Part shown: positions 1 through 64,000 of the stretch, one piece after another
Position numbering within the stretch: position 1 is the first letter of the stretch
Layout of the letters: every line of letters starts with the position of its first letter
DNA from: a virus
DNA: 64,000 nucleotides
Direction: 5' to 3' (one strand)
IMG/VR virus record: IMGVR_UViG_3300037010_003037
Coordinates: 1-64,000 of that record
The notes under the pieces: generated by a model
What the model was told of the DNA's origin: nothing
Databases searched by the model: none
What the model saw: the letters and a program-made list of their open reading frames with translations, nothing else
Made by a program: the position numbers and the translations under genes

Positions 1-889
1 AGCTAGTACACCAGTAGCAGATCAATCAACTAGTACAGATCAATCAGCTAGTACAGATCAATCAGCTAGTACACCAGTAGCAGATCAATCAGCTAGTACA
101 GATCAATCAGCTAGTACAGATCAATCAGCTAGTACACCAGTAGCAGATCAATCAGCTAGTACACCAGTAGCAGATCAATCAACTAGTACAGATCAATCAG
201 CTAGTACAGATCAATCAGCTAGTACACCAGTAGCAGATCAATCAGCTAGTACAGATCAATCAGCTAGTACAGATCAATCAACTAGTACAGATCAATCAGC
301 TAGTACAGATCAATCAGCTAGTACACCAGTAGCAGATCAATCAGCTAGTACAGATCAATCAGCTAGTACACCAGTAGCAGATCAATCAGCTAGTACACCA
401 GTAGCAGATCAATCAGCTAGTACACCAGTAGCAGATCAATCAGCTAGTACAGATCAATCAGCTAGTACACCAGTAGCAGATCAATCAGCTAGTACACCAG
501 CTAGTACAGATCAACCAGCTAGTACACCAGCTAGTACACCAGTAGCAGATCAATCAGCTAGTACACCAGCTAGTACACCAGCTAGTACACCAGCTAGTAC
601 AGATCAACCAGCTAGTACACCAGCTAGTACACCAGCTAGTACACCAGCTAGTACAGATCAACCAGCTAGTACACCAGCTAGTACAGATCAACCAGCTAGT
701 ACACCAGCTAGTACAGATCAACCAGCTAGTACACCAGCTAGTACACCAGCTAGTACACCAGCTAGTACAGATCAACCAGCTAGTACACCAGCTAGTACAC
801 CAGCTAGTACACCAGCTAGTACAGATCAACCAGCTAGTACACCAGCTAGTACACCAGCTAGTACACCAGCTAGTACAGATCAACCAGCT
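1..889 (+). repeat. Compound in-frame tandem repeat (12/18/27-nt units)
   Basis: The whole stretch is built from permutations of GCTAGTACA followed by CCA, GATCAATCA, GATCAACCA or CCAGTAGCAGATCAATCA. Units are nearly identical at the DNA level, with rare GCT to ACT changes, which implies recent expansion by slippage or unequal recombination. Assemblies from short reads may have the wrong copy number here. Confidence 0.95.
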
Positions 890-904
890 GAAAAAGGAAA
901 CTAA
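2..904 (+). CDS. C-terminal part of a Ser/Thr/Pro/Asp repeat protein (5' end outside window)
   Basis: Frame 2 is open from the window edge to a TAA at 902-904, about 300 residues, almost all tandem repeats. The units are ASTP, ASTDQS, ASTDQP and ASTPVADQS. All unit lengths (12, 18 or 27 nt) are multiples of three, so copy-number change cannot shift the frame. Up to about 480 the ASTDQS and ASTPVADQS units dominate; after that ASTP and ASTDQP. The protein ends AEKGN. Such a hydrophilic tail resembles stalks or linkers of surface or virion proteins, but the functional domain lies upstream and its role is unknown. A transcription terminator follows at 1025. Confidence 0.7.
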   Translation, partial: ASTPVADQSTSTDQSASTDQSASTPVADQSASTDQSASTDQSASTPVADQSASTPVADQSTSTDQSASTDQSASTPVADQSASTDQSASTDQSTSTDQSASTDQSASTPVADQSASTDQSASTPVADQSASTPVADQSASTPVADQSASTDQSASTPVADQSASTPASTDQPASTPASTPVADQSASTPASTPASTPASTDQPASTPASTPASTPASTDQPASTPASTDQPASTPASTDQPASTPASTPASTPASTDQPASTPASTPASTPASTDQPASTPASTPASTPASTDQPAEKGN

Positions 905-1024
905 GACAGATCAATTAGTTGTAAAAACTAAAGTAAAAATGTGATATTTCCAGCACTAAAAAGAAATATCAATACAAAAAGACTTTAAAGAAAATCTTAA
1001 AACCTAATTTAGTAATCTTTAATT

Positions 1025-1056
1025 GAAAAAGGGATTTAATTTTAAATCCCTTTTTC
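1025..1056. terminator. Bidirectional intrinsic terminator
   Basis: A 15-bp perfect inverted repeat (GAAAAAGGGATTTAA with its complement) separated by TT, with A and T runs on either side. It sits between the converging repeat-protein gene (+) and the nuclease gene (-), so it can end transcription from both sides. Confidence 0.85.
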
Positions 1057-1058
1057 TT

Positions 1059-1793
1059 TTATTTCATTTTTGATACATTCATAAATGTTATTTTTATAGG
1101 TAGAAGATTTACAGCTGGATTAATCTCTTGAAGATGTGATATTGTGCTTATGTAATTCGGTAATGTTGTTGTTTCAATTCTAGTATTAGGTAAAATAAAC
1201 GTGTAAGCTTCACCTGTTTGCGGAACAAGAATCACCTTATAGAGATATGACGGAATATTAGTCCCATCAAAAAGCTTTCTAGGGTTGTTTGAAAATATTG
1301 GACCAGTGATTATGTAAACTTTACCACGAGAAAGAGTTAAATTTCTAACATAATTTTCAAGAGCACGCCAAATACCTCTATTATTTGCTGAATTTTGAGC
1401 AACCATATTAGTCATAAAAAAGCTTTCAGACGCTGAAACTGGATTATCATTAACGTCTTCGAATGGAACCATGTGTCCTTTATCAAACTCAGTTCCAATA
1501 AATGCTTTAACAGACGCTTGTTGGTCTGGTTTAATAACAGGATCTGGTCTAAATGCATCTACTCGTGGTACTCTATTTTTTGATACTACGTTGTCTGATG
1601 TTAAAACTTCAGCAACCCAGAGTGGAGCCTTTCTTCCAACTGAATACCCAATTACAAAGCGAGTATGACAAATAATAACAGATTGTTCGGACGTTGTTGG
1701 AAATACCCCACCAACAACCATGTCGTTACAGTGTTGAGCGAATGTCAGTGATGTAAATAAAAAGATACTTAATGCTGTTATAAATCTCTTCAT
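1059..1793 (-). CDS. Secreted NUC1-type DNA/RNA non-specific endonuclease
   Basis: A 244-residue protein with an N-terminal signal peptide (Lys-Arg then a hydrophobic stretch ending near LTFAQ, residue 20). It carries the NUC1/Endonuclease_NS active-site motif DKGHM at about 104-108, with His107 as predicted general base, followed by the downstream Asn-rich block TNMVAQNSANNRGIW expected of a beta-beta-alpha-metal nuclease. Family members cut DNA and RNA without sequence specificity using one Mg2+. Export to the periplasm is unusual for a phage nuclease; it could degrade DNA of competing phages or released nucleic acid (inference). A GATAAATA late-promoter motif lies 33 nt upstream of the ATG, and GGAG precedes the start. 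Confidence 0.88.
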   Translation of the reverse strand: MKRFITALSIFLFTSLTFAQHCNDMVVGGVFPTTSEQSVIICHTRFVIGYSVGRKAPLWVAEVLTSDNVVSKNRVPRVDAFRPDPVIKPDQQASVKAFIGTEFDKGHMVPFEDVNDNPVSASESFFMTNMVAQNSANNRGIWRALENYVRNLTLSRGKVYIITGPIFSNNPRKLFDGTNIPSYLYKVILVPQTGEAYTFILPNTRIETTTLPNYISTISHLQEINPAVNLLPIKITFMNVSKMK

Positions 1794-1826
1794 ATGGTTA
1801 GTTCTCCTATAATAATGATGTATTAT

Positions 1827-1834
1827 TATTTATC
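1827..1834 (-). promoter_or_regulatory. T4-late-type promoter motif (GATAAATA) for the nuclease
   Basis: The minus strand reads GATAAATA 33 nt upstream of the nuclease start, with no good -35 element. The same core precedes many late genes in this window. Confidence 0.5.
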
Positions 1835-1902
1835 GTGCAGTATTATTTTTGAACTATAAAGAAGCGGTATTTTAAAATGCAAAAATATGCGCCAACATGA
1901 AG

Positions 1903-1931
1903 TTTACAAACGCCATGTTGGATGATATAAT
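1903..1931 (+). promoter_or_regulatory. Sigma70-type promoter (TTTACA-17-TATAAT)
   Basis: TTTACA at 1903-1908 and a perfect TATAAT at 1926-1931 with 17-bp spacing. It lies 37 nt upstream of a small TTG-start gene and can drive the plus-strand genes that follow. Likely an early promoter read by host RNA polymerase. Confidence 0.75.
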
Positions 1932-1967
1932 AAAAACTAAATTTTAACAACTACGTGGGAGGATAAA

Positions 1968-2117
1968 TTGTACGTTAGTATTGATCTAATAAATGGTGTA
2001 TCATTAGGTATAGAATATATCCCTGTAGTGGAATATGGGGTAACTGTTAACACACTCGTCATTGATTTTGTAATTATTCGATTACGTTTTCAATGGCCAT
2101 CTACGCATGAAATTTGA
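1968..2117 (+). CDS. Small hypothetical protein (49 aa, TTG start)
   Basis: A strong ribosome-binding site, GGGAGGA, lies 4 nt before a TTG, followed by 49 sense codons (starts MYVSIDLINGVSLG, ends PSTHEI) and a TGA. The TATAAT promoter just upstream supports expression. The ISLGIEY-like start followed by an IDFVIIRLRF stretch resembles small early proteins I associate with T4-type phages, but no function is known. It is easily missed because of the TTG start. Confidence 0.55.
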   Translation: MYVSIDLINGVSLGIEYIPVVEYGVTVNTLVIDFVIIRLRFQWPSTHEI

Positions 2118-2144
2118 TAAGATGTAAAATACAAGGAAAATGAA

Positions 2145-2735
2145 ATGGCACATATTCTTCAGCTTGATTCACAAGGACAACCAAATGCATGGATTACATG
2201 GCAGGATGCTGTCATCTATCACGCAAAAGGATTAGTTTCTTGGACGGCAGGTGAAGTAGAAACTGTTGTTCGTGGTGGATATAATAGAATTACTGGTGAA
2301 CAGTCTATTATTCGTACATCATCAATCATTGCTGTTAAGGGACAGGTATCTAGCAAATGTTGGCATCGCCCACCAATATTGAACAATCGTGAATTGTTCC
2401 GTCGAGATCGTCACATGTGCGCATATTGTGGAGGTGTTTTTAAAGATTCAAATCTTTCTAGAGATCACATTCAACCTCGTTCACGTGGCGGTGCTGATAT
2501 TTGGATGAATGTTGTCACGTGCTGTTATAAGTGCAATCAAAAGAAGGATAACAAAACTCTTGATGAGGCTGGTATGCAGTTGTTATATGCTCCATATGTA
2601 CCAAGCAGAGCAGAACATCTGATACTTGCTAATCGTAACGTACTTTATGACCAAATGGAATTTCTTCTTTCCTTTATTCCTAAGGATAGTCGTATCAGAG
2701 AAACTGTTAAGCACATGTATCCTCAGTTAACATAA
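2145..2735 (+). CDS. HNH endonuclease
   Basis: A 196-residue protein with a C-terminal HNH module: a CAYC knuckle at about 99-102, the RDH catalytic segment near 113-115, a conserved Asn, and a second CYKC pair, the zinc-ribbed HNH arrangement. The N-terminal 80 residues are not recognised and may bind DNA. Free-standing HNH genes are common mobile elements in T4-like phages; no intron is visible around it. It could equally act in host DNA breakdown or defence. The start follows an AAGGAAAATGAA context. Confidence 0.88.
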   Translation: MAHILQLDSQGQPNAWITWQDAVIYHAKGLVSWTAGEVETVVRGGYNRITGEQSIIRTSSIIAVKGQVSSKCWHRPPILNNRELFRRDRHMCAYCGGVFKDSNLSRDHIQPRSRGGADIWMNVVTCCYKCNQKKDNKTLDEAGMQLLYAPYVPSRAEHLILANRNVLYDQMEFLLSFIPKDSRIRETVKHMYPQLT

Positions 2736-2759
2736 CGCACGAATAAAATTTTCTACACA

Positions 2760-3302
2760 ATGAAACAACCATCTGAACGTTTGACCCGCGTGATTGAGTT
2801 GCAAAGAAGAGCATTCTTCTTGAATGCTCTTCTCTCAGCAATTTTATCTTTCGTATCTGTTAATGCAATAGATATACAGAATTTCTTTTTACAAGTAATT
2901 GCGTGGGTTTTTTTAACACGACTCTTTTTAATGCTGCTGAACACTGTTGTGCTTATGATTATTCAGCTAAAAGTGTATCAAGGTGATACAGCCTCTCTTG
3001 TCGAAGATGCTACAGCGTATGCTAAAGCGATCAACACCCCGGTTCCATATCAACCGGGTGCTGAAATGTTAATGATGAAAATTATTAATGTTCCTGATAA
3101 ACCTATTGGTAAATTCATGGATGCAGATATCTATGAGTGGTTAGACCTGGAAGATTCTAATGGCGTAACTAGACATTTTGAATTTGTTGGCACAGTCAAC
3201 ATGGAGAATGGAGAAGTTGCTCCTCAGGGAATGTTAACTCTTCCTCCAGGCCTTATATATGAACCTAAAAGTCAGGTTAATATTCCATCTATAAATACCT
3301 GA
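2760..3302 (+). CDS. Predicted inner-membrane protein, 180 aa
   Basis: The N-terminal third holds two hydrophobic segments (about 19-38 and 44-65) with little between, so a hairpin through the membrane is likely. The rest is soluble and acidic and contains a small beta-rich region (GKFMDADIYEWLDLED). No family is recognised. The Shine-Dalgarno sequence is weak. A TATAAATA late-like octamer lies inside the last codons (3290-3297), and the Ro60/Y RNA promoter follows the stop. Confidence 0.65.
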   Translation: MKQPSERLTRVIELQRRAFFLNALLSAILSFVSVNAIDIQNFFLQVIAWVFLTRLFLMLLNTVVLMIIQLKVYQGDTASLVEDATAYAKAINTPVPYQPGAEMLMMKIINVPDKPIGKFMDADIYEWLDLEDSNGVTRHFEFVGTVNMENGEVAPQGMLTLPPGLIYEPKSQVNIPSINT

Positions 3303-3314
3303 CAAAATTAACAG

Positions 3315-3344
3315 TTTACAACATCACCTTGATAGTGTTATAAT
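3315..3344 (+). promoter_or_regulatory. Sigma70 promoter with extended -10, upstream of the structured RNA and Ro60
   Basis: TTTACA at 3315-3320, an 18-bp spacer, then TGT-TATAAT (-10 at 3339-3344). Transcription would start near 3351, about 84 nt before the long closing stem of the structured RNA. A further imperfect 10-bp hairpin (3360-3369 with 3392-3401, one G-U) falls inside this leader. Confidence 0.75.
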
Positions 3345-3434
3345 ATAAATGAAACCGGAGTGAATTAGTTATCACAACTTTAAATTAAATCACTGATTCA
3401 CAAATATTTGTTTCATTATGATTTTGTTCATGTA

Positions 3435-3752
3435 TTAACTCTCTTAACCATGTCTTCTGATCCGGAGCGTGTTGGTTATCAATAACTTTATATCTTTAAA
3501 AGAAGATACTTAAATGTCAGTACGCGTACTTATGTGCGTAGGCTGAATATCCCTAGTGAGAGATTATCACGAATGGTGTCTAGATTACCATCACAGAAAA
3601 TTCTAGATATTGCACATAGAAATGTGTCGATTTACCATATGTTCGTTAACATATGGTGTAGGAAGTGTTGATGATTAACAACAATTAATCATCACATTTC
3701 TGAAAATATCCGACACCAATTTTTGTGAAGAAGATGCAGTTAAGAGAGTTAA
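3435..3752 (+). ncRNA. Candidate Y RNA (Ro60-associated non-coding RNA)
   Basis: A region with no credible gene but strong folding. The ends form a perfect 14-bp stem (3435-3448 with 3739-3752), then a 4x4 internal loop, then 6 bp (3453-3458 with 3729-3734), then a further helix GUGUUGG/CCGACAC (3469-3475 with 3710-3716, one G-U). Inside are three clean hairpins: CACAU/AUGUG (3613-3626), a 10-bp stem with a CGUU loop (3634-3657) and a 10-bp stem with a CAACAA loop (3669-3694). A terminal stem interrupted by an internal loop, located directly before a Ro60 gene, matches Y RNA architecture and placement (Y RNA lies upstream of rsr in Deinococcus). At about 318 nt it is longer than known Y RNAs; a tRNA-like module as in YrlA was not clearly seen. 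It could instead be a long leader controlling Ro60. Confidence 0.6.
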
Positions 3753-3795
3753 AAATTTGCTGCAAACGCAGCCGCCGTAATCAATCAAGGAGAAA

Positions 3796-5409
3796 ATGAT
3801 GTCAAACAATTTTTACGCTAATGTGATGGTGGGTAACTCAGCTGAAGTTACGCCTCAGACAGAAACAATTCCTGGTCGTGAATCAGAAATGGTTAAGAAC
3901 AGTGCTGGTGGGTTCACCTTCCAGCTAGATATGTGGGGCTATTTGGACCGCTTTTTAATCCTTGGTTCTGAAAAACCGTCATATTACGTTACCGCGCAAA
4001 AGTTAACGCTCGACGCGGCAAAGAATGTTCTTGAGTGCATCAAGACCGATGGAATTAGAACAGTAAACCGCATTGTTGAAATCTCACAGAGTGGTCGCGC
4101 ACCGAAGAATGATCCAGCGGTTTTTGCTTTGGCACTTTGTGCTATCAATGGCAATGAAACAACAGTAAAAGCAGCCTATGATGCACTGCCAATGGTGTGC
4201 CGTATTGGTACGCATTTGTTTCAATTTGTCTCTACGCTGGACGTGCTTGGTAAATGGAATGCTGCTGCAAAACGTGGTATTGCAGCGTGGTACACGAAGC
4301 GCGATGAAAACCGTTTAGCCGTTCAGCTTCTAAAGTATCAATCACGAAATGGTTGGTCGCATCGAGATGTTTTGCGCCTTGCGCACATTAAGCCAGCTAA
4401 TGAGCGCCAGTCAAATATGTTCCGCTATGTTGTGAAGGGAGCAGAAAGCCTACAAGAAGGTATGAGTGTTCCTGAGCTGATTACAGCCTATGAGATGCTA
4501 AAGCGTGATCCTTCAAAGAAGAACGCGCTTAAGTTGATTAGTGAATTTAAGGATATCACATGGGAAATGTTGCCAACTGAACTACATCGCGACCGTGATG
4601 TGATGTCTGCTTTGATTCAAAACATGGGCATGACAGCGCTTATTCGCAAGCTCGGTCAGCTAACAAACATTGGAGTGATTAAGCCCATGTCTTCTGATTT
4701 GAAGACCGTAATCACGAAGCTGTCTGACGTTGAAACTATCAAGGCAAGCAGAATTCATCCAATTACAATTTTGAACGCGTTTAACCAGTATAAAAATGGT
4801 AAAGGTGACAAGGGATCACTAACATGGGAACCAGTGCAAAGAGTTCTAGATGCATTGAACGATGCGTTCTATGAATCATTCAACTATATTGAATCTACAG
4901 GACAAGGTCACTTGATTGGGGTTGATTGTTCTGGTTCAATGTTTGGTGCTAATGTCATTGGTGCTAGTAACCTAACAGCAGCTGAGGTTGCTGGTGTTAT
5001 GGCATTGGCTGTGGCAAAACGCGAACCTAATTATTGGATTGGGGGATTCAATACTAAGATGGGTGAGTTAAAGATCACACCATCAATGCGTCTTGACGCG
5101 GTTCTTAATGTTATGCGTCGTTTTTCTTGGGGTGGTACTGACTGCTCTCTGCCAATGTTGCACGCCATTGATAATAAACTTGACGGTGTTGACAAGTTTG
5201 TAGTTATCACTGATAATGAAACATGGGCAGGTAGAGTTCACCCAGTGCAGGCTTTGGGTATGTACCGGAAACGTTACGTTAAAAATGCAAAGCTGATTGT
5301 TTGCGCCACATCTGCAACGAAATTTACGATCGCTGATCCTAAGGATCCTGGGATGTTGGACACTGCAGGATTTGATTCTTCTGTTCCACAGCTAATTCAG
5401 CAATTTTGA
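3796..5409 (+). CDS. rsr: Ro60/Rsr RNA-binding ring protein (TROVE + VWA)
   Basis: A 537-residue protein, close to the length of Deinococcus Rsr. The N-terminal two thirds is an alpha-helical TROVE/HEAT-repeat domain (around 60-340), which in the family forms a ring that holds misfolded RNA ends and binds Y RNA on its outside. The C-terminal third is a von Willebrand A domain with an intact MIDAS motif DCSGS (D377, S379, S381) and downstream GGTD and TDNE segments. AAGGAG lies 6 nt before the ATG. The gene follows a structured RNA and its own promoter, and is closed by a terminator at 5433. In bacteria Ro60 acts in stress RNA decay with PNPase; in a phage it may redirect host RNA turnover (inference). 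Confidence 0.93.
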   Translation: MMSNNFYANVMVGNSAEVTPQTETIPGRESEMVKNSAGGFTFQLDMWGYLDRFLILGSEKPSYYVTAQKLTLDAAKNVLECIKTDGIRTVNRIVEISQSGRAPKNDPAVFALALCAINGNETTVKAAYDALPMVCRIGTHLFQFVSTLDVLGKWNAAAKRGIAAWYTKRDENRLAVQLLKYQSRNGWSHRDVLRLAHIKPANERQSNMFRYVVKGAESLQEGMSVPELITAYEMLKRDPSKKNALKLISEFKDITWEMLPTELHRDRDVMSALIQNMGMTALIRKLGQLTNIGVIKPMSSDLKTVITKLSDVETIKASRIHPITILNAFNQYKNGKGDKGSLTWEPVQRVLDALNDAFYESFNYIESTGQGHLIGVDCSGSMFGANVIGASNLTAAEVAGVMALAVAKREPNYWIGGFNTKMGELKITPSMRLDAVLNVMRRFSWGGTDCSLPMLHAIDNKLDGVDKFVVITDNETWAGRVHPVQALGMYRKRYVKNAKLIVCATSATKFTIADPKDPGMLDTAGFDSSVPQLIQQF

Positions 5410-5420
5410 TGTACAAATAA

Positions 5421-5471
5421 TTGTACATGATAGGGAGAGTAAAGTATAATAACTTTATCTCCCTTGTTTTT
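5421..5471 (+). terminator. Ro60 terminator overlapping the folA promoter
   Basis: GGGAGAGTAAAG (from 5433) pairs with CTTTATCTCCC (to 5463) with one bulge, followed by TTGTTTTT, an intrinsic terminator. A TATAAT (5445-5450) lies in the loop and has TTGTAC (5421-5426) 18 bp upstream, so the same DNA appears to end ro60 transcription and start folA transcription. A TGTACAA-ATAA-TTGTACA inverted repeat (5410-5427) covers the -35 region and could be an operator. Confidence 0.65.
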
Positions 5472-5475
5472 AGAT

Positions 5476-6030
5476 ATGACGAAATTCAACATCATTGCAG
5501 CGGTATCATTGAATGGAGTGATAGGTGATTCAGTCACTAATACCATACCATGGTATTTACCATCTGACCTTAAGCACTTCAAAAATGTTACGCAAAATGG
5601 CACGGTGGTAATGGGTTCTAGAACTTTTCGGAGCATCGGTAAAGTTCTTCCTAATCGGCGAAATGTAGTTATAACCAGAGCACAAGGTGATATAATAAAA
5701 GAGTTGTTGGAGATGGGGGTTAACCAAACATACACGAGCATAAGGGAAGCTATAAAGCATGAATACCCTAATTTTTTCGTGATAGGCGGTCAACATATTT
5801 ACCAAGAGGCTTTTAAAGCTAGACCTTCTAGACTTTATCTAACTATCGTAAAGATAGAAGCTCAAGGTGATGTTATTTTTCCAATAACCGGCAGTATGTT
5901 GTTGAACGATCAGTTTACAACATCTAATAATGTTTTGTACGTTTGTGAAAAACGATCTGAATGGTTTGATGATAATGGAATCCAATTTCAATTCACAGAA
6001 TTTGTGCCCCATGAATGTCGGGCTTACTAA
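5476..6030 (+). CDS. folA: Dihydrofolate reductase
   Basis: A 184-residue DHFR reducing dihydrofolate to tetrahydrofolate with NADPH, which supports the folate-using ThyA (42985) and dCMP hydroxymethylase (16480) of this phage. The N-terminus has the classic layout: NIIAAVSLNGVIG, the WYLPSDLKHFK active-site helix with its acidic Asp, then VVMGSRTFRSIG and the cofactor-binding FVIGGQHIY block. The ATG at 5476 is chosen over an in-frame codon at 5464 because it begins the conserved first strand. Confidence 0.93.
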   Translation: MTKFNIIAAVSLNGVIGDSVTNTIPWYLPSDLKHFKNVTQNGTVVMGSRTFRSIGKVLPNRRNVVITRAQGDIIKELLEMGVNQTYTSIREAIKHEYPNFFVIGGQHIYQEAFKARPSRLYLTIVKIEAQGDVIFPITGSMLLNDQFTTSNNVLYVCEKRSEWFDDNGIQFQFTEFVPHECRAY

Positions 6031-6265
6031 GCTTTCATCTAATAATTACAATTACGTTATCGTTCGTGATTGCGTACTTGAAACACCTGGGGTAACTATT
6101 ATCCTTACACAAGAATTTTCTAACAAGCAAAAGAAATTCTTTTTAGCAGGCGAATGGAGCAACGTTGACAGTCTGTTTAATCACATGAACTCTCTTACTG
6201 ATGATTTGTGTGGTCAATGGTTTAATGAACGACAACCAAAGAAAAAAGATAAAAAGAATGCATAG
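6011..6265 (+). CDS. Small hypothetical protein (84 aa)
   Basis: Starts at an ATG (MNVGLTKLSS) inside the last codons of folA (20-nt overlap), typical translational coupling here. It has a compact beta-rich body with a hydrophobic VTIILTQEF stretch and a Lys-rich C-terminal tail (PKKKDKKNA). No family is recognised. Confidence 0.6.
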   Translation: MNVGLTKLSSNNYNYVIVRDCVLETPGVTIILTQEFSNKQKKFFLAGEWSNVDSLFNHMNSLTDDLCGQWFNERQPKKKDKKNA

Positions 6266-6374
6266 TGAAATTTCATAAAGAATGTTCTCTTAATGAGTAC
6301 TACACACTGCCAGATAATAAAACAAATTTGTTTTAGTTAAGAATTATTTTCATTTTATTAACCATAGGATTCTT

Positions 6375-6803
6375 ATGATGTTTGGACGTAAAGGACGTAA
6401 AAAGCTAACTATTGATTCATTTTCTAATCTTGTTGCTGAGGGCACTGAAATCTCTGGTACTGTTAAGTTTATTGGGGTAATCCTTGTCCGTGGCAAGGTT
6501 ACTGGTGATATCATTGCAGGTATCCAAGATTCAGACGCAAAAAAGCAATTAGATTGCATTAGTGTTGCCTCTACAGGTGAGGTAAGTTCGTCTGAAATGT
6601 TTGCAACAAATATCATTATTGAAGGACGGGTTACAGCAAAAAAGATTTGGGCAGAAGATACAATTAAAATTGCAAGCACTGCTATTATTACTGGTGGTGC
6701 GACAATTTATTGCCGTACTATTGAGGTTGAAACTGGAGCTGTATTGGATGATTGTCAAATTAAACATCTTGACAACTGCTCTAATGATGAAAAACCTGAG
6801 TAA
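6375..6803 (+). CDS. Bactofilin (polymer-forming cytoskeletal protein)
   Basis: A 142-residue protein of bactofilin (DUF583) length. After a basic N-terminus (GRKGRKK) it runs through short beta repeats rich in Gly/Val/Ile at regular spacing (GTEISGTVKFIGVILVRG, KVTGDI, GEVSSSEMFATNIIIEG, RVTAKKIWAED, TGGATIYC), as in the bactofilin right-handed beta helix. Bactofilins self-assemble into nucleotide-free filaments that position wall enzymes and other cell-pole machinery. A phage copy could interfere with host filaments or build a scaffold (inference). It lies just before the PrkA operon, whose late-promoter motif starts 15 nt after its stop. Confidence 0.85.
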   Translation: MMFGRKGRKKLTIDSFSNLVAEGTEISGTVKFIGVILVRGKVTGDIIAGIQDSDAKKQLDCISVASTGEVSSSEMFATNIIIEGRVTAKKIWAEDTIKIASTAIITGGATIYCRTIEVETGAVLDDCQIKHLDNCSNDEKPE

Positions 6804-6817
6804 TACAATCGCATATG

Positions 6818-6825
6818 CATAAATA
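6818..6825 (+). promoter_or_regulatory. T4-late-type promoter motif (CATAAATA) for the PrkA operon
   Basis: CATAAATA sits 40 nt upstream of the prkA ATG at 6865, inside a small inverted repeat (ATGCATAAATAATGCAT). No convincing -35. It suggests late expression of the three-gene operon. Confidence 0.5.
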
Positions 6826-6864
6826 ATGCATAGACATACTATCACACATAGGAGAGCGCTCATA

Positions 6865-8823
6865 ATGAATCTCAGCACAAGTTTTAAAGAATCGTTTACC
6901 AAAAAGTTTGCTAGTGATGATGAGATGCCGCTTTTGCAGTATCTTGAACTTTGCAAAACTGATAAAATGGCATATGCCAACGCAGCTGAGAGGATGCTCG
7001 CTGCTATTGGTGAACCAACGGTCATTGACACATCAACTGATCCACGACTTTCACGAATCTTTTCTAACAAGAAAATTAGGCACTACAAAGCATTTAGTGA
7101 TTTCTATGGTGCAGAAGAAGCAGTTGAACGAATGGTTGCTTATTTCCGCCACTTTGCTCAAGGTTTGGAAGAATCAAAACAAATTCTTTATCTGAAGGGT
7201 CCAGTCGGTGGTGGTAAATCCTCGCTAGTTGAGCGCTTGAAGGTGCTCATGCAGCAAAACCCAATTTATGTTCTCAAGGATCCAAATGAAAAGAATCCTG
7301 AGCTTCAGATTTCCCCTCTTTTCGAATCCCCGCTTGGTCTATTCAATGCCCAAGAGCACGGTGAAATACTTGAAGCTGAATACGGAATTCCATCTCGCTA
7401 TCTTAACACTGTTATGAGTGGGTGGGCACAACAAAAACTACGTGAGTTTGGTGGTGATGTTACAAAGTTTTCAGTTGTTCGCATCTATCCTAACAAGGAC
7501 ACACAGGTTGGCATTATGAAGGTGGAACCTGGTGATGACAACAACCAGGACGTTTCAGTTTTGGTGGGTAAAACTGATATTCGTAAGCTTGAAGTTTACT
7601 CGCAAAACCATCCATATGCTTACTCATACAGCGGTGGTTTGAATCGCACAACTCAGGGGATGATGGACTTTGCCGAAATGTTTAAAGCAAACATTAAGAC
7701 ATTGAATCCACTGCTAACTGCAACACAAGAACACAATTACAATGGTACTGAAAACGTTCCATCGATGCCTTATAATGGTATTATTTGCGCTCACTCTAAT
7801 GAAGCAGAATGGTTTACGTTCCGTAATAACAAGACAAATGAAGCTTTCCTAGATCGTGTTTATATCGTTGATGTTCCGTATTGTCTGCGGGTCGATGAAG
7901 AACAAATGATCTATGAAAAGATGCTGAAGAGCTCAAGCTTGGCAGATGCACCTTGCGCCCCGCAAACTCTAAAATCTTTGTCCGAATTTATGGTTCTAAC
8001 TCGACTCAAAGAACCAGAGAACAGTACCATCTTTGCTAAGATGAAAGTTTACAACGGTGAAAACGTTAAGGACACTATGCCAATGGCTAAGCCTTACGAA
8101 GAATACCGAGAAGCTGCAGGCAAGGATGAGGGCATGACGGGCTTGTCTACCCGCTTTGGCTTCAAGATTTTGTCTCAAACGTTTAATTTGCGCCCAGAAG
8201 AAATTCAAGCCAACCCTATTGATCTGATGTACGTGCTTGAAACTTCTTTGAAGCGAGAGCACCTTCCACAGGAAACGCTAGACACGTACATGGACTTTAT
8301 TAAGTCATGGATTCAGCCGCGTTATTTTGAGTTTATTGATAAGGAGCTTCGCATCGCTTATCTTGAATCGTACAGTGATTTTGGTCAAACCATGTTTGAA
8401 CGATATGTTCTGTTTGCAGAAGCATGGATTGATGAAACTACAGTTCGTGATCCCGAGACACATACTCTGCTGAACAGGGATAACCTAAATGCGAAACTTG
8501 AGGAAATTGAGAAAGCAGCAATGATTGCTAATCCTAAGGATTTTAGAAATGACATTGTGCATTACGTGCTGCGCTACCGCGCTAAGAATGAAGGGAAGAT
8601 GCCAGCCTGGAATTCTTACGAGAAAATCAAAAACGTTATTGAAAAGAAGATGTTTGCTGCTACAAACGAGATTATGCCAATTGTTTCGTTCTCTCCAAAA
8701 GGGTCGAGCGAAGAACAGAAGAAGCATGATGAATTTGTTGCTCGCATGCGCACCAAGGGCTATACTGATCGTCAAATTAAGATCTTGGTTGATTGGTGGG
8801 TCAATAACCGGAAATCTAACTAA
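6865..8823 (+). CDS. yeaG: PrkA/YeaG-family serine protein kinase (AAA+)
   Basis: A 652-residue protein, near the 640-650 of bacterial YeaG/PrkA. It has an N-terminal AAA+ module with Walker A GPVGGGKSS at about 112-120 and a C-terminal region of the PrkA type (long helical stretch with GMTGLSTRFGFKILS). The ATG at 6865 is chosen over one 39 nt upstream because GGAG sits at good spacing before it. In E. coli yeaG forms an operon with yeaH and is induced by starvation and RpoS; PrkA has been reported as a Ser/Thr kinase and also as a AAA protease. yeaH- and ycgB-type genes follow directly, so the phage carries the complete trio. Confidence 0.93.
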   Translation: MNLSTSFKESFTKKFASDDEMPLLQYLELCKTDKMAYANAAERMLAAIGEPTVIDTSTDPRLSRIFSNKKIRHYKAFSDFYGAEEAVERMVAYFRHFAQGLEESKQILYLKGPVGGGKSSLVERLKVLMQQNPIYVLKDPNEKNPELQISPLFESPLGLFNAQEHGEILEAEYGIPSRYLNTVMSGWAQQKLREFGGDVTKFSVVRIYPNKDTQVGIMKVEPGDDNNQDVSVLVGKTDIRKLEVYSQNHPYAYSYSGGLNRTTQGMMDFAEMFKANIKTLNPLLTATQEHNYNGTENVPSMPYNGIICAHSNEAEWFTFRNNKTNEAFLDRVYIVDVPYCLRVDEEQMIYEKMLKSSSLADAPCAPQTLKSLSEFMVLTRLKEPENSTIFAKMKVYNGENVKDTMPMAKPYEEYREAAGKDEGMTGLSTRFGFKILSQTFNLRPEEIQANPIDLMYVLETSLKREHLPQETLDTYMDFIKSWIQPRYFEFIDKELRIAYLESYSDFGQTMFERYVLFAEAWIDETTVRDPETHTLLNRDNLNAKLEEIEKAAMIANPKDFRNDIVHYVLRYRAKNEGKMPAWNSYEKIKNVIEKKMFAATNEIMPIVSFSPKGSSEEQKKHDEFVARMRTKGYTDRQIKILVDWWVNNRKSN

Positions 8824-8851
8824 TAAACTTAACTAAGATCTGAAGGACATC

Positions 8852-10156
8852 ATGCCATTTATTTTCATTGATAGAAGAAAGGCAGGTGGCGGTAAATCAA
8901 CTAATAATCGTCAGAAGCTTATTCGGCGTGTTAGGGGATTTATTAAAACATCTGTTCCACAAAACATTGGAGCTGGTGGTGTTAGTGGCACTAATGCAAA
9001 AAGCATGAGTCCAGTCAAAGTTACTGGCGAGGCGCTTGAAGAACCATTCTTCGCTTATGCAAATGACGGCAATGAAGTATCTGTCGTTATTGGTAATGAT
9101 CAGTATGATCGCGGTGATGAGATAGAATTTCCAGAAGAACAAGCAGCAGGTTCTGGCGCAGGGCCTGGAGAACAAGGTGAAGATGATTTTATTGTGAACG
9201 TGGCTCGTTCTGAATTCCTTGATGTCTTCTTTGAGGACTGTGAGCTTTATCTAACACACGAGCGCTTTACAGAAAAACTTGATAATAAGCACCAACCTGC
9301 TGGTTTTTCTACTACTGGTAACCCATCTCAGCTTAGTATTATTCGCACGTACAAGCAATCATTGGGCCGTCGTTGGGCTTTAATGAAGCCTTACAAGGAA
9401 GAACTTGAACAGCTTCGTGAGGAAATTAAGACAGTTGAGGAGAACAGTGAGCGTTGGAAAGAGATTGTTGCGCGTATTGAACAACTTCTTGGTAAGCTAT
9501 CATTTCTAGATTCATTTGATAAGTCTGATTTGCGCTATCGTAAGAAGGAAGCTAAACCCCTAAAGACTGTTGACGCTGTTCTTATCATGCTCATGGACAT
9601 TTCTGGATCTATGGGGAAAGAAGAAAAAAGCATAGCGCGGCGGTGGTTTGCTTTGCTTTATGAATTCATTAAACGTAAATATCCAACGGTTGAATTAAGA
9701 TTCATTGCTCACACTGATGAAGTGTTTGAGATGAATGAAGATGACTTCTTCAGTACTCGCATCAACGGTGGTACTCAAGTGTCTGTTGCCCTTAATCATA
9801 TTAGTAAAATGATTATTGAGCAATATGATCCAAATCAAACTAACATAATCGTCTGCCATGCGTCAGATGGTGACAACTGGTATGATGATAATGAAGCTGT
9901 AATTGACGCGATGATAGGGAAAGGAAACCTTATGAACAGGTGTAGCATGTTCAGTTATGTTGAAGTTGGAAATGAGAATTTTATAACGAACAGTGCTGGT
10001 GTACCAATAGTTATTCGCACTAACACTAATCTTTGGGAAACTTATGATGCTGTTCGCTTGAAACAACCGCCACATAAAGTCTCTTTAGCAAGAATTGGAA
10101 CACCAGATGATTGCTATCCTGTTTTCAAAAAAGTTTTTAGCAAAAAATCTAAATGA
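8852..10156 (+). CDS. yeaH: YeaH/YhbH-family protein (DUF444, VWA-like)
   Basis: A 434-residue DUF444 protein. The start is a basic region (FIDRRKAGGGKSTNNRQKL); a central coiled segment of about 60 residues (EELEQLREEIKTVEEN) leads to a VWA fold with MIDAS DISGS (D249, S251, S253) and then FIAHTDE and NGGTQVS strands. YeaH is the conserved partner of the PrkA/YeaG kinase. A GAAGGA site precedes the ATG, and its stop overlaps the start of the SpoVR-like gene by four bases (ATGA), so the three proteins are translated as a unit. Confidence 0.93.
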   Translation: MPFIFIDRRKAGGGKSTNNRQKLIRRVRGFIKTSVPQNIGAGGVSGTNAKSMSPVKVTGEALEEPFFAYANDGNEVSVVIGNDQYDRGDEIEFPEEQAAGSGAGPGEQGEDDFIVNVARSEFLDVFFEDCELYLTHERFTEKLDNKHQPAGFSTTGNPSQLSIIRTYKQSLGRRWALMKPYKEELEQLREEIKTVEENSERWKEIVARIEQLLGKLSFLDSFDKSDLRYRKKEAKPLKTVDAVLIMLMDISGSMGKEEKSIARRWFALLYEFIKRKYPTVELRFIAHTDEVFEMNEDDFFSTRINGGTQVSVALNHISKMIIEQYDPNQTNIIVCHASDGDNWYDDNEAVIDAMIGKGNLMNRCSMFSYVEVGNENFITNSAGVPIVIRTNTNLWETYDAVRLKQPPHKVSLARIGTPDDCYPVFKKVFSKKSK

Positions 10157-11649
10157 CAGAACCACTAATCACATCACGTACTGACTGGACTCCAGAGCTA
10201 CTACAAGAAATTTATAGTCATATTGAAGATGTGGCTTTAAATGATCTGAAGCTAGATGTTTATCCTAACCAAATTGAAGTAATCTCTGCAGAGCAGATGA
10301 TCGATGCATATGCATCAGTTGGTTTACCTGTAATGTACCCACATTGGTCGTTCGGAAAACAATTTTTGTCTAACTGGACAAAATACCAGAAGGGGCGAAT
10401 GGGTCTTGCATATGAGATTGTTATCAACAGTAATCCATGCATTAGCTACTTGATGGAAGAGAATAATGCTGTGATGCAGGCTCTTGTCATCGCCCACGCG
10501 GCGTTTGGGCATAATCACGTCTTTAAGAACAATTACATGTTTAAGGAGTGGACAGCAGCTGGTTCAATTATCGATTACTTGATCTTTGCAAAGACATTTA
10601 TTCGTGACTGTGAACTGCGCTATGGTCAAGATGAAGTTGAACTGCTTTTAGATGCCGCGCACGCGCTAGCACCTCATGGAGTTGATAAGAGAAAACGCAA
10701 GCACAAAAAGAAGCTGACAAAGGAAGAAGAAGCAGCAAAGCTTGTGTTAGATGCTGATGAAGAGCAGTTAAGTCTTGACATTATCATTAAGTCAACATCT
10801 AAGAAGATTGAAGAGAAAAAAGATGAACAGGACGATGATTTAGTCGGAGATGAAGAAAATTTGCTTTACTTTCTAATGAAGTTCTCTCCAACTCTTAAAG
10901 AATGGCAGCGAGAGGTTTTGAGAATCGTTTACAAGATTCATCAGTACTTTTATCCTCAAAGCCAAACTAAAGTCTTAAATGAAGGGTTCGCGACATTCAC
11001 GCACTTCTACATTATGGATGAGCTTGAAAAGCGGGGTTTGATTTCAGCTGACGCGCAGATCTCGTGGTTGCACTCACACTCGAATGTTATATACCAGCCA
11101 ACATATAAAAGTAAGCATTATGATGGTGGTTTTAATCCATACGCTTTAGGTTTTGCAATTCTGAAAGATATACGCCGTATCTGTGAAAATCCAACTGAAG
11201 AAGATAAAGAATGGTTTCCTAACCTAATTGGTATGGAATGGCGGGATGCTATTAAGGATGCAGTTGCTGAATACCGTGATGAAAGCTTTATTCAACAATT
11301 TCTTTCTCCTAAGGTTATTCGTGATTGGAATCTTTTCATTGTTGAACATCACAAAACATATGGTTATGTCAGTGAAATTAGTGATGATAAAGGTTATAGA
11401 AATATTCGAAATGCCCTATCAGCTAATTACGCCACTATCAATCGTATTCCTGATATTGTTGTAAAGTCAGCACGAATGAAAGGAGATAGAACTCTAACTC
11501 TTGAGTACCATCCATACAAAGGAAGATCATTACATGGTCCTTTTGCAAAGAAAACCATAGAGTTCGTTAAACTTCTATGGGGTTATGATGTAGAGATAGT
11601 ACAAACAAATAAAGATAGAATGGAAACAGTCATAGTAAAGGCAAAATAA
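10153..11649 (+). CDS. ycgB: SpoVR/YcgB-family protein
   Basis: A 498-residue SpoVR-like protein, the usual length. Visible family blocks include MYPHWSFGKQF, the GLAYEIVINSNPCISYLMEENN stretch around 95-115, AHAAFGHNHVFKNNYMF, and the late VLNEGFATFTHFYIM and NPYALGF segments; the His/Glu-rich blocks look like a metal site. A Lys-rich insert lies near 177-190. The molecular role of SpoVR/YcgB is unknown; in bacteria it is co-regulated with yeaGH, in Bacillus it affects the spore cortex. Third gene of the operon, ended by the terminator at 11651. Confidence 0.93.
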   Translation: MTEPLITSRTDWTPELLQEIYSHIEDVALNDLKLDVYPNQIEVISAEQMIDAYASVGLPVMYPHWSFGKQFLSNWTKYQKGRMGLAYEIVINSNPCISYLMEENNAVMQALVIAHAAFGHNHVFKNNYMFKEWTAAGSIIDYLIFAKTFIRDCELRYGQDEVELLLDAAHALAPHGVDKRKRKHKKKLTKEEEAAKLVLDADEEQLSLDIIIKSTSKKIEEKKDEQDDDLVGDEENLLYFLMKFSPTLKEWQREVLRIVYKIHQYFYPQSQTKVLNEGFATFTHFYIMDELEKRGLISADAQISWLHSHSNVIYQPTYKSKHYDGGFNPYALGFAILKDIRRICENPTEEDKEWFPNLIGMEWRDAIKDAVAEYRDESFIQQFLSPKVIRDWNLFIVEHHKTYGYVSEISDDKGYRNIRNALSANYATINRIPDIVVKSARMKGDRTLTLEYHPYKGRSLHGPFAKKTIEFVKLLWGYDVEIVQTNKDRMETVIVKAK

Positions 11650-11650
11650 A

Positions 11651-11672
11651 AAAGGGCTCCTAGGAGCCCTTT
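11651..11672. terminator. Bidirectional terminator
   Basis: A perfect 22-nt palindrome AAAGGGCTCC-TA-GGAGCCCTTT between the plus-strand SpoVR-like gene and the minus-strand virion gene. It serves both converging units. Confidence 0.85.
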
Positions 11673-11694
11673 AATTTTACTGATTTAACTCGGT

Positions 11695-12663
11695 TTAGAA
11701 CGCAGTAATTACTGAGCTTGTTGGCGCGCTAATAACGTACATGCTTGTAGCTCGTAATTGCTGAAGGTTGCTAACAGTACCAGAATTAACTATGTCACTA
11801 TAACTGTTTGTTTGCTCATCAATCAGTCGAACACGAAATTGAAGAGTTGATCCTTTGGCACCGTTAGCACCAGTAATTGACGTCGCCCGGGCGTCAACAT
11901 AAAAGTCGTTAGATGTATATGGTGAAACGCCAGTATTAGTGCCATCGCAAATGACTTGATATGTTGTTGTTAGCTGATAATAACCGATTGCTTGCGCAGC
12001 ACCATATGAGCCGCCAATTCTAACAGATGAGTTTGCTCTAAATGCAAGAGTAAAACCGTTTAGAACGGTATTCCAGCTTTGGTTTCGCGGGCTAGAAGTA
12101 TCTGGGTGCGCTAAGGTAATTCTAAACTCTCCACCAGTATTAAAAAAATACCTAGCATGATTCTCACTGGTAAACACTACTTGAAATTCTGCAGTAATTC
12201 CACTATTTCCACTGCCCCACGTTGAACTACGAGTAGTTGTTTGAATTGTACTAAGTGTCATGTTACCAAGCTGATAATTAAATCTGTTGGTATCAAGAGT
12301 CGCAAGCATATCTTGAATGTCATATGCATTCAATGATGGGGAACTACTTTTATGTGCAACAATGGTTGCACAAGAGTTTAAACTTGTTGATGGTGGAAGT
12401 AAAGACGTTGACGTATTTTGCCAGGTTGCCATGCTTGCTAAAATGGTCCTTAAATTTTGCCATTCACCATTTATAGTCGCTCCAGCTGAAATAGGTGATA
12501 AACTTGGAACGATTTGTCCATAACCTCTATCACCATATCCAACACCATATAAGTACCCGGCTTTATTAGCTGCATCAGCTGGCCCACTGGCAGCAACACC
12601 AGTTTGCCCGGCAAACGTATTAAAATCACTAACTTGAATTGCTGATCCTTTAATATATGACAC
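11695..12663 (-). CDS. Virion protein, paralogue of the 59348 protein
   Basis: A 322-residue Ser/Thr/Asn-rich beta protein. The segment HARYFFNTGGEFRITLAHP and the later region with STLQFRVRLIDEQ match the order and spacing of AKAYFNTGGSLQFNMDLASP and HVLEFVVRFIED in the larger protein at 59348-60814, so the two share a domain. The N-terminal GSAIQVSDFNTFA start is typical of phage tail or baseplate accessory proteins. It is last in a minus-strand unit behind the tail-fibre gene, 27 bp after that gene's stop. A CGTAAATA motif overlaps the fibre stop codon and could give it its own late transcript. Confidence 0.65.
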   Translation of the reverse strand: MSYIKGSAIQVSDFNTFAGQTGVAASGPADAANKAGYLYGVGYGDRGYGQIVPSLSPISAGATINGEWQNLRTILASMATWQNTSTSLLPPSTSLNSCATIVAHKSSSPSLNAYDIQDMLATLDTNRFNYQLGNMTLSTIQTTTRSSTWGSGNSGITAEFQVVFTSENHARYFFNTGGEFRITLAHPDTSSPRNQSWNTVLNGFTLAFRANSSVRIGGSYGAAQAIGYYQLTTTYQVICDGTNTGVSPYTSNDFYVDARATSITGANGAKGSTLQFRVRLIDEQTNSYSDIVNSGTVSNLQQLRATSMYVISAPTSSVITAF

Positions 12664-12690
12664 TGTTTATCTCCAAGATGATCAGACTAT

Positions 12691-15117
12691 TTACGCGTAG
12701 GTAGCGTTTAAGGTGTAGTACTGTGTTGATGATGTTTGGATGAACATGATCTTGGCCCCAACTGATAATGAGAACGCTGCGTTAGTTCCAAGAGAGTCAA
12801 TTGCAGCACCTGATACTGGGTAAACGTTTAGCGCATTTGCACCTGCATTTATAACGACAACCATGGAACCTATGGAGTTAGGTAGAATCACACCAGAGCC
12901 AGATGGGGTTGTGCTGATGACATTGATCATATTTGTCAATGCAAGCGCCGTATCCTGTGTAGTACCAGCAGCTGTTAGACCTGTCGCAGGAACTTGCTGA
13001 ACGAGACCAGAGAACGATGCGGTGCCATTCACTGACATGCTGGTAGAAGAAATACTGACAATGTTGTTTGATGAAGCTCCAAGGTTCAATGAGCCTGTAA
13101 TTGAGCGAATGTAACCATTTGAACCATCATGTTGTACAAGTAAGCCAGTTGACTGATTGATATACAACTTATTAGCACCAATTGTGGTTGTGCCATCGGT
13201 TTCAGCGATCGTGAAACGATTATTGGTAGTTCCAGATGTGTTACGTGAAAAGATGCGGAAATCGTTGTTAGAATATACATCAACGTTCCACGTACCATTC
13301 GTTTCGCCAGTGATACTGGTTGCAGCACCATTAGCATAGCCTAGAACAAGTTGACCACCTTCTGCGCCGGTTCCGCCACCACGAGCAATAAAAGTACTAG
13401 ATCCAATAACTTGCGCTGCAGAGGTAATTGTCGAAGAAGCTTGTATGGTAGTAAAGCTACCGGTTGAAGGAGTTGTTGCACCAATAGTTGTACCATTTAT
13501 AGTACCACCCGTGATTGCAACACTATTCGCATTTTGCGAAGCCATCGTTCCTAGCAGAGCGGTAAGGTCAGCTGAAACGACAGGTGTTGTTCCAGAAACA
13601 CGACCATAAGCATCACGAGTAAACTTCAGGAATGAACCAGTACCAGCATCAGTAACAGTCGCAAGGTCGATGTTGTCTGGATTAACTACAATTCTTGCTG
13701 ACGATGCGGTTCCAACATTAATCGTGGATCCAGATTTTGTCAGACCATCGCCTGCTGCAATTTGACCCAGTCCGTTGAATTGGACAAATGTAAGTGCTGT
13801 CGTTCCGAGAGTAATAGGATTATTTGTTGACAATACCCAACCAGTATCAGCATTTACCGTACCTTGTTCAACGAAGCAGAACATGCCAGAAGTAACTTCA
13901 CCAGCTGGTGAATTATCAGCATCTTCGGCCCGTGGCCAAGTGTCTGATGCAACAACGTAAATGCCGTTTTGCGATGCAGTTGTTTGGTCCTTAACCAAAA
14001 CACGATCACCGACTGATAGTGCAATATCGTCGATTGTCTGTGTACCAGAAAGAGTGATGTTACCAGTAGTTGCTGCCTTAACTGATTGCTTAAAGTCAAG
14101 ACCAGTTGCAATGTTATCAACATAATCCTTAGTCACTGCATGAGAGCCAGATGTTGGTGTGTTAACACTTACCGGATTGCTAAATTGCCATGTTCCAGTA
14201 ATGGTTTCGTTTTCACCAACACGGGCTAGAATCGATCCATCTGTAATCTGAGACTCAGTGATCGTTAGAGCGCTTTGGTACTGTGTAACGTTGGATTGGG
14301 CGATGCGTGCATCGGCAAAAATTCCAGTTGTCACTTGCGATGCATCAATCGCGATTGATGCAGAGCCGGCTGCAGTAATTAAGCCCTTGTCGTTGACTGT
14401 AAACGTAGGTATGCTTGAAGCAGTGCCAAACGAACCAGTATTTGAGTTAACAGTAGCCAGCGTAAATGCCGCAGAAACGTTTGTTGAACCATCAACAGAA
14501 AATAGCGTTGCGGTACCATCACCAGTAAGGCTTAAATTACGTGGTGTTGTCCACTTATCTGCTGTTGCGACCGCACCAGCCTGCACATTAGCGACAGCAG
14601 TAGTAACAAACTCTGTTGTTGCAATTTGGGTGGTATTGGTACCTGCCTGAGCAGTTGGGGCAGTTGGTGTTCCTGTTAGTGCTGGTGAATTAAGTGGCGC
14701 GTATGAAGTAGTATCTAGCGTCCATGTATCTGCTGCTGTCTTACGAAGAATTCCGCTTGTATCAGACAGAGAAGCAATTGCTGTAAGATCCGTATCAAGA
14801 GGTTGTGCATCAGTAATACCATAACCGGCAAGAGTTGTTGGATTTGTACCAGCAGTAACCCGTCCTTTTGCATCAACTGTTACGCTTTTGAAGGAACCAG
14901 GAGAAATTATGTCTGGAAGAAGATTTACAATAGTATCATTAGTGTTAATTTGACGTTTCCATCCTGCTCCATCATAAACATATAGGCCTATATTTAAGGC
15001 ATCTGTACGAAAGAAAAGCTCGCCTTGATCTGGGTTTGCTGGAAAAGAAGTTCCTGAGTCAACAACTAGGTTTTGTACTTCAGAACCTTCTATAAGTTTA
15101 ATGCCATCAAAAAGCAT
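12691..15117 (-). CDS. Tail fibre protein, 808 aa
   Basis: A long low-complexity beta protein with tail-fibre hallmarks: an N-terminal MLFDGIKLIEGSEVQNLVVD head, DQGELFFRTD, then GRVTAGTNPTTLAGYGITDAQ and a KDYVDNIATGLDFKQSV block followed by VGDRVLVKDQTTASQNGIYVV, which occurs in many caudovirus fibre proteins. The C-terminal half (TSITGETNGTWNVDVYSNNDFRIFSR) is a distal knob-like region. It likely contributes to host recognition. Together with the 11695 gene it forms a minus-strand island between plus-strand genes. A late-type motif lies at 15171. Confidence 0.85.
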   Translation of the reverse strand: MLFDGIKLIEGSEVQNLVVDSGTSFPANPDQGELFFRTDALNIGLYVYDGAGWKRQINTNDTIVNLLPDIISPGSFKSVTVDAKGRVTAGTNPTTLAGYGITDAQPLDTDLTAIASLSDTSGILRKTAADTWTLDTTSYAPLNSPALTGTPTAPTAQAGTNTTQIATTEFVTTAVANVQAGAVATADKWTTPRNLSLTGDGTATLFSVDGSTNVSAAFTLATVNSNTGSFGTASSIPTFTVNDKGLITAAGSASIAIDASQVTTGIFADARIAQSNVTQYQSALTITESQITDGSILARVGENETITGTWQFSNPVSVNTPTSGSHAVTKDYVDNIATGLDFKQSVKAATTGNITLSGTQTIDDIALSVGDRVLVKDQTTASQNGIYVVASDTWPRAEDADNSPAGEVTSGMFCFVEQGTVNADTGWVLSTNNPITLGTTALTFVQFNGLGQIAAGDGLTKSGSTINVGTASSARIVVNPDNIDLATVTDAGTGSFLKFTRDAYGRVSGTTPVVSADLTALLGTMASQNANSVAITGGTINGTTIGATTPSTGSFTTIQASSTITSAAQVIGSSTFIARGGGTGAEGGQLVLGYANGAATSITGETNGTWNVDVYSNNDFRIFSRNTSGTTNNRFTIAETDGTTTIGANKLYINQSTGLLVQHDGSNGYIRSITGSLNLGASSNNIVSISSTSMSVNGTASFSGLVQQVPATGLTAAGTTQDTALALTNMINVISTTPSGSGVILPNSIGSMVVVINAGANALNVYPVSGAAIDSLGTNAAFSLSVGAKIMFIQTSSTQYYTLNATYA

Positions 15118-15170
15118 ATAAATTTCCTTTTGTTCCGTGTTACGTCATGGTTCTAATAAATCATTGGTAA

Positions 15171-15178
15171 TATTTATT
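15171..15178 (-). promoter_or_regulatory. T4-late-type promoter motif (AATAAATA) for the tail-fibre island
   Basis: The minus strand reads GAAATAAATATT 54 nt upstream of the fibre ATG; no -35 is seen. AAGGAAAT provides the ribosome-binding site nearer the start. Confidence 0.5.
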
Positions 15179-15298
15179 TCATACTAAGATAATTTTATGA
15201 TTAAATCACTTTAATGGAAATGCATTTTATAAGGGGTAATAAATTCTCTATCATTTAAACGTTTTTTGAATGCTGATTTTTGTAATCAAAAAGTGATT

Positions 15299-15306
15299 GA
15301 TAAATA
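15299..15306 (+). promoter_or_regulatory. T4-late-type promoter motif (GATAAATA)
   Basis: GATAAATA 24 nt before the ATG at 15330, without a -35; the gene it serves has a capsid-targeting-like N-terminus. Confidence 0.5.
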
Positions 15307-15329
15307 TAATTTTGTATAAAGAGGAACTT

Positions 15330-16217
15330 ATGCTCACGTTCAAAACCTTTCTTTTGTTAGAAGGTGGTCATGCTACTGAAAAGTTCGGTACTACACGAGC
15401 TAATCAAGCAGATATTAACGCTGCCCTAAAATTCGTGTCAAATGTTATTGGGATTGATGAAGCTGAGTTGAAAAAATCTCTTCTTGGATCAACAGAACTC
15501 ACTCTTCTAGGTAAGAAAAAAGATAGTGGTGACATTGACATCGCTTTAGAGCTAAAAGGTTCAAATTATGAAGATATTCACAAGAAGATGATGGCCGCTG
15601 TAAATGATGAAGGATACTTTAATAGCGGTGGGAAGATTGGATCTTACGCTGTTCCTGTTAATGGTAAAAAAGTTCAGGTTGACTTGATGTTTGTGAACAA
15701 TAAGGACTGGGCAAAGTTCATTTATCATTCAGCCCAAGGGCGTGGTTCAAAATACCCAGGTGCTGTTCGTAACATTATTCTGTTTACAGCGCTCACCTTC
15801 GTGCAGGAACCAGGTAAAGATTTTGTTCTTCGTGATGAAAATGGTAATGTTATCGCGCGCGCATCTCGCTCTATTAAGCTTGATTCTGGTATGGAACGCC
15901 TCTTTAAGCGTGCCAAGATCAATTCAAAGACAGGAAAAGCAAACAAAACTTTGGATACTGTTACTCCTGATGAGCTTGAAAATTATCTTCATAAGCTGGG
16001 AAAAAAGATTGATTTTGCTAAGGAAACAGATCGTATTGATGTTCCTGATAAAATTGCAGAATTCATCTTTGGCCCTGGTATAAAAGCAAAGGATATTATG
16101 ACCGCTGAAGATGTAATCAAGCTAATAAAAACAAAGATGAAGAACCCAGAAAAAATTTTATCGCAGGCTAAGAAAGAACTAGAGCGTAATAAGCTTCCAG
16201 TTCCTGAAGAACTATGA
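15330..16217 (+). CDS. Pol beta-type nucleotidyltransferase, probably packaged in the head
   Basis: A 295-residue protein. After the N-terminus MLTFKTFLLLE|GGHATEKF it has a nucleotidyltransferase signature: LGSTELTLLGKK then DSGDIDIAL, the GS...DxD metal-binding arrangement, and a later acidic strand VQVDLMFV that may give the third carboxylate. A helical C-terminal domain follows (about 190-295). The substrate is unknown; relatives modify tRNA, RNA or proteins. The first 11 residues ending LLE resemble the T4 internal-protein targeting and gp21-cleavage signal, so this enzyme may enter the cell with the DNA (inference). The ATG at 15330 has GAGG upstream and is preferred over one 33 nt earlier. 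Confidence 0.75.
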   Translation: MLTFKTFLLLEGGHATEKFGTTRANQADINAALKFVSNVIGIDEAELKKSLLGSTELTLLGKKKDSGDIDIALELKGSNYEDIHKKMMAAVNDEGYFNSGGKIGSYAVPVNGKKVQVDLMFVNNKDWAKFIYHSAQGRGSKYPGAVRNIILFTALTFVQEPGKDFVLRDENGNVIARASRSIKLDSGMERLFKRAKINSKTGKANKTLDTVTPDELENYLHKLGKKIDFAKETDRIDVPDKIAEFIFGPGIKAKDIMTAEDVIKLIKTKMKNPEKILSQAKKELERNKLPVPEEL

Positions 16218-16361
16218 AACTAACTGTTGTTAAACACTACAGTGTAATCAGAAAGAGCGATTCTAAGAAATTGAATGGCATATAATCAGTTTACAAATTT
16301 AGTGCTATGAAGTAAAATAAAATTTCATGGTTAATGTCTCCTTTGCAAGACCATGTTTTTT

Positions 16362-16391
16362 GGGATCAGAAATTTTTCTGATCCCACTTTT
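16362..16391 (+). terminator. Intrinsic terminator after the nucleotidyltransferase gene
   Basis: An 11-bp stem GGGATCAGAAA with its complement (16362-16385) followed by ACTTTTT. It separates the late nucleotidyltransferase from the following hydroxymethylase unit. Confidence 0.85.
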
Positions 16392-16479
16392 TCATCGTTT
16401 GACATCATTTTAGAATGATGCATGATTCAATGGTGGTTAAATAATATGTCATATCAAATTTTACATGAGGAATCCTCAA

Positions 16480-17268
16480 ATGCTTCCACAAATCCGAACT
16501 GCAGATATTCGTCAAGAATTCAAATCACTCCTATCTGCTGGTAAATTTACGTCTGTTAATCGTGAAGCAACAATGACGAGTTTAACAGGCGACACGACAA
16601 TAGAAATTGTTAGTGCCTCCTTCATCGCTGATGAAGAATCAATCTTTGGTGAAGTTAACTGGGATTACGTTAAGCGAGAAGAAGAGTGGTATAACTCTAT
16701 GTCCCTTAACATAAATGACATTCCCGGTGGCCCTCCACAAATTTGGAGAGCCGTTGCTGACAAAGATGGATACATTAACTCAAATTATGGTTGGTGTATC
16801 TATTCACCAGAAAATGGTTTTAATAAGTCTGTACGTGAAGTAACGAGTCAATATGTAAGAGTCCGCGCAGAACTCAAAACAAATCCAGAATCTCGTAGAG
16901 CTATCATGATCTATACTCGTCCATCCATGTGGGTAGATTACCATAAAAATGGGCGTTCAGATTTTATGTGTACTAATTCCGTGCAATACCTTATTCGTGA
17001 TGGCCAACTGCATGCAATAGTGCAGATGCGCAGCAATGACTCTATCTTTGGTTATCGTAATGATAGAGCATGGCAACAGCATGTTCTTGAAAAGCTTGCT
17101 GCTGAGTTAAACATCCCTGCTGGTAATTTGTATTGGAATGTTGGTTCACTTCACATATACGCGCGCCATTACTATCTGGTAGATCACTTTGCAAAAACAG
17201 GAGAATTAAACATTTCAAAAGCTGACTATAAAAAGCTTTATCCAGACTCTCCATACTTGCTAGTGTAA
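16480..17268 (+). CDS. 42: dCMP hydroxymethylase (T4 gene 42 type)
   Basis: A 262-residue member of the thymidylate synthase fold that matches T4 gp42 block by block from memory: the SASFIADEESIFG region, SNYGWCIYSPENG, SRRAIMIYTRPSMW, the nucleophile segment DFMCTNSVQYLIRD (C164), RSNDSIFGYRND with D195 where thymidylate synthases carry Asn, and WNVGSLHIYARHYYLVDH. The Asp at that site marks cytosine rather than uracil preference, so the enzyme converts dCMP to 5-hydroxymethyl-dCMP using methylene-tetrahydrofolate. The ATG at 16480 has GAGGA at proper distance; an earlier in-frame ATG (16465) does not. The helicase, a kinase and the glucosyltransferase lie downstream. Confidence 0.93.
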   Translation: MLPQIRTADIRQEFKSLLSAGKFTSVNREATMTSLTGDTTIEIVSASFIADEESIFGEVNWDYVKREEEWYNSMSLNINDIPGGPPQIWRAVADKDGYINSNYGWCIYSPENGFNKSVREVTSQYVRVRAELKTNPESRRAIMIYTRPSMWVDYHKNGRSDFMCTNSVQYLIRDGQLHAIVQMRSNDSIFGYRNDRAWQQHVLEKLAAELNIPAGNLYWNVGSLHIYARHYYLVDHFAKTGELNISKADYKKLYPDSPYLLV

Positions 17269-17420
17269 ATCATTATCTGTTTTTATGTAATAGATAAAAA
17301 GAATATTACGGGATACAGTTTTTATCTCTTCTTCAATTTGATATAATAAACACAACTCTAAAGTAAAACACTTCGTTTTACCATAGTAATTAAGGCATAA
17401 CAACTAATTAAGGAGAAATT

Positions 17421-17789
17421 ATGCTACCAGAACAATTTAGAGCATGTTTTCAACCTCAGTTTTTATCAACACCACCATGTAATGGTGATTACTTAAATGG
17501 TAAATCTCTAAGTGAGGCGAAAAACGAGTTCATGAAAAGATATCGTCCATTAATTGGAGATTCATCAAAAATTGATGTAGATACCGTTATTCAACAAAAA
17601 ATACAAGAATGGAAAGAACATAAAGGGCAAAGATTGTTGTTCATGTTTGTTGAGCAAAGTTATCAAGACACGAATAATATTAACCTAAATATGCAAAAGG
17701 TTTGGGAAGGAGACCTAGATGAGCTTGCTAGTAAGTACAGTTTTGTTAGACTAGTGGGCAGTGGAATTCCATGTTTCAAGGAAAATTGA
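17421..17789 (+). CDS. Hypothetical protein (122 aa)
   Basis: Preceded by TATAAT (17342-17347) and an AAGGAG ribosome-binding site. The protein is mostly alpha/beta with no recognised family. Its C-terminal words FVRLVGSGIPCFKEN resemble the end of the interrupted small gene at 18000-18206 (SGLPIFKKNE), so the two may share a domain. Its stop overlaps the next start (TGATG). Confidence 0.65.
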   Translation: MLPEQFRACFQPQFLSTPPCNGDYLNGKSLSEAKNEFMKRYRPLIGDSSKIDVDTVIQQKIQEWKEHKGQRLLFMFVEQSYQDTNNINLNMQKVWEGDLDELASKYSFVRLVGSGIPCFKEN

Positions 17790-18013
17790 TGGAACGCATT
17801 TATCTCTCTCGCAGAAACCTTCAAACTCTTTTAAACAAGTTAAATCGACGCAGTGCAGGCGGCGAAACTCAATGTGTCATCATAAAGAATGATAAACAAC
17901 ACCCAAAGTACCCACAGACAGTGGACTCTATCATGGTAATTGCGATCGAAGATGATGAGTATTATTTTGAACGTTCACCAGGTGCGGTAGTTCCTGAAGA
18001 TGAGCCTCACTGA
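17789..18013 (+). CDS. Small hypothetical protein (74 aa)
   Basis: Begins MERIYLSRRNLQTLLNKLNR at an ATG overlapping the previous stop. This start followed by a CVIIKND...YPQ block and VIAIEDDEYYFERSPG resembles a small protein family often seen in phage early regions; function unknown. The C-terminus is acidic. Confidence 0.65.
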   Translation: MERIYLSRRNLQTLLNKLNRRSAGGETQCVIIKNDKQHPKYPQTVDSIMVIAIEDDEYYFERSPGAVVPEDEPH

Positions 18014-18206
18014 TCCATTTCAAAGTCAACAAAATTCCAATTACCCGCTTTTTTACCTGATACGTAATGCTAATGGTGAATTAAGTGGATATTGACTTGA
18101 TAGAGCACAGGTTAAAAGTTTTTTAAAAACACATAGTGTGATAGAATATCATAATACATCAGGGTTACCTATATTCAAGAAGAATGAAATACAAACAACA
18201 AATTGA
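18000..18206 (+). pseudogene. Small gene with an in-frame UGA at codon 32 (broken or readthrough)
   Basis: From an ATG at 18000, overlapping the previous gene by 14 nt as its neighbours do, the frame runs 31 codons (ends NGELSGY), meets TGA at 18093-18095, then stays open for 36 more codons (LDRAQVKSFLKTHSV...GLPIFKKNE) to TGA at 18204-18206. The two halves join into one sensible small protein whose end resembles that of the 17421 protein. A TGG (Trp) to TGA change would explain it. The stop is followed by C (UGAC), a context known to be leaky, so readthrough is possible. Confidence 0.5.
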
Positions 18207-19923
18207 TGCAGCATTTGAACGACTAGGCTTTAATCCAAGAGATGGGCAGAGAGAAGCAGTCAATCAGATACTAGAAGCTTTCATCGATGAAAAAGCAGAG
18301 AACGTAATTCTTAACGCACCTACTGGAACTGGCAAATCCATTATTGGCGCTGTTACAGCTGAAGCACTTACGTCAATTAAAGGTGGTTCCACTGAAGCAA
18401 TCAAGTCAGGCATTTCTCTTACCGCTACCAATGTGCTAGCAAAACAGTACGATAGTACCTTCAAAAGGATTGGTGAGCAGGGCAAGTACATCATGATCAA
18501 GGGGGCGAATAATTATGATTGTTCTGCTCTATCTCAGCCAGATAAATCTGAAAATGCTGAATCATGTGCTTGGTACACGATGGTGCAAAGTGGCAGTGAG
18601 TTTGACGATGTCATTCGCCAGCACTGTAATCATTGTGAGTATCTTGACATTAAGAAAAAGAAAAATTTTGTTCGACATGTTACCACTAACTACTCTTATT
18701 TTTTTATCGATAGGATGTATACTGGTAAATTTGAAGACCGTGACCTAATCGTGTGGGATGAAGCGCACCTTTTAAATGATCTTTTTAGCGAACACAATGC
18801 CATTTATTTCTCTCAGAAGAGAGTACAGCAAATGGCACAAGAAATTGCAGAAACAGTTCGCATTACTAATTTAGAAATTTCTAAGCTTCTTGTTTCAATA
18901 GCGGCAGATTGCGCGAAAAAAGACAAAATAAATGAGAAGAATTATGAGGCATATTTAAATGCCATGATGAAGATTTATCTTTATGCTAAAGAACAAGGAG
19001 CGGTTTTAGCTGAAAAAGCTCTTCGTGCCGGTCAATTACAGACATACAACAAACTTGCGCGCTTTACGAAGAAGTATGAAGGATTGGCATGTAAGATTGA
19101 TGATTTCTTTAAGTATGCTTATGATCACGTTTTTGAGTACAAGGAAGATGAAGCAGCGGTGAGCGTGAAGCCAGTGTTCGTTGGTACTATGATGAAAGCG
19201 TTGCAAGCTGCTGATCACAATCTTTTTATGTCAGCTACCTTAAGTGACACGTTTCTAACCACAACGTTGATGCTTGACAAGTCAAAAACAAAATTCATTA
19301 AGCTTGCTCCAACTTTTCCCAAAGAAAACAAGGAAGTTGTCTTTTTTGATCCTCTTTCACTTAGTTACACATCATTGCAGAACCCTAGTGTAGTTAAAAC
19401 GCTTCGCAATAATGTCTCAAAGATTGTTAGTAAGCACGTACAAGAGAGTGAGCGGGGTATTATTCTAGCACCAAGCTTCAAGCTTCAAAATGAAATTGTT
19501 GATGAACTAAAATCATCCAAGGATTTTTCAAAGTATAAACTGTTCGTTCAATATCAAGGGGAAAAGCTCGAGAATGTTCTGACTGCTTTTAAGGACTATA
19601 AAGGTGGGCCAGCAGTTCTTATTTCTCCTTCAATGTTTGAAGGTATTGATCTACCTGGAAATTTATCTCGCTTTCAAATCTTAGTAAAGGCTCCATTCCC
19701 ATCGCTAGGTGATAAGCGAATGAAGTTTATTTTGGATAAGTATCCTGAGCTGTACAACGTCATAACAATCATGAAAATGGTCCAAGGCGCAGGTCGATCA
19801 GTTAGATCAGCCGATGATTATGCGGTGACGTACATTCTTGATCAAAATGCGCAACGTTTGTTTACCTCTTCTCAAAATATCTGGAAGGACGAATTCAATC
19901 TGCGCTTCACGAAATTTCTTTAA
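18184..19923 (+). CDS. DinG/XPD-type superfamily 2 helicase with Fe-S cysteines
   Basis: A 579-residue helicase. Walker A APTGTGKS at about 45-52, then four cysteines C113, C128, C148 and C151 (last pair CNHC) placed between motifs I and II as in the 4Fe-4S domain of XPD/DinG enzymes, then the DEAH box WDEAHLL near 191, SATLSDTF (motif III-like), and C-terminal motifs SMFEGIDLPG and QGAGRSVRSADD. Family members are 5'-3' DNA helicases that clear R-loops and other structures in replication and repair. The gene lies between the gp42-like hydroxymethylase and the glucosyltransferase, so it probably serves phage replication. Confidence 0.9.
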   Translation: MKYKQQIDAAFERLGFNPRDGQREAVNQILEAFIDEKAENVILNAPTGTGKSIIGAVTAEALTSIKGGSTEAIKSGISLTATNVLAKQYDSTFKRIGEQGKYIMIKGANNYDCSALSQPDKSENAESCAWYTMVQSGSEFDDVIRQHCNHCEYLDIKKKKNFVRHVTTNYSYFFIDRMYTGKFEDRDLIVWDEAHLLNDLFSEHNAIYFSQKRVQQMAQEIAETVRITNLEISKLLVSIAADCAKKDKINEKNYEAYLNAMMKIYLYAKEQGAVLAEKALRAGQLQTYNKLARFTKKYEGLACKIDDFFKYAYDHVFEYKEDEAAVSVKPVFVGTMMKALQAADHNLFMSATLSDTFLTTTLMLDKSKTKFIKLAPTFPKENKEVVFFDPLSLSYTSLQNPSVVKTLRNNVSKIVSKHVQESERGIILAPSFKLQNEIVDELKSSKDFSKYKLFVQYQGEKLENVLTAFKDYKGGPAVLISPSMFEGIDLPGNLSRFQILVKAPFPSLGDKRMKFILDKYPELYNVITIMKMVQGAGRSVRSADDYAVTYILDQNAQRLFTSSQNIWKDEFNLRFTKFL

Positions 19924-20015
19924 TTGAAAGTTTATTTTTGAAACAATTTATGATAATATTAAAAAATCATTGAACAATAAAAATAGATTAAAGCATAAAA
20001 AGGATACAAGAAATA

Positions 20016-20594
20016 ATGTCTAAAAATATATTCATTATAGAGGGGTTAGACAGATTAGGAAAATCCACTCTTATTCAGGGCATTCGAGATGAGCTTGGTT
20101 ATTATGAAGTAATTCACTTTAATAAACCACAACGCTTAGCCATCTATGATGGTAAAGCTACAACAGAAGGTGAAGTAAACAAGCTGCAAAGTTTTTATTA
20201 TTACCAATATACTAGCTTTGAAAACATGATGCTCTTAATGCGCAGTAATGCTAACATCATTTTTGACAGAGCCCATTTAGGTGAAGTTGTTTATTCACCA
20301 TTGTATCGTAACTATTCTGGTGACTATGTTTTTGAACTAGAAAAACAATATAGCATAGGTGATCTTGAAACTGTTAGGCTGATTCTTTTAGTAGAAGACT
20401 TTGACAAGGCAAAACATTTCGTTGATGATGGTAACAGTCTTGGACCTACTGAAAAGCGTTTTGAAGAACAAGAACGATTTATTTCTGCATTTCACAGATC
20501 ATTAATTAAAGACAAGAGAATTATCTGTGTAACTGACACAACTTTTGGTGGATTTAAAAATAAGAAAGACATTTTAAAGGAAGCACTTGTATGA
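20016..20594 (+). CDS. P-loop nucleoside-monophosphate kinase (thymidylate-kinase-like)
   Basis: A 192-residue protein with Walker A IEGLDRLGKSTL at the N-terminus, a DRAHLGEVVY segment near 87-96 like the DR(Y/F/H) motif of deoxynucleoside and thymidylate kinases, and a LILLVED strand. It is unlike T4 gp1 in sequence but could supply the same step, phosphorylating dTMP or hydroxymethyl-dCMP. Its stop overlaps the glucosyltransferase start (ATGA), which ties it to DNA modification. Confidence 0.8.
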   Translation: MSKNIFIIEGLDRLGKSTLIQGIRDELGYYEVIHFNKPQRLAIYDGKATTEGEVNKLQSFYYYQYTSFENMMLLMRSNANIIFDRAHLGEVVYSPLYRNYSGDYVFELEKQYSIGDLETVRLILLVEDFDKAKHFVDDGNSLGPTEKRFEEQERFISAFHRSLIKDKRIICVTDTTFGGFKNKKDILKEALV

Positions 20595-21715
20595 AAGTAG
20601 CAGTAATTAAACTTGGTGCACGAATTTCATTTAACGCTAATGATACTTCTGGTGGTAATGGTGAGGCGCGTTCAATTATCAAAATGCTTCATAAGGGCGG
20701 GGCAGAAGTTAACATTTATACTAAAATTTTGAAAAAGGACAATCTTCTTCCAGAGTATAAATGGTTTGATCTTAGTGATCCTACTACTCTTAGTAATGGT
20801 GTTAATGCCGATGCGCTTATTGTTATAAATGGCAACGTAAACTTTTTTGGTGGGGCAGAAGATCGTGAACAGTTGTTAAACTACGTAATCATCAATGAAT
20901 TCAAGGGACCGGTATTCTACATTTTATGTGATCCAGAACTAACACTAACACAAGTTTGGCCATCTGTCTCAAAGAAAGAATGGGCATCTAACTGGTCGCA
21001 AGAACAATTGCATATTAGCCGATCTGACATCATTTATTTTTCCCAACCATATGATGTTGACAAAGTTCTTGAAGATATTAAGAAAAGGAATAATGAAGTT
21101 ATTCCTAATAAGATTGTTCATTTTCCATTTGAACAATTTCCATGCTTGAATGAACGTTTACCATTTAATCCTAACCCTGAAGTTGATTTGTCATATGGTG
21201 GTACGATGCGAGGTGGAAGACGCATGAAAAAAATGGTAAAGTTTTATTTTAATCATCCAGAAGATATCTCAGTTGAGATGTTCGGTAAAATTGATTTAGA
21301 TGATTTTAAGCCTAATTTAGTTTTTGGTAAGCGTCCACCTACATTTACAGGTCCTGTTCGGTATGATGAGATGCTTTCAAAGATGAATAGTGCGATGTCT
21401 CATTGCGTCATCGGAGATCCTTGGTATGAGGAAATTAATGACATGGCACAGCGCGCGTATGAATCAATTTGGTCCTCTGTGGTTACCTTCATTGATTCTG
21501 ACTTGGACAAATTGCGTAGGGTTTATAGTAGAGATAGAACACTATCAGATTTTTTGTATGTTTCAGATCGTGCAGAATTGTCCGAAAAAATACTGCTTTT
21601 GAAGCATGATACGGAACTTCGAAAGCTTATCATTCAAGATCAATTTAATGCAATTAACTTTGATGCAGAAAAGTATTGTACTAGCTTCGTTAATCAGATC
21701 GAGCAGATGAGTTAA
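20591..21715 (+). CDS. bgt: DNA beta-glucosyltransferase (T4 beta-gt type, GT63-like)
   Basis: A 374-residue protein aligning along its length with T4 beta-glucosyltransferase (351 aa) from memory: MKVAVIKLG, INGNVNFFGGAED, FYILCDPELTLTQVWPSV followed by EWASNWSQEQL, HFPFEQFP, the UDP-glucose-binding YGGTMRGGRRMKKMVKFYF, MFGKID, PPTFTGPV, and a C-terminal ALxxL-type helical end. The T4 enzyme transfers glucose from UDP-glucose to hydroxymethylcytosine in DNA, protecting it from host restriction. With a gp42-like hydroxymethylase 3.3 kb upstream, glucosylated hmC DNA is the simplest prediction. Confidence 0.92.
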   Translation: MKVAVIKLGARISFNANDTSGGNGEARSIIKMLHKGGAEVNIYTKILKKDNLLPEYKWFDLSDPTTLSNGVNADALIVINGNVNFFGGAEDREQLLNYVIINEFKGPVFYILCDPELTLTQVWPSVSKKEWASNWSQEQLHISRSDIIYFSQPYDVDKVLEDIKKRNNEVIPNKIVHFPFEQFPCLNERLPFNPNPEVDLSYGGTMRGGRRMKKMVKFYFNHPEDISVEMFGKIDLDDFKPNLVFGKRPPTFTGPVRYDEMLSKMNSAMSHCVIGDPWYEEINDMAQRAYESIWSSVVTFIDSDLDKLRRVYSRDRTLSDFLYVSDRAELSEKILLLKHDTELRKLIIQDQFNAINFDAEKYCTSFVNQIEQMS

Positions 21716-21725
21716 TCCCGTAAAT

Positions 21726-21741
21726 ATCACGGGCCCGTGAT
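21726..21741. promoter_or_regulatory. 16-bp perfect GC-rich palindrome between bgt and the CofD-like gene
   Basis: ATCACGGGCCCGTGAT is a perfect palindrome in an AT-rich genome, 21 nt before the CofD-like ATG. CCCGT at 21718-21722 can pair alternatively with its left half. It is not followed by a T run, so an operator or RNA attenuation element is more likely than a terminator. Confidence 0.4.
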
Positions 21742-21762
21742 CGTGGTAATAAGGAGAAATGA

Positions 21763-23676
21763 ATGAATATTGTTATCTTAGCTGGTGGAACCGGCTCAAT
21801 TGCTCTTCAGACTGGATTGTACAACCTACTTGACGCTCATCTTGATGGTATTGATACCAAAATTTTGGTTAATGGATATGATAATGGTTTGAGTACTGGA
21901 GCAGTAAGGCAAGTAATGAATGGCCGCATTCTTGGCCCCTCTGACATTAGAAAGAACCAAACTACTCGTTTGGCGCTTGAGCATCCTGATTCACCATGGA
22001 TAAAGTTCCTTAATATTCGCTTTACGATTCCTTCATCAGATGTAAAAAACTTTTGCCTTATGAGAATTGCAGAGCTTGAAAATGCTTTGCAAAACAAGAA
22101 ACACGACACATTTCGGGCAGCTCAAAATGACAGCTTTGAACACGCGGATGATTCAGCTTTCAAAGCTAATATCTTGAGAGAAGCCATTGAAGAGTATTTT
22201 CGTTCACCAATTGCAACAAAGATTGATTACAATGACTTCTCATTAGCAAATATCATTTATGCCGGGTTAGCCAAGGTAAATGGGTATTCATTGCGTTCAG
22301 CAGCTAGAATCATGGCATCATTGATGGGCATTAAGGACAATGTCATTCTCAATGATGATACCTCATTGTTCCTAGGAGCCATCACGAAGAGTGGCAAGCG
22401 AATTACTGATGAAGGTGATATTGTTTCATGGGGCAATCATGATGATCCTTTTGTAGACATCTTCTTCACAGATGCTGAAGGTAATAATGCTGTTCCAGTT
22501 CTTTGTAATGAAGCTCGTGAAGCCCTATTAAATGCAGATCTTATCATTCTTTCGTCAGGTACCCAATGGTCTTCACTTATCCCAACATATGCTTCTGTTG
22601 GCTTTAAGGAAGTTATGTATGATGGTGTTAAGGGTGATGTTTTAATGGTCATGAATCGCAGACCAGATAAAGACTCTCCTGGGCAGGGGGCTTCCGAAAT
22701 TATTGATATTTTAGTACCTCGATATTTTAAGGAAGGTCAGCTCAATGTGATTCTTGATGAATCTGCCGATGATATTATGAAAATCATTGATGAAAAAGCA
22801 AAAGCAAAGATCACAAGCGCTGAATGGTTTAAGATGTCTGCTCCAGGTGAACAGCGAGATACTAAAACTCATGATTCACGGCGGCTAGCTATGGCAGTCG
22901 GTTATACGTATTTCAAGGACTTTGTCAACAGCGATTATTTTGTATTCGACTATGATGATACGCTTGTTGGTCGTGGTAACATCTACCCTCTCTCATCTAA
23001 GAGCAATGTCCAAGCAATCTGTGAGCTAAACACGACAAAGAAAATCGCAATCTGCACCGGTAACTCCATCAAAGCTATAAAAATTCATAATTCAAACTAT
23101 TATGGTTTAAGCACGTACAAAACATCTTTCACTCCTTTGGCTGTTTATGCTGATGGTGGAGTGAATAAGTATCTTTATGATACGCGTTTTCCAGATGGTA
23201 GTGATGATGGGATTTCCCACAAATTTATCGAATGTATCGACAAAAGTGTTTTGCTGGAAAAGGATGGTGCTTATGGAATTAATAGCATTATCAGCTCTCT
23301 GAAAGAACATCACATTCCTCTCTCAAAGATTGAGAATCGAGGTGATGTTATGATCACAATTAAACCAATTGATGAAGAATATCGACCAATGATAATTGAG
23401 CTAATCAAGTTACTCATTCAAGATACTGGTTTAGTTGTAAAGGCTTCTGGTCGAACAACAATTGAGATTCACCATCCTTCACTTTCAAAAGCGGCAGCTA
23501 TTCAGTACATAAAAAACACCGAGAAGCCATCAACTATCACTTATGTCGGTGATGAATTTTATGGTGGTAATGATGAATGTGTGAAATCTATTCCTGGTAT
23601 TCGTTGCTTGCACGTTACAAATCCGGCTAAAACAGCGTTCTTTATTCTTACTCTTACTGGTTATCGTCCTATCTAA
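21763..23676 (+). CDS. CofD/YvcK-like protein fused to a HAD-type phosphatase
   Basis: A 637-residue two-domain protein. Residues 1 to about 330 match the CofD/YvcK (UPF0052) fold: ILAGGTGSIALQTGL, the NGYDNGLSTGAVRQ loop, LGPSDIR, SLANIIYAGL, and NADLIILSSGTQWSSLIP. CofD transfers a 2-phospholactyl group to a flavin-type acceptor from a nucleotide-activated donor; YvcK acts in wall and carbon metabolism. Residues about 385-637 form a HAD hydrolase: FDYDDTL nucleophile motif, ICTGNS, a Lys in SLSKAAA, and YVGDEFYGGND. I know of no such fusion with a settled function. It is followed at once by a nucleotidyltransferase (start overlapping the stop), suggesting a shared pathway. Confidence 0.85.
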   Translation: MNIVILAGGTGSIALQTGLYNLLDAHLDGIDTKILVNGYDNGLSTGAVRQVMNGRILGPSDIRKNQTTRLALEHPDSPWIKFLNIRFTIPSSDVKNFCLMRIAELENALQNKKHDTFRAAQNDSFEHADDSAFKANILREAIEEYFRSPIATKIDYNDFSLANIIYAGLAKVNGYSLRSAARIMASLMGIKDNVILNDDTSLFLGAITKSGKRITDEGDIVSWGNHDDPFVDIFFTDAEGNNAVPVLCNEAREALLNADLIILSSGTQWSSLIPTYASVGFKEVMYDGVKGDVLMVMNRRPDKDSPGQGASEIIDILVPRYFKEGQLNVILDESADDIMKIIDEKAKAKITSAEWFKMSAPGEQRDTKTHDSRRLAMAVGYTYFKDFVNSDYFVFDYDDTLVGRGNIYPLSSKSNVQAICELNTTKKIAICTGNSIKAIKIHNSNYYGLSTYKTSFTPLAVYADGGVNKYLYDTRFPDGSDDGISHKFIECIDKSVLLEKDGAYGINSIISSLKEHHIPLSKIENRGDVMITIKPIDEEYRPMIIELIKLLIQDTGLVVKASGRTTIEIHHPSLSKAAAIQYIKNTEKPSTITYVGDEFYGGNDECVKSIPGIRCLHVTNPAKTAFFILTLTGYRPI

Positions 23677-24467
23677 TGAAAGCAGATTTATTCATTATTG
23701 CGGCAGGTGTCGGCTCACGCATGAACTCTAACATACCAAAGGCGCTAGTACCTATAGTTGATGAGCCATGCTTGACAACAACCCTTCAACAGATCGCGTA
23801 CAAGTTTAAAACTGTGCACGTGGTAACAAACATTCTCGTTCAAAACCAATGGACAGCATACTTTAAGAACCTAGCTGAGAAATATCCTGAGCTGACAAAA
23901 AATCTCATTAATGTTCCAATCAACTCAGGGCTTGGTGATGGTCATGCAACGATGATAGGCCTTCGATACGCTAGTGAGAATGGAACACTTGCTTCAGATG
24001 AGGTCACTGTCGCGTGGGGAGATGTGTTTTTCCCCAACGCTGAGATAATTGATGAACTTTTTTCTAATGAGCTTCAAGGATCTGGTCTTTTGCCTGCTGT
24101 TAAGGAGAACAATCCATATGTTTCTCTTTTGGTTGATGAAAAAATGCGATGCATTTCAGCTGATTTTTCAAAGTATGGCGAGAAACACCCGACTGGTTTT
24201 CATGATCAATCGGTTTTTAGGTTTAACAGCAGTCATCTTTATGACTCTCTTACGACAATACACGCTGCGTTTTGGAAGGGCGGTCGGTACATTACACCAG
24301 GTGGGGAGCTTTCACTTCTCTACACTTTCCATCATATGTACAACATCAACCGCGCTGCATATGTGTACGAAACAGATTATCCAACCTTAAGCTTCAACAC
24401 ATCAGAAGAAGTTGCAACAATTCAGCAGGAGATTTCTAAAAAATGGAAAGCACGCCACCAATCCTAA
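23676..24467 (+). CDS. Sugar-nucleotide-type nucleotidyltransferase (NTP_transferase fold)
   Basis: A 263-residue protein beginning with the pyrophosphorylase signature AAGVGSRMNSNIPKALVPI, then GLGDGHATMIGLRYA and VAWGDVFFP, the last giving the metal-binding Asp. This is the GlmU/RmlA/MobA fold that joins an NTP to a sugar phosphate or similar phosphorylated compound. The acceptor is unknown. Its ATG overlaps the CofD-HAD stop, and its 3' end overlaps the guanylate-kinase-like gene, so all three are co-translated. Making an activated donor for DNA modification or for the CofD-like transferase is plausible (inference). Confidence 0.85.
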   Translation: MKADLFIIAAGVGSRMNSNIPKALVPIVDEPCLTTTLQQIAYKFKTVHVVTNILVQNQWTAYFKNLAEKYPELTKNLINVPINSGLGDGHATMIGLRYASENGTLASDEVTVAWGDVFFPNAEIIDELFSNELQGSGLLPAVKENNPYVSLLVDEKMRCISADFSKYGEKHPTGFHDQSVFRFNSSHLYDSLTTIHAAFWKGGRYITPGGELSLLYTFHHMYNINRAAYVYETDYPTLSFNTSEEVATIQQEISKKWKARHQS

Positions 24468-25129
24468 TCACATTAACATCTCCAACAGCTGCTGGAAAAT
24501 CATACCTGTTCAACTATATTCGTGATGTAGCGAAACTTCCCTGTTTGATCTCAACTACAACTCGTTTACCACGTGAAGGTGAGATTGATGGAGTTGATTA
24601 TTATTTCATTGATTTAGAAGAATCCAAGAGACTTGAAGAAGCAAATGAATTTGCTGAACTAGCCATTTATCGTGGAGTTCGCTACGGCGTTACAAAGAAA
24701 GAATGGAATAACAAGCTTCAGCCAGGAAAGATTGCGTTCTTAATTGTAGAACCAAGTGGTCTTGATCATTATGTAAAACCGGCTCTTGATATTGGTGCTA
24801 TTTGGTTGAAGTATTTCATTAATACGGATCTTCAAGTACGCATGGAACGATTTATTGATCGTATGGTTAAGGATGTTCGTAGCGCTATTAGTGTTGATAT
24901 TCTAAATGGAAAAATGTATTCGCACGTGAAAGAGCCTTCAGAAAAAACAATGAAAACAATCTTGTCATATTTTGATCGTCAACGAGCGATGCTTACTGAA
25001 GAAACACGGTGGGAAGCTAAAACTAACTGGACACGAATCATTTCTGGTGAAAATTCACCAGAAGAAAACTTAATGATCATTCAGAAAGATATTAAGGAAG
25101 CAGTTGAGCGACACATGAATCATGTGTGA
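24443..25129 (+). CDS. Guanylate-kinase-like P-loop kinase
   Basis: A 228-residue protein with P-loop TSPTAAGKSYL, then STTTRLPREGEIDGVDYYF, the GMP-binding signature of guanylate kinases (Arg-Glu-Gly-Glu, Gly-Val-Asp-Tyr), and YRGVRYGVTKKEW. The second half is longer and less typical than Gmk. It may phosphorylate GMP/dGMP or a modified nucleotide. It overlaps the preceding nucleotidyltransferase by 25 nt. Confidence 0.85.
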   Translation: MESTPPILITLTSPTAAGKSYLFNYIRDVAKLPCLISTTTRLPREGEIDGVDYYFIDLEESKRLEEANEFAELAIYRGVRYGVTKKEWNNKLQPGKIAFLIVEPSGLDHYVKPALDIGAIWLKYFINTDLQVRMERFIDRMVKDVRSAISVDILNGKMYSHVKEPSEKTMKTILSYFDRQRAMLTEETRWEAKTNWTRIISGENSPEENLMIIQKDIKEAVERHMNHV

Positions 25130-25179
25130 TTTATGTCCTTTTAAATACTTTACAACGATATAACATGAGGTGAATTTTA

Positions 25180-25683
25180 ATGTATAATAACGCAAATCAA
25201 TCCCAAATTGGTACTAAGAAAGAATCTACGAATACATGTGATATGATTGGTGATATCTATGATATGCACACTAAATTTGGTGTGCGTGAAATTGTTAAAA
25301 CTTTTGATAAAGAAAAGCTTCAAAGCTTCTTGAAATTTCGCCTAGATTTTCTAAAAGAAGAATTGCTTGAAGCTTATGAAGCTGCTGGCTACAAAGTAGA
25401 TGTTAATATTGAAAAAGTAGCAGAACCTCAGCTAGATCGTGCAGAAGATGTTGTTGATGCAATGATTGATCTGTGCGTTGTTGCAATTGGAACATTGGAC
25501 GCGTTTCAAGTTGACACAGCTGAAGCATGGAATCGTGTCCACACAAAGAACATGGAGAAGGAACCTGGTATTAAACCATCGCGTCCTAATCCATTAGGTC
25601 TTCCAGATTTATGCAAACCGATTGGATGGACCGCACCTACCCATGCTGATAACGTGGGGCTTCTCGCAAAGGCATTTGAATAA
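25180..25683 (+). CDS. MazG-like all-alpha NTP pyrophosphohydrolase
   Basis: A 167-residue protein with the helical metal-binding pattern of all-alpha NTP pyrophosphatases: FLKEELLEAYEAA then RAEDVVDAMIDLCVVAIGTL. Family members hydrolyse (d)NTPs to monophosphates. In T4 the dCTPase gp56 belongs to the same broad fold and keeps unmodified dCTP out of hmC DNA; the location after the modification genes makes a dCTPase-like job possible, though general house-cleaning cannot be excluded. Confidence 0.8.
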   Translation: MYNNANQSQIGTKKESTNTCDMIGDIYDMHTKFGVREIVKTFDKEKLQSFLKFRLDFLKEELLEAYEAAGYKVDVNIEKVAEPQLDRAEDVVDAMIDLCVVAIGTLDAFQVDTAEAWNRVHTKNMEKEPGIKPSRPNPLGLPDLCKPIGWTAPTHADNVGLLAKAFE

Positions 25684-25722
25684 ATGCTTTATATTTGTTG
25701 AATAAGAAATAAGGAGTTAAAT

Positions 25723-26019
25723 ATGTCAAATTCTCGTGTTCTCGCCGCAGTTAAACGCACAAAACAGTTTCAATCACTGATTGATGCTGGTCTTCAACTA
25801 GTTTCTACAGAACGTCAGCTTCAAAATGGAACACTTGCTTTCACTGGAAAGATTAAAAAAGGTCGTAAAACATTTAAGCCATCATATAAAGTGACGGTTA
25901 ACGGGGCTGTTTTGAGTAATGAATTTGTAGCGCGACGAGTGACGGAAACAGGAATTTCAGGCTACCGTCAAGGTCTAGAAGCAATTCGAGAGATTTTTGA
26001 AAAAAGACTTACAGCGTAA
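25723..26019 (+). CDS. Hypothetical basic protein (98 aa)
   Basis: Small, Lys/Arg-rich protein with a beta-hairpin-like centre (KKGRKTFKPSYKVTVNG) and a helical C-terminus. Strong AAGGAG ribosome-binding site. The basic charge suggests nucleic-acid binding, but no family is recognised. A terminator follows. Confidence 0.6.
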   Translation: MSNSRVLAAVKRTKQFQSLIDAGLQLVSTERQLQNGTLAFTGKIKKGRKTFKPSYKVTVNGAVLSNEFVARRVTETGISGYRQGLEAIREIFEKRLTA

Positions 26020-26036
26020 AACCATTACTAACCTTA

Positions 26037-26062
26037 AAAAGGAGAGCTTAAGCTCTCCTTTT
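26037..26062. terminator. Intrinsic terminator
   Basis: A 26-nt perfect palindrome, AAAAGGAGAGCTT and its complement, flanked by A and T runs; it ends the modification-gene cluster before the late AAA ATPase gene. Confidence 0.9.
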
Positions 26063-26076
26063 GTCATTTATAAGCC

Positions 26077-26084
26077 AATAAATA
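26077..26084 (+). promoter_or_regulatory. T4-late-type promoter motif (AATAAATA)
   Basis: Lies 34 nt before the ATG at 26118 of an AAA ATPase with a capsid-targeting-like N-terminus. Confidence 0.5.
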
Positions 26085-26117
26085 GAACATAAGCATGTCA
26101 GCTTTTAGGAAGAATTT

Positions 26118-27611
26118 ATGAAACTTATTGATTTATGTGAGTCAAAAATTAGCGGTAGCAAGGCGCATCTTGCAATGAGCGCTATGGTATCGTACATACA
26201 GCGTAAGCTAGGTCAAAAGCTTATTAAAATTCCAGGTGTTGAGCACTTCAAGAATTCTCGTGAAAGTGGGTATGGGTATCGTTATGTCTTTAATGGCTCA
26301 ACGAAAATGATACGCTTCAATTGGGCATCAGAGCCAAAAACTGGAATGACAGCAGAAATCCAGTCAATTGATATCTTTGATGGAAAGCATGATCCATCTT
26401 TTAACATTAAAACTAGTGGGGTATCATTAGTTAAATCACTACCGGCACTTGTAGCAGCGCTTGAATCACCAACAGTTGGAAAAAGAACAGTTTTTCCTGT
26501 AGATGCTTCTGAGGCTCTTACTGAACAAGTACTTCGTGAAGCAAAGCGTGATGACTTTACAGCAGAAGAAGCGCTCTCTGACTTTTTGTCACAGCTCATT
26601 AAAGGTAATACATTAACACGCTCTGATTTTATTGGGCGTTATCACATTATAAATGTTGGTATTTTTGACACCATCGTTCGTGATTTCAAGGATAAATTTG
26701 AAATATCTGGAAAAAGAGTTGGCCTAGGTGGTAATGTTAATGTAAATGATCTAAAGAAAGAAATTCTTGGTAAAGCAGGTGTTTTAGTTATCACTAAAGG
26801 TGGATCTAATGAAGCGTATGAGCAAACTCGTGCTGAAATACAGGCGCAAGAAGCTGCTCAGCGCCATGAACATGTATCATACTCAGACTCAATTGAGCAC
26901 CTTGAAGGACTAGTAACTGGTATTGTCAAAGGCGCATTCAATGCTTTGTTTGTTACAGGAAGAGGTGGAACAGGAAAAACACAAACAGTTGAAAGAGTTT
27001 TAGAATCACATGGTTTAACTGATGGTCAAGGATATTTCAAGAACACTGGTTCTGCGTCGGCAGCCGGTATATATGCTCTACTTTACCATCACCGCGATAG
27101 CATTATTCTCTTTGATGATTCGGATGGAGCTTTAGCAGATCAAGATGCTAGAAACATCATTAAGGCAGCTACTGATACTAAGAAGAAGCGCAAGTTAGTT
27201 TGGAACAAGAAATCATCATTTATCTTTGATCCAGACAAAGAGGATCCAGAAGATTATGAAGATGATCCAACGATGGCACCAAAGTACTTTGATTTTTATG
27301 GGCGCATTATCTTTATCTCTAACCTATCTTTAGACAAGTTAGACCCTGACGGCGCGCTTAGAACTCGTGCGTTTATCATCAACATTAATCCAACAGATGA
27401 AGAAATGTTCGAATACATGGAGAAAATTCTGTTTGATATTAAGCTTGAAGAAGGGCTGACACTTTCTAAAGAAGAGAGATACAAAGTGCTCGATGTTGTA
27501 AAATCCTCAAAACGCAAGGGTGAAGTGTCTCTTAGAAAGCTTGTGCGTGCTCTCAACCTCGCTGCTTCAGGCGCACCTAACTGGGAAAAATTGGTCACGC
27601 TTTACTGCTAA
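26118..27611 (+). CDS. AAA ATPase with capsid-targeting-like N-terminus
   Basis: A 497-residue protein. It opens MKLIDLCE|SKISGSKAHL, a short segment ending in LxE. The N-terminal 180 residues are unrecognised; around 230 a coiled region begins, then an AAA core from about 275: Walker A VTGRGGTGKTQT, Walker B IILFDDSD, a sensor-like FISNLSLD, and an arginine-finger-like ALRTRAF. The AAA core is a paralogue of the shorter protein at 29899, sharing GGxGKT, FDDxD, the FISNL strand and an RxRA segment in order. A late-promoter motif upstream and the N-terminus suggest packaging in the head; substrate unknown. Confidence 0.75.
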   Translation: MKLIDLCESKISGSKAHLAMSAMVSYIQRKLGQKLIKIPGVEHFKNSRESGYGYRYVFNGSTKMIRFNWASEPKTGMTAEIQSIDIFDGKHDPSFNIKTSGVSLVKSLPALVAALESPTVGKRTVFPVDASEALTEQVLREAKRDDFTAEEALSDFLSQLIKGNTLTRSDFIGRYHIINVGIFDTIVRDFKDKFEISGKRVGLGGNVNVNDLKKEILGKAGVLVITKGGSNEAYEQTRAEIQAQEAAQRHEHVSYSDSIEHLEGLVTGIVKGAFNALFVTGRGGTGKTQTVERVLESHGLTDGQGYFKNTGSASAAGIYALLYHHRDSIILFDDSDGALADQDARNIIKAATDTKKKRKLVWNKKSSFIFDPDKEDPEDYEDDPTMAPKYFDFYGRIIFISNLSLDKLDPDGALRTRAFIININPTDEEMFEYMEKILFDIKLEEGLTLSKEERYKVLDVVKSSKRKGEVSLRKLVRALNLAASGAPNWEKLVTLYC

Positions 27612-27630
27612 GTATAGATTAGACAATAAT

Positions 27631-27662
27631 AATTACCCTCATCTAAGATGAGGGTAATTTTA
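27631..27662. terminator. Intrinsic terminator
   Basis: AATTACCCTCATCT pairs perfectly with AGATGAGGGTAATT across one base, followed by TTT; it closes the AAA ATPase gene. Confidence 0.85.
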
Positions 27663-27739
27663 TGCGCGGGCTTTAGCCATTTATATTATTCTATTCTAGA
27701 GATAGAATAATAATCTTTAGAAAAACAGCGTTACACTTA

Positions 27740-27782
27740 GTTACAATTGGACTGATCATTTTTAACAGGTTCATGGTATAAT
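27740..27782 (+). promoter_or_regulatory. Extended -10 promoter with upstream GTTACA box
   Basis: GTTACA (27740-27745), 31 bp, then TGG-TATAAT (-10 at 27777-27782), with CAGGTT just upstream of the -10. The same layout recurs at 35261. The predicted start is at about 27789, the first base of the GIY-YIG gene's ATG. Confidence 0.65.
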
Positions 27783-27788
27783 TTCTTC

Positions 27789-28121
27789 ATGAACGAAAAA
27801 AACACTCAGAAACGTAAGCGCCGTTCAGATCGTATGCACATTGTTTACGTGCTGATTAATACCATTACAGGTGAGCATTATGTTGGTATTACAGCATGCA
27901 TTGATCGATCAGGCAAGGAAACACTTGCAGCTAGGTTCTCACGTCATGTCGGTCGTGCCTTTAACCAGAACAAGGACTGGGCTCTGTGTAAATCAATTCG
28001 GGAATATGGTCCTGAAGTTTTTGTTCCTATAATTTTTGACTTTGTTCGTGGTAAAGCAGCAGCACACGCGATGGAAAATGAATTACGTAAATCCGGTGAT
28101 TTCAAACTCAACACATTCTAA
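27789..28121 (+). CDS. GIY-YIG endonuclease-like protein
   Basis: A 110-residue protein whose core begins IVYVLINTITGEHYVGITA, the two-strand GIY-YIG signature, followed by AARFSRHVGRA with a conserved Arg and a late Glu in MENELRK, together a full nuclease core. Such small proteins are homing nucleases or repair-type nucleases. The -10 box ends 7 nt before this ATG, so the mRNA would be leaderless; a second ATG at 27834 (MHIVYV), directly before the first strand, may be the true start. Confidence 0.75.
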   Translation: MNEKNTQKRKRRSDRMHIVYVLINTITGEHYVGITACIDRSGKETLAARFSRHVGRAFNQNKDWALCKSIREYGPEVFVPIIFDFVRGKAAAHAMENELRKSGDFKLNTF

Positions 28122-28128
28122 ATTTAAA

Positions 28129-28320
28129 ATGAATAATGGTCTTCAACTTGCACTATACAGTGGTAACTCCTCAGCTAAAAATGCTGAAATTCGTGCGAAT
28201 GCCGTGTTTATCTATGCAAAGCTAGTAGAAGCTGGCGTTTCTATTGATAAAGCTCGTAAAGCAGTGGAGAAACTATTTCAAGATGGTCGTGAGCAGGGTC
28301 ATCTTGATAAACAATTTTGA
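28129..28320 (+). CDS. Small hypothetical protein (63 aa)
   Basis: Starts MNNGLQLALYSGNSS at an ATG just after the GIY-YIG stop; predicted to be mostly helical (AGVSIDKARKAVEKLFQDGREQG). No family recognised. Confidence 0.5.
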   Translation: MNNGLQLALYSGNSSAKNAEIRANAVFIYAKLVEAGVSIDKARKAVEKLFQDGREQGHLDKQF

Positions 28321-28340
28321 TTTTTATAAAGGCAGTTGAG

Positions 28341-28520
28341 ATGAAACTTCGTAATTTTGATCTTGAAGACCTCGAATCTTACCAAGATTTGAAATATATT
28401 CAAAAGCTGATGAAGCGCAAAAGCGGTCATTTCAAGGATGTTGATAATGATGAAAGGCGCAAACAAGGAAAGCCTCGTGATCGTGTTGAAATGCGTAACC
28501 GTAAGCAAGGAGAATTTTGA
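28341..28520 (+). CDS. Small basic hypothetical protein (59 aa)
   Basis: Begins MKLRNFDLEDLESYQDLKY and turns strongly basic (RKSGHF, RRKQGKPRDRVEMRNRKQG), so RNA or DNA binding is possible. Its stop overlaps the start of the next gene (TGATG). Confidence 0.55.
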   Translation: MKLRNFDLEDLESYQDLKYIQKLMKRKSGHFKDVDNDERRKQGKPRDRVEMRNRKQGEF

Positions 28521-29305
28521 TGGATACCCATGACTACCAATTTTTGTCTGAATTTTTCCCTACAGAAATTAAGGAAGAACGCTATCGCGTAATCCAAGAT
28601 ATGGTGAAATTTATTGTGCAGTGCGTTGATAATCGAAATGAATCGTCATCCCAACTAGCTGCAACACACCTGTTGCAAAATAGCGTTAACGCAATGCTCT
28701 TCCGATATGCTGAGCACACTCCTAAGATGTTCAAACGACGGGTATTTGATTTGCCTGCAACCATCCCCCTAGTCATTGAGGCAGTTCGTAAGTCCATGAA
28801 GCGTGCTATGGTTTCTAAAATCTGTCAGGCACCATTTGCGCTAAATGGACTATCTGAAGCTCTTAGTAATGAACTGCAAGCAGAAGAAATGTTGTGGGAA
28901 GAGCCCAAGGTTCCCTCTGTTAAAGAGGCATTCACTATGGCTAAAGCTAACTTTGTTCGAATTGAAACAGGAATTGTGTTCTTTGTTGCACTGTATGAGA
29001 TGCTTCGTCCATCTCCATACGTCGATATTACACTGGACGGAGTTGATGCAGTTCGAACCGTGCTTTACCATCGACGCCTGGAATTCATGGTAAACGTTCT
29101 TCTCTTTGGTAACATGCTAGGTGGTGAGCATGGCAAAGAAGCAACCAAGATGATGATGCGTGAAATGGTGTATGATCCAAATGCTAACATCAATTTTAGC
29201 GTCATTCAGTTCTTGCAACCGCTTGGTTTCGTTCGAAGTGGATATCTATCTGCGTATGACAAAGCATTTCGCGAGGATATCGTCAAGCATTATGAAAGAC
29301 TGTGA
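28520..29305 (+). CDS. Hypothetical protein (261 aa)
   Basis: An alpha-helical protein of unknown function starting MDTHDYQFLSEFFPTEIKEER, with AAGGAG upstream. There is no signal peptide, membrane segment or recognisable motif. Its 3' end overlaps the next gene by 14 nt. Confidence 0.6.
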   Translation: MDTHDYQFLSEFFPTEIKEERYRVIQDMVKFIVQCVDNRNESSSQLAATHLLQNSVNAMLFRYAEHTPKMFKRRVFDLPATIPLVIEAVRKSMKRAMVSKICQAPFALNGLSEALSNELQAEEMLWEEPKVPSVKEAFTMAKANFVRIETGIVFFVALYEMLRPSPYVDITLDGVDAVRTVLYHRRLEFMVNVLLFGNMLGGEHGKEATKMMMREMVYDPNANINFSVIQFLQPLGFVRSGYLSAYDKAFREDIVKHYERL

Positions 29306-29771
29306 TAGATCACTTTTCGAAAACTATACCATCGCAAAAATTATAGGTGTTAAAATGCAAAATGAAATTATGGGAATTGTTCTCAAGAAGATTGCCTCTG
29401 ATGAAGCTCCATACAGTTCGATCGTGAAGATGACAGCACAGAAGTTGATGAAAAGCTCGTACATGTCTCTTGGGGATTTTTTCAAAAGCTTGACTAATAA
29501 TGATTTGACGGTTCTTAATCTTATGGTTGATATGTTTGAAACAGATGAGCGGTGTCAAGAAGATTTGATAGTTCTAACAGAAATGCTAGCAATGGCAGAA
29601 GGAGAAGATATATCTGCTGACGCTAAACAGCTTGTAAGCAACGTGGCATATTTCTGTGATCTTGTGGCAATTACCTCATTGTATCGGAAAGGTCTTGTTG
29701 ATGTGATTTTTCAGAACATGTCTTTCGGATCTGACATGAGTGACAAACCTGTTGTAAGAGTTAAGATGTAA
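29292..29771 (+). CDS. Hypothetical protein (159 aa or shorter)
   Basis: Helical protein; ATG at 29292 (MKDCDRSLF) overlaps the previous stop, and a second ATG at 29355 (MQNEIMG) is also possible. It has an acidic central region. No family is recognised. Confidence 0.55.
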   Translation: MKDCDRSLFENYTIAKIIGVKMQNEIMGIVLKKIASDEAPYSSIVKMTAQKLMKSSYMSLGDFFKSLTNNDLTVLNLMVDMFETDERCQEDLIVLTEMLAMAEGEDISADAKQLVSNVAYFCDLVAITSLYRKGLVDVIFQNMSFGSDMSDKPVVRVKM

Positions 29772-29810
29772 AACATGAGGTGTTATAAAGCTTGGAAACT
29801 GAAAATTTCT

Positions 29811-29863
29811 GTTACACTTTTCTGCCCAAAAAACTGAGCATATTTCTGCAGGTATGGTATAAT
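29811..29863 (+). promoter_or_regulatory. Extended -10 promoter with upstream GTTACA box
   Basis: GTTACA at 29811-29816 and TGG-TATAAT (-10 at 29858-29863) preceded by GCAGGTA. The spacing of 41 bp is one helical turn longer than the 31 bp of the 27740 and 35261 copies. Drives the AAA ATPase at 29899. Confidence 0.65.
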
Positions 29864-29898
29864 ACATCTATCGGTTAAACAAACTTAGGAACCTTTAG

Positions 29899-30864
29899 AT
29901 GACTAATGTTGCAGTTCTTTCTTTTGAATCACGTACTGGTAAATGGATGGCGTCCTACGCTGGGAAGATTTTGGCAGCTTCCTCTAACAAAGAATATGTA
30001 GTCAATAACATTAGGGCCGGGCGCTGTACAAAAGCCAAAGCTTTCAATGTTACTGATGTTCGTGAGGTTGGTGAAACTAATGTGAACACAGCAACAGGCA
30101 AAACTGAAAAAATAGATCGTTTTGGAATCAACGAGCGCTTTGATTTCCTCACAGATTTTGTCAGTATGATCGCAGATCGTACTTGTCCCTCTTTGGTAGT
30201 AACTGGAGAAGGGGGGCTTGGCAAAACCTTCACCGTGAACAAAGCGCTGAATGATGCTGGTCTCAAGAATTCAGCAGACATGGTAGGTTTTGGCTCTGAC
30301 AGCGATCTCTTTGAGGAGCAATCTCGCAAGCTCTATAGCGTAGTGAAAGGTTACTCTACGGCAAAAGGTTTGTACCGCACTCTTTATGAGAATCGGAATC
30401 GCATCATCGTGTTTGATGACTGTGACTCTGTTCTCAAAGATCCAGTCGCCTTGAACCTTCTCAAAGGCGCTCTTGACTCTTATGATCGACGTATCATCTC
30501 GTGGAATGCTGAAACGTTTGGTGATGATGATCTGCCACGCTCGTTCGAGTTCAAAGGTGGTGTTATCTTCATCTCTAACCTGCCAATCTATAAGGTTGAT
30601 CAAGCTATCCGCTCTCGCGCTATCTGCGTTGATCTCTCAATGACCGCAGATCAGAAGATCGAGCGCATGAATGCCATCATCAAATCCGATGATTTCATGC
30701 AAGATTATGACCTTGAAATCAAGGAAGCAGCGCTGAAGTTCCTTAATGAGATGAGAGATTCTGCTAAGGAATTGAATCTTCGCACACTCATCTCCACTAT
30801 TAAGGTTGCTGCTCGTGGTGGCGATTGGAAACGTCGGGCAGAATATCTGTTGACATCTGTTTAA
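29899..30864 (+). CDS. AAA ATPase, paralogue of the 26118 protein
   Basis: A 321-residue protein with Walker A VTGEGGLGKTFTVN at about 99-112, Walker B IIVFDDCDS, sensor strand GVIFISNLP and the Arg-rich QAIRSRAI. It shares the order of these blocks with the C-terminal half of the 26118 protein but lacks its N-terminal extension, including the LxE segment. Residues 1-75 are a small unrelated domain. The extended -10 promoter suggests expression early in infection, unlike its paralogue. Confidence 0.78.
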   Translation: MTNVAVLSFESRTGKWMASYAGKILAASSNKEYVVNNIRAGRCTKAKAFNVTDVREVGETNVNTATGKTEKIDRFGINERFDFLTDFVSMIADRTCPSLVVTGEGGLGKTFTVNKALNDAGLKNSADMVGFGSDSDLFEEQSRKLYSVVKGYSTAKGLYRTLYENRNRIIVFDDCDSVLKDPVALNLLKGALDSYDRRIISWNAETFGDDDLPRSFEFKGGVIFISNLPIYKVDQAIRSRAICVDLSMTADQKIERMNAIIKSDDFMQDYDLEIKEAALKFLNEMRDSAKELNLRTLISTIKVAARGGDWKRRAEYLLTSV

Positions 30865-30876
30865 GGAGTTCCAGAA

Positions 30877-31221
30877 ATGAATATGGAAAAAATTATGAAT
30901 TGCTCTGATGTTTACCTTCGCACCCGTCGTGAAGAGCTTATCAAAAACCTGTCAATGATTGATGAAGAGCTTGATCGTCGCCATCAAGAAGCTCTGAAAC
31001 AAGTAGAAGTAACAAAAATTGGAAATGGTCATTTTATCTTAAAACATCCAGTTTTTGGGGAGTTCGAGGCTAAAAATGTAGCGCATGTTGGTAGATACCG
31101 TGTATGGCGCCGCGTTGCTGGAGTTCGGGGAACGAAGCGTGGTGAGGTGGTTGTGAATGAGTCACTTTATGGGATCAATCACATTCGAGAACAAATTTGT
31201 AAGCATGGGTTTGCAAAATGA
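30877..31221 (+). CDS. Hypothetical protein (114 aa)
   Basis: AAGGAG precedes the ATG. The N-terminal half is a coiled coil (RREELIKNLSMIDEELDRRHQEA) and the C-terminal half a small basic beta region (YRVWRRVAGVRGTKRGEVVV). No known family; overlaps the next gene by ATGA. Confidence 0.6.
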   Translation: MNMEKIMNCSDVYLRTRREELIKNLSMIDEELDRRHQEALKQVEVTKIGNGHFILKHPVFGEFEAKNVAHVGRYRVWRRVAGVRGTKRGEVVVNESLYGINHIREQICKHGFAK

Positions 31222-31418
31222 ACAAGATTTTCATGCTACTTATCGAGCACCTCGATGGTGATGTTGCCATTGCAAAGGGCGCTGACAACAAGATCGTCAT
31301 CTCTACAGAGGAAAACGTTTATCTGCTCAATGAGCTTGGTGACCGTTTACTTGATGATGACATCATCAAAGGATACCAGATCGTTACCTCAATTGGCTCC
31401 CCAGTAAGGAAACTATAA
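31218..31418 (+). CDS. Small hypothetical protein (66 aa)
   Basis: Begins MNKIFMLLIEHLDGDVAIAKG, a compact alpha/beta protein, co-translated with its upstream neighbour and followed within 2 nt by a secreted protein gene. Function unknown. Confidence 0.55.
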   Translation: MNKIFMLLIEHLDGDVAIAKGADNKIVISTEENVYLLNELGDRLLDDDIIKGYQIVTSIGSPVRKL

Positions 31419-31419
31419 A

Positions 31420-31926
31420 ATGAAAAAGATCTTTTTTGCGACGCTTATGATGCTTTCGTTGAGTGCGAAAGCAGGATTTGCAGGATTCGTTCTTGGTTCT
31501 ACCATGTGCTCAGATGGCAATCTGAAAGAATCGTTATCAGTCGTAAGGCCAACATCGTCGAGTACTGCTATCATGACATGCGCCAAGTATCCATATATCG
31601 AAGGGGCATGTGAAGTAGCACCACGAACGACAATTTTCTTTACTGAGATTTTTAACTCGCGTCGACTTAAAGAAGATGAGCAGAAATTCTGGGACAAATG
31701 CCGCAAACAATTTGAGGATGTAACAGGTGAGCGTGTCACAGATAACTCTGATGTGACTATGAGGATTGATGCTCACGGAGAAAAGCAAGTAGCGAGTTGT
31801 GCTGGCTCTATTCGGCATGTGCTTGTCTTTGACTACATTAAAAAGGCAGGGTACTCTAAAATAGACGAGACAAGAGTCATGTACAAAGGAGACACAAAGA
31901 TACTAGTAATGAAGGTTTCAAAATGA
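31420..31926 (+). CDS. Secreted hypothetical protein (168 aa)
   Basis: A clear signal peptide: KK, hydrophobic core IFFATLMMLSL, and an AKA cleavage motif about residue 17. The mature part contains five cysteines, including one near the mature N-terminus (STMC), which may form disulfides in the periplasm. No family is recognised. ATGA overlap with the next gene. Confidence 0.65.
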   Translation: MKKIFFATLMMLSLSAKAGFAGFVLGSTMCSDGNLKESLSVVRPTSSSTAIMTCAKYPYIEGACEVAPRTTIFFTEIFNSRRLKEDEQKFWDKCRKQFEDVTGERVTDNSDVTMRIDAHGEKQVASCAGSIRHVLVFDYIKKAGYSKIDETRVMYKGDTKILVMKVSK

Positions 31927-32177
31927 ACGCTCATGATGCAGTTAGACTTCATCGTCAGGTACTAAGACAGATCTTTGATGAGGAGTATTTTCCTTATCTC
32001 GCGCAGCAGCTTATGGAAGCTGATCGATATGCTAACATCGCAGAAACCAAAGACACATGTGCTATTTGTAGCTTCTGGAGCACCTTTTGGTTTCTACTGC
32101 AAGATCATCAGTACGAAAAAAATTCTCTCTACTTTCTTATTTGTGATCTTGCAGAAGGTTCATACCTTATCAGGTAA
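31923..32177 (+). CDS. Small hypothetical protein (84 aa)
   Basis: Starts MNAHDAVRLHRQVLRQIFDEE. Contains a CAIC pair around residues 45-48 and aromatic-rich helices (SFWSTFWFLLQDHQ). Function not recognised. Confidence 0.55.
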   Translation: MNAHDAVRLHRQVLRQIFDEEYFPYLAQQLMEADRYANIAETKDTCAICSFWSTFWFLLQDHQYEKNSLYFLICDLAEGSYLIR

Positions 32178-32188
32178 TAATCTTACTT

Positions 32189-32218
32189 TTGACTGAGCAG
32201 TGTTTAGTTCATTATACT
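32189..32218 (+). promoter_or_regulatory. Possible antisense promoter (TTGACT-18-TATACT)
   Basis: A near-consensus promoter at the 3' border of the minus-strand gene 32247-33512, pointing into it. It could produce an antisense RNA; there is no plus-strand gene immediately downstream. Confidence 0.35.
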
Positions 32219-32246
32219 ACACGCCGTTAAGATGTGTGGACAAAAT

Positions 32247-33512
32247 TCAAAATATCTTAAAACCATCAGGTAACCATTTTTTAAGATCAAAATCATAACC
32301 TAAAATGACCCGTATGGTTGATAGCATGTGTTCATAGTAAATGTCATCTTCTTCATGATGTTTAATTTGGTAAACAATAAAGTTTATTAATTCTTGGAAT
32401 GCTTTCTTATCTTTATAGATGTGTTCAACGTATTCACGATCATGTGTAATGATAAAAAGCACTTGGTCATTAGAATAACCATAGCTCTTTTTAGCTAATT
32501 CTATCAATTCCATTGGTTCAAACTTAAGAAATACTTTTTTGCATTCTTTCAATAATGAAACATATGTAACGTGTTTAGGGTTATTAAAATAATCAAACAG
32601 TTCAATCAAACCATTCTTAATGGTATCGTTAAGCTTTATGTTTGATTTAGCAAAGCTTCTATTAATCCAATCAACAATTTTAATTGGATGTTTAGCGAAT
32701 GCTTTACGAACATTTTCAAAGATTTTAGCTAACAAATCATTTGTAAGCTTCTTAGGGTCAATCAGCTCAATAACACCCCATTTTTTAGCTTCTTCGTCAA
32801 AAATCTTGTAGAGAACTGGGTATTTGTGTGCAAGCTCACTTAGATCAACTGGTTGATCTGCCGCATTCATGAATTGGTCTGTTGCAAAATGGAACTGGTA
32901 TTTCTTACCATCATCGGTAATCACAATGTACAATGGAGCCCAAGGTTTGCTGTAATAGTTAAACAGATTATCTTTATTAGCAGCAGTACACCACCGCGTA
33001 CCTTTACCAAAACACTTGCTTGCTTCTTCCGTATGCGGTATGATAACTTTAACGCCACCGCCTTCATAAAATAATTCCGCCTGTTTTTCCTTGAAGAGCT
33101 TTTCTATGTACTCACGATTTAACTGCTTGTTAGATTTTTCATCATCAGTGTTAAATGGCGCGAGCGCATCATCAAGCTCAGCGGATGATGCATACTTATT
33201 CAGATCCTTCTTTTCAAGCTTATTTCTAAGTTTCTCGAATTTTTCAATAGAGTTCTTGATCTTGCTTGCATCTTCAAGAGAGAAATCACCCTGTTGGTAC
33301 CAATTAGCAATTTTCTGAAGATGTTTTTCCGAGATGTTGTTAGCCAGATATTTTACTACCTCAGCTGCGTTCTTTAATTTTGGTTTACCAGCACCTCTGT
33401 CCAGCATGTACGCATCCCAAAGATTATCACCTTGTTTATTAGTGATATACTCTACTCTGTCTTCTAACAGCATAGAGTTAAATGATTCTGCAAATGAAAG
33501 TAGTTGGAACAT
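32247..33512 (-). CDS. WCTA-motif protein with capsid-targeting-like N-terminus
   Basis: A 421-residue protein starting MFQLLSFAESFNSMLLE|DRVEYI. The centre carries KCFGKGTRWCTAANKDNLFNYY followed by PLYIVITDDGKKYQFHF and ADQPVDLSEL, a block I have seen in uncharacterised large-phage and bacterial proteins; its activity is unknown. A charged helical stretch (about 75-115) precedes it, and the C-terminal 170 residues are helical. A CATAAATA motif lies on the minus strand 85 nt upstream, and the LLE segment suggests delivery in the head. Confidence 0.7.
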   Translation of the reverse strand: MFQLLSFAESFNSMLLEDRVEYITNKQGDNLWDAYMLDRGAGKPKLKNAAEVVKYLANNISEKHLQKIANWYQQGDFSLEDASKIKNSIEKFEKLRNKLEKKDLNKYASSAELDDALAPFNTDDEKSNKQLNREYIEKLFKEKQAELFYEGGGVKVIIPHTEEASKCFGKGTRWCTAANKDNLFNYYSKPWAPLYIVITDDGKKYQFHFATDQFMNAADQPVDLSELAHKYPVLYKIFDEEAKKWGVIELIDPKKLTNDLLAKIFENVRKAFAKHPIKIVDWINRSFAKSNIKLNDTIKNGLIELFDYFNNPKHVTYVSLLKECKKVFLKFEPMELIELAKKSYGYSNDQVLFIITHDREYVEHIYKDKKAFQELINFIVYQIKHHEEDDIYYEHMLSTIRVILGYDFDLKKWLPDGFKIF

Positions 33513-33817
33513 TGTTATTAGTGTCGCGAAAGATAATGTAGAAACTTATAATCCTGTGTCTCTTTAAAAACACAATATCTTTTTATATCTGTGCAATATT
33601 TATGGTATAATAATATTAGGAAAAATTTTTTAGGATGGGTTGAACTAGATTTCTTCATGCTCTGGAACTGACAACATACATTATTGATTATTGATTATTG
33701 ATTCGACCAGAATATTGATGAAACTCATTACACTGATGAGAGTCTGTAATTAGAGTAATTAGTGTTTGTAATAACTGATGCATTATATCAGCTTCATATT
33801 GTTTTTGGAGGTTTAAA
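33513..33817. other. Intergenic region between divergent genes: two promoters and a leader
   Basis: Contains a minus-strand CATAAATA (33597-33604) for the WCTA protein and, overlapping it, a plus-strand TATGG-TATAAT (33606-33611) for the lipoprotein gene. The lipoprotein leader is about 200 nt and includes TTGATTA direct repeats (33682-33703). GGAGG precedes the lipoprotein ATG. No gene was found in it. Confidence 0.55.
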
Positions 33818-35041
33818 ATGTTAACAGTGAAAATGAGAAATTTGATGATGATTGGTATTATCGCTGTATTGACAGCGTGCGGTGGTGGCGGAGATTTCAC
33901 AACAACACCAGTTGTCACAACAACACCAGTTGTCACAACAACACCAGTTGTCACAACACCAATTCCTGCATTTAAGACGAGTTATGAGAACGCGAATGGC
34001 TATGGCATGTCGCATATTAACTTTCCTGCGACAGTACAAATTGGTATTGGTCAAGTAGCGTGGGGCACTGCTGATTTCTTTAAGACAGGAAACATTGATA
34101 TCTTTACGGCAAAGCAGAATTACAACACCAGTATTCCGTATAGTGTCGTAACGCTTGATGTCAAGTATCAAAGTGATTTTCAGTTTTGGCGACGGGATCC
34201 AGCAACAGGAACGCTAACCCAAGTTGGCCCTACATACAAAGGTTGCTTGCATCCGCGTAAAGCTGTTGTTGCAGATTTTAACAACGATGGTTGGCCTGAT
34301 GTATTTGTCGCATGTCACGGATATGATGCTCCTGTCAATGGGATATGGCTTGGCGAGAAAAGTAAATTGCTGCTTAGTGATGGCAAAGGTGGATTTACTG
34401 TAACCGATGCAACTGACGAAGCAGGATTTTACCATGGAGCTACCGCTGCTGATGTGAACGGCGATGGTTGGGTAGACATAGTGGTGACAAATAATTTTAA
34501 TCTAACCCACCCTCTCTTTGTATTATTAAACAACAAAGATGGTACGTTTACAAAGGATGAGACGAGAATAAAAAATGTGACCCCGGGTCCATTTTTCTCG
34601 GTCGAACTGGTCGATGTAAATGGTGATGGTATTCTTGACCTTATTGCTGGCGGTCATGAGGCAACTCCAGATTGCACTGACTATGTAGGATGCACTGCCG
34701 AAACTGCTATTTTTTACGGGGATGCAACTGGAAATTTCGGGAATACTAAAAAAGTGATCCCAGCAGTCCCTGGGCAGGGCGTTGTATTAAGCTTTAACGT
34801 CGTGCATAGGAATGGTCAAAACGTAGTTTACGTTGGTAGAACATCAGACTCGACGAATCCCATTGGTTTTTACAAAACACGAGTTTTGCAAGCATACAAC
34901 GAAACAACTGGTACTAGTTCTGTATTGTTGAATGAAGTCGGGCAATGGATTCCATGGTGGGGCACCATTACACGTAATGGTGTAGTTGGTGTGGCACCAA
35001 TGGATGGAATATTCCCAGACTATTTTTTTAGTATCCCCTGA
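33818..35041 (+). CDS. Outer-membrane-type lipoprotein with FG-GAP/VCBS-like Ca-binding repeats
   Basis: A 407-residue protein. The N-terminus is a lipoprotein signal with lipobox LTAC (Cys21) followed by GGGG, then three TTTPVV repeats as a linker, encoded by near-perfect 18-nt repeats. The body contains calcium-binding loops DFNNDGWPD, DVNGDGWVD and DVNGDGILD typical of FG-GAP/VCBS beta-propeller blades. A lipid-anchored surface propeller is odd in a lytic phage; it could mask receptors (superinfection exclusion) or be a host-derived cargo gene. Start chosen by the strong GGAGG. Confidence 0.85.
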   Translation: MLTVKMRNLMMIGIIAVLTACGGGGDFTTTPVVTTTPVVTTTPVVTTPIPAFKTSYENANGYGMSHINFPATVQIGIGQVAWGTADFFKTGNIDIFTAKQNYNTSIPYSVVTLDVKYQSDFQFWRRDPATGTLTQVGPTYKGCLHPRKAVVADFNNDGWPDVFVACHGYDAPVNGIWLGEKSKLLLSDGKGGFTVTDATDEAGFYHGATAADVNGDGWVDIVVTNNFNLTHPLFVLLNNKDGTFTKDETRIKNVTPGPFFSVELVDVNGDGILDLIAGGHEATPDCTDYVGCTAETAIFYGDATGNFGNTKKVIPAVPGQGVVLSFNVVHRNGQNVVYVGRTSDSTNPIGFYKTRVLQAYNETTGTSSVLLNEVGQWIPWWGTITRNGVVGVAPMDGIFPDYFFSIP

Positions 35042-35338
35042 AATATTCATCCAAGCATTTGTTACAAGTGTTATATCGGGCTGCGTTCGCAGCCCGATAT
35101 AACACTGTTGTATGAATACGTCTGTGTTCATTTTCCTTGTGTAGATACTAATTTGACTGTCAAGAACCTCGTTACCATGACAAGGTTCAGGTTCCAGACA
35201 CGATACCAGTAACTTAACCTGATCAGTAATTGTTACATTTTGTGATACAGTTTTCAATTGGTTACAATTTATCTGCACAATTTTGCTCAGGTTGTGTTAT
35301 AATTCAATTATCGATTAAACCACAGGAGTAACGTCCAA
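35042..35338 (+). other. Structured non-coding stretch with hairpins and a promoter
   Basis: A 16-bp perfect inverted repeat at 35070-35103 (GTTATATCGGGCTGCG with its complement around TT) lacks a T run. Downstream GAACCT/AGGTTC and CAGGTT/AACCTG can form further stems between about 35163 and 35221. The 3' end holds the promoter for the 35339 gene. No coding sequence is visible; it may be a terminator plus leader, or carry a small RNA. Confidence 0.45.
35261..35303 (+). promoter_or_regulatory. Extended -10 promoter with upstream GTTACA box
   Basis: GTTACA (35261-35266), 31 bp, TGT-TATAAT (-10 at 35298-35303), with CAGGTT before the -10; the same spacing and elements as at 27740. Confidence 0.65.
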
Positions 35339-35797
35339 ATGCTGAAACAAATCGCAAACATCATCAATATTCCCTACATCGAAAATGATCTGGTTTCTCA
35401 GACCATCTTGCAACGCATCGTTGCAAAGCTTCCAAATGGCATGACTGAAGAGTCTGATGGTTTTGAGCAAGCTGTCTTGGAAGCCGAAGCTCAAGTTGAT
35501 CAAGAAGGTCAAATGGCAATCGTTTCTTTGGTCAAGCAAATGACGGCAGAGCCTGTTGAAAAAATGCTAAAGATCAAGTCGAGCCCTAAGGGTGCTCGTG
35601 TTAAGATTGCAGCGGCAAATGGCATTCGTTTTTCATTTGGCCCTATTTGGAATGAATCTGTTAAAAAAGGCAAAGGTATTGCGGTTGCTCCTGCAAACCG
35701 CGCAAAGCTCAATCATCAAGCTTTGCTGGTTGGTATTGCTAACCCAGAAACGATGGAAGCAAGTGCTCTTTGTGCAGAAATTTCCAAAACGCTATAA
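35339..35797 (+). CDS. Hypothetical protein (152 aa), paralogue of the next gene
   Basis: Helical N-terminus (MLKQIANIINIPYIEND) and a basic C-terminal module FSFGPIWNESVKKGKGIAVAPANRAKL that recurs in the 35916 protein. The Lys-rich module suggests nucleic-acid or protein binding; function unknown. Served by the promoter at 35261. Confidence 0.65.
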   Translation: MLKQIANIINIPYIENDLVSQTILQRIVAKLPNGMTEESDGFEQAVLEAEAQVDQEGQMAIVSLVKQMTAEPVEKMLKIKSSPKGARVKIAAANGIRFSFGPIWNESVKKGKGIAVAPANRAKLNHQALLVGIANPETMEASALCAEISKTL

Positions 35798-35915
35798 AAA
35801 CACATTTTGATATTGTTGTGGTATAGTAGGTCGAATACCGCAACAATTTAGATTCGTGTCGACCAAACCGTGAACTAACACGCAAACACAATTCTTTTGA
35901 TGAAAGGAAATTAAA

Positions 35916-36371
35916 ATGACGCTGAATGAACTGATCGCCAAGTACAACGCTCTTGCTACTGTTGCTGGGCTTCCTACACGAAAGTGGTTTGAAAACAAAG
36001 CTAAAGCTGAAGCAGCTATTGCTGAAGTAGAGGCTAAAACCAAAGCAACTATCACTGAAGATAAAGCTGAAACTGAAGTAGCTATTACTGAAGTCAAGGC
36101 TGAAGAAGCTATTGCTGAATTCACGGAAAAGAGTAAGGGTGCTAAATTGAAGATTGCCAAGTCAATGAGGACTGTGAAAGTACATGAAAAAGGTCCTCGA
36201 GGCTTCAGGTTTGGACCTGTGTGGATGTCTTCAATCAAGGAAGGTAAAGGCATTGCTCTCTCGCCAGCAAACATGCCGAAACTTCTAGATACCGCAGCCC
36301 ACTTTGGGGTATCTGTTGATAACAAGGCGTCTCAAGCTGATATTGTTGCAGCCGTTGCAGCAGTAATTTAA
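35916..36371 (+). CDS. Hypothetical protein (151 aa), Ala/Glu/Lys coiled coil plus shared module
   Basis: Residues about 27-75 are a run of EAKTKATITEDKAET-type heptads, a probable coiled coil. The C-terminus carries FRFGPVWMSSIKEGKGIALSPANMPKL, matching the preceding protein, so the pair arose by duplication. A TG-G-TATAGT extended -10 (35819-35827) and the GAAAGG site precede it. A strong hairpin ends the unit. Confidence 0.65.
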   Translation: MTLNELIAKYNALATVAGLPTRKWFENKAKAEAAIAEVEAKTKATITEDKAETEVAITEVKAEEAIAEFTEKSKGAKLKIAKSMRTVKVHEKGPRGFRFGPVWMSSIKEGKGIALSPANMPKLLDTAAHFGVSVDNKASQADIVAAVAAVI

Positions 36372-36394
36372 ATCGTGCAGTAGAGCACATAATT

Positions 36395-36429
36395 CTAGGC
36401 CTACCTTTATCCTATAAAGGTAGGCCTAG
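36395..36429 (+). terminator. Strong hairpin ending the paralogue pair
   Basis: A perfect 15-bp stem CTAGGCCTACCTTTA with its complement around a TCCTA loop, just after the 36371 stop. No U run follows, so efficiency as a terminator is uncertain. Confidence 0.6.
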
Positions 36430-36535
36430 AAGATCTTGATTGACTCTTCTTCATCTCGAATTCCAATGACGATGTATAGATTGTTTTGTATGAGTGTCAT
36501 GAAGAAATCCGTTAGGATCTTATCATCCCCTCAGT

Positions 36536-36733
36536 TTAAGATTCATCATCTGTGCCAATTTTTACCATCTTTGGATTGACCATATCCCAAGCCACTGAAC
36601 CTATCGTGATGAGATATGTGTTGTAGATAAAACATGTAGTTCTTGACAAGTGAGTAAACTCGTTGCAAGTCGTTCCTTGAAGACGTTTGAAGTCATCTTT
36701 GGTGAGCTTAAGCAGCTTCCTTGTGCTCTTCAA
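36536..36733 (-). pseudogene. Possible remnant gene downstream of the ART-like gene
   Basis: Directly after the ART-like stop the minus strand has an ATG starting MSVAELLEEHKEAA then TAA, while an overlapping frame (TTG start) stays open for 65 codons (KLTKDDFKRLQ ... GTDDES). The two frames together look like one small gene split by a frameshift. The region is otherwise empty. Confidence 0.3.
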
Positions 36734-36748
36734 GAAGTTCTGCTACAC

Positions 36749-37405
36749 TCATTTCAGTTTAATCTCTAGTTTTTCAGCTAACTTGTCTTTAAAGTAGTAG
36801 TTTCTGACAGCAATGTAACTATCACCAGTGATAAGCACATCATCATACCTACCCTTAAGAACTTCTGCTAGCTCTGATGTAGAGCTAAATGATTTTGGAC
36901 GCATCTTGAGGATTTCCTCCTTCATGCGCTCTATGTCATCACCACTTCCAATTTCCCGCATCTTGAAGAACGTGTAGCCATCTTTCACGGATTCAAACAC
37001 TGTGCCAGTCCAACCGTCCTTCACGAAGATGACATAGACTGATCCCCAGGCTCTAGTCTTGTCAATATTTGTTGTGCAGAAAATGGAATTCATGCGAGTA
37101 GCCTTGAGACCAGCCGCAAGAAATGCCTGGTGCAGCTTCTGATGCGACTTCTCTTCCATTTCAACTGGTTTGCGGTCTTGATGAATCTTTGACTTGATGA
37201 CAACAGTTTCATCGCGGATTCCACGGTACAGAACTAGGCCAGTCTGTTGATAGGCCTTTAGCATCTCGCCACAGTTCTCAGTGATGATTTGAACGAGATG
37301 TTCATCATCCTTCGTGTCATCAATTTTCTTAGATTCGGGTTTGAGCACATCATGTTGTCCTTGTGCTGGATCAAACCATGCTTCAAACAGTTCTGCTACT
37401 TTCAT
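36749..37405 (-). CDS. ADP-ribosyltransferase-like protein with capsid-targeting-like N-terminus
   Basis: A 218-residue protein starting MKVAELFE|AWFDP, an LxE-ended segment. The body has ART-like landmarks: GLVLYRGIRDE (first-strand Arg), NSIFCTTNIDKTRAWG (STS-like position), and a C-terminal VLITGDSYIAVRNYYF strand. The usual Glu-x-Glu is not visible, so catalytic activity is uncertain, and a degenerate or different transferase is possible. T4 injects the ART Alt with its DNA to modify host RNA polymerase. A perfect minus-strand TATAAATA lies 67 nt upstream. Confidence 0.55.
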   Translation of the reverse strand: MKVAELFEAWFDPAQGQHDVLKPESKKIDDTKDDEHLVQIITENCGEMLKAYQQTGLVLYRGIRDETVVIKSKIHQDRKPVEMEEKSHQKLHQAFLAAGLKATRMNSIFCTTNIDKTRAWGSVYVIFVKDGWTGTVFESVKDGYTFFKMREIGSGDDIERMKEEILKMRPKSFSSTSELAEVLKGRYDDVLITGDSYIAVRNYYFKDKLAEKLEIKLK

Positions 37406-37471
37406 ATTATAATTTCACAAATGGTTACACAATTTTTGATGTTTACATTTTCAGATTCATAGTATAATTTT

Positions 37472-37479
37472 TATTTATA
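37472..37479 (-). promoter_or_regulatory. T4-late-type promoter motif (TATAAATA) for the ART-like gene
   Basis: The minus strand reads the exact T4 late consensus TATAAATA 67 nt upstream of the ATG at 37405. Confidence 0.55.
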
Positions 37480-37718
37480 AAAGTAGTAAAGTGAGAAAAA
37501 TACACGATCTTTAGTCATGTGTATGAATCGCTAAACTTGTTTTTCAATATATTTTAGTGATGGTACCGATAAAATCATTTTCAATACTAGAAATAAAAAT
37601 ATATTGTCTGGTATCTAGATCACAGCACAGCCCGAGCTACTGGATACCAGAACTACAATCGCGAAATGAAAAAGAAAGATACTGCGACCTGAATGGTCCT
37701 GATTCTTACTGACATCAG

Positions 37719-37747
37719 TTTACACAGGACATCCTGCGTAATAAAAT
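37719..37747 (+). promoter_or_regulatory. Sigma70-type promoter (TTTACA-17-TAAAAT)
   Basis: TTTACA at 37719-37724 and TAAAAT at 37742-37747, 17-bp spacing, 29 nt before the topoisomerase ATG. Confidence 0.65.
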
Positions 37748-37776
37748 AATCTACATCTAACTAACAACGAGACCTC

Positions 37777-39726
37777 ATGACAAAAGACAAGACGATTGAA
37801 CAGAAATTTCGTAAGCTATCGGAGATTGAACATTGCCTATTGAGGCCTGGACGCTACATCGGTTCAATCACGCCTCACACTTCACAGGAATACATTCCTG
37901 TTGTCAAGTCGGCAACCGACGTTTCGATGGTTCGCCGTGAAGTCACCTACAACCCTGGCTTCCTGAAACTCTTCGATGAAGTCATCTCCAACTCTGCTGA
38001 CCACTCAAAGCGGCCTGAGGGCAAGCATCTCGATACGATCCGCGTTGAAGTTGATCAATCTAAGGGCGAGATCAGCATCTTCGACAACGGCGGTATCCCG
38101 GTTGTCAAGCACGCTGAGTACAACCAGTGGGTTCCTGAGATGATCTTTGAACTTCGCGCTGGCTCTAACTTCGACGATGACGATCAAGCAATGCTTACCG
38201 GACAAAACGGTGAGGGTGCTGCTCTGACGAACATCTTCTCCCGCAAGTTCGTGGTCGAAACCTGTGATGGCAAGAACAAGTTCAAGATGATCTTTGAGGA
38301 CAACTCTCAAAATCGCAAGCCCGCAAAGGTTGAATCTGCAGCAGGTGTCAAAGGATTCACGCGGATCACATACATTCCCGACTTCGAGAAGCTGGGAATG
38401 ACTGGTATTGACCAAGACAACCTAGACATGCTCATCGCTCGTGTCTATCAAGTTGCCGCTGTAAACACACACCTAAAGGTTTACTTCAACGGGACTCGTG
38501 TGATGACGCGCTCGTTCAAGGACTACATTGAGATGTTTGTCGGCAAAGATGGTGAATACGCGTACGATGAAACTGAGCACTGGAAGGTAGGTGTAGCAAG
38601 TTCTGAGGATGGATTTCAGCACATCTCCTTCGTAAATGGTACGCACACGAAGATCGGTGGTACTCATGTTTTGTACGTGGGCATGCAGATTTGGGAACGC
38701 ATCCGCGAATACATCAAAAAGAAGCACAAGGTGGACATTAAGCCATCTGAGCTGCGTCAGCACATGACGCTGTTCATTGATTGCTCGATCGTGAATCCAC
38801 GCTATTCAAGCCAAACAAAAGACGATCTTATCACCGAGGTCAAGGACTATAAAACAAGCTGGACAGCGCCTGACAAGATGATTAATAAGATCGTCAAGTC
38901 AACGATCATACAGAACATTCTTGACTGGGCAGCTGCAAAGCAATACCAGGAAGAAATGAGAGAGCTACGCAAGCTTAATAAGGAAACTGATAAAGCTGAT
39001 CCCCGCCGTGTTGAAAAGTTTTCTGACGCCTTTGAGAAAAAAGAACGTCATAAGTGCGTCATCTTTCTGACAGAAGGAGATTCCGCTGCAAAATCTGTCC
39101 AAGCTGGGCGTGGTAAGAATCCATATATTGCAAGCTTCCCATTGCGTGGTAAGCCGTTGAACGTTCGAGAAAAAGACACAAAGCGAATTTTAGAAAACGA
39201 GGAAATCAAGAAGATTCTAACAATCATCGGTTTGAAGCTTGGTGAGAAGGTTACCTCTATCGCTCAGCTTCGATTTGGTCGCATTGCTTTCACGACAGAT
39301 GCAGACGTTGATGGAGCACATATCTCTGGGTTGCTAATGAATCTATTTGACCATTTTTGGCCGGAGTTGTTTGATCTTGGTGTCATTTGCGTATTTCGCA
39401 CTCCTTTGGTAAAAGTAATTCTAAAAGACAAGACGGTTCTGGAATTTTTCACGGAGCGCGAGTTCAAGGAATGGGAAAAGACGGATGGGCAGAAGCTAAA
39501 AGGTTGGACCCATAAGTACTACAAAGGACTTGGTACGAGCACTGCCGCCGAGTTCAAGAACTATTTTGAAAACATGGATAACTATCTGTTCAAGATTGAG
39601 ATGGCTGACAAGGAAGACAAAGATGCTATTGATCTAGCATTCAACAGCCAGCGCGCTGATGATCGCAAGAAATGGCTAGAAACTGGCGCGGCAAATTTTG
39701 AGGATTTTATCATGGAAGCTGTATGA
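37777..39726 (+). CDS. 39: Type II DNA topoisomerase, ATPase/TOPRIM subunit
   Basis: A 649-residue GyrB/ParE-type subunit. The N-terminal GHKL ATPase shows DNGGIPV, GQNGEGAALTN and the transducer region; the TOPRIM part shows FLTEGDSAAKS and the metal-binding TDADVDGAHI near 505-515, then GLGTSTAAEFKNYF. In T4 the same functions are split between genes 39 and 60; here they form one polypeptide. It pairs with the cleavage subunit at 40044 to relax DNA ahead of phage replication forks. It overlaps the next small gene by ATGA. Confidence 0.93.
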   Translation: MTKDKTIEQKFRKLSEIEHCLLRPGRYIGSITPHTSQEYIPVVKSATDVSMVRREVTYNPGFLKLFDEVISNSADHSKRPEGKHLDTIRVEVDQSKGEISIFDNGGIPVVKHAEYNQWVPEMIFELRAGSNFDDDDQAMLTGQNGEGAALTNIFSRKFVVETCDGKNKFKMIFEDNSQNRKPAKVESAAGVKGFTRITYIPDFEKLGMTGIDQDNLDMLIARVYQVAAVNTHLKVYFNGTRVMTRSFKDYIEMFVGKDGEYAYDETEHWKVGVASSEDGFQHISFVNGTHTKIGGTHVLYVGMQIWERIREYIKKKHKVDIKPSELRQHMTLFIDCSIVNPRYSSQTKDDLITEVKDYKTSWTAPDKMINKIVKSTIIQNILDWAAAKQYQEEMRELRKLNKETDKADPRRVEKFSDAFEKKERHKCVIFLTEGDSAAKSVQAGRGKNPYIASFPLRGKPLNVREKDTKRILENEEIKKILTIIGLKLGEKVTSIAQLRFGRIAFTTDADVDGAHISGLLMNLFDHFWPELFDLGVICVFRTPLVKVILKDKTVLEFFTEREFKEWEKTDGQKLKGWTHKYYKGLGTSTAAEFKNYFENMDNYLFKIEMADKEDKDAIDLAFNSQRADDRKKWLETGAANFEDFIMEAV

Positions 39727-39959
39727 AAGTTATTAAATTTCTGATTGCTGTAGCGCTCATCATTTTAACAATCATTATTTTTGCGTTCGTGCAGAAAGCT
39801 GTGATGCTTTATGGACTGGTTGTTGGAATGACTGAGTTTGGTGCTAGTATTATCGGTTTAATCACAGTTGTATTCTTGTTGGTGATGTTCATTATGATTG
39901 ATCATGTAGGCGATTGGATTGTTGATCCATTTACTAATAAAAATGATAGTAAAAAATGA
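39723..39959 (+). CDS. Small membrane protein (78 aa)
   Basis: Two strongly hydrophobic segments (about 4-25 and 37-60) with a short C-terminal hydrophilic tail (DPFTNKNDSKK). Starts by ATGA overlap inside the topoisomerase stop. Role unknown. Confidence 0.6.
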   Translation: MKVIKFLIAVALIILTIIIFAFVQKAVMLYGLVVGMTEFGASIIGLITVVFLLVMFIMIDHVGDWIVDPFTNKNDSKK

Positions 39960-39970
39960 TATGAAGATTA

Positions 39971-40038
39971 TTGACAACATCTAAAAATAATCGATAAAAT
40001 CAAAATAAGTTTACACGATACATTAACCTAATTATAAT
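39971..40038 (+). promoter_or_regulatory. Two tandem promoters for the topoisomerase medium subunit
   Basis: TTGACA-18-TAAAAT (39971-40000) and TTTACA-17-TATAAT (40010-40038). The second -10 ends 5 nt before the ATG at 40044, so transcripts from it would be leaderless or begin inside the first codons. Confidence 0.6.
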
Positions 40039-40043
40039 TACAC

Positions 40044-41417
40044 ATGGCAAATAAATCTATTTCAAACATGACAAAACACGCTGCTGGTCGTCGAATTCGT
40101 GTTAAGCACTTTATGAACTCTGCGTTTAAGGAGTTCTCGTTGTATGACAATGTGCGGTCAATTCCTATTCTGTTTGATGGCATGAAACCATCACAGCGAA
40201 AAGCAGTATATGGCGTGCAACTTCGTGGTGAGAATGCTCCTGAAATTCAGGTGGAACGCCTTGCAGCCCAAGTTGCCGCAGCTACTGACTACCACCACGG
40301 CACAGGCTCAATGGAAGGTACCATTATTGGTATGGCGACTAACTATGCTGGCGCCAACAACATGAACCTTTTCATGCCAAATGGACAGTTCGGTTCTCGC
40401 TTGACTAAAGAAGCTGCCGCAGGTCGATACATTTTCACAAAATTCTCTCCGTACTTTCGTCAGCTCTTCAAGAAGGAGGATGACTCCATTCTTGAGAACA
40501 ACATGGTTGATGGCGAAAAGATCGAACCTAAGTTCTACATTCCTTTGCTACCGATGATGCTCATCAATGGAGCGCAAGGTACTGGAACAGGTCATGCTTG
40601 CTTGATCATGAACTATCATCCTGAACAAGTTCGGGACGCGTGCATGAAAGTTTTGGACGGTAAGAAGCTTACTAAAGGAATGTTGACACCATGGTATCGT
40701 GGTTTTTCTGGTACGATCGTTCGCAGTGCTGAAACAGGTCAAGTCATTATTACAGGCAAGCTTGAAGTAGTGAATAGTACTACTATCAAGATCACCGAAA
40801 TCCCCATTGGTGTGTATCTTGACACTTACAAAGAACATTTGACGAAGCTAGAAGATGCGGGTTTCATCAAAGATTTTGAAGACCGTTCAACTGAGGAAGG
40901 TTTTGAGTTTGTGGTAACGTGCCCCCGCAGCACAACAGCTCTTGATCATGAAGAGCTCCTCAAGAAGTTCAAACTAATCAGCCGCGATACTGAAAACCTA
41001 ACACTGTGGAATGAAAATGGAATTCTTGAGCGTTTTGAAACCGTCGAGGATATCATTGAGCGGTTCGTGGCGTGGCGAGTTGCTCGCTATGAAGATCGTC
41101 GACAGAAGCTGATTGCTGAAACCACCGAATCGATTCGTTGGATGAATGAGAAGCTTCGTTTCATTCTCTTTTACCTATCGAACGTTGATGCTTTTAAGAA
41201 CAAGAAAAAAGAAGATCTCGTCAAAATGCTTTTAGAGAACAAGTTCGAGGATTACGACCGTCTTCTTCAGATGGCAATGTGGAACCTTACCAAGGACAAG
41301 ATTGATGAGCTAAAGAAACAAATTGATGAGGAAAAGAAACATCTTGCTGGCCTGGAAGCTGACACAGCGCAGGCGATGTACAAGCGTGAATTGAAAGAAT
41401 TCAAGTACGTTTACTAA
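40044..41417 (+). CDS. 52: Type II DNA topoisomerase, DNA-cleaving subunit
   Basis: A 457-residue GyrA/ParC-type subunit (T4 gp52 is of similar size). Visible motifs: IPILFDGMKPSQRKAVYG, YHHGTGSMEGTI, FGSRLTKEAAAGRYIF with the active-site Tyr in RYIF, and MMLINGAQGTGTGHACLI. The C-terminal third is the coiled-coil gate (REKL-like helices KKQIDEEKKHLAGLEAD); no DNA-wrapping C-terminal domain, as in T4. No clear ribosome-binding site before the ATG. Confidence 0.93.
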   Translation: MANKSISNMTKHAAGRRIRVKHFMNSAFKEFSLYDNVRSIPILFDGMKPSQRKAVYGVQLRGENAPEIQVERLAAQVAAATDYHHGTGSMEGTIIGMATNYAGANNMNLFMPNGQFGSRLTKEAAAGRYIFTKFSPYFRQLFKKEDDSILENNMVDGEKIEPKFYIPLLPMMLINGAQGTGTGHACLIMNYHPEQVRDACMKVLDGKKLTKGMLTPWYRGFSGTIVRSAETGQVIITGKLEVVNSTTIKITEIPIGVYLDTYKEHLTKLEDAGFIKDFEDRSTEEGFEFVVTCPRSTTALDHEELLKKFKLISRDTENLTLWNENGILERFETVEDIIERFVAWRVARYEDRRQKLIAETTESIRWMNEKLRFILFYLSNVDAFKNKKKEDLVKMLLENKFEDYDRLLQMAMWNLTKDKIDELKKQIDEEKKHLAGLEADTAQAMYKRELKEFKYVY

Positions 41418-41437
41418 CTTAGCACCTAATTCAACAA

Positions 41438-41809
41438 ATGGAAAATTTTTTCTATAAAACACTTGCATTTTCATTTATGCCAATGCTGCTAGCATTGCAT
41501 GCTGTCACTCAGTACAACGTATTTTTATACATCTACAGCGCGTTGTTGATTTTTACCATCATCTTCTTTTTGATTGGTATTTTTACGGTATTGCGTAATA
41601 TGGATGATGTTGAGATGATGAAATCAGCTGAAGTGACAATGCCAAAGCCATGGAAAGTGTTTGTTAGCACATTGTACAACTTTTTAGCGCTAGCGTATTT
41701 GCTATACATTAAAGCATATGCGGTAGCCTCAATTCTTGTTTTTCTTATCATTATTCTTATGGCTAGCATGGCTATGCTATGGTCAATTCGTAAAGCAGTA
41801 AAACAATAA
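41438..41809 (+). CDS. Membrane protein (123 aa)
   Basis: Four predicted hydrophobic segments: about 6-24, 27-50, 77-97 and 99-117. No domain recognised. Lies between topoisomerase and the DnaJ-like gene; its job is unknown. Confidence 0.65.
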
Positions 41810-41825
41810 CATAGTTTGTAAAAAA

Positions 41826-42632
41826 ATGAAAGATTACTACGCTATTCTAGGCCTAGCTAAAGATGCCACTGAAGAAGAAATTAAGTCTGCTTATCGTAAG
41901 TTAGCGATGAAGTACCATCCAGATCGTGAAGGTGGCGATGAAAGCAAATTTAAAGACATCAATGAAGCATATGAAACACTAAGCGATTCTGCCAAGCGAC
42001 GGGTGTATGATGCAAAAAGCCCAGGTAACAAATACACCTCATTCTTTGAAGATTTTTTACGTGGAACGATGTTTACCCAATATGAGGGGTTTTCTAATAT
42101 CCGAACTGCAATGGTTGATATTAATCTGCATGACGCGTATCATGGTGCGCAAAAGATCATACACCTTCATCAGTTTGGTCAATCTGTTACGCTAGATATT
42201 CCACCAGGAATTCAACAAGACCAACGCGTTGGATCTTTTACCGTGCCGAATGGTGTTGTTTATCATGTTCTTGCAAATCTAAAAAATGATCCAAACTATG
42301 ACTATGATGATGGGCGTCATGATCTGAGTCGTAAAGGAAATATCTACGTTAACATAGGCGTTTCTCCGTTCAAAATGATCTGCGGAGGTTTTGTTGAATA
42401 TACGTGCATTGACGGCGATGTAGTACAAGTTCGGATTCCTGAGGGTCTAGGCGCAGGTAAGTTGCTGAAGATTAAGGAACGTGGCTATTGGAAAAATGAA
42501 AAGTGTTCCCACCGTGGTGACTGTTTTCTAAGGGTTACACCTAACATTATGAAGCTTAGTGATTATCCTGCCAGTGACATTAAAATGCTCATGGAAAAAT
42601 ATAAAGAGATTTCTGAACAAAAGCCGGATTAA
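41826..42632 (+). CDS. DnaJ/CbpA-like co-chaperone
   Basis: A 268-residue J protein. The J domain occupies residues 1-65 with HPD at 31-33 and the helix IV sequence [17 protein letters not shown]. No Cys-rich zinc repeats, so it is CbpA-like: the rest contains two beta-sandwich substrate-binding segments ([29 protein letters not shown]). J proteins stimulate host DnaK; many phages use host chaperones for replication and assembly, but carrying a full J protein is less common. Confidence 0.88.
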
Positions 42633-42712
42633 ACATATTAGATCTTGTTAATGATGTTCAATGAAATCATCATTGAATAAATAAAATTTAATTAAACTCA
42701 TACTATATCAAA

Positions 42713-42982
42713 ATGTCTTCATCACCTATCGATGCTGCTATTCTTGCCGCTCTTGACGATGTAATTACAAAGCTTGCTAAAGAACTAGTTGTTCTTAATC
42801 CACTCTTGGATGAAAAAAATGCTGACTTGATAATTACTCACAATGGCAGAGACATTGTAATTCACGCCCCCTTGTATTTCAAGGCCTACATTCCAAAGAA
42901 GTACGATAGTTGGAATGTAGTTTTTGTTGAATCTACAGGTAATGAAATTGACATTGACATTGACAGCATCATATCGATATAA
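42713..42982 (+). CDS. Small hypothetical protein (89 aa)
   Basis: Compact alpha/beta protein; begins MSSSPIDAAILAALDD and ends in an acidic DIDIDIDS run. Located 2 nt before thyA. Function not recognised. Confidence 0.55.
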   Translation: MSSSPIDAAILAALDDVITKLAKELVVLNPLLDEKNADLIITHNGRDIVIHAPLYFKAYIPKKYDSWNVVFVESTGNEIDIDIDSIISI

Positions 42983-42984
42983 AA

Positions 42985-43911
42985 ATGGAACAACAATATC
43001 TTCAACTGCTTAATGATGTTCTTCTCAATGGAGAAGATCGTATGGATCGTACTGGTGTTGGCACTCGCTCAGTTTTCGGTCGACAGATTCGCTGTGATTT
43101 AAATGACGGTTTCCCAGCCATTACAACAAAGAAATTGTTTTGGAAACCGTTGGTTGCAGAACTACTGTGGTTCATTGAAGGAAGCGGAGATGAGCGCCGG
43201 CTTGCTGAAATCCAACATGGTACTAGAGATGCAAGCGCAATCACCATTTGGACTGCGAACGCGCAAGCCGATTACTGGAAACACAAAGCAAAATTTGATG
43301 GCGATGTCGGACGCATTTATGGAGTCCAATGGAGAAAATGGCGAGGATTTAAGCTAGATTCAGCAGGTCATGCTGTACAACACGATGATCCAAATAAGAC
43401 TATCACGTTTTTTAATGCAAAAGTTCAGCGCTGGGAAGTTGATCAACTTGCTAATATCATTCATTCACTTAAGTCAAATCCGGCAGACCGTCGAATGATC
43501 TTGAGTGCGTTTAACGCTGGCGAGCTTGATCAGATGGCACTTCCACCATGTCATATGTTCGCGCAGTTTCATTGCAGTGAAAAGGGACGTCTTAGTTGTC
43601 AGGTGTACATTCGTTCAAATGATTTGTTTCTTGGACTGCCATTCAACATTGCCAGTTATGCGTTGCTAACACATATGTTAGCACAGGTAACTGGTAAGAC
43701 GGTTGGAGATTTAATCATCACAATTGGCGATGCACACATTTACCTTAATCACATTGAACAGGTAAAAGAACAGCTTACACGGACACCCTTCAAGGCGCCT
43801 TCCTTAGTTCTGAACCCTAACATAATGGATATTAACCAGTTCACGATGAACGATATCATGTTAAAGAACTACGAATCTCACCCAGCTATTAAAGCACCAA
43901 TGGCGGTTTAA
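42985..43911 (+). CDS. thyA: Thymidylate synthase
   Basis: A 308-residue ThyA that methylates dUMP to dTMP with methylene-tetrahydrofolate. Visible: MDRTGVGTRSVFGRQIR, WGDVGRIYGVQWRKW-type segment, LPPCHMFAQFH with nucleophile C189, RSNDLFLGLPFNIASYALL with N221 (the uracil-selecting Asn), and GDAHIYLNHIEQ. The contrast with the Asp of the 16480 enzyme at the same position shows the division of labour between the two paralogues. The folate cycle is completed by the phage DHFR. Confidence 0.95.
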   Translation: MEQQYLQLLNDVLLNGEDRMDRTGVGTRSVFGRQIRCDLNDGFPAITTKKLFWKPLVAELLWFIEGSGDERRLAEIQHGTRDASAITIWTANAQADYWKHKAKFDGDVGRIYGVQWRKWRGFKLDSAGHAVQHDDPNKTITFFNAKVQRWEVDQLANIIHSLKSNPADRRMILSAFNAGELDQMALPPCHMFAQFHCSEKGRLSCQVYIRSNDLFLGLPFNIASYALLTHMLAQVTGKTVGDLIITIGDAHIYLNHIEQVKEQLTRTPFKAPSLVLNPNIMDINQFTMNDIMLKNYESHPAIKAPMAV

Positions 43912-43912
43912 T

Positions 43913-44290
43913 ATGTTAAATTTCGTTCCTAAAGATTCTATTTCAAAACAGCTGCTTAAAAGCATTCCACGTAAGTTCGTTACTTGGATGGAAAATATAG
44001 ATCATGACCAAATTAATAAAGGTAAATTTGGTGATCTAGAATGGAGAGTTGACACTGATAAGAGCTGGGTCACAGTGCTTTCCAGAGATATTACTGTAAG
44101 GTGGTCAGGATCTCATAACAATCCATCATGGATTGCTGGGTCTGATCCAGCATTTGAGAACATTGTTGACAACCTTGATTTTTTTGTGAGTGTTGAGAAG
44201 TCTATCTATGATGAGCTTGAAAAACTCCAAGAACATTACATCAGTTTAAATGCAACAGAAATTCCAATCCTCAAAAGCGCAGATAAATGA
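43913..44290 (+). CDS. Hypothetical protein (125 aa)
   Basis: Starts MLNFVPKDSISKQLLKSIPRKFV right after thyA; alpha/beta, acidic. Overlaps the next gene by 41 nt. No family recognised. Confidence 0.6.
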   Translation: MLNFVPKDSISKQLLKSIPRKFVTWMENIDHDQINKGKFGDLEWRVDTDKSWVTVLSRDITVRWSGSHNNPSWIAGSDPAFENIVDNLDFFVSVEKSIYDELEKLQEHYISLNATEIPILKSADK

Positions 44291-44696
44291 AATTTTTCGT
44301 CATTTAAGGCCAGTAAGATTTGATTCAAAGTCATTTACTATTGTGCCACAAAGAGATGGCGGTATTTCGTTTATGCTATTACCAAAAGCAAAGGGTGTTT
44401 ATTCTTATTGGGTGTATATTTGTCCAATGAATGCTCCATTCTCAGCTAAGGTTGCGGTGCACAACTTAAGAGACCGAACTAAACGTCAGGTTGAGCCATG
44501 GGGTGAAATTTCATTAAATGATGACCCAATTATTATTCAGCTTTTAAAGTCTGTTATGTCAGAAGAAAAATTATCAACAGAAATATCTAAAATGGCTTTT
44601 GACATAATGATGACGCACTGGGCTGCTGAGGCTAGAAAAGAAAAAGCTAAGTCGTATCATAAAGCAATACAAATTTATAAAGATGATCATCTATGA
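44250..44696 (+). CDS. Hypothetical protein (148 aa)
   Basis: Begins in the 3' end of the previous gene; no later in-frame start is well placed. A central beta region (FTIVPQRDGGISFMLLPKAKGVYSYWVYI) is followed by a helical C-terminus. Ends by ATGA overlap with the macrodomain gene. Confidence 0.6.
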   Translation: MQQKFQSSKAQINEIFRHLRPVRFDSKSFTIVPQRDGGISFMLLPKAKGVYSYWVYICPMNAPFSAKVAVHNLRDRTKRQVEPWGEISLNDDPIIIQLLKSVMSEEKLSTEISKMAFDIMMTHWAAEARKEKAKSYHKAIQIYKDDHL

Positions 44697-45175
44697 AAAA
44701 GATCATTTTTGGTGATATCACAACTGCTCACACACATGAAAACAACATTATTGTTCATGGTTGCAATGCTCATGGTGTAATGGGTTCTGGAGTAGCCATG
44801 GCTATTCGAAACAAATGGCCTGGAGCTTTTGATGAATACAGCGCTTACGTAAAGATGAAAGGCGCCGGTAATCCAGAATTGCTTGGTAAGGTTATTCCAT
44901 ATGCTGATAGTGATAATCATATCATAATCGCGAATGCTATCACGCAGCTTGATTTTGGAAAAGATGGAAAAAAGTACGTAAGCTATCAAGCAATTGATAT
45001 GGTGTTCAAAACCATTGCGGAAATTGCTTCTAACTTCAATGGATCACTTGGAATTCATTATCCACAAATTGGTGCAGGATTTGGCGGTGGTGATTGGACT
45101 ATCATTTCTGATATCATCGAAACCGTGTTTGCTAAGTATCCTTATCTAGATCATTATCTTTGGATAATGGAATGA
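44693..45175 (+). CDS. Macrodomain (ADP-ribose-binding) protein
   Basis: A 160-residue single macrodomain: GDITTAHTHENNIIVHGCNAHGVMGSGVAMAI (Asp and Asn contacts to ADP-ribose and the Gly-rich loop) and later IHYPQIGAGFGGGDW, the phosphate-binding loop. Family members bind ADP-ribose or remove it from proteins, or hydrolyse ADP-ribose-1''-phosphate from tRNA splicing. It sits immediately upstream of a large ADP-ribosyltransferase gene on the same strand, which suggests a role in reversing or reading that modification. Confidence 0.88.
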   Translation: MKKIIFGDITTAHTHENNIIVHGCNAHGVMGSGVAMAIRNKWPGAFDEYSAYVKMKGAGNPELLGKVIPYADSDNHIIIANAITQLDFGKDGKKYVSYQAIDMVFKTIAEIASNFNGSLGIHYPQIGAGFGGGDWTIISDIIETVFAKYPYLDHYLWIME

Positions 45176-45228
45176 AGCTCAAATTACACCCACTGTACTA
45201 AATGCAAATCACCTTTTGCCATGATTTC

Positions 45229-45236
45229 AGTAAATA
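45229..45236 (+). promoter_or_regulatory. T4-late-type promoter motif (AGTAAATA)
   Basis: Thirty-one nt before the ATG of the large ADP-ribosyltransferase; a weaker match to the TATAAATA consensus than the copies at 57809 and 59264. Confidence 0.4.
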
Positions 45237-45266
45237 AGGGTATTGGAAAACTTTAAAATTCACATT

Positions 45267-46985
45267 ATGTTACTAAAACTACTACTCTTACAAGAAGCAT
45301 CTAGCCTTAGTATTTCTGAGGTAAAAAAAGCTATTCAAAAAGATAAACGTGTATCTCAAGTTCTAAAAAAGGACTTAAAGCTTTCTGACATTCAGAACCC
45401 AGAAACATTTCTTGCGACGTTGAAATACTATATTTTCAATAATGAAAATGTGCGCAATTTCGTTGAAACACGCAACAACATTCGTGACATTGGTGTTTCT
45501 GAGTTCAAAAGATGGCGAACTTTAAGAGCAAATGAATTAACGGATGAAAACATTGAGTGGTTGAGCGAATTTGTACAACTGCTTTTCAAGGAATACGCTT
45601 ATGTAGAGCGTGGATCAATGTCGTCTAAGTTGAAACGCGAGCTTGAGGACTGGCTAAATTCTAACACCAGCCGCCATGTTCTATCTCCATGGGCTCAAAA
45701 GGAACTTATGTCGATTCCTAATCTTCGCCCAAACAAGCGAGTGCTAGTGTATCGTGGTATCTTGTTTAAGGAACATGATTTAAAGTCAGAAAAATCATAT
45801 GATGGTACGTTGGAAGAAGGTAATGGAATTAAATTCCTAAAATCTATTAAAAATGGCGGGCGTGAAGTTGATCTAACATGGAATAGACCTTCTAGCTGGA
45901 CGGTTGATAAAAACATAGCAGAGCGATTTGCTATGTATGGGCCAGCATCAAGCAGTTTTGATGCCACACTTCAATGGCTAGATCGTTCTATGAAACAACA
46001 AGCCATTGATGGCGCTCTTGGATTTGTCATCTCTACTTTTGCTAGGCCAGAAGATATTCTGATTGATATGCGCAGATTATCGGCAAATGGCATAGCTTTA
46101 AAACATGGTGATGAAGGTGAAATTATTCTGAAACCGGGCACATATACAGCACGTATTGTTAAAAAGTATACTGTTAAAGGTGAGGTTGACCCGGAAGCAG
46201 TTGAATCACATGATAATGAAGAACTGAACAAAGCGATTGAAGCTGCAGATGATTTTGTGAAAACTATGAAAGTTCCTTCTGATCTTGGTGATCTCACTAA
46301 AATTAATGATTCTAACTTTAAAATCATTCGTGCGGCACAAATTGCCCAAGATATACCAAAGTTTAGAAAACTTGTTTTAGACAGTACTACGACACAAGTT
46401 ATTCATGAATTTGATAAGTTACTTGATTTTTATAAGAAAAATTTACATAATCTAGAGAATGATGATCTTAGTGCTGACAATTTAATTAGTAATCAAGATG
46501 TTAAGAAAAGAGCCGATTCACTAAAGAAATTTCTCAATATATTGAGACGTGATGTTCGTCATTCAAAATTTGCTAATTCTGATACATCAAAATCAAAAGG
46601 TAAAATTCATGAGCTTACAGCTGAAGAATTTAGATCAACAATCAATCCTGCTGATCTTAAACCTTTAGAAACTGACTTACTTGTTAAAGGCAGAATAGTT
46701 GAAAAGTCAAACATTAAAACTATTGATTTTCTTGCATCAGCTGCAGGTCTTAAGCTGCCAAGTACACATTTTCACATGCTTAGCGTTGCTAAACAGCAAT
46801 CTTTTTTAAATGAAGTATTCTTTAAGTTTCTAGAAAAACTTGGACTTGAACCTTCAAATGATTATAAAGAAAATGTAACACGTGTTCTTAATCTCTTAAA
46901 GAAGGCGTATCGAAATTACGTCATGATTGATATTATTCAGACTGCTGAAAAAGCCCTTAAGGGAAATGGAGATGAATATTGGTAA
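45267..46985 (+). CDS. Alt-like NAD:arginine ADP-ribosyltransferase, probably packaged
   Basis: A 572-residue protein starting MLLKLLLLQE|ASSLS, a LxE-ended leader like T4 internal proteins. An ART core of the R-S-E class is clear: VLVYRGILF (R163), SSWTVDKNIAERFA (S209-T212), and GDEGEIILKPG with E283-G-E285, the ExE of arginine-specific enzymes. The N-terminal 140 residues and the long helical C-terminal part (about 320-572) are unrecognised. T4 Alt enters with the DNA and ADP-ribosylates host RNA polymerase alpha; the same is proposed here. The ATG at 45267 is chosen because it starts the leader. Confidence 0.8.
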   Translation: MLLKLLLLQEASSLSISEVKKAIQKDKRVSQVLKKDLKLSDIQNPETFLATLKYYIFNNENVRNFVETRNNIRDIGVSEFKRWRTLRANELTDENIEWLSEFVQLLFKEYAYVERGSMSSKLKRELEDWLNSNTSRHVLSPWAQKELMSIPNLRPNKRVLVYRGILFKEHDLKSEKSYDGTLEEGNGIKFLKSIKNGGREVDLTWNRPSSWTVDKNIAERFAMYGPASSSFDATLQWLDRSMKQQAIDGALGFVISTFARPEDILIDMRRLSANGIALKHGDEGEIILKPGTYTARIVKKYTVKGEVDPEAVESHDNEELNKAIEAADDFVKTMKVPSDLGDLTKINDSNFKIIRAAQIAQDIPKFRKLVLDSTTTQVIHEFDKLLDFYKKNLHNLENDDLSADNLISNQDVKKRADSLKKFLNILRRDVRHSKFANSDTSKSKGKIHELTAEEFRSTINPADLKPLETDLLVKGRIVEKSNIKTIDFLASAAGLKLPSTHFHMLSVAKQQSFLNEVFFKFLEKLGLEPSNDYKENVTRVLNLLKKAYRNYVMIDIIQTAEKALKGNGDEYW

Positions 46986-48072
46986 CCTTTCATTAGAAAA
47001 AACTCCACGTAAAGTTTCACAAATAATTTTTGAATTTCTTGCAAATAGGCTTCCAATCCGTGATGGGAAGCGCCGTGGTGAGGGGTTTAAAAATACTGGT
47101 GCGTATCAAATTCGTATTATGCCTGTAGATTCAAAAAATACTAACAATCTACTAAATGAAACATTGTCGCAAATAAAATCTATTAAAGAACAACAGCTTG
47201 AAATAAAAAACGTTAAAGTAAATGCGAAATCACTTCACTCGCAAAAATTTTCAAGCATTCAGTTTGATGTCGACAATATCACGTATGATGTAGTAATTGC
47301 TGCAGGAGCAAATAAAGGTGAATCATTTGAAAATGAAATCTTGTTTAATCTCAATAATTTCATCGCTGGTATAGATGATAATGTAGAAGCCAAAAAAGCA
47401 CTTGAAGCTATTCAATCAGTTGAACCTTCTATTACTCCTGACCAAATTGATATTATTTCAAAGCGTCAAGGAAAAACTCGACGTGCTAACATAAATGATT
47501 CAGATGAGATTGGTAAGATTATTGCTGATCTTATTATCAGAATGAAGAATGGTAATGAACACTATATCTCATTGAAAAACCTGAATGGCACAAACATCGC
47601 GCAATTTGGTATCGCGAGCATCTTTGATGATAATTTGAATGCTAATACATCTAACCCGCTATGGAATAAATGGTTAGCCCCTTTTAATTTGGATTCAAAG
47701 AAGATTACAGCTGGTTTAAAATCTTACCAAACAAAACAAAAACCATCATTTACTACAGAAGAAACTATTAACAAGAAGCTTACACCCAATTCTGCAGCGT
47801 ACGCACTTCTTGAAAATATGTGGGGCACAGGATATATCTATCTTCGTGAGAAAAGAAATGGGTGGGAAGCAATGAAGATAGACAAAGAATACTTAGCGCA
47901 AAATCTTTTAAAAGATCTTGAGATAGTTAAAATTCTTTACCCTTCTGAAGAACGGAAATCTGTTGAAGTATATTTGAAGTTTACTAATGGTAGTTATAGA
48001 GTTAGATTAAGAAATAAGAATGATCCAAAGTGCCTTAAACCTACGATCATTCAGCTTGAAAAAACTAAATAA
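46972..48072 (+). CDS. Hypothetical protein (366 aa) after the ADP-ribosyltransferase
   Basis: Overlaps the ART stop by 14 nt (MNIGNLSLEKTPRK). Contains a KRRGEGFKNTGAYQIRIMP segment near the N-terminus and, around 90-210, SFENEILFNLNNF and NEHYISLKNLNGTNIAQFG. The E...SLK pattern recalls restriction-type PD-(D/E)XK nucleases, but the metal site is not convincing. Possibly partners with the ART. Confidence 0.55.
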   Translation: MNIGNLSLEKTPRKVSQIIFEFLANRLPIRDGKRRGEGFKNTGAYQIRIMPVDSKNTNNLLNETLSQIKSIKEQQLEIKNVKVNAKSLHSQKFSSIQFDVDNITYDVVIAAGANKGESFENEILFNLNNFIAGIDDNVEAKKALEAIQSVEPSITPDQIDIISKRQGKTRRANINDSDEIGKIIADLIIRMKNGNEHYISLKNLNGTNIAQFGIASIFDDNLNANTSNPLWNKWLAPFNLDSKKITAGLKSYQTKQKPSFTTEETINKKLTPNSAAYALLENMWGTGYIYLREKRNGWEAMKIDKEYLAQNLLKDLEIVKILYPSEERKSVEVYLKFTNGSYRVRLRNKNDPKCLKPTIIQLEKTK

Positions 48073-48075
48073 ATA
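48068..48075 (+). promoter_or_regulatory. T4-late-type promoter motif (AATAAATA)
   Basis: Overlaps the stop of the preceding gene and lies 37 nt before the 48112 start. Confidence 0.45.
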
Positions 48076-48111
48076 TTTTCTCATTAATAATAAACACTAA
48101 GGACAGGAGTA

Positions 48112-48483
48112 ATGTCAAGACACGAATACGAACATCATGTTCCTCGTAATTACAAAAATAAAAGTAAGCAACGAGTTTCTGAAGATTTTGATGAAAATAG
48201 ACCGGCAAAAATAAGCTTTAAGCCATACTTGCTTCAAATACGTGAGCAAGAAACTATGGATGAAATGTATATTGAGCCCGTTTATAAACCTGGTGAGATT
48301 GTTGATTTAACACCAGAACACGAGAAACAAATTATCGAGGATTTTGTTAGATGGTCTGGAGGATATTACCCAGATGAAATGAATGACTCAGAACTTCAAG
48401 AATATGCCACTAAAGCTTCTGCAGCAGAATTTGATTCAGACACGGTTCTTAGGTTTATACGAAACTACGTTAAGGAAGACTAA
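48112..48483 (+). CDS. Hypothetical protein (123 aa)
   Basis: ACAGGAG precedes the ATG. Basic N-terminus (RHEYEHHVPRNYKNKSKQR), acidic C-terminus, no recognised domain. Ends at the first base of the next gene (TAATG). Confidence 0.6.
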   Translation: MSRHEYEHHVPRNYKNKSKQRVSEDFDENRPAKISFKPYLLQIREQETMDEMYIEPVYKPGEIVDLTPEHEKQIIEDFVRWSGGYYPDEMNDSELQEYATKASAAEFDSDTVLRFIRNYVKED

Positions 48484-48974
48484 TGTTAGTAGTTCCTATT
48501 CACAAAGATACCATTCTTACAAAAGATGGCAATAAATTACGCGTTATAGAGTACACCAACTATAAAGAGGGTGGACCGGCAGTTTACGCAAAGTCTCCTG
48601 CAAAAGAAGTTATTCTTGTTTACTTCTTCGACATCGCAGAGATAAATGGGACAAAAGTAGAATACGAGCGCAGTTCAAAAGTGTTCAGAGCTTTTGGAAA
48701 AATTTTTAGAGAACAGCATCTTCCTCAGCCTGATGATACCATTATTGTCCTTAAGAATAGTATTTCTGATGAAGATCAGAAATCAAGCGCTAAGGTAGAA
48801 TCACTAAAGCTAAAATCAAAATTACTTGGTGTAAATAAAGGGTTGCTTATTAAAGACGATCAAGGAAATTACTATCGTCTAAAACAAATTTTAGATATTG
48901 AGCGTGCTTTAGGTGGAAATAACTTTGACAGAGACGTTTTTATGGCAATGTATAAGGATTATGCGGGAGTCTAA
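48483..48974 (+). CDS. Hypothetical protein (163 aa)
   Basis: Alpha/beta protein beginning MLVVPIHKDTILTKDGNKLRV with a small SH3-like beta start, then a KSKLLGVNKGLLIKDDQGN segment. Located with late genes; structural or assembly role possible but unproven. Confidence 0.6.
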   Translation: MLVVPIHKDTILTKDGNKLRVIEYTNYKEGGPAVYAKSPAKEVILVYFFDIAEINGTKVEYERSSKVFRAFGKIFREQHLPQPDDTIIVLKNSISDEDQKSSAKVESLKLKSKLLGVNKGLLIKDDQGNYYRLKQILDIERALGGNNFDRDVFMAMYKDYAGV

Positions 48975-48976
48975 AT

Positions 48977-49198
48977 ATGAAGATGCTTGGTCAAGAAATT
49001 TATACACACGAAGAATTTAATACTTTTCTTCAGGAAAAATTTAATCCTTTAAAAGCGCACACTGCGGCACATAATGACATGATTATTTTTCAAAAACAAG
49101 AAATTGAAGAGCTAAAGAAAAACTTAAACAGATATAAGATTTTAACTATTGCTGCTATGTTAATATCTATCATTACCGTCGCGTTAACTGTACTATAA
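48977..49198 (+). CDS. Small coiled-coil protein with C-terminal membrane anchor (73 aa)
   Basis: About 45 residues of charged helix (QKQEIEELKKNLNRYK) followed by one hydrophobic segment at the C-terminus (TIAAMLISIITVALTVL). Tail-anchored topology; in this position a lysis or head-tail accessory role is possible. Confidence 0.6.
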   Translation: MKMLGQEIYTHEEFNTFLQEKFNPLKAHTAAHNDMIIFQKQEIEELKKNLNRYKILTIAAMLISIITVALTVL

Positions 49199-49200
49199 GC

Positions 49201-49208
49201 ACTAAATA
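49201..49208 (+). promoter_or_regulatory. T4-late-type promoter motif (ACTAAATA)
   Basis: Begins 3 nt after the previous stop and lies 24 nt before the 49232 start of a structural gene run. Confidence 0.45.
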
Positions 49209-49231
49209 TACCCATATAATATGGAAACGCT

Positions 49232-49450
49232 ATGTCAAAGCTTGATTTTTTCGCTAATCTTGAAGATGAGATAAAATCTCCTAAGAAGAAATACCAGTTG
49301 TTTGAAGCAAAAATAGGCTTTGAGACTGGTAAGGTTCTCATTCCACTTGAGAATGCTGATGCATTTGAAGCCGCCGCTTTAAAAGCTAAACCAAAAACAC
49401 GAACATCATTTTTAGCGTTAGCTAAAAAATTTGGGGGCCGTGCTGAATGA
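49232..49450 (+). CDS. Small hypothetical protein (72 aa)
   Basis: Starts MSKLDFFANLEDEIKSPKKKY; Lys/Ala-rich C-terminus. Overlaps the next gene by 4 nt (ATGA). Likely a virion accessory or assembly factor by position only. Confidence 0.55.
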   Translation: MSKLDFFANLEDEIKSPKKKYQLFEAKIGFETGKVLIPLENADAFEAAALKAKPKTRTSFLALAKKFGGRAE

Positions 49451-50118
49451 GTGATTGCTCTCTACAACTTTTTTCTAACAATGCGGTTGCGTTACTTCAA
49501 AACGATGTCTCGCCAACTGATTTAGTTATTCAAGTTCAACCTGGGCTTGGGAAATTTTTCCCGCAACCAACTAATGCTGGTGAGTGGTTTCTAATTACAT
49601 TAGAAACCACTTCTGCACCTTTTCAACATGAGATCATTAAGATCATTGGTAGAACAGGAGATGTTCTTATCGTTGATCCAGCAGGCAGAGGATGGGAAGC
49701 TACCACACCAAGAGCTTGGGCAGCAAACGAAACTCTAGTTGACCATCGTATTACCGCAGGTTCGCTTCGATGTTTTCAACGAAGTACAACATCAAATTTC
49801 GGGGATACTACTCTAGGTCTTACAGTAGAAGTTGGCAATACTGAAAATGCTAACTCTCTTGACATTACTAGGTTAAATAAAACATGCAAGTGGATTGTTA
49901 CTATTGAAACTGCTGATAACAGAATTTGCATGATAGAAATTCTAGCAGTGTATAAGCCAGGTAATCCTATTTGGAATCGCTACTCAAAGGTTGGCGATAA
50001 TATAAGTGTAGCGTTTGATGTACTTGATGCTACAACTCAGATGATTCTTAGCATATCAAATACAGATACATTTAACTTTACAAAAGTAGACGTAATGCGA
50101 TTACAGCACTACGCATGA
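49447..50118 (+). CDS. Probable tail/baseplate structural protein (223 aa)
   Basis: Beta-rich; contains EIIKIIGRTGDVLIVDPAGRGWEATTPRAW and NETLVDHRITAGSL, a pattern typical of phage proteins at the base of tail fibres. It precedes the fibre genes, suggesting an adaptor or proximal fibre subunit. Confidence 0.6.
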   Translation: MSDCSLQLFSNNAVALLQNDVSPTDLVIQVQPGLGKFFPQPTNAGEWFLITLETTSAPFQHEIIKIIGRTGDVLIVDPAGRGWEATTPRAWAANETLVDHRITAGSLRCFQRSTTSNFGDTTLGLTVEVGNTENANSLDITRLNKTCKWIVTIETADNRICMIEILAVYKPGNPIWNRYSKVGDNISVAFDVLDATTQMILSISNTDTFNFTKVDVMRLQHYA

Positions 50119-50124
50119 TAAATA
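50117..50124 (+). promoter_or_regulatory. T4-late-type promoter motif (GATAAATA)
   Basis: Overlaps the previous stop codon, 48 nt before the tail-fibre ATG at 50173. Confidence 0.5.
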
Positions 50125-50172
50125 TTAAACAACCAATAGGTTGAAACCAATCTTTGAAAAAGAGGAGACACG

Positions 50173-51507
50173 ATGTCAACTGATTTCTTTCGCATTTACC
50201 GCGGCTTAGAGCTTGATGAAGCCGCACAATTTCTAACCGGTATCGGTGCTCCAGGAGCTGCTGATGATACTTCTACCGCTCCACGCGGTTCATACTTTAC
50301 AGATACAGCAACTGGCGACTTTTACATTAAGGTGGCGCAAGGTGTTGGTACTGATAAGTGGAAGCGCGTAGCTACTGAAGACTATGTTTCAACCGTGACT
50401 TCTACCGGTATATCGTGGCGTGAACCAGTTGCTGTAATTGATACAACTGCTACCGATGTAACTACACTTAAAGCAGACCTTGATGCTGATAATTTTATCC
50501 AAGGTGTTCCAGTTACAGCTGGGATGCGCATCCTTGGTGCTAATGTTACTGGCAACAAGAATATTTTTGTTGTAAGCGGAACTGCAGGCAACTGGACTCT
50601 GACCGAAGATTTAAATCTAGAATCTGCTGGCGATGCTGTTTATGTTATTGGTGGCGATGATGCTGGCAAGACCTTCCAGTATGATGGCACTAATTGGACA
50701 TGGATCTTAGGTCAAGCAAACACTGAAGATGCATTTATTCGCGCATTTATTGGCAAGGATGCTGCTGGAAATGAGCTACCATTATACACTAGCACGCACG
50801 TTATCAGCAACAATGACAGTCTTGAAACTGCAGCTGGTAAGCTTGATGCAGAAGCAGGATATGCTAATGCGTTCATAGGTAAAACTGGTGTTGGTAATGT
50901 ACTTCCAAACTACAGCTCAGTAAACGTTGTTGCTAATGGCGATAATCTTGAAACAGCTATTGGTAAACTAGATGCTGAGATTGGCCCGGCAGTCGTTAAT
51001 GGAACGGTCATTCAAGCATCCAATACAGCAAATGCAAACATCACTGCTCTTGATGGTGAAGTTGGCCATATCGACACATATCTTGGTAAGACTGCTGGTA
51101 ATAGCACTCCAAATTATTCTTCTACAAGTTTTGTTGCAACTAATGATAGTCTAACAACTGCAGTTGGTAAGCTTGATGCAGCAATTGCATCTACCAGCCT
51201 TACATGTACAGTAACCAATGTAACATCTATTACTGCTGTTGACACCGTTACTGGTGTTGCTGCTGAATGGAATGTTTATATTCGACAGTCTGACACACCT
51301 ACCAACGTTCGTGTATTCAAGGTGTTTGCAATGCATAATGGTACTGACGTTGACAGCACTATTTTCGCGACTCTGTCAAGTGGTGGTGCGATTTCGGGAT
51401 TCCATGCCACTGTCACTCTTAGTGGTGGTAGCCTTGTTCTTAACGTTCAGTCTACAGTAGCCGTTGATGTTAAGGCACAACGTCTGTCTGCTATTGCAGC
51501 GTTTTAA
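50173..51507 (+). CDS. Tail fibre protein with about 42-residue repeats (444 aa)
   Basis: N-terminal MSTDFFRIYRGLELD head, then ASYFTDTATGDFYIK-type domain, then three to four repeats of AFIGK...LPxYSSxxVVxNxDxLETAxGKLDAE between about residues 190 and 330, a shaft module common in large-phage fibres, and a beta-rich C-terminal tip. GAGGAG supports the start. One of three consecutive fibre-type genes. Confidence 0.8.
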   Translation: MSTDFFRIYRGLELDEAAQFLTGIGAPGAADDTSTAPRGSYFTDTATGDFYIKVAQGVGTDKWKRVATEDYVSTVTSTGISWREPVAVIDTTATDVTTLKADLDADNFIQGVPVTAGMRILGANVTGNKNIFVVSGTAGNWTLTEDLNLESAGDAVYVIGGDDAGKTFQYDGTNWTWILGQANTEDAFIRAFIGKDAAGNELPLYTSTHVISNNDSLETAAGKLDAEAGYANAFIGKTGVGNVLPNYSSVNVVANGDNLETAIGKLDAEIGPAVVNGTVIQASNTANANITALDGEVGHIDTYLGKTAGNSTPNYSSTSFVATNDSLTTAVGKLDAAIASTSLTCTVTNVTSITAVDTVTGVAAEWNVYIRQSDTPTNVRVFKVFAMHNGTDVDSTIFATLSSGGAISGFHATVTLSGGSLVLNVQSTVAVDVKAQRLSAIAAF

Positions 51508-51533
51508 TTAATGTAACTTTGAAGAGATTGTAA

Positions 51534-53033
51534 ATGACAGATCTTAACTTAGCGTTTCAGTTCGAAAATGGGCTAGTATTCTCTGAGACTGACATTGCAA
51601 TCTTTTCTGGTGCTGATGATCCATCTACAGGGGTTTCGGCCCCTGTAGGTTCGTTCTTTTTAAGATCATCTGGAGACGCCTATCTTAAAACTGGCACGCT
51701 TAACATAAATTGGTCTAGAGTTCTTAAAAATGGCGATGTAACTATTAACTTAGTTCAACCAACTTCAGGTTTAACAATTACTGGTGGTCCAATAAACAAC
51801 AGTGGAACTATTACATTTGCTCTCGCAAATGATCTTGCCGCGCTTGAAGGACTTTCAGGAACAGGTTTTGCTGTTAGAACAGGTACTGACACATGGGCAA
51901 ACAGAACACTTACAGCTGGTACTGGTATTTCCATTTCCAACGGAACTGGAGCAGATGGTGACCCAGTTATTACAAACACTGGTGTTACTTCAGCGTTTGG
52001 AAGAACTGGAGTTGTTTTAGCGCAAGAAGGTGATTACTCGCTTAACCTTTTATCAGATGTATCTCTTACTTCACCATCAGCTTTCCAAGTTCTTGCGTAC
52101 AATGGTTCACAGTGGGTAAATACGGGTGCTGTTGGTGCAAATGCTACTGGTTTGGTTGGTGCTGGGCAATCATCACCGGCTAACTGGACACTTATATCTG
52201 GAACTAGATATAGAGCTGATTTTGTTCACAATCTAGGAACCTCAAACGTAGTTGTAAATGTCTGGAATACAAGCAACAACGATGTGGTTATTCCAGCTCG
52301 TATAACAGCACTAGATGCCAATACAGTTAGAATTGAAGTAAATGGTAACACGGCAACTTTAAGAGTGGTTGTTGTTGCCAATGGGCAATCAATAGTTGCT
52401 GGTGGATCAACTCCTTCAAGCGTTATTGCTGCTAAGGATGGGGTGGATATTCTAAGCGGCGCAACACGTTTGAACTTTGTTGGACAAGCAGTTAATGTTG
52501 CTAATTCTGGTGGTGGAACCGCAAATATTACTATCGGTTCACGCTTTACGTTCTTCTCGGCATCTCTCGACAGCCCTAACAGTTCTGATTGGGCAGTTAA
52601 TGCCAACGCAGCACTTACCACGGACCCATCATATGCTTCACTGAACGTCCGTTCATTCAGTGATACTGTTGAACAGGGTGTTGGCGCGTTAGTGTCTGTT
52701 CCTCCCGGTACAACACAATTCAAACTAAAAATTAGAGGTAGACCACAGACAGCTCCAGGCACTGCATCTGTAGTTCAGTTCCGTGTGTATACACGACAGC
52801 TTCCTCCAAATAGTACTGTCGGCACATGGTCAAGCGCGACCGACTTGTCTAGTTTTAGTGTTCCAACTAATGCTAACTTTCAGTACTTTGAAGTTATCGG
52901 ACCTCTAAGCACGATTGGGATGGTTGCAGACAGAATGTTTCAAATTGAAGTCACTCGTAAAGTATCAGGTGTTTCAGGAACTAATCTTGCAGCCAACTTT
53001 TTACTAGCTGAAATGACTCTGGAGTTCTTCTAA
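51534..53033 (+). CDS. Tail fibre protein (499 aa)
   Basis: Starts MTDLNLAFQFENGLVF; contains VGSFFLRSSGDAYLKTG, a TFALANDLAALEGLSGTGF shaft element and FGRTGVVLAQEGDYSLNLLSDV, all widespread fibre segments. The C-terminal 150 residues (SLDSPNSSDWAVNANAALTTD) are a distinct beta domain, probably the tip. Its stop overlaps the next start. Confidence 0.8.
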   Translation: MTDLNLAFQFENGLVFSETDIAIFSGADDPSTGVSAPVGSFFLRSSGDAYLKTGTLNINWSRVLKNGDVTINLVQPTSGLTITGGPINNSGTITFALANDLAALEGLSGTGFAVRTGTDTWANRTLTAGTGISISNGTGADGDPVITNTGVTSAFGRTGVVLAQEGDYSLNLLSDVSLTSPSAFQVLAYNGSQWVNTGAVGANATGLVGAGQSSPANWTLISGTRYRADFVHNLGTSNVVVNVWNTSNNDVVIPARITALDANTVRIEVNGNTATLRVVVVANGQSIVAGGSTPSSVIAAKDGVDILSGATRLNFVGQAVNVANSGGGTANITIGSRFTFFSASLDSPNSSDWAVNANAALTTDPSYASLNVRSFSDTVEQGVGALVSVPPGTTQFKLKIRGRPQTAPGTASVVQFRVYTRQLPPNSTVGTWSSATDLSSFSVPTNANFQYFEVIGPLSTIGMVADRMFQIEVTRKVSGVSGTNLAANFLLAEMTLEFF

Positions 53034-53770
53034 TGGCAATTCAGTGCACAGCTGCCGACTATCATCTTAGAAGCACAAGTTCTTTTTTGAACATATCAAG
53101 CACTGCACCTTTTTCTATAGCCGTTTGGTTAAATGCCTCCTGGACAGATGGTAATACCTACTCATTTGTTGGAATATATGGTCCGACAAATTCAAATGAT
53201 TCACCAACAGCTACTCCAGTTACCGCTTTACAAATTGGAACAAAGACTGGGCAAGGTAATTTAGTATTTTGGACATGGGGTGGTACCACATTAACAGCAA
53301 CATCAACTGGCGTGATGAACGCGTTTAACAATAAGTGGTGTCATGTGACTTACACGTATGATGGTACTACGCATCGAGGCTATGTAAATGGTAAACTAGT
53401 TACATCAACAGTAGGGTCAAATACAGCTGGTTTTTTAAAACAGATTTACATAAATGGATATCCTGGAGCTACAACAAATGAAACTTCAACTCATCAAGTT
53501 GATGCATACATGCTCTATAACCGTGCGTTAAGAGATGATGAGATACTTACTATCTCATCTGCAAGAGGATCACGTCACGCAATAACATATGGGTTGCTAG
53601 TTTGGCATGAATTTGATGAGCAAGCACAGGGAACTTCTGTTACAAATGTTGTTGATCTTACTAAAAATGGAGTAAATTTAACAAATGTATCTGTAGGAAC
53701 CCCCGGCGCTCCAGCAACATATACGTACATAAATACTCTTGCAAATTCTAACTTGAGGCCAGTTCAATGA
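53033..53770 (+). CDS. LamG-like (concanavalin-type) adhesin (245 aa)
   Basis: One jelly-roll of the LamG/laminin-G-like type: FSIAVWLNASW, WCHVTYTYDGTTHRGYVNGKLV, IYINGYPG, and DAYMLYNRALRDDEILTI, the last being the usual final LamG strand. Such domains bind carbohydrates. Sits between two fibre genes and likely is a receptor-binding subunit. Confidence 0.85.
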   Translation: MAIQCTAADYHLRSTSSFLNISSTAPFSIAVWLNASWTDGNTYSFVGIYGPTNSNDSPTATPVTALQIGTKTGQGNLVFWTWGGTTLTATSTGVMNAFNNKWCHVTYTYDGTTHRGYVNGKLVTSTVGSNTAGFLKQIYINGYPGATTNETSTHQVDAYMLYNRALRDDEILTISSARGSRHAITYGLLVWHEFDEQAQGTSVTNVVDLTKNGVNLTNVSVGTPGAPATYTYINTLANSNLRPVQ

Positions 53771-54708
53771 CTACAGAAGTTCTCGGTAAGCTATCATTTT
53801 TAGAGGTTCCAGATGTAAATGGGAATGATGTTTTGCTCAACGCGGGCGGTGTTCCTTCATTTGCTTCAGGTCCTACAACCAATCTTCCTTCATCTGGAAT
53901 TGTAGGTCGTATCTACATTGATACTACAGCGCTTAAAATTCTTAGAGATAATGGAACCTCTTGGGATTCTATTAGTATTACTTCTTCATCTATTTTAGGA
54001 ACAGCTAATCAGATAAATGTTTCTGGAACTGATCCTTTGAATATTTCTCTTGCAAGTAATGCCATTTTTCCTGGAAGTGAAGGAATTGTGCTTCCATCTG
54101 GTTCTACGTCATCAAGACCAGCTGTTCCTACAGTAGGCAAGATCAGATATAATACCGACCTTCGACGTATTGAGTATTATCAGCCAAGTGTTTGGGTTAA
54201 AAGTAGCGGTATAATTGAAAAGAATGTCACAAATATAAAAATAACAAGTACTGCTGAAAGTGATTTAATGAGCCTGACAATTCCAGGAGGAACACTTGGA
54301 GCAGATGGCATAATCAAAATTAGCATTAATGCATCCATTAATAACGTGTCAGGTGCATACAGAGCATATATTATTAGGGTTAGGTATGGTTCCACTATTG
54401 TATATGCTGATACTACTGCAAACCAAGCAACTGGCACCACAGTAGGGTTAACAGGAAATCTGTACTTAACAGCAAATAGTTCTTCATCTGCCCAAACATT
54501 AAATGGTTTCATAATGATTGGATCAGCTGGGGCTGTTACTACTGGTATTACAGGTGATTTGTCAACAAGTACAATCTTATCTAATGCTATTATTGATGCA
54601 ACAAGCGCTGTAGATAGCAGTGTAGATCAAACACTTCGTGTAACTATTCAACCAAGTGGTACTGGAACAACTACAACTCGTAGATTCTATCTAGTTGAGT
54701 TACTTTGA
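53767..54708 (+). CDS. Tail fibre/tip protein (313 aa)
   Basis: Begins MTTEVLGKLSFLEVPDVNGNDVL; contains GRIYIDTTALKILRDNGTSW and GKIRYNTDLRRIEYYQPSVWV, the 'surface plus text' blocks seen in phage fibre heads, and a beta-sandwich C-terminus. Co-translated with the LamG gene (ATGA). Confidence 0.75.
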   Translation: MTTEVLGKLSFLEVPDVNGNDVLLNAGGVPSFASGPTTNLPSSGIVGRIYIDTTALKILRDNGTSWDSISITSSSILGTANQINVSGTDPLNISLASNAIFPGSEGIVLPSGSTSSRPAVPTVGKIRYNTDLRRIEYYQPSVWVKSSGIIEKNVTNIKITSTAESDLMSLTIPGGTLGADGIIKISINASINNVSGAYRAYIIRVRYGSTIVYADTTANQATGTTVGLTGNLYLTANSSSSAQTLNGFIMIGSAGAVTTGITGDLSTSTILSNAIIDATSAVDSSVDQTLRVTIQPSGTGTTTTRRFYLVELL

Positions 54709-54719
54709 GGAGAACATAA

Positions 54720-55280
54720 ATGACTATAGCATATAACAAAGTAACTAGAGAGTGGAAATCAACATCAACGCCAGAAGAATTAGATTCGAATTGGATAATT
54801 GATCCTGTGTTTGAAGATAAAGAATTTGCTAATGAAATAGGTCAAGAATATTGGTCATTTGACGGCAACATCATAAAAACACCAACGCGTGAAGAGTATG
54901 CGGCTATTCAAAAAGAAAATAACCAAAAAGAAATGTGGAGACAAATTCAAGCATTTCGCGATGAACGAGTAAGTACTGGTGGAGTGTTTGTTGCTGGAAA
55001 ATGGTTTCACAGCGATAGCACATCACGTATTCAACAGCTTGGGTTGGTTATGATGGGGCAAAATATGCCATCTAACTTAATGTGGAAGACCATGGATGGT
55101 ACGTTTGTGCAAATGACTCCAGAACTTGCCCAGCAAATTTTCCAAGCATCAGCAGCAAGCGATATGACTAATTTTGCGATTGCTGAACAGCATCGTCAAC
55201 AGATGTTACTTTCAGATGACCCATTGAATTATGATTTTAGAAATACTGCTCCGCAGTGGCCACCAATTTTTGGAGAGTGA
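54720..55280 (+). CDS. DUF4376-type fibre-associated protein (186 aa)
   Basis: The segment AFRDERVSTGGVFVAGKWFHSDS followed by RIQQLGLVMMGQNMPSNLMWKTMDGTFVQMTP matches the DUF4376 domain found in tail-fibre or fibre-assembly proteins of many phages. Positioned last in the fibre cluster with AGGAG upstream. Confidence 0.75.
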   Translation: MTIAYNKVTREWKSTSTPEELDSNWIIDPVFEDKEFANEIGQEYWSFDGNIIKTPTREEYAAIQKENNQKEMWRQIQAFRDERVSTGGVFVAGKWFHSDSTSRIQQLGLVMMGQNMPSNLMWKTMDGTFVQMTPELAQQIFQASAASDMTNFAIAEQHRQQMLLSDDPLNYDFRNTAPQWPPIFGE

Positions 55281-55281
55281 T

Positions 55282-55911
55282 ATGAATAAATCTCTTTTCC
55301 AGCGCGTTCAGGAATGGTTTATAAAGAAAATTTCACCTATTAAATGGAAGCAGAAAAATCCTTTAACTGATGATGATAGAGCTTTCCTTCGAGACGTGCT
55401 TTCAAAGGATTACTTTATCATTGCTATTCGCAGAAGCAATTATCTCACAGCGTTCTTCATTGATTTTGGTAACTTTCTTTTAACAGGACGTTGGGGATAT
55501 TTTACACACGTTTTTATGAACCTTGAAAATGATGTTAAAGATGATTCAGATTTTAGGTTCATTGAAGCAACTACATTAGGAACAGAATACACAACATTTG
55601 ACCAAGCATTTGAAGATGTTGATGGAGTTGCTCTCCTAAAACCGCACTCCATGACGTTAACTGAATGGACAGAATGCCTTGATGCTGCTAAGAAAGAACT
55701 TGGTAAGCCATATGATACACTATTTGATCTAAAGAATGATTTAGAGGTAAACTGTGTTGAGTTAATTCGTATTGCTCTTAAAGCTTTGCCAGACTATGAT
55801 ACCCGTTTTGCAAATTTAGAAAAAATGATTCAAACAAAGAAGGAAATTACACCAGAAATGATTGTTGATTGTGAAGATTTTCACATTTATTACATGATTA
55901 GAAAGTTCTAA
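55282..55911 (+). CDS. YiiX/YebB-like permuted NlpC/P60 cysteine hydrolase (209 aa)
   Basis: GRWGYFTHVFMNLEND supplies the early His and LEVNCVELIRIALKA the late Cys, the order of circularly permuted papain-like YiiX enzymes; aromatic and acidic residues flank both. Relatives cleave peptide or amide bonds in wall or lipid-linked substrates. The ATG at 55282 is chosen (GAGAG before it). A role in wall penetration or lysis fits its place among tail genes. Confidence 0.7.
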   Translation: MNKSLFQRVQEWFIKKISPIKWKQKNPLTDDDRAFLRDVLSKDYFIIAIRRSNYLTAFFIDFGNFLLTGRWGYFTHVFMNLENDVKDDSDFRFIEATTLGTEYTTFDQAFEDVDGVALLKPHSMTLTEWTECLDAAKKELGKPYDTLFDLKNDLEVNCVELIRIALKALPDYDTRFANLEKMIQTKKEITPEMIVDCEDFHIYYMIRKF

Positions 55912-56325
55912 ATGTCTATTAACGCGTGCTCATTAAATGAGCACACAATGAACTCTTTGTGTAGCAGTAAAAGGCAGGCTATCATTAATAGCCTGCTTGA
56001 TCTTGTTCCACGTCAAGAAGAAAAAGGACACCAGCAGAAAGTTCATCTTGATACTTTAGTTCCTCTTAGCATCTTTAGAAGACAAGTTGAAGAAGATACC
56101 GATTTTGCTCCTGTTGAACTGCCATACATAACAGTATCTGTCGAAATAAATGGTGAAACTCAGATGCAAACACTTGATAGGGATGAAATAATTTCGCTTG
56201 TTACAATAAGTAACATTGTTGCAAGAGATGTAGAAACACCAAATGTACGTATCATTGATTTAAACGTCAGTGAAATTGATTCCACAAATGTAAATATCTC
56301 TGATTTGAAAATTAAGGTGCTTTAA
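55912..56325 (+). CDS. Hypothetical protein (137 aa)
   Basis: Directly follows the hydrolase. The end contains a periodic VRIIDLNVSEIDSTNVNISDLKIKV stretch suggesting beta strands. No family recognised; overlaps the next start by one base. Confidence 0.6.
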   Translation: MSINACSLNEHTMNSLCSSKRQAIINSLLDLVPRQEEKGHQQKVHLDTLVPLSIFRRQVEEDTDFAPVELPYITVSVEINGETQMQTLDRDEIISLVTISNIVARDVETPNVRIIDLNVSEIDSTNVNISDLKIKVL

Positions 56326-57026
56326 TGGAACTAAGATTTCCCTCTCAAAAATCAATTGAAATTTCTTTCAAAGTTAGCATTGCTGGTACAAGTGCTTTGC
56401 CACAAGCGGTGTCAATTGTTCTAACTAATGGAGAAACCGCTCTTAGTTTTACTGCTCAAAAGCGTGATGACACATGGGTTGCTGTTGTTGAACGGCCTGG
56501 TATGATTTTTGGCGATGGCATTATTCAAGTGGCAGTGCATGTTGTCGTTAATAGCAGGCTATTTATCCCAGTTAAAACAACTGCAGAGATTTTTAGTGAT
56601 AGGCTAAACAACTCTGCGGCATTACAACCAGAACCAGAAGTGGTTGATTTAATAACTACTAAACAAGAAATTGAACCTAAAGATGAACCGGATGCTGTTG
56701 CAGTTACAAAACAATATGATGAACTAACACAAACTTTGCCCGTCAAATCAATAGAAAGCATTCTTAAAACGCTTGAATCTGCAAACATGCCAGTTTCAAA
56801 GATAGCGAAAGATAAACAACATAAAACTACAACTCACAAAGTTACAAAACAAACATCCTTACAAGCAAAACAAGTCCAAGAAGACATAAAACCAAATAAT
56901 CTACTTAAGTCCATCGAACCACAAATTGAGCGCACGACAGAAAAAGTTATTGAAACACAAAAACCAACTGTTCCAAGAACACCGTGTGTTTTTGAAATAA
57001 AGCGATCAAAGATTGTAATAATCTGA
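56325..57026 (+). CDS. Hypothetical protein with Lys/Thr-rich tail (233 aa)
   Basis: The N-terminal 90 residues look like an Ig-type beta sandwich (VSIAGTSALPQAVSIVLTNG); the rest is low-complexity, Lys/Thr/Gln-rich (about 110-215), probably a flexible linker, ending in a short hydrophobic strand. Possible virion accessory protein. Confidence 0.55.
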   Translation: MELRFPSQKSIEISFKVSIAGTSALPQAVSIVLTNGETALSFTAQKRDDTWVAVVERPGMIFGDGIIQVAVHVVVNSRLFIPVKTTAEIFSDRLNNSAALQPEPEVVDLITTKQEIEPKDEPDAVAVTKQYDELTQTLPVKSIESILKTLESANMPVSKIAKDKQHKTTTHKVTKQTSLQAKQVQEDIKPNNLLKSIEPQIERTTEKVIETQKPTVPRTPCVFEIKRSKIVII

Positions 57027-57047
57027 CCTAGATAGTTGTAGTATCAG

Positions 57048-57076
57048 TTTACACATATGTTGTCGTGATGTATAAT
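57048..57076 (+). promoter_or_regulatory. Sigma70-type promoter (TTTACA-17-TATAAT)
   Basis: TTTACA at 57048-57053 and TATAAT at 57071-57076, followed by a small CTCAC/GTGAG hairpin (57079-57093) that overlaps the ribosome-binding region of the next gene. Confidence 0.7.
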
Positions 57077-57101
57077 AATCTCACCGAAAGTGAGGTGGAT
57101 T

Positions 57102-57482
57102 ATGGTACAATTTTTGATGTTTTTTATTTTTCCAATTGTCATCTTGTGGCAATTTGGTTTTAGGCAGACTGTCGCAAATTTGCTTAAAGCTGGTTATGTT
57201 ATTCTTGTTTTACTTGTTTCTTCCCTATTAGGATTACTTCTTGAAGTAATGTTCTATCCAGATAATGTTAGAACATATGAAGGGATAACGTTATATACAA
57301 TCCTATATAAAAATAGTATTGAAAATTTGGGTCAAGCTTTTCTTATTCCATATATTTTTGTGATTGATATTCTTCGACTAGTAATTCATTATACATTTAC
57401 ACACTCAAAATGGATTATGAATATAGTTCAATTATATGGTGTTTATGTGTGCTTGTCATTTCTAAATCTAATAGAAAAATAA
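57102..57482 (+). CDS. Membrane protein (126 aa)
   Basis: Hydrophobic throughout with probably three or four segments (MVQFLMFFIFPIVILW, VILVLLVSSLLGLLL, FLIPYIFVIDILRLV). The ATG at 57102 follows GAGGTGG. Early-type promoter upstream; role unknown, superinfection control or lysis are possible. Confidence 0.65.
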   Translation: MVQFLMFFIFPIVILWQFGFRQTVANLLKAGYVILVLLVSSLLGLLLEVMFYPDNVRTYEGITLYTILYKNSIENLGQAFLIPYIFVIDILRLVIHYTFTHSKWIMNIVQLYGVYVCLSFLNLIEK

Positions 57483-57540
57483 ATTTTTAAACATCTGTTT
57501 TTAACACTTAAAACGGCTTTTGCTGTTTTATGCTTTGAAT

Positions 57541-57756
57541 TTAATCTTGATTTGTTCCCATCTCAGCCTCTATCTGTTTCCTCGAAATCAAAGCATCGAG
57601 CTCATTAATAAATCCAAGGTATTGATTTGCAAATGATGCGTTGGCACCGCGTAAGCCAAAATAAATGTCGTACATGTCATTCTTTAGATCAAGTAATTGA
57701 CTGATAGTTAAATTTTTCCATTCGGTTTTAGGTGGTAGTTTTTTATTATTTTCCAT
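57541..57756 (-). CDS. Small hypothetical protein (71 aa), isolated on the minus strand
   Basis: Strong AAGGAG 6 nt before the ATG supports it. Helical, starts MENNKKLPPKTEWKNL. No family recognised. It breaks an otherwise plus-strand region. Confidence 0.65.
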   Translation of the reverse strand: MENNKKLPPKTEWKNLTISQLLDLKNDMYDIYFGLRGANASFANQYLGFINELDALISRKQIEAEMGTNQD

Positions 57757-57808
57757 ATTGATCTCCTTTTTATTATATTTAATGACACAGTGTTTTCTGT
57801 TGCATCAT

Positions 57809-57816
57809 TATAAATA
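57809..57816 (+). promoter_or_regulatory. T4-late-type promoter motif (TATAAATA)
   Basis: Exact late consensus 37 nt before the ATG at 57853. Confidence 0.55.
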
Positions 57817-57852
57817 TTAGGTGAATAAACACAAACATGGAAAAAATCAACA

Positions 57853-58248
57853 ATGAAGCTCAACGAAATAAAAACAGCAATTAGTAAAGAATATAATCTT
57901 CTTGAAGGTGTTATTCCTTATCATCTTACGATGACACTTGAGCAAGTTATTTCAGATGGTGGTATTACTAATAATGTTCAGTACTTCATTATGGGTGGTC
58001 TTATAAGCATGTTTAAGGATGGTGGTCCTTATCGTTGGCCAAGAGATCTAAACCCATACTCAATGACTACTAGCTCAGAAATAATTGATGCACTAAAGAC
58101 ATTGTCAGATTTAGAAGCTGTTGAACTGGCATCTTGGCTACTTGATAAGCTTCAAACACCTGCGTCCTTTGAATCTAATCCTTATGTTTGCCCATCTTCT
58201 ATTGACACTGTAGACTGGATAAAATGGGTTCTAAAAAAACAAGACTAA
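57853..58248 (+). CDS. Hypothetical protein (131 aa) with capsid-targeting-like N-terminus
   Basis: MKLNEIKTAISKEYNLLE|GVIPYH starts the protein, again ending in LLE. The rest is helical (VELASWLLDKLQ) with no known domain. Its own late-promoter motif and LxE leader place it in the proposed set of packaged proteins. Confidence 0.65.
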   Translation: MKLNEIKTAISKEYNLLEGVIPYHLTMTLEQVISDGGITNNVQYFIMGGLISMFKDGGPYRWPRDLNPYSMTTSSEIIDALKTLSDLEAVELASWLLDKLQTPASFESNPYVCPSSIDTVDWIKWVLKKQD

Positions 58249-58371
58249 ACTTTTCTTTTCAAAAACAATTTTTCTTTATGAAAGGAGTGTTAATTTTACA
58301 CTGATGAATATCATCTGGTGAATGGTAAGTTTTTTCTTCAACTACTTTACCTATGAGGGAACCAAAAATAA

Positions 58372-59169
58372 ATGGCACGTAACTCCCGAAAACAAAAATA
58401 CCCTCAACAAGTTCCTGCTGAATCTGCTGGGCAACCTGTAAAAATTCGCCACCAAACTAAACCAAAGAATATAGCTCAAGAGCTGTATCTAGAGTCTCTA
58501 AGAGAGCAGCCACTTACTATCTGTAGTGGTCCCGCTGGTTCTGGAAAAACATACCTTGTAACATTAGTCGCTATTGAAAAACTGCTCAACAATGAAGTTG
58601 ATCGGATTGTTATCACACGACCTGTTGTTGAAGCTGGAGAACATCTAGGATTTCTTCCAGGAACTCTTGAGGAAAAGCTTGATCCTTATCTTCTTCCCCT
58701 AATAGATGCCATTGAAGATCATATTGGTCCTACTATGGCAAAGAAACTTTTAGAAAGTGGTAAGATTGAAATTGCCCCGCTAGCATTTATGCGAGGTCGC
58801 ACGTTTAACAATTGTTTCGTTATCCTCGATGAAGCACAAAATGCGACGGTAGAACAAATTAAGATGTTTGTAACCCGCATGGGATATGACAGTATCTTCG
58901 CGATTAATGGTGACATTTCACAGTCTGATTTGCAAAAACCAAAGGGCGCTGGGTCTGATTGGGAAAATGGACTCCAGTTCATTATTCGTAAACTTAAAGG
59001 GAGGGACTCGAAGATCAGCTATATTGAATTCTTTAACAGAGATGTTGTTCGTTCTCAAATGGTCCAACGAATTCTAACTCTTCTTGACTCACCAGAGCCA
59101 AAACAGAGACATGATTTCTATGATCATGTAAACGGACACACGTGTATGGAGCCAAGAGAAAAGTCATAG
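58372..59169 (+). CDS. phoH: PhoH-like ATPase
   Basis: A 265-residue PhoH-type P-loop protein: Walker A SGPAGSGKTYLVT (about 52-63), ITRPVVEAGEHLGFLPG, and Walker B VILDEAQNATVEQIKMF, then INGDISQSD. PhoH is common in large phages and in starvation responses; linked to RNA metabolism, exact function unsettled. The N-terminus is basic (RNSRKQKY) and could bind RNA. A terminator follows. Confidence 0.93.
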   Translation: MARNSRKQKYPQQVPAESAGQPVKIRHQTKPKNIAQELYLESLREQPLTICSGPAGSGKTYLVTLVAIEKLLNNEVDRIVITRPVVEAGEHLGFLPGTLEEKLDPYLLPLIDAIEDHIGPTMAKKLLESGKIEIAPLAFMRGRTFNNCFVILDEAQNATVEQIKMFVTRMGYDSIFAINGDISQSDLQKPKGAGSDWENGLQFIIRKLKGRDSKISYIEFFNRDVVRSQMVQRILTLLDSPEPKQRHDFYDHVNGHTCMEPREKS

Positions 59170-59222
59170 ACGGGTCTACGGGCGCCGCACTACACCGATC
59201 TTAAGGCGTGTCTTTAATAGAC

Positions 59223-59264
59223 CTGGGGACCGATTTAAAAAGGAGGGCGGTCCCCAGTGTTTTT
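59223..59264 (+). terminator. Intrinsic terminator fused to a late promoter
   Basis: A 10-bp perfect stem CTGGGGACCG/CGGTCCCCAG (59223-59257) then TGTTTTT. The T run is directly joined to the late motif TATAAATA. Confidence 0.85.
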
Positions 59265-59271
59265 ATAAATA
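59264..59271 (+). promoter_or_regulatory. T4-late-type promoter motif (TATAAATA) for the virion gene
   Basis: Exact T4 late consensus joined to the terminator T run, 76 nt before the structural gene ATG. Confidence 0.6.
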
Positions 59272-59347
59272 CCATGTCTAAATTGCACGACATGGTGTAC
59301 CGGATAATCCTAGTCGTGCCAATAGTGAGCCGGCGCTAGGAGAAACA
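59272..59347 (+). promoter_or_regulatory. Leader with competing hairpins over the ribosome-binding site
   Basis: GCACGAC (59285-59291) pairs with GTCGTGC (59313-59319), while CCTAG (59309-59313) pairs with CTAGG (59336-59340), which is the start of the AGGAG site. A third stem ACCATGTC/GACATGGT (59271-59278 with 59289-59296) clashes with the first. The alternatives look suited to control translation start. Confidence 0.45.
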
Positions 59348-60814
59348 ATGACAACATCTTACGATATTAAATGGCAAAGTGGTGGTAATGAAGGAATTCC
59401 TGGTAAAGAAGACATTATCTTACCACAAAAAACAAATAACTCAACGTCTACATCACTGACTCTAACTGGTCGTGGAGTTGCAAACTACGGTGAGATTCAA
59501 CAAGAAAACTTCATCCGTTTGATGGAGAATTTTGCTTCTGCATCCCCACCACCACATCCAACTATTGGTCAACTTTGGTATAATGCTGCTGAAAGCATTT
59601 TGTACTTGCGAGTTGACCCAGACACTGTAGGTGAGCTTCAACCACGCTATTTCCCGCAAAGCCCAGCAGCATGGGTGCAAATTTGGCCAAGTAGAACAAC
59701 CTTCGCATCTTTGACTGAATATGCACCAATGGCAGCGATGATAAACAAGATTATTGGCACGCCTTCAACAGAAGGTTCGTCAACAAATTGTGAAACTATC
59801 CAATATGGATGGGGTCAGACTGATTTAGTTCCAGAATATGATAGTGTAAACAAACTTAAAGCAGGATTTGATCCAAACATTTATCCTCAACAATTTGATA
59901 ATACAGCATGGGTTATTCTTCTTTCTCGTTTGAGAAAAGCGATGCGCCATGTTGGTTTAGATGAAAGTACAGTTTCTCCAGTAGGTTTTATTGATGATGG
60001 TCGCCCAACTCCACCAAATGGTAGCCATCTAGCAAATAATTATAATGATAATCCAGCTCAAACATCACTACCAGACTATACAGCAGGATGGGGTGGTGTT
60101 GGTTATTTGACATTGCAACTTTATTATGCAGCAACACTTAATGCAATATCTGATCTTAAAAATAATCGTTTAGCTCGTCCTCCTCAATCTACAGAAACAC
60201 ATGTTTTGGTAACAGCTACTAGAACAACCGCATGGGATTCTACAATTTCGCACACGGTACGGTTAACGTTCCAAGACGAAAACGCAGCTAAAGCATACTT
60301 TAACACTGGGGGTTCATTACAGTTTAATATGGATCTAGCATCACCTGGGTCTGATCTTATTAGCACTAACTGGTCCCAATGGTTAGCTTTGATCTCTGGA
60401 TTACACTTTGATCTTAAGGGAATTAAGCTTAACGATGGTAATTACTATGTTACGAGTAGCGGGCAGATCGTTGGGTTCTGTGATTTAACATCAACAATGA
60501 TGACGATATTTTCTAGAAGACGTGATATCGCGCATACTGGTTCAGGATATAATTCTTCTGTATATTCTGTGTATGATAATATTATTGACAGTGGTCTTCA
60601 AATTGATGCACGTCGATACAATAGTTCAGGTCATCACGTTCTAGAATTTGTTGTTCGTTTTATTGAAGATAACTCACAGAACATATATGGATCTGGTTTT
60701 ATCACAGGTAACCTTACATCAACTATTACTGGATACAAGGCTTCAGCTAACAATATAAACAGCCCAGTGATTGCATTTCCAACTACTGTGGGATCTGATA
60801 CTACAATCCAGTAA
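59348..60814 (+). CDS. Large virion protein, paralogue of the 11695 protein (488 aa)
   Basis: Starts MTTSYDIKWQSGGNEGIPGKED; carries the phage-structural block GEIQQENFIRLMENFASASPPPHPTIGQLWYNAAE (about 50-85), often found in tail or neck appendage proteins of large myoviruses. The C-terminal 200 residues share FNTGG and HVLEFVVRFIED blocks with the 11695 gene. Own late promoter and structured leader suggest high late expression. Confidence 0.75.
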   Translation: MTTSYDIKWQSGGNEGIPGKEDIILPQKTNNSTSTSLTLTGRGVANYGEIQQENFIRLMENFASASPPPHPTIGQLWYNAAESILYLRVDPDTVGELQPRYFPQSPAAWVQIWPSRTTFASLTEYAPMAAMINKIIGTPSTEGSSTNCETIQYGWGQTDLVPEYDSVNKLKAGFDPNIYPQQFDNTAWVILLSRLRKAMRHVGLDESTVSPVGFIDDGRPTPPNGSHLANNYNDNPAQTSLPDYTAGWGGVGYLTLQLYYAATLNAISDLKNNRLARPPQSTETHVLVTATRTTAWDSTISHTVRLTFQDENAAKAYFNTGGSLQFNMDLASPGSDLISTNWSQWLALISGLHFDLKGIKLNDGNYYVTSSGQIVGFCDLTSTMMTIFSRRRDIAHTGSGYNSSVYSVYDNIIDSGLQIDARRYNSSGHHVLEFVVRFIEDNSQNIYGSGFITGNLTSTITGYKASANNINSPVIAFPTTVGSDTTIQ

Positions 60815-60836
60815 ATTTTTGTTGATTCTAGTATCT

Positions 60837-60882
60837 AATAAATATCCCTGTCTAATGACAGGGATATTTTTACTTCTAAATA
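60837..60882 (+). terminator. Terminator between two late-type motifs
   Basis: AATATCCCTGTC-TAAT-GACAGGGATATT (60841-60868) followed by TTTTA. AATAAATA (60837-60844) overlaps its left arm and TCTAAATA (60875-60882) follows it, 26 nt before the next gene, so transcription can restart here. Confidence 0.75.
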
Positions 60883-60908
60883 AGAAATAAGAAATAAGGA
60901 ATATCAAA

Positions 60909-61289
60909 ATGACAGAACTACATCCTGATCTCCAGGCAGCACTTGATGCACGTCTTAATGACGCAATTGCAGCGGCAAACTATCGTCTTACTCTTAATAA
61001 TCAAAAACAAAACGCGCGACTAAAGCTTCAGAAAGATTTAATCTATGCCAAAAATGGTGGCATGTTCAACATTTCTCCTGAACTGATTTCATTTATTCAA
61101 TCGCTCATCAGCATGGGTAAGGAAGACGCGATTCTTCTTGATATAAACAAGAATCCAATTGAAATTTCTGATTTACTGGATTTCCAAGAAGCAATCGTGG
61201 CTCAGTACTATGAGTGCATGAATGATTTCTTATATGAATTCAAATCACTCCAAAAATCACGCACAACAAAAGCATTGATTGGGGAATAA
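60909..61289 (+). CDS. Hypothetical helical protein (126 aa)
   Basis: Starts MTELHPDLQAALDARLNDAIA and is mainly alpha-helical (coiled coil about 10-45). Directly precedes the glycosyltransferase-like genes. No family recognised; a virion scaffold or chaperone role is possible. Confidence 0.6.
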   Translation: MTELHPDLQAALDARLNDAIAAANYRLTLNNQKQNARLKLQKDLIYAKNGGMFNISPELISFIQSLISMGKEDAILLDINKNPIEISDLLDFQEAIVAQYYECMNDFLYEFKSLQKSRTTKALIGE

Positions 61290-61290
61290 T

Positions 61291-62181
61291 ATGACACGAG
61301 GAGTCGTATTATTTGGTGTAAACAACACTATGATAGACTATGTACAGCTATGTGTCATGGCCTCTGCTTTTGTAAAGAATAACATGCCAGGCACCCGTGT
61401 AGCACTCATTACAGATGAGTCAAGCTACTACGCGCAAGAATCTAAAGGGAAATGGCCACTTTCAGATTTCTTTGATAATGTAGTGATGATTCCACCACAT
61501 TTCAAAGAGAATTTTAGTAATAAACGAAAATATAAAGATACACGCTATTATGGTATTGATGCACCATTTCGTAATGAATCAAGAAGCTTAATTTATGAGC
61601 TTACTCCATATGATGAGACACTTTTAATTGATAGTGATTATTTAGTTTGCAATAATTCATTGAGCGCTGTTTGGGGGTCAAGTGAAGATGTAATGATTAA
61701 CACTAATGCAATTGGTTTGATGCATAATAAGCTTGAAGGGGCTGAGTTTAGGCTTAACCCGTTTGGAATTAAAATGCATTGGGCAACAGTCATTTACTTT
61801 AAGAAAAGTAAGCGCGCAAAACTTCTCTTTAATCTTGTAGAGCACATCAAAGAAAATTGGGATTTTTACAAGCTCACGTATGATTTCCCAGGTCATCTGT
61901 ACAGAAATGACTATGCTTTTTCCATTGCAATTCACATTCTAAATGGATTTGTTGAAAGCAGTGAGGTTGTAGCACCACTACCAGATAATAGTATCTTTAC
62001 TGCTCTCGATACAGATCAGTTCTATAAAATTAGATCTCCGTCTGATATGACATTCTTTGTGAATGACATCAAAGAAACATGGAAGTTCTATGCCACCCGT
62101 ATTAAGGGCCTAAATGTTCATTGTATGAACAAACTATCCTTGTTGAATAATATGGACAGTATCATGGAGGTCTTACAATGA
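61291..62181 (+). CDS. Glycosyltransferase-like protein (GT-A type), 296 aa
   Basis: Resembles GT-A enzymes of large phages: GVVLFGVNNTMIDYVQLCVM start, NKRKYKDTRYYG, and TPYDETLLIDSDYLV giving the DxD-like IDSD metal motif (about 110-114), followed by a W-rich late region. The neighbouring 62178 gene is a paralogue. The ATG at 61291 is chosen over an earlier TTG; it sits 1 nt after the previous stop. Substrate unknown. Confidence 0.7.
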   Translation: MTRGVVLFGVNNTMIDYVQLCVMASAFVKNNMPGTRVALITDESSYYAQESKGKWPLSDFFDNVVMIPPHFKENFSNKRKYKDTRYYGIDAPFRNESRSLIYELTPYDETLLIDSDYLVCNNSLSAVWGSSEDVMINTNAIGLMHNKLEGAEFRLNPFGIKMHWATVIYFKKSKRAKLLFNLVEHIKENWDFYKLTYDFPGHLYRNDYAFSIAIHILNGFVESSEVVAPLPDNSIFTALDTDQFYKIRSPSDMTFFVNDIKETWKFYATRIKGLNVHCMNKLSLLNNMDSIMEVLQ

Positions 62182-63041
62182 GCTCTCATGGGTTTTTTAC
62201 TATAGCACAGGGAAAAGAATATCAACGCCTTGCGTATGGACTAGCTCTATCTCTTAAGCTATCACAACCAGAACATTTGTCTAAATTGTCAATAGGGGTA
62301 ACTAAAGAAGAAAAATCTAGCATTGATCCAAAATACCTTGAAGTTTTTGATGAAGTTATCGAAATTCCATGGGAAGACCATGCGAAGAACAGCACATGGA
62401 AGCTAGAGAATGAATGGAAAGCCATCTATATGACACCATATGATGAGACGATCAAGCTAGATGCTGATATGCTATTTCCGACTGATATTAGTTATTGGTG
62501 GGAACTTTTATCTCTAAGCGATGGGGTTTTTGCTACATCTCCAAAGACATATCGTGGTGATATCATTACTAGTGATTTTTATCGCAAGACGTTTACAGAA
62601 AGTGATTTACCAAATGTATATACTGCGATGTTTTACTTCAAGAAAAATGATATAAACTTTGAACTGTTCAAGCTGGCTGAGTTCATCTTTAACAACTGGG
62701 AACGCTGCTTTTACGAATTCTTAAAACCAGACAATCGTCCTAAGTTTGTCTCTACAGATGTTGTGTTTGCCATCGCTGCAAAGATTTTGGATTACACGTC
62801 ATTGAATAAAACACCATTAGCAGATATTCCAACCTTTGTTCATATGAAAAGCCGACTGCAAGATTGGCCTGTTGACCAATTTATGGTTGAGGATTGGACA
62901 AAAATGATTCCTTATTATTTCAACAGAGATTGTACATTGAAAATTGGTAATTACGCTCAGCACTTACCTATTCATTATCACGTGAAGACCTTTTTAACGG
63001 ACAAGATGCTTCACACTATGGAAAGGAAGTTAGGACTATGA
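62178..63041 (+). CDS. Glycosyltransferase-like protein, paralogue (287 aa)
   Basis: Shares with the previous protein MTPYDETIKLDADML (DxD motif) and the order of later blocks (AMFYFKKNDINFELF versus VIYFKKSKRAKLLF). Starts with a short MSSHGFFTIAQGKEYQRLAYGLALSLK segment typical of phage GT-A proteins. The two overlap by ATGA and are co-translated. Confidence 0.7.
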   Translation: MSSHGFFTIAQGKEYQRLAYGLALSLKLSQPEHLSKLSIGVTKEEKSSIDPKYLEVFDEVIEIPWEDHAKNSTWKLENEWKAIYMTPYDETIKLDADMLFPTDISYWWELLSLSDGVFATSPKTYRGDIITSDFYRKTFTESDLPNVYTAMFYFKKNDINFELFKLAEFIFNNWERCFYEFLKPDNRPKFVSTDVVFAIAAKILDYTSLNKTPLADIPTFVHMKSRLQDWPVDQFMVEDWTKMIPYYFNRDCTLKIGNYAQHLPIHYHVKTFLTDKMLHTMERKLGL

Positions 63042-63865
63042 GCGCGCTACAAAATCTCATTAAGCAAATTAATCCGAACGTTGTTGCTTTTCAGGCATTT
63101 AAGAATAATCCAAAGTTTTATGCACATTTTGATCCAACTTCACTAAAGATCATCTCAATTAATGGTAAATCAAGCATAGAAAATCTTGGTAGTATTGAGC
63201 TTGATTATGAAATAGCACAAAAACTTCTTTCTGGAAAGGAAGATTTAAGCAAATGGATTGTTGGCGTAAAAAATGATAAGCCAACACTTGAGCGAATTGA
63301 TTCTGTTGACAGTTTTTTCATTAATCGTGTTGAACTAAATCCTATCATTAAACTTGATTTTAAGTCAACTGAAGAATATGACGATGAAGCAGAAGCCGCA
63401 AAGAAACGAAAACAAGCACTAAATGATGCGCTTGCTATAAAGCGCAAAAAAATTGAATCACTTATATCAAGAGCATCCCGTCCAAACTTCATGCCAAATG
63501 ATTATTGGCATGATCATATGTTAGTGCAACGAGCTGAACAAGTTACTGAAGATAATTATGATAGCATTTTTGATCTTATTATCAAGATTAACAGGGATGC
63601 AGGCACCGCATCATTCATTTACAATGGTGATATAATTTTAACTAAAGAAAAAATTCTTCGCTTTTACTTCACTAGAGAAGACGATCCATCGCATTTAAAA
63701 TGTGTCCTTAAATTAGATAAGAACACACTTGACAATGTCTTGAAAATAAACAATCTTGATAAATGGCCCAACCCACTTACGTTCAAAATTCCATTTGGAG
63801 CTGACGATTTATCAATTTATACAATTAAATCAGATCTAGAAATTATAGTGCTGGAGGAAAAATGA
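63038..63865 (+). CDS. Hypothetical protein (275 aa)
   Basis: Co-translated with its neighbours. A charged helical stretch (about 120-150, EAEAAKKRKQALNDALAIKRKKIES) separates two alpha/beta halves. Not recognised. It may work with the glycosyltransferases or be structural. Confidence 0.6.
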   Translation: MSALQNLIKQINPNVVAFQAFKNNPKFYAHFDPTSLKIISINGKSSIENLGSIELDYEIAQKLLSGKEDLSKWIVGVKNDKPTLERIDSVDSFFINRVELNPIIKLDFKSTEEYDDEAEAAKKRKQALNDALAIKRKKIESLISRASRPNFMPNDYWHDHMLVQRAEQVTEDNYDSIFDLIIKINRDAGTASFIYNGDIILTKEKILRFYFTREDDPSHLKCVLKLDKNTLDNVLKINNLDKWPNPLTFKIPFGADDLSIYTIKSDLEIIVLEEK

Positions 63866-64000
63866 GCAAGCATTCAATTACCGAGTTTGATGTCTTCTAT
63901 CTCTCATACGATGAACCACAAAAAGAAGAATTTTGGGCTAAAATTCAAGAACTAGCTCCATGGGCCAAACGAGTTGATGGTGTTAAGGGATTTGATTCAG
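63862..64000 (+). CDS. Third glycosyltransferase-like gene (5' part, runs off the window)
   Basis: Begins MSKHSITEFDVFYLSYDEP at an ATG overlapping the previous stop, with CTGGAGG before it. FDVFYLSYDEP followed by WAKRVDGVKGFD is the start of a phage-specific glycosyltransferase-like family whose proteins go on to ...AHK and DxD segments. Only 46 codons are visible. Confidence 0.65.
   Translation, partial: MSKHSITEFDVFYLSYDEPQKEEFWAKIQELAPWAKRVDGVKGFDS

Follow-up and report, generated by a model that had tools for sequence, protein, structure and literature searches.

The viral genome fragment IMGVR_UViG_3300037010_003037, a 147.7-kb contig from a T4-like jumbo phage akin to XacN1 and RsoM2USA, carries a complete PrkA-YeaH-SpoVR gene set at positions 6865-11649 of the 64,000-nucleotide stretch that was analysed (the window). 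Because the trio is intact, follows a late-promoter-like motif and recurs in many large phages, it probably serves these phages to control host-cell physiology late in infection. Pfam searches confirmed the claim of the first-pass annotation that the set is complete, as all three genes are full-length, in this order and on the plus strand. The features of the locus are as follows.

3799-5409, plus strand: Ro60/Rsr-like RNA-binding protein (TROVE plus vWA; Pfam), upstream neighbour, outside the trio.
6375-6803, plus strand: Bactofilin-like protein (Pfam Bactofilin, 4e-11), immediate upstream neighbour, outside the trio.
6818-6825, plus strand: CATAAATA, T4-type late-promoter-like motif 39 nt 5' of the PrkA start (positional enrichment, sister phages).
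6865-8823, plus strand: PrkA/YeaG, AAA+ ATPase with a C-terminal kinase-like domain, 652 aa (Pfam, NCBIfam, residue comparison).
8852-10156, plus strand: YeaH/DUF444, vWA-domain protein, 434 aa (Pfam, residue alignment, structure model).
10153-11649, plus strand: SpoVR/YcgB, 498 aa (Pfam, alignment, AlphaFold2 model).
11651-11672, both strands: bidirectional intrinsic-terminator-like hairpin between SpoVR and a convergent tail-fibre gene (folding).

PrkA matched the Pfam AAA_PrkA domain (6.7e-160) and the PrkA C-terminal domain (2.8e-61) over its full length and passed the NCBIfam equivalog PRK15455 (1009.6 bits, cut-off 576). Its Walker A motif, GPVGGGKS, lies at 7198-7221, and K118, R240 and K434 are the counterparts of K116, R232 and K426, which are required in E. 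coli YeaG (PMC4664914); all three were kept. YeaH covered the entire DUF444 profile (1-418/418, 2.8e-103), and its MIDAS residues (D249-x-S251-x-S253 at 9596-9610, T308 and D339) were invariant across 27 alignment rows, Thermus phages included. The earlier description of the motifs as intact was thus borne out for the Walker A motif, the YeaG-essential residues and the YeaH MIDAS, and judged by its sequence the phage copy of the trio looks complete and catalytically competent. PrkA purified from Bacillus had next to no activity as a kinase or a protease (PMC13001217), so that PrkA biochemistry is uncertain even in bacteria. The best PrkA start was ATG 6865, which is preceded by a Shine-Dalgarno sequence; a longer ORF from 6826 was disfavoured because it would start directly at the promoter motif. 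YeaH remained below the NCBIfam equivalog cut-off of the PRK05325 group (best 357.1 bits vs 396), and by this measure it is a DUF444 family member divergent from the bacterial equivalogs. No intron family was found in the YeaH region of locus L009.

SpoVR was recognised by the Pfam SpoVR (1.8e-147) and SpoVR_C (9.4e-13) profiles and scored just under the NCBIfam equivalog cut-off of PRK11767 (664 vs 679 bits). The alignment revealed two invariant motifs, H115-A-x-x-G-H120 (10495-10512) and N276-E277-G278-x-A280 (10978-10992), and the most conserved residues of the family were all retained in the window protein. Neither hhalign against E. coli PepN nor a comparison with PDB sequences returned a match. 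With the AlphaFold2 model (pLDDT 81.5), VIA-align reached a best Z of 12.2 over 202 residues, and its first 24 rows were gluzincin-type peptidases, putative peptidases or ACE/ACE2 relatives. Foldseek gave no credible match with the same model (best E 0.36), so that VIA-align is the one source of the peptidase-like fold. The catalytic glutamate of HExxH/HExxxH is absent, that position being an invariant alanine (A116), and SpoVR is tentatively predicted to adopt the fold of gluzincin peptidases while lacking this glutamate. In the huge phage LR756504, an intein is inserted inside the most conserved motif of SpoVR.

The case for a late-type promoter upstream of the trio, as proposed previously, comes from placement. 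The heptamer ATAAATA occurred at 3.18/kb in sense-strand intergenic DNA up to 100 nt upstream of genes on the 147.7-kb contig, compared to 0.24/kb in the rest of the intergenic DNA and 0.02/kb inside coding sequence, and ranked first of 21 same-composition 7-mers for upstream placement. Raw counts of TATAAATA and CATAAATA in the window, by contrast, were not in excess, and only the positional test is informative. In sister phages (L003, L004, L005/L006 and L017) the motif likewise precedes PrkA, at a distance of 35-54 nt, and on the contig analysed here it also stands ahead of the prohead protease gene and of a putative baseplate gene of 2933 aa. With a TATAAATA-like box just upstream of late genes, the sequence agrees with promoters of the T4 late type, and the trio looks like a unit read from one. 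Coupled translation of the whole operon had been suggested as well; this stands for YeaH and SpoVR, the sole coupled pair, which overlap by ATGA (10153-10156), but not for PrkA and YeaH, which are spaced by 28 nt and each have a separate Shine-Dalgarno sequence. The strong hairpin downstream of SpoVR (9-bp stem, -15.2 kcal/mol, z -3.0) had been taken for the operon's own terminator, an assignment that we withdraw because it is common to the convergent tail-fibre gene and has the better T-tract on the minus strand.

The trio is flanked on both sides by phage genes, and this synteny is kept in relatives: the Ro60/Rsr-like gene lies upstream of PrkA in L004, L006, L007, L016 and L017, and the Bactofilin-like gene in L004, L005 and L006. 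No terminase was detected on the contig with profile PF03237, and as the contig is a fragment, the portal was taken as the marker gene. The first 25 kb had no Megablast match among phage records, and no Rfam RNAs or tRNAs were found within the window. A PADLOC search for defence systems returned a single match (E 0.0097) over a short stretch, which was taken as chance.

All three genes were present in 23 of the 23 viral loci examined, and in the same order in 22; the trio is complete even in LR756502, where SpoVR lies ~244 kb away from PrkA-YeaH. No broken PrkA or SpoVR was found at any of these loci. The window PrkA falls within a 9-member, all-viral clade (support 100/100), and the PrkA tree forces at least four changes between viral and bacterial labels. 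According to this tree, PrkA is old in the viral clade of the window, and other phages acquired theirs separately, several times. The outcome named beforehand as refuting, a rare and recently acquired trio with inactivating mutations in relatives, did not materialise: the trio is neither recent nor inactivated, although it is rare among cultured phages, any PrkA match being restricted to 16 of 50,697 records. Because synonymous sites were saturated, dN/dS was mostly not computable and pN was set against pS instead, giving for PrkA a pN of 0.10-0.16 vs a saturated pS of about 0.8-0.9 among near relatives. PrkA was the most conserved of the genes compared at the locus, distance matrices of the three trio genes were closely correlated (Mantel r 0.83-0.92), and the trio is under strong purifying selection.

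These data leave very little room for a neutral passenger, whether host genes captured accidentally or a piece of host DNA at the edge of a prophage. Enterobacter phage LAU1 proves that such edge artefacts occur: its YeaG is 98% identical to that of E. coli and lies at record base 1, opposite to the phage genes. In the window, however, the trio sits between phage genes with conserved synteny, and purifying selection, residue retention and the old viral PrkA clade contradict a passenger; a host-DNA artefact was ruled out by the synteny, clade and selection. The same comparison bears on interference, in which the phage copies would antagonise or replace the host PrkA-YeaH-SpoVR through mixed, inactive or retargeted complexes and so block host shutdown during infection. 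Among nearest relatives the fastest divergence is that of YeaH, the probable adaptor (58-67% identity vs 78-86% for PrkA), as expected under changed specificity, whereas no active-site or MIDAS residue is lost and a dominant-negative effect needs neither these residues nor all three genes. We consider interference improbable.

The main rival to our favoured reading is late protein or virion maturation, a role that we regard as unlikely but worth keeping in mind. PrkA-YeaH would be an AAA+/MIDAS chaperone pair in the manner of NorQ-NorD or Rea1; together with SpoVR it would fold, metal-load or assemble a late phage product, e.g. the adjacent tail fibres. In keeping with this, the trio adjoins two tail-fibre-like genes and has its late-type motif in common with structural genes, the YeaH model is a vWA fold whose structural matches include NorD and the MDN1/Rea1 MIDAS, and the invariant His/His/Glu set of SpoVR is predicted to lie on a gluzincin-like scaffold. 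However, the trio stands beside other neighbours in phages L010-L012 and L019-L026, the bacterial homologues work in stress with no virions involved, and a close relative (G310, 358 kb) with a collinear locus retains the fibre genes without the trio. This last comparison indicates that the trio is accessory and dispensable, and not needed in every setting.

Our favoured reading is that the phage supplies a stationary-phase brake, which we hold tentatively, at slightly less than even confidence, by analogy with E. coli, where YeaG/YeaH quiesce the metabolism of starved cells (PMC10954441). The trio would be an accessory cassette beside tail-fibre genes, transcribed from a late promoter; PrkA, as the AAA+ motor with its kinase-like domain, and YeaH, as the MIDAS adaptor, would work together as a single remodelling machine that has SpoVR for a partner or client. 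Synthesised late, the three proteins may bring the infected cell into a stationary-phase-like state of low metabolism or keep it there, and so preserve its energy and integrity over a long cycle or the infection of a starved host. Expression timing, complex formation and host effect are all inferred here. The first-pass annotation had likewise suggested a late stress state or a use in starved hosts, an interpretation that the data support in part, through the intact, conserved and long-maintained trio and its late-type promoter. A late promoter would be odd for a gene that prepares a starved host early. Paride, of a related jumbo phage group, replicates on dormant hosts in dependence on host RpoS/(p)ppGpp, which we count in favour of the brake; Paride-group phages had no PrkA match among the 50,697 cultured-phage records, and infection of dormant hosts thus does not require the trio. 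An alternative explanation is that the trio acts on the cell wall late in infection, strengthening or remodelling it so as to delay lysis or keep the envelope sound. The bacterial yeaGH genes are tied to the polymyxin B response (PMC4664914), SpoVR is annotated with the spore cortex in the phiYS40 record, and the late promoter motif would suit such a role; no gene for lysis was recognised at the locus, however, and the cortex role is confined to spore formers, which makes this explanation rather improbable.

In nature bacteria are mostly starved, which raises the question of how phages cope with hosts that do not grow. With a complete and conserved candidate quiescence module behind a late-type promoter in lytic jumbo phages, this question comes within reach of one gene deletion in a cultured phage. 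It also offers an outside handle on the biochemistry of bacterial PrkA-YeaH-SpoVR, as phage sequences reveal the indispensable residues, and the position of the intein, together with the predicted fold of SpoVR, hints at a possible active centre. A broader and more doubtful proposal is that jumbo phages have repeatedly captured and long kept an AAA+/MIDAS/pseudo-metallopeptidase machine as a late brake, a dormancy-control module unlike ordinary auxiliary metabolic genes.

Compared to known systems, the phage trio has the same three families and the same essential residues as E. coli yeaG-yeaH and ycgB. On the E. coli chromosome ycgB lies far from the other two genes (1,235,709-1,237,241 vs 1,866,908), whereas the phage genes lie together, and regulation is by NtrC and SdsR (PMC4664914, PMC10954441) as opposed to the putative late-type promoter of the phage. 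Identity to the sampled bacterial forms is at most about 62% for phage PrkA and about 30-36% for YeaH. Chromosomal clusters of Pontibacter and Burkholderiales (L027-L038) have contiguous prkA-yeaH-spoVR in the phage order, with PrkA 54-58% identical to that of the window, but where the window phage has the ATGA overlap their genes stand tens to hundreds of bases apart. The huge phages LR745206, LR756502 and LR756504 (634-642 kb) encode the full trio, with PrkA near Pontibacter and outside the window clade. In the Thermus phages phiYS40, phiLo, MN1 and TMA, a serine kinase (PrkA), SpoVR and a vWA protein are encoded close together in the order YeaH-SpoVR-PrkA; their PrkA forms a separate clade at about 27% identity, with D at the position equivalent to E. 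coli K426, and on these sequence grounds their trio is an independent acquisition. The cultured, lytic, XacN1-like Ralstonia jumbo phage RsoM2USA (343.8 kb; PMC8504454) has PrkA (ORF30) and SpoVR (ORF28) on the same strand with one ORF-sized gap between them; the two are given apart in that paper, which leaves ORF29 unnamed and discusses no trio. Phage carriage of these genes was thus already visible in single annotations, those of phiYS40 and RsoM2USA.

The trio that the first-pass annotation had described as complete in this phage consists of three real, full-length genes, each matched over essentially the whole Pfam profile of its own family. The locus is laid out as follows:

6818-6825, late-promoter-like motif CATAAATA, 39 nt upstream of the PrkA start
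6865-8823, + strand, PrkA (start at 6865 rather than 6826)
8852-10156, + strand, YeaH/DUF444
10153-11649, + strand, SpoVR
11651-11672, bidirectional, strong hairpin (-15.2 kcal/mol, z -3.0)

PrkA passed its NCBIfam equivalog cut-off (1009.6 bits against 576), and YeaH and SpoVR scored under theirs (357 against 396 and 664 against 679, respectively), and are therefore divergent family members. The proposed translational coupling holds at one junction only, since the YeaH and SpoVR reading frames share an ATGA overlap but PrkA and YeaH are separated by 28 nt. The hairpin after SpoVR is strong and terminator-like, but not the trio's own, as it is shared with the convergent tail-fibre gene.

The virus record (147,697 bases, without end repeats) encodes a T4-type portal (phrog_213), a prohead protease (phrog_207), a baseplate hub protein and a DnaB-like helicase, and its nearest cultured portals are those of Xanthomonas phage XacN1 (40%), Stenotrophomonas jumbo phages (37%) and the Pseudomonas PA5oct/Paride group (37-38%). 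This gene set and these portal affinities identify the source genome as a fragment of an XacN1-like, T4-related jumbo phage. Elsewhere in the window, a short ORF at 554-883 (- strand) with tandem CTSW/LICTSW repeats is probably no gene but a simple repeat, and the pair 16465-17268 and 43042-43911 comprises one confirmed thymidylate-synthase-like gene and a second ORF whose N-terminus resembles another thymidylate synthase.

The motifs had been judged intact, and this was upheld. All three residues required by E. coli YeaG (K116, R232 and K426; PMC4664914) are kept in the phage PrkA as K118, R240 and K434, and the five YeaH MIDAS residues are invariant over 27 proteins, including those of Thermus phages. 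Between the window and its near relatives, PrkA differed at 10-16% of nonsynonymous sites, with synonymous sites saturated, and was more conserved than Ro60, thymidylate synthase and the helicase; YeaH was the fastest-evolving.

A PrkA-seeded and a SpoVR-seeded scan recovered at least 11 and at least 14 viral loci, respectively; the search was pattern-based, which makes both counts minima, and in a few cases loci from different samples belong to one phage. Comparison with other phage genomes, the check suggested at first pass, found the same PrkA-YeaH-SpoVR order in 22 of 23 viral records, with extra genes inserted in some. In the exception, the huge phage LR756502, SpoVR is encoded on the same genome but unlinked, about 244 kb from the other two genes, as ycgB lies apart from yeaGH in E. 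coli. Because order is kept, LR756502 retains all three genes and the three distance matrices are concordant (Mantel r 0.83-0.92), the trio genes are, as judged from sequence, selected together.

Several relatives carry GIY-YIG homing-endonuclease-like ORFs (recognized by eye) between trio genes (L004:11908-12550, L006:13587-14311, L015:2900-3624 and L017:7275-8583), a pattern suggestive of a homing hot spot. The SpoVR of one huge phage (L026:9977-11875 and L079:14534-16432; a 288-kb contig and the 636-kb LR756504) contains an in-frame insert of about 125 aa that resembles a mini-intein (CLVEGSLIS...FINHN, followed by C), exactly within the NEGxA motif, between NEG and xA, the family's most conserved spot. 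In a further locus (L009:13638-15641), YeaH is cut in the linker ahead of the vWA domain into a 212-aa N-terminal half and a 237-aa vWA half flanking a 181-aa ORF; no intron family match was found in this region.

In the PrkA tree, the window protein falls within a nine-member all-viral clade (support 100/100) on a long stem, the Thermus phage PrkAs form a separate group, and the remaining phage PrkAs are intermixed with bacterial ones, the starred branches forcing at least four viral/bacterial label changes. Several acquisitions followed by long retention would best explain this pattern. The relative G310 (358 kb, portal 68% identical) keeps a collinear locus with HNH, Ro60, DHFR, fibres, a nuclease-like gene, thymidylate synthase and helicase but without the trio, which is thus not essential. 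Since G311, an outgroup by portal identity (50-57%), carries the trio in the corresponding position, alongside Ro60 and DHFR, loss in G310 appears the simpler reading. PrkA is common among bacteria of the phylum that includes the Burkholderiales trio locus (49 of 200 genomes). Pontibacter also carries the trio (L027-L038), with a PrkA grouping near those of huge phages; PrkA occurred in only 1 of 99 sampled genomes of this phylum, and that one was the Pontibacter centre genome, which suggests lateral gain. The 'YeaG/YeaH' of Enterobacter phage LAU1 (MN688132.1, 1-3308), 98%/93% identical to E. coli, begin at the first base of the record, in the orientation opposite to that of the phage genes, and probably represent host chromosome from a prophage edge that was annotated as phage.

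Phage PrkA and SpoVR have previously been annotated singly, in phiYS40-type Thermus phages and the Ralstonia jumbo phage RsoM2USA, and we found no paper in the open-access literature that describes the three genes together as a conserved module of phages. A study of an oxygen minimum zone noted spoVR as an abundant viral auxiliary gene and took it to indicate sporulation (PMC8940887), a reading that is probably wrong for the window phage because its cultured relatives infect non-sporulating Gram-negative hosts.

A solved structure exists for a PrkA homologue (9xip, E 1.4e-46). The predicted YeaH model is a vWA/MIDAS protein whose structural neighbours include MDN1/Rea1 and NorD, for which reason YeaH may be an adaptor of an AAA+ motor. 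No solved homologue of SpoVR was found by sequence, and a Foldseek search alone with its AlphaFold2 model (pLDDT 81.5) returned nothing; the model aligned best with metallopeptidases of the gluzincin type and proteins related to them, with Z scores reaching 12.2. The invariant H115, H120 and E277 are predicted to lie in two helices, as in gluzincin-type enzymes, and the catalytic-glutamate position is an invariant alanine. A lead from this model is that SpoVR may coordinate metal and serve as a partner or client, instead of acting as a peptidase.

The late-type promoter proposed upstream of PrkA was borne out by position, although counting alone gave no excess of CATAAATA-type octamers. Over the whole contig, ATAAATA has 23 sense-strand intergenic copies no more than 100 nt ahead of a gene, a density of 3.18/kb that compares with 0.24/kb elsewhere in intergenic DNA and 0.02/kb in coding DNA, and it ranked first of 21 same-composition heptamers in the positional test. 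Four sister phages (L003, L004, L005/L006 and L017) also have the box 35-54 nt 5' of PrkA; it was not found upstream of PrkA in L016 or the more distant L007-L009. Positional enrichment and the box in sisters make the predicted late expression of the trio well supported at the sequence level. Among the genes that ATAAATA precedes are those for the prohead protease, a putative baseplate protein of 2933 aa and a tail-fibre-like protein, and the chief rival account is that the trio chaperones virion parts late in infection. We favour the account in which the phage would produce the trio late and thereby hold infected cells in a state resembling stationary phase, over a long cycle or in starved hosts. 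In E. coli, YeaG and YeaH act jointly and quiesce the metabolism of nitrogen-starved cells, and mutants without either recover faster and survive less well (PMC4664914, PMC10954441). RsoM2USA, with a latent period of 270 min (PMC8504454), is an example of a long cycle. No PrkA match was found in the Paride group, which offers a useful comparison because it replicates on dormant cells, depending there on host RpoS and (p)ppGpp (PMC10761892).

Follow-up and report, generated by a model that had tools for sequence, protein, structure and literature searches.

A CofD-like-HAD fusion gene adjoining a DNA beta-glucosyltransferase gene in a viral DNA: a candidate module for DNA hypermodification

The gene cassette and its hydroxymethylcytosine context

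The window analysed here is the whole stretch of 64,000 nucleotides, positions 1 to 64,000 of the IMG/VR virus record IMGVR_UViG_3300037010_003037; the parent record is 147.7 kb long and its part outside the window was covered by family searches. The ORF check of the window gives five ORFs between positions 20016 and 25129, all on the plus strand, and the genes overlap at three of the four junctions, the exception being a 47-nt gap between bgt and the CofD-HAD gene. The original prediction of five co-oriented and mostly overlapping genes is thus borne out, and Pfam backs the gene assignments.

The first gene (20016..20594) encodes a thymidylate-kinase-like P-loop kinase (PHROG 761, 9e-10; Pfam Thymidylate_kin, 6e-6, which falls just under the cut-off). 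It mostly accompanies the hydroxymethylase gene in the loci compared, and its product is a candidate hydroxymethyl-dNMP kinase. The second gene, bgt (20591..21715), has a product that, by score and by the catalytic Asp, belongs to the T4-type DNA beta-glucosyltransferases (BGT): the Pfam match (1e-20) to T4-Gluco-transf (PF09198) has 74 bits as compared with a cut-off of 27, PHROGs call it a beta-glucosyltransferase (7e-53), and the alignment with PDB 1bgt (E 3e-35) shows that it retains the GG..R...R segment as well as the Asp for which structure 1nzd has Ala.

A hydroxymethylcytosine (hmC) context had been assumed for these genes, and it is confirmed by a gene outside the cassette, at 16465..17268 (plus strand), the product of which is, judged by its sequence, a T4 gp42-type dCMP hydroxymethylase that makes the 5hmC precursor. 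In the phmmer search against PDB its top match is 1b49 with E 1.2e-79, versus 1e-12 for TS, and the dCMP-specificity Asp is kept, with the D in FGYRNDRAW aligning with the Asp of FGFRNDYAW in T4. The window therefore shares with T4 the hydroxymethylase and BGT families with their key residues, whereas T4 lacks the CofD-HAD fusion and the nucleotidyltransferase that are present here. On the other side of the cassette, a MazG-like nucleotide pyrophosphohydrolase (25180..25683, plus strand; Pfam PRA-PH, 1e-6; PHROG 671, 2e-16) is a candidate dCTPase keeping plain C out of the DNA.

The last gene of the cassette (24443..25129) encodes a guanylate-kinase-like protein, which passes the Pfam Guanylate_kin model (8e-15) and has 73 bits with TIGR03263, below the cut-off of 160. 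The gene occurs in 18 of the 40 loci compared, its range being limited to the clade of the window, L040 and LR756500. Its placing in the core of the cassette is thus not upheld, because it is absent from most divergent loci; for the same reason the recycling of GMP in step with CofD was dropped as a core function, and we regard the protein as accessory.

The CofD-HAD fusion and the nucleotidyltransferase

The fusion gene (21763..23676; Pfam CofD, 4e-16, and a weak HAD match) encodes an N-terminal CofD/YvcK-like domain (21763..22917), a putative phosphotransferase by Pfam, PDB profile and fold, and a C-terminal HAD-IIB domain (22918..23676), identified by PDB profile, fold and motifs. The first domain is a member of the CofD superfamily (PF01933, 59.6 bits against a gathering threshold of 30). 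As a correction to the original reading, it is nearest to YvcK/GlmR by both sequence and fold, rather than to the CofD of the F420 pathway: the top PDB profile matches are the YvcK-type structures 2ppv and 2hzb (E about 1e-34), with CofD 3c3d at only 0.0025, and the fold matches have TM 0.77-0.79 for YvcK versus 0.61-0.66 for CofD. This closeness in sequence to YvcK/GlmR, which is a UDP-sugar-binding regulator without shown catalysis, counts against the pathway proposed below. With the F420 CofD model TIGR01819 the domain has 13.9 bits or no match (cut-off 257; E 0.02 or worse), by which an identity as the F420 enzyme was ruled out, and with the YvcK/GlmR model TIGR01826 the scores are 49.6 and 71.5 bits against 196, the domain being fused to HAD. 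In favour of that pathway, the residues D40 and D61 are invariant in all 36 members aligned, and in FbiA, a CofD, the metal is coordinated by Asp45 and Asp57 (PMC7253369). Since YvcK likewise retains both aspartate motifs, this conservation is no proof of catalysis.

The catalytic motifs of the HAD domain (D396xD398xT400, K576 and G596-D-E598) are intact, and D396, D398, T400, K576 and E598 are present in 36 of 36 members; residues of catalytic type are thus kept in the alignment of both domains. The HAD was originally predicted to remove phosphate. In the PDB profile search, by contrast, alpha-phosphoglucomutase 4bnd (5e-14) and PMM2 (2e-12) both rank ahead of the Cof phosphatases, and the fold matches are PMM/PGM, so that phosphate removal becomes just one of two readings, the other being an alpha-PMM/PGM-type hexose-phosphate mutase, which the domain resembles in its closest homology, its fold and the DxD motif. 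The arginines by which the PMM cap binds the distal phosphate (here R526 and R541) occur in many members and are not universal, so that they were discarded as proof of mutase activity, and this counts against the proposed pathway.

The nucleotidyltransferase (NTPT; 23676..24467) matches the profiles of NTP_transf_3 (Pfam, 2e-8), GlmU and IspD, and its AF2 model (pLDDT 93) matches GlmU/RmlA/HddC in Foldseek (E 1e-14 to 1e-16). Its scores with the GlmU, RmlA and UGPase equivalogs are less than 40 bits, below the cut-offs, which leaves a match of fold only. The Pfam profile search gave no match to CofC (PF01983), by which an identity as CofC was ruled out, and by its sequence the protein is GlmU/IspD/RmlA-like rather than CofC-like.

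Two alternatives bear on these identities. Firstly, close to the original idea, the NTPT would activate the phosphate of an acid or a polyol (for instance phosphoglycerate, 2-phospholactate or glycerol phosphate), the CofD domain would transfer it to a DNA-bound sugar and the HAD, as a phosphatase, would trim the terminal phosphate. CofD/FbiA is known to move phospho-acids from GDP-linked donors (PMC7253369), the top PDB sequence matches of the NTPT are ribitol-5-phosphate cytidylyltransferases, and the intact catalytic residues of the HAD are also consistent with this. As the domain does not match TIGR01819, the NTPT does not match CofC and the HAD is nearer to mutases than to phosphatases, we consider it improbable. 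Secondly, and as the main rival, it is conceivable that the HAD (as a phosphoglucomutase) and the NTPT (as a pyrophosphorylase) feed UDP-glucose or another NDP-sugar to BGT or to a TAGT DNA glycosyltransferase, with the YvcK-like domain being a sensor and the DNA bearing plain glycosyl-hmC. This agrees with the nearest relatives of all three domains, with the fact that YvcK/GlmR binds UDP-GlcNAc and regulates GlmS (PMC7525490), and with a link to any glycosyltransferase. It is rather unlikely, however, given that the NTPT is far below the equivalog cut-offs while its GxHDQS motif is invariant and common to the viral and bacterial forms, and given the distribution below.

Distribution of the module in viruses and bacteria

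Distinct viral lineages with the CofD-HAD fusion number 30, the window included; the NTPT adjoins it in 29 of them and was not detected in L056. T4-type bgt is present in 24 of the 30, at most about 1.5 kb away except in LR756500 (5.9 kb). Hence bgt and CofD-HAD recur together in 23 further lineages, with the NTPT in all but one and with CofD-HAD proteins that have about 26-60% identity to the window protein, and the cluster is no chance juxtaposition. Of the six lineages without bgt, L045, L055 and L057 have a TAGT gene nearby (Pfam PF20691, 2.6e-24 to 9e-35), the record of L052 contains a pair of TAGT genes at other places, and neither bgt nor TAGT was found in the records of L059 and L061. 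The fusion is thus not confined to phages with bgt, while the expected tie of the nucleotidyltransferase/CofD/HAD unit to DNA modification is supported, since the unit travels with DNA glycosyltransferases of both types. In the tree, L043 (bgt) and L045 (TAGT) are sisters (support 100/99), which implies that the module stays while the glycosyltransferase swaps. The lack of bgt and TAGT in L059 and L061 and of a detectable NTPT in L056 speak against the proposal.

Among the bgt phages of INPHARED, CofD-HAD and its NTPT were found in LR756500 only. The module is missing from T4 and from over 100 further records of bgt phages, which counts against a role confined to supplying NDP-sugars to BGT. 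A nucleotide search of phages with the cluster gave no match. Separately, Listeria phage matches cover half of the query with 24%.

In bacteria, the pair of NTPT and CofD-HAD occurs in Firmicutes exopolysaccharide clusters (L017-L023). Thus the original prediction, under which the fusion should not occur widely without modification genes, is weakened in part, and the bacterial occurrence points to a glycan-decorating module common to phages and bacteria. In actinobacterial glycan clusters, CofD, a separate beta-phosphoglucomutase-like HAD and the NTPT occur together; in Microbispora and relatives, CofD, HAD and the NTPT adjoin a GT2, and Propionibacterium has CofD-HAD_2 together with an NTPT-GT4 fusion. 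The separate HADs are of another subclass, scoring best with models of the beta-phosphoglucomutase family (8e-36 and 7e-20), whereas for the fused HAD the top-scoring match is alpha-phosphoglucomutase. Mutases of the alpha and beta types give different anomers, and one donor type would not explain both, which argues against the proposal; a phosphatase without anomer constraints would allow the two subclasses in one role. NDP-sugar supply does not explain why the YvcK-like domain is the element that persists in phage, exopolysaccharide and PKS settings alike when the HADs are exchanged. The Acaryochloris plasmid CofD match has no annotated NTPT or HAD neighbour. A gene upstream of CofD in Lachnotalea/Anaerocolumna looked GalT/HIT-like by eye (HFHTQ); having no Pfam, NCBIfam or PDB support, it was not used as evidence.

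The same genes in exopolysaccharide clusters and the two viral lineages without both bgt and TAGT would also be expected if the target were not DNA (the host surface or the nucleotide pool), with the adjacency to bgt arising from the same expression class. Shared expression alone would not be expected to give the tight coupling with bgt in 24 lineages and the switch to TAGT elsewhere, and we consider a non-DNA target very improbable.

Proposed pathway and known systems

We propose that the cluster serves DNA hypermodification beyond glucosyl-hmC, in which the CofD-like domain transfers a group X from NDP-X with the aid of a mutase-like HAD, a reading that, judged from sequence, we hold to be as probable as its negation. 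In the pathway, the hydroxymethylase would make hm-dCMP, the kinases would convert it to hm-dCTP, and BGT would glucosylate 5hmC after replication, with the first and last of these steps well supported by homology. The NTPT would form the NDP-X donor from NTP and a phosphorylated small molecule. For the CofD step we infer the acceptor, the donor and the catalysis: with a metal on the two invariant Asp, the hydroxyl of the DNA-bound sugar would attack the beta-phosphate of NDP-X, releasing NMP and leaving X linked by a phosphodiester to the DNA-borne sugar. The HAD domain would prepare or finish X. Because the HAD is nearest to alpha-phosphoglucomutase/phosphomannomutase, we favour the version where it converts sugar-6-P to sugar-1-P, the NTPT then makes NDP-sugar and CofD transfers sugar-1-phosphate. 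Thus the hypermodification pathway predicted originally is retained in outline, on account of the co-travel with DNA glycosyltransferases and the kept residues, while the guanylate-kinase-like gene is taken out of the core and the CofD-like domain and the NTPT are read as nearer to YvcK/GlmR and to GlmU/IspD/RmlA than to F420 CofD and CofC. More tentatively, the phages may form an undescribed, widespread class in which a CofD-fold enzyme takes sugar-1-phosphate or another phospho-group from an NDP donor and puts it on the glucose that glucosyl-5hmC bears, so that the side chains are phosphodiester-linked and negatively charged. In this view the module passed between phages and the exopolysaccharide and natural-product pathways of bacteria, where the same CofD chemistry makes unrecognised phosphodiester-decorated glycans. 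On the main proposal, the bacterial CofD/HAD/NTPT unit would decorate exopolysaccharides or glycosylated natural products.

The F420 enzymes CofC/CofD (FbiD/FbiA) are similar in pairing a nucleotidyltransferase with a transferase of the CofD fold, which has two metal-binding Asp and joins its group to a hydroxyl as a phosphodiester; they differ in that the window has a domain nearer to YvcK, an NTPT that is not CofC, a fused HAD and no F420 context. YvcK/GlmR (UPF0052), although closest to the window domain, is a UDP-sugar binder, whereas the window domain is fused to HAD and nearly always accompanied by the NTPT and glycosyltransferases. In the literature searched, no CofD component was found described for phage TET/TAGT cytosine systems, which CofD-HAD and the NTPT adjoin in the three TAGT lineages, and no published account was found of CofD in phage DNA modification. 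The 5hmC carbamoyltransferase phages found by MetaGPA also place an extra group on hmC beside a dCMP hydroxymethylase, but differ in chemistry and enzyme, and CofD is unmentioned in the main text of that paper (PMC8670742). The proposed addition to the DNA-borne sugar is apparently a new way to disguise viral DNA chemically.

The SP-15 type of modification has been known chemically since 1981. As the HAD resembles alpha-phosphoglucomutase/phosphomannomutase, the transferred group may be sugar-1-phosphate, with SP-15 DNA as a precedent, where one base (the hypermodified thymine DHPU) bears glucose and a phosphodiester-linked glucuronolactone. Among the genes put forward for SP-15 are those for a sugar uridylyltransferase, a phosphomannomutase and glycosyltransferases (PMC5977210). 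The likeness would lie in a DNA base with glucose and a phosphodiester-linked sugar. By contrast, the SP-15 modification is built on uracil, and its listed phosphotransferase candidate is a CDP-glycerol glycerophosphotransferase and no CofD, while the window has hmC and a T4-type BGT. If the proposal is true, it would provide an enzymatic route to SP-15-type modification and a function for one branch of the CofD/YvcK superfamily, phage DNA modification would gain a new chemistry, a charged phosphodiester on a DNA-borne sugar, and phosphodiester-decorated exopolysaccharides would be predicted in gut bacteria. The charged side chains could stop restriction, Cas and hmC-specific defence enzymes.

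Recurrence of the nucleotidyltransferase-CofD-HAD unit

The cassette of the original prediction, five co-oriented ORFs at 20016-25129 on the plus strand, is present in the window with the named domains matched: a thymidylate-kinase-like gene, bgt (T4-type DNA beta-glucosyltransferase, BGT), a CofD/YvcK-like domain fused to a HAD domain (CofD-HAD), an NTP_transf_3 nucleotidyltransferase (NTPT) and a guanylate-kinase-like gene. The strongest clue to its role is the recurring unit of nucleotidyltransferase, CofD and HAD beside a glycosyltransferase. INPHARED contains a single full-length CofD-HAD, that of the 462-kb phage LR756500, where the guanylate-kinase-like gene, CofD-HAD, NTPT, a kinase fragment, a hydroxymethylase and bgt lie on one strand within 10 kb. 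A profile search of viral contigs gave 40 loci; with one short truncated match and the window's own sequence removed, LR756500 added and the set collapsed at 90% identity, 29 lineages are obtained, or 30 with the window. NTPT is beside CofD-HAD in 29 of the 30, the ORFs being mostly overlapping or near-contiguous (1.2 kb apart in LR756500); no NTPT was detected in locus L056. A T4-type bgt accompanies CofD-HAD in 24 of the 30 lineages, lying about 1.5 kb or less upstream in all of these except LR756500, and is missing from six. The guanylate-kinase-like gene, present in the window as predicted, is limited to the window clade, locus L040 and LR756500, and it is thus placed outside the core.

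Among non-viral sequences, seven Firmicutes MAGs carry the full-length fusion, all with NTPT directly upstream. The neighbours, read by eye from translations only where the flanks were long enough, are genes of exopolysaccharide-cluster type, such as those for glycosyltransferases, polyprenyl-phosphate sugar transferases, flippases and LicD. The fusion is rare, being found in one of 391 genomes in the class of genome G002, that one being G002. Units of a similar kind also contain more distantly related CofD-like proteins: GT2, CofD, HAD and NTPT are consecutive in Microbispora and relatives, two fusions (CofD-HAD_2 and NTPT-GT4) are found in Propionibacterium, and CofD and HAD adjoin a polyketide synthase and a glycosyltransferase in Lachnotalea and Anaerocolumna. 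The HAD is of the fused HAD-IIB subclass in phages and Firmicutes (best models, alpha-phosphoglucomutase/PMM) and of the HAD_2 type elsewhere (beta-phosphoglucomutase family). It is also noted that in two polyketide synthase clusters (L024, 8973-9830; L027, 9111-10004) the protein directly upstream of CofD has an HFHTQ motif and no Pfam, NCBIfam or PDB match; it is possibly a HIT/GalT-like nucleotidyltransferase in place of NTPT.

Predicted structures and proposed chemistry

The AlphaFold2 models of NTPT and CofD-HAD are confident (pLDDT 93 and 89). The NTPT fold matches GlmU, RmlA and HddC, and that of the HAD half PMM and alpha-PGM. For the CofD half, the best fold matches are to YvcK (TM 0.71-0.79, normalised by target), followed by those to CofD/FbiA (0.55-0.66). 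Among 36 sequences, the invariant residues are G8, G9, G11, N37, D40, G42, G46, R49, D61, R63, K64, E217, D259, G266-T267, N298, D302 and D304 in the CofD half and D396, D398, T400, G563, K576, E598 and G602 in the HAD half. In GDP-bound FbiA the metal is held by aspartates 45 and 57, and it was proposed that the acceptor hydroxyl attacks the beta-phosphate, with GMP leaving (PMC7253369). By motif matching rather than superposition, D40 and D61 are candidate equivalents of these two aspartates. YvcK, a UDP-GlcNAc-binding regulator (PMC7525490), keeps similar aspartates, and therefore the residues alone are no proof of catalysis.

In the proposed mechanism, NTPT would make an NDP-X, CofD-HAD would move phospho-X to a DNA-bound sugar, and the HAD domain would supply or trim X. 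We favour that X would be a sugar, moved as sugar-1-phosphate, because the HADs are mutase-like, NTPT is GlmU/RmlA-like and relatives of the CofD domain bind UDP-sugars. The precedent is phage SP-15, which shows that a phage can live with a base bearing glucose together with a phosphodiester-linked sugar (PMC5977210). In the main rival reading, HAD and NTPT would do no more than provide UDP-glucose, which the YvcK-like part would sense; this is made less probable by the CofD domain staying constant from one context to the next while the HADs around it change. While DNA hypermodification is known, a CofD-type enzyme class in it appears unreported: the open-access literature searched contained no paper linking CofD to phage genomes.

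Lineages without bgt

In three of the six bgt-lacking lineages (L045, L055 and L057), a TET-associated DNA glycosyltransferase (TAGT) lies near the module, and L052 has two TAGT genes elsewhere in its 352-kb record. The bgt-bearing L043 and the TAGT-bearing L045 are sisters in the tree (support 100/99), implying that the module was retained while the DNA glycosyltransferase was swapped. A search of the L059 and L061 records found neither bgt nor TAGT. In both (L059, 7444-9987; L061, 7122-9986), a queuine tRNA-ribosyltransferase-like protein (PHROG 887, 2e-34 in L061), an SDR and an unclassified protein of ~300 aa precede the module; the last is glycosyltransferase-like by eye and possibly a DNA glycosyltransferase of a new kind. 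In the TAGT lineages L045 (6746-7246), L055 (2398-2844) and L057 (8387-9151), proteins of one type lie directly before TAGT/CofD; in L057 this protein forms the C-terminal portion of a ParB-like one.

The hmC context of the window

The window is part of a 147,697-base IMG/VR virus record, and a nucleotide search of the phage collection found no close relatives. A T4-type dCMP hydroxymethylase (16465-17268, plus strand) keeps the specificity Asp, and an ordinary thymidylate synthase lies at 42985-43911. T4 BGT aligns with most of the length of the window BGT, which keeps the Asp mutated in structure 1nzd, and a MazG-like pyrophosphohydrolase gene follows the cassette. This wider context supports the prediction of 5-hydroxymethylcytosine (hmC) DNA, and homology supports synthesis and glucosylation of hmC by the window genes.

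Elsewhere in the window, two paralogous ATPases (26118-27611 and 29899-30864) both belong to PHROG 1250, of unknown function, and a small ORF (27789-28121) with a GIY-YIG-like start, HIVYVLINTITGEHYVGIT, is, by eye only, probably a homing-type endonuclease. A TROVE/Ro60-like RNA-binding protein with a vWA domain (5e-53, 5e-35) is encoded at 3796-5409, and three neighbouring genes at 6826-11649, for PrkA (AAA_PrkA, 7e-160), a DUF444/YhbH protein (3e-103) and SpoVR (2e-147), place a complete bacterial PrkA-YhbH-SpoVR set on phage DNA.
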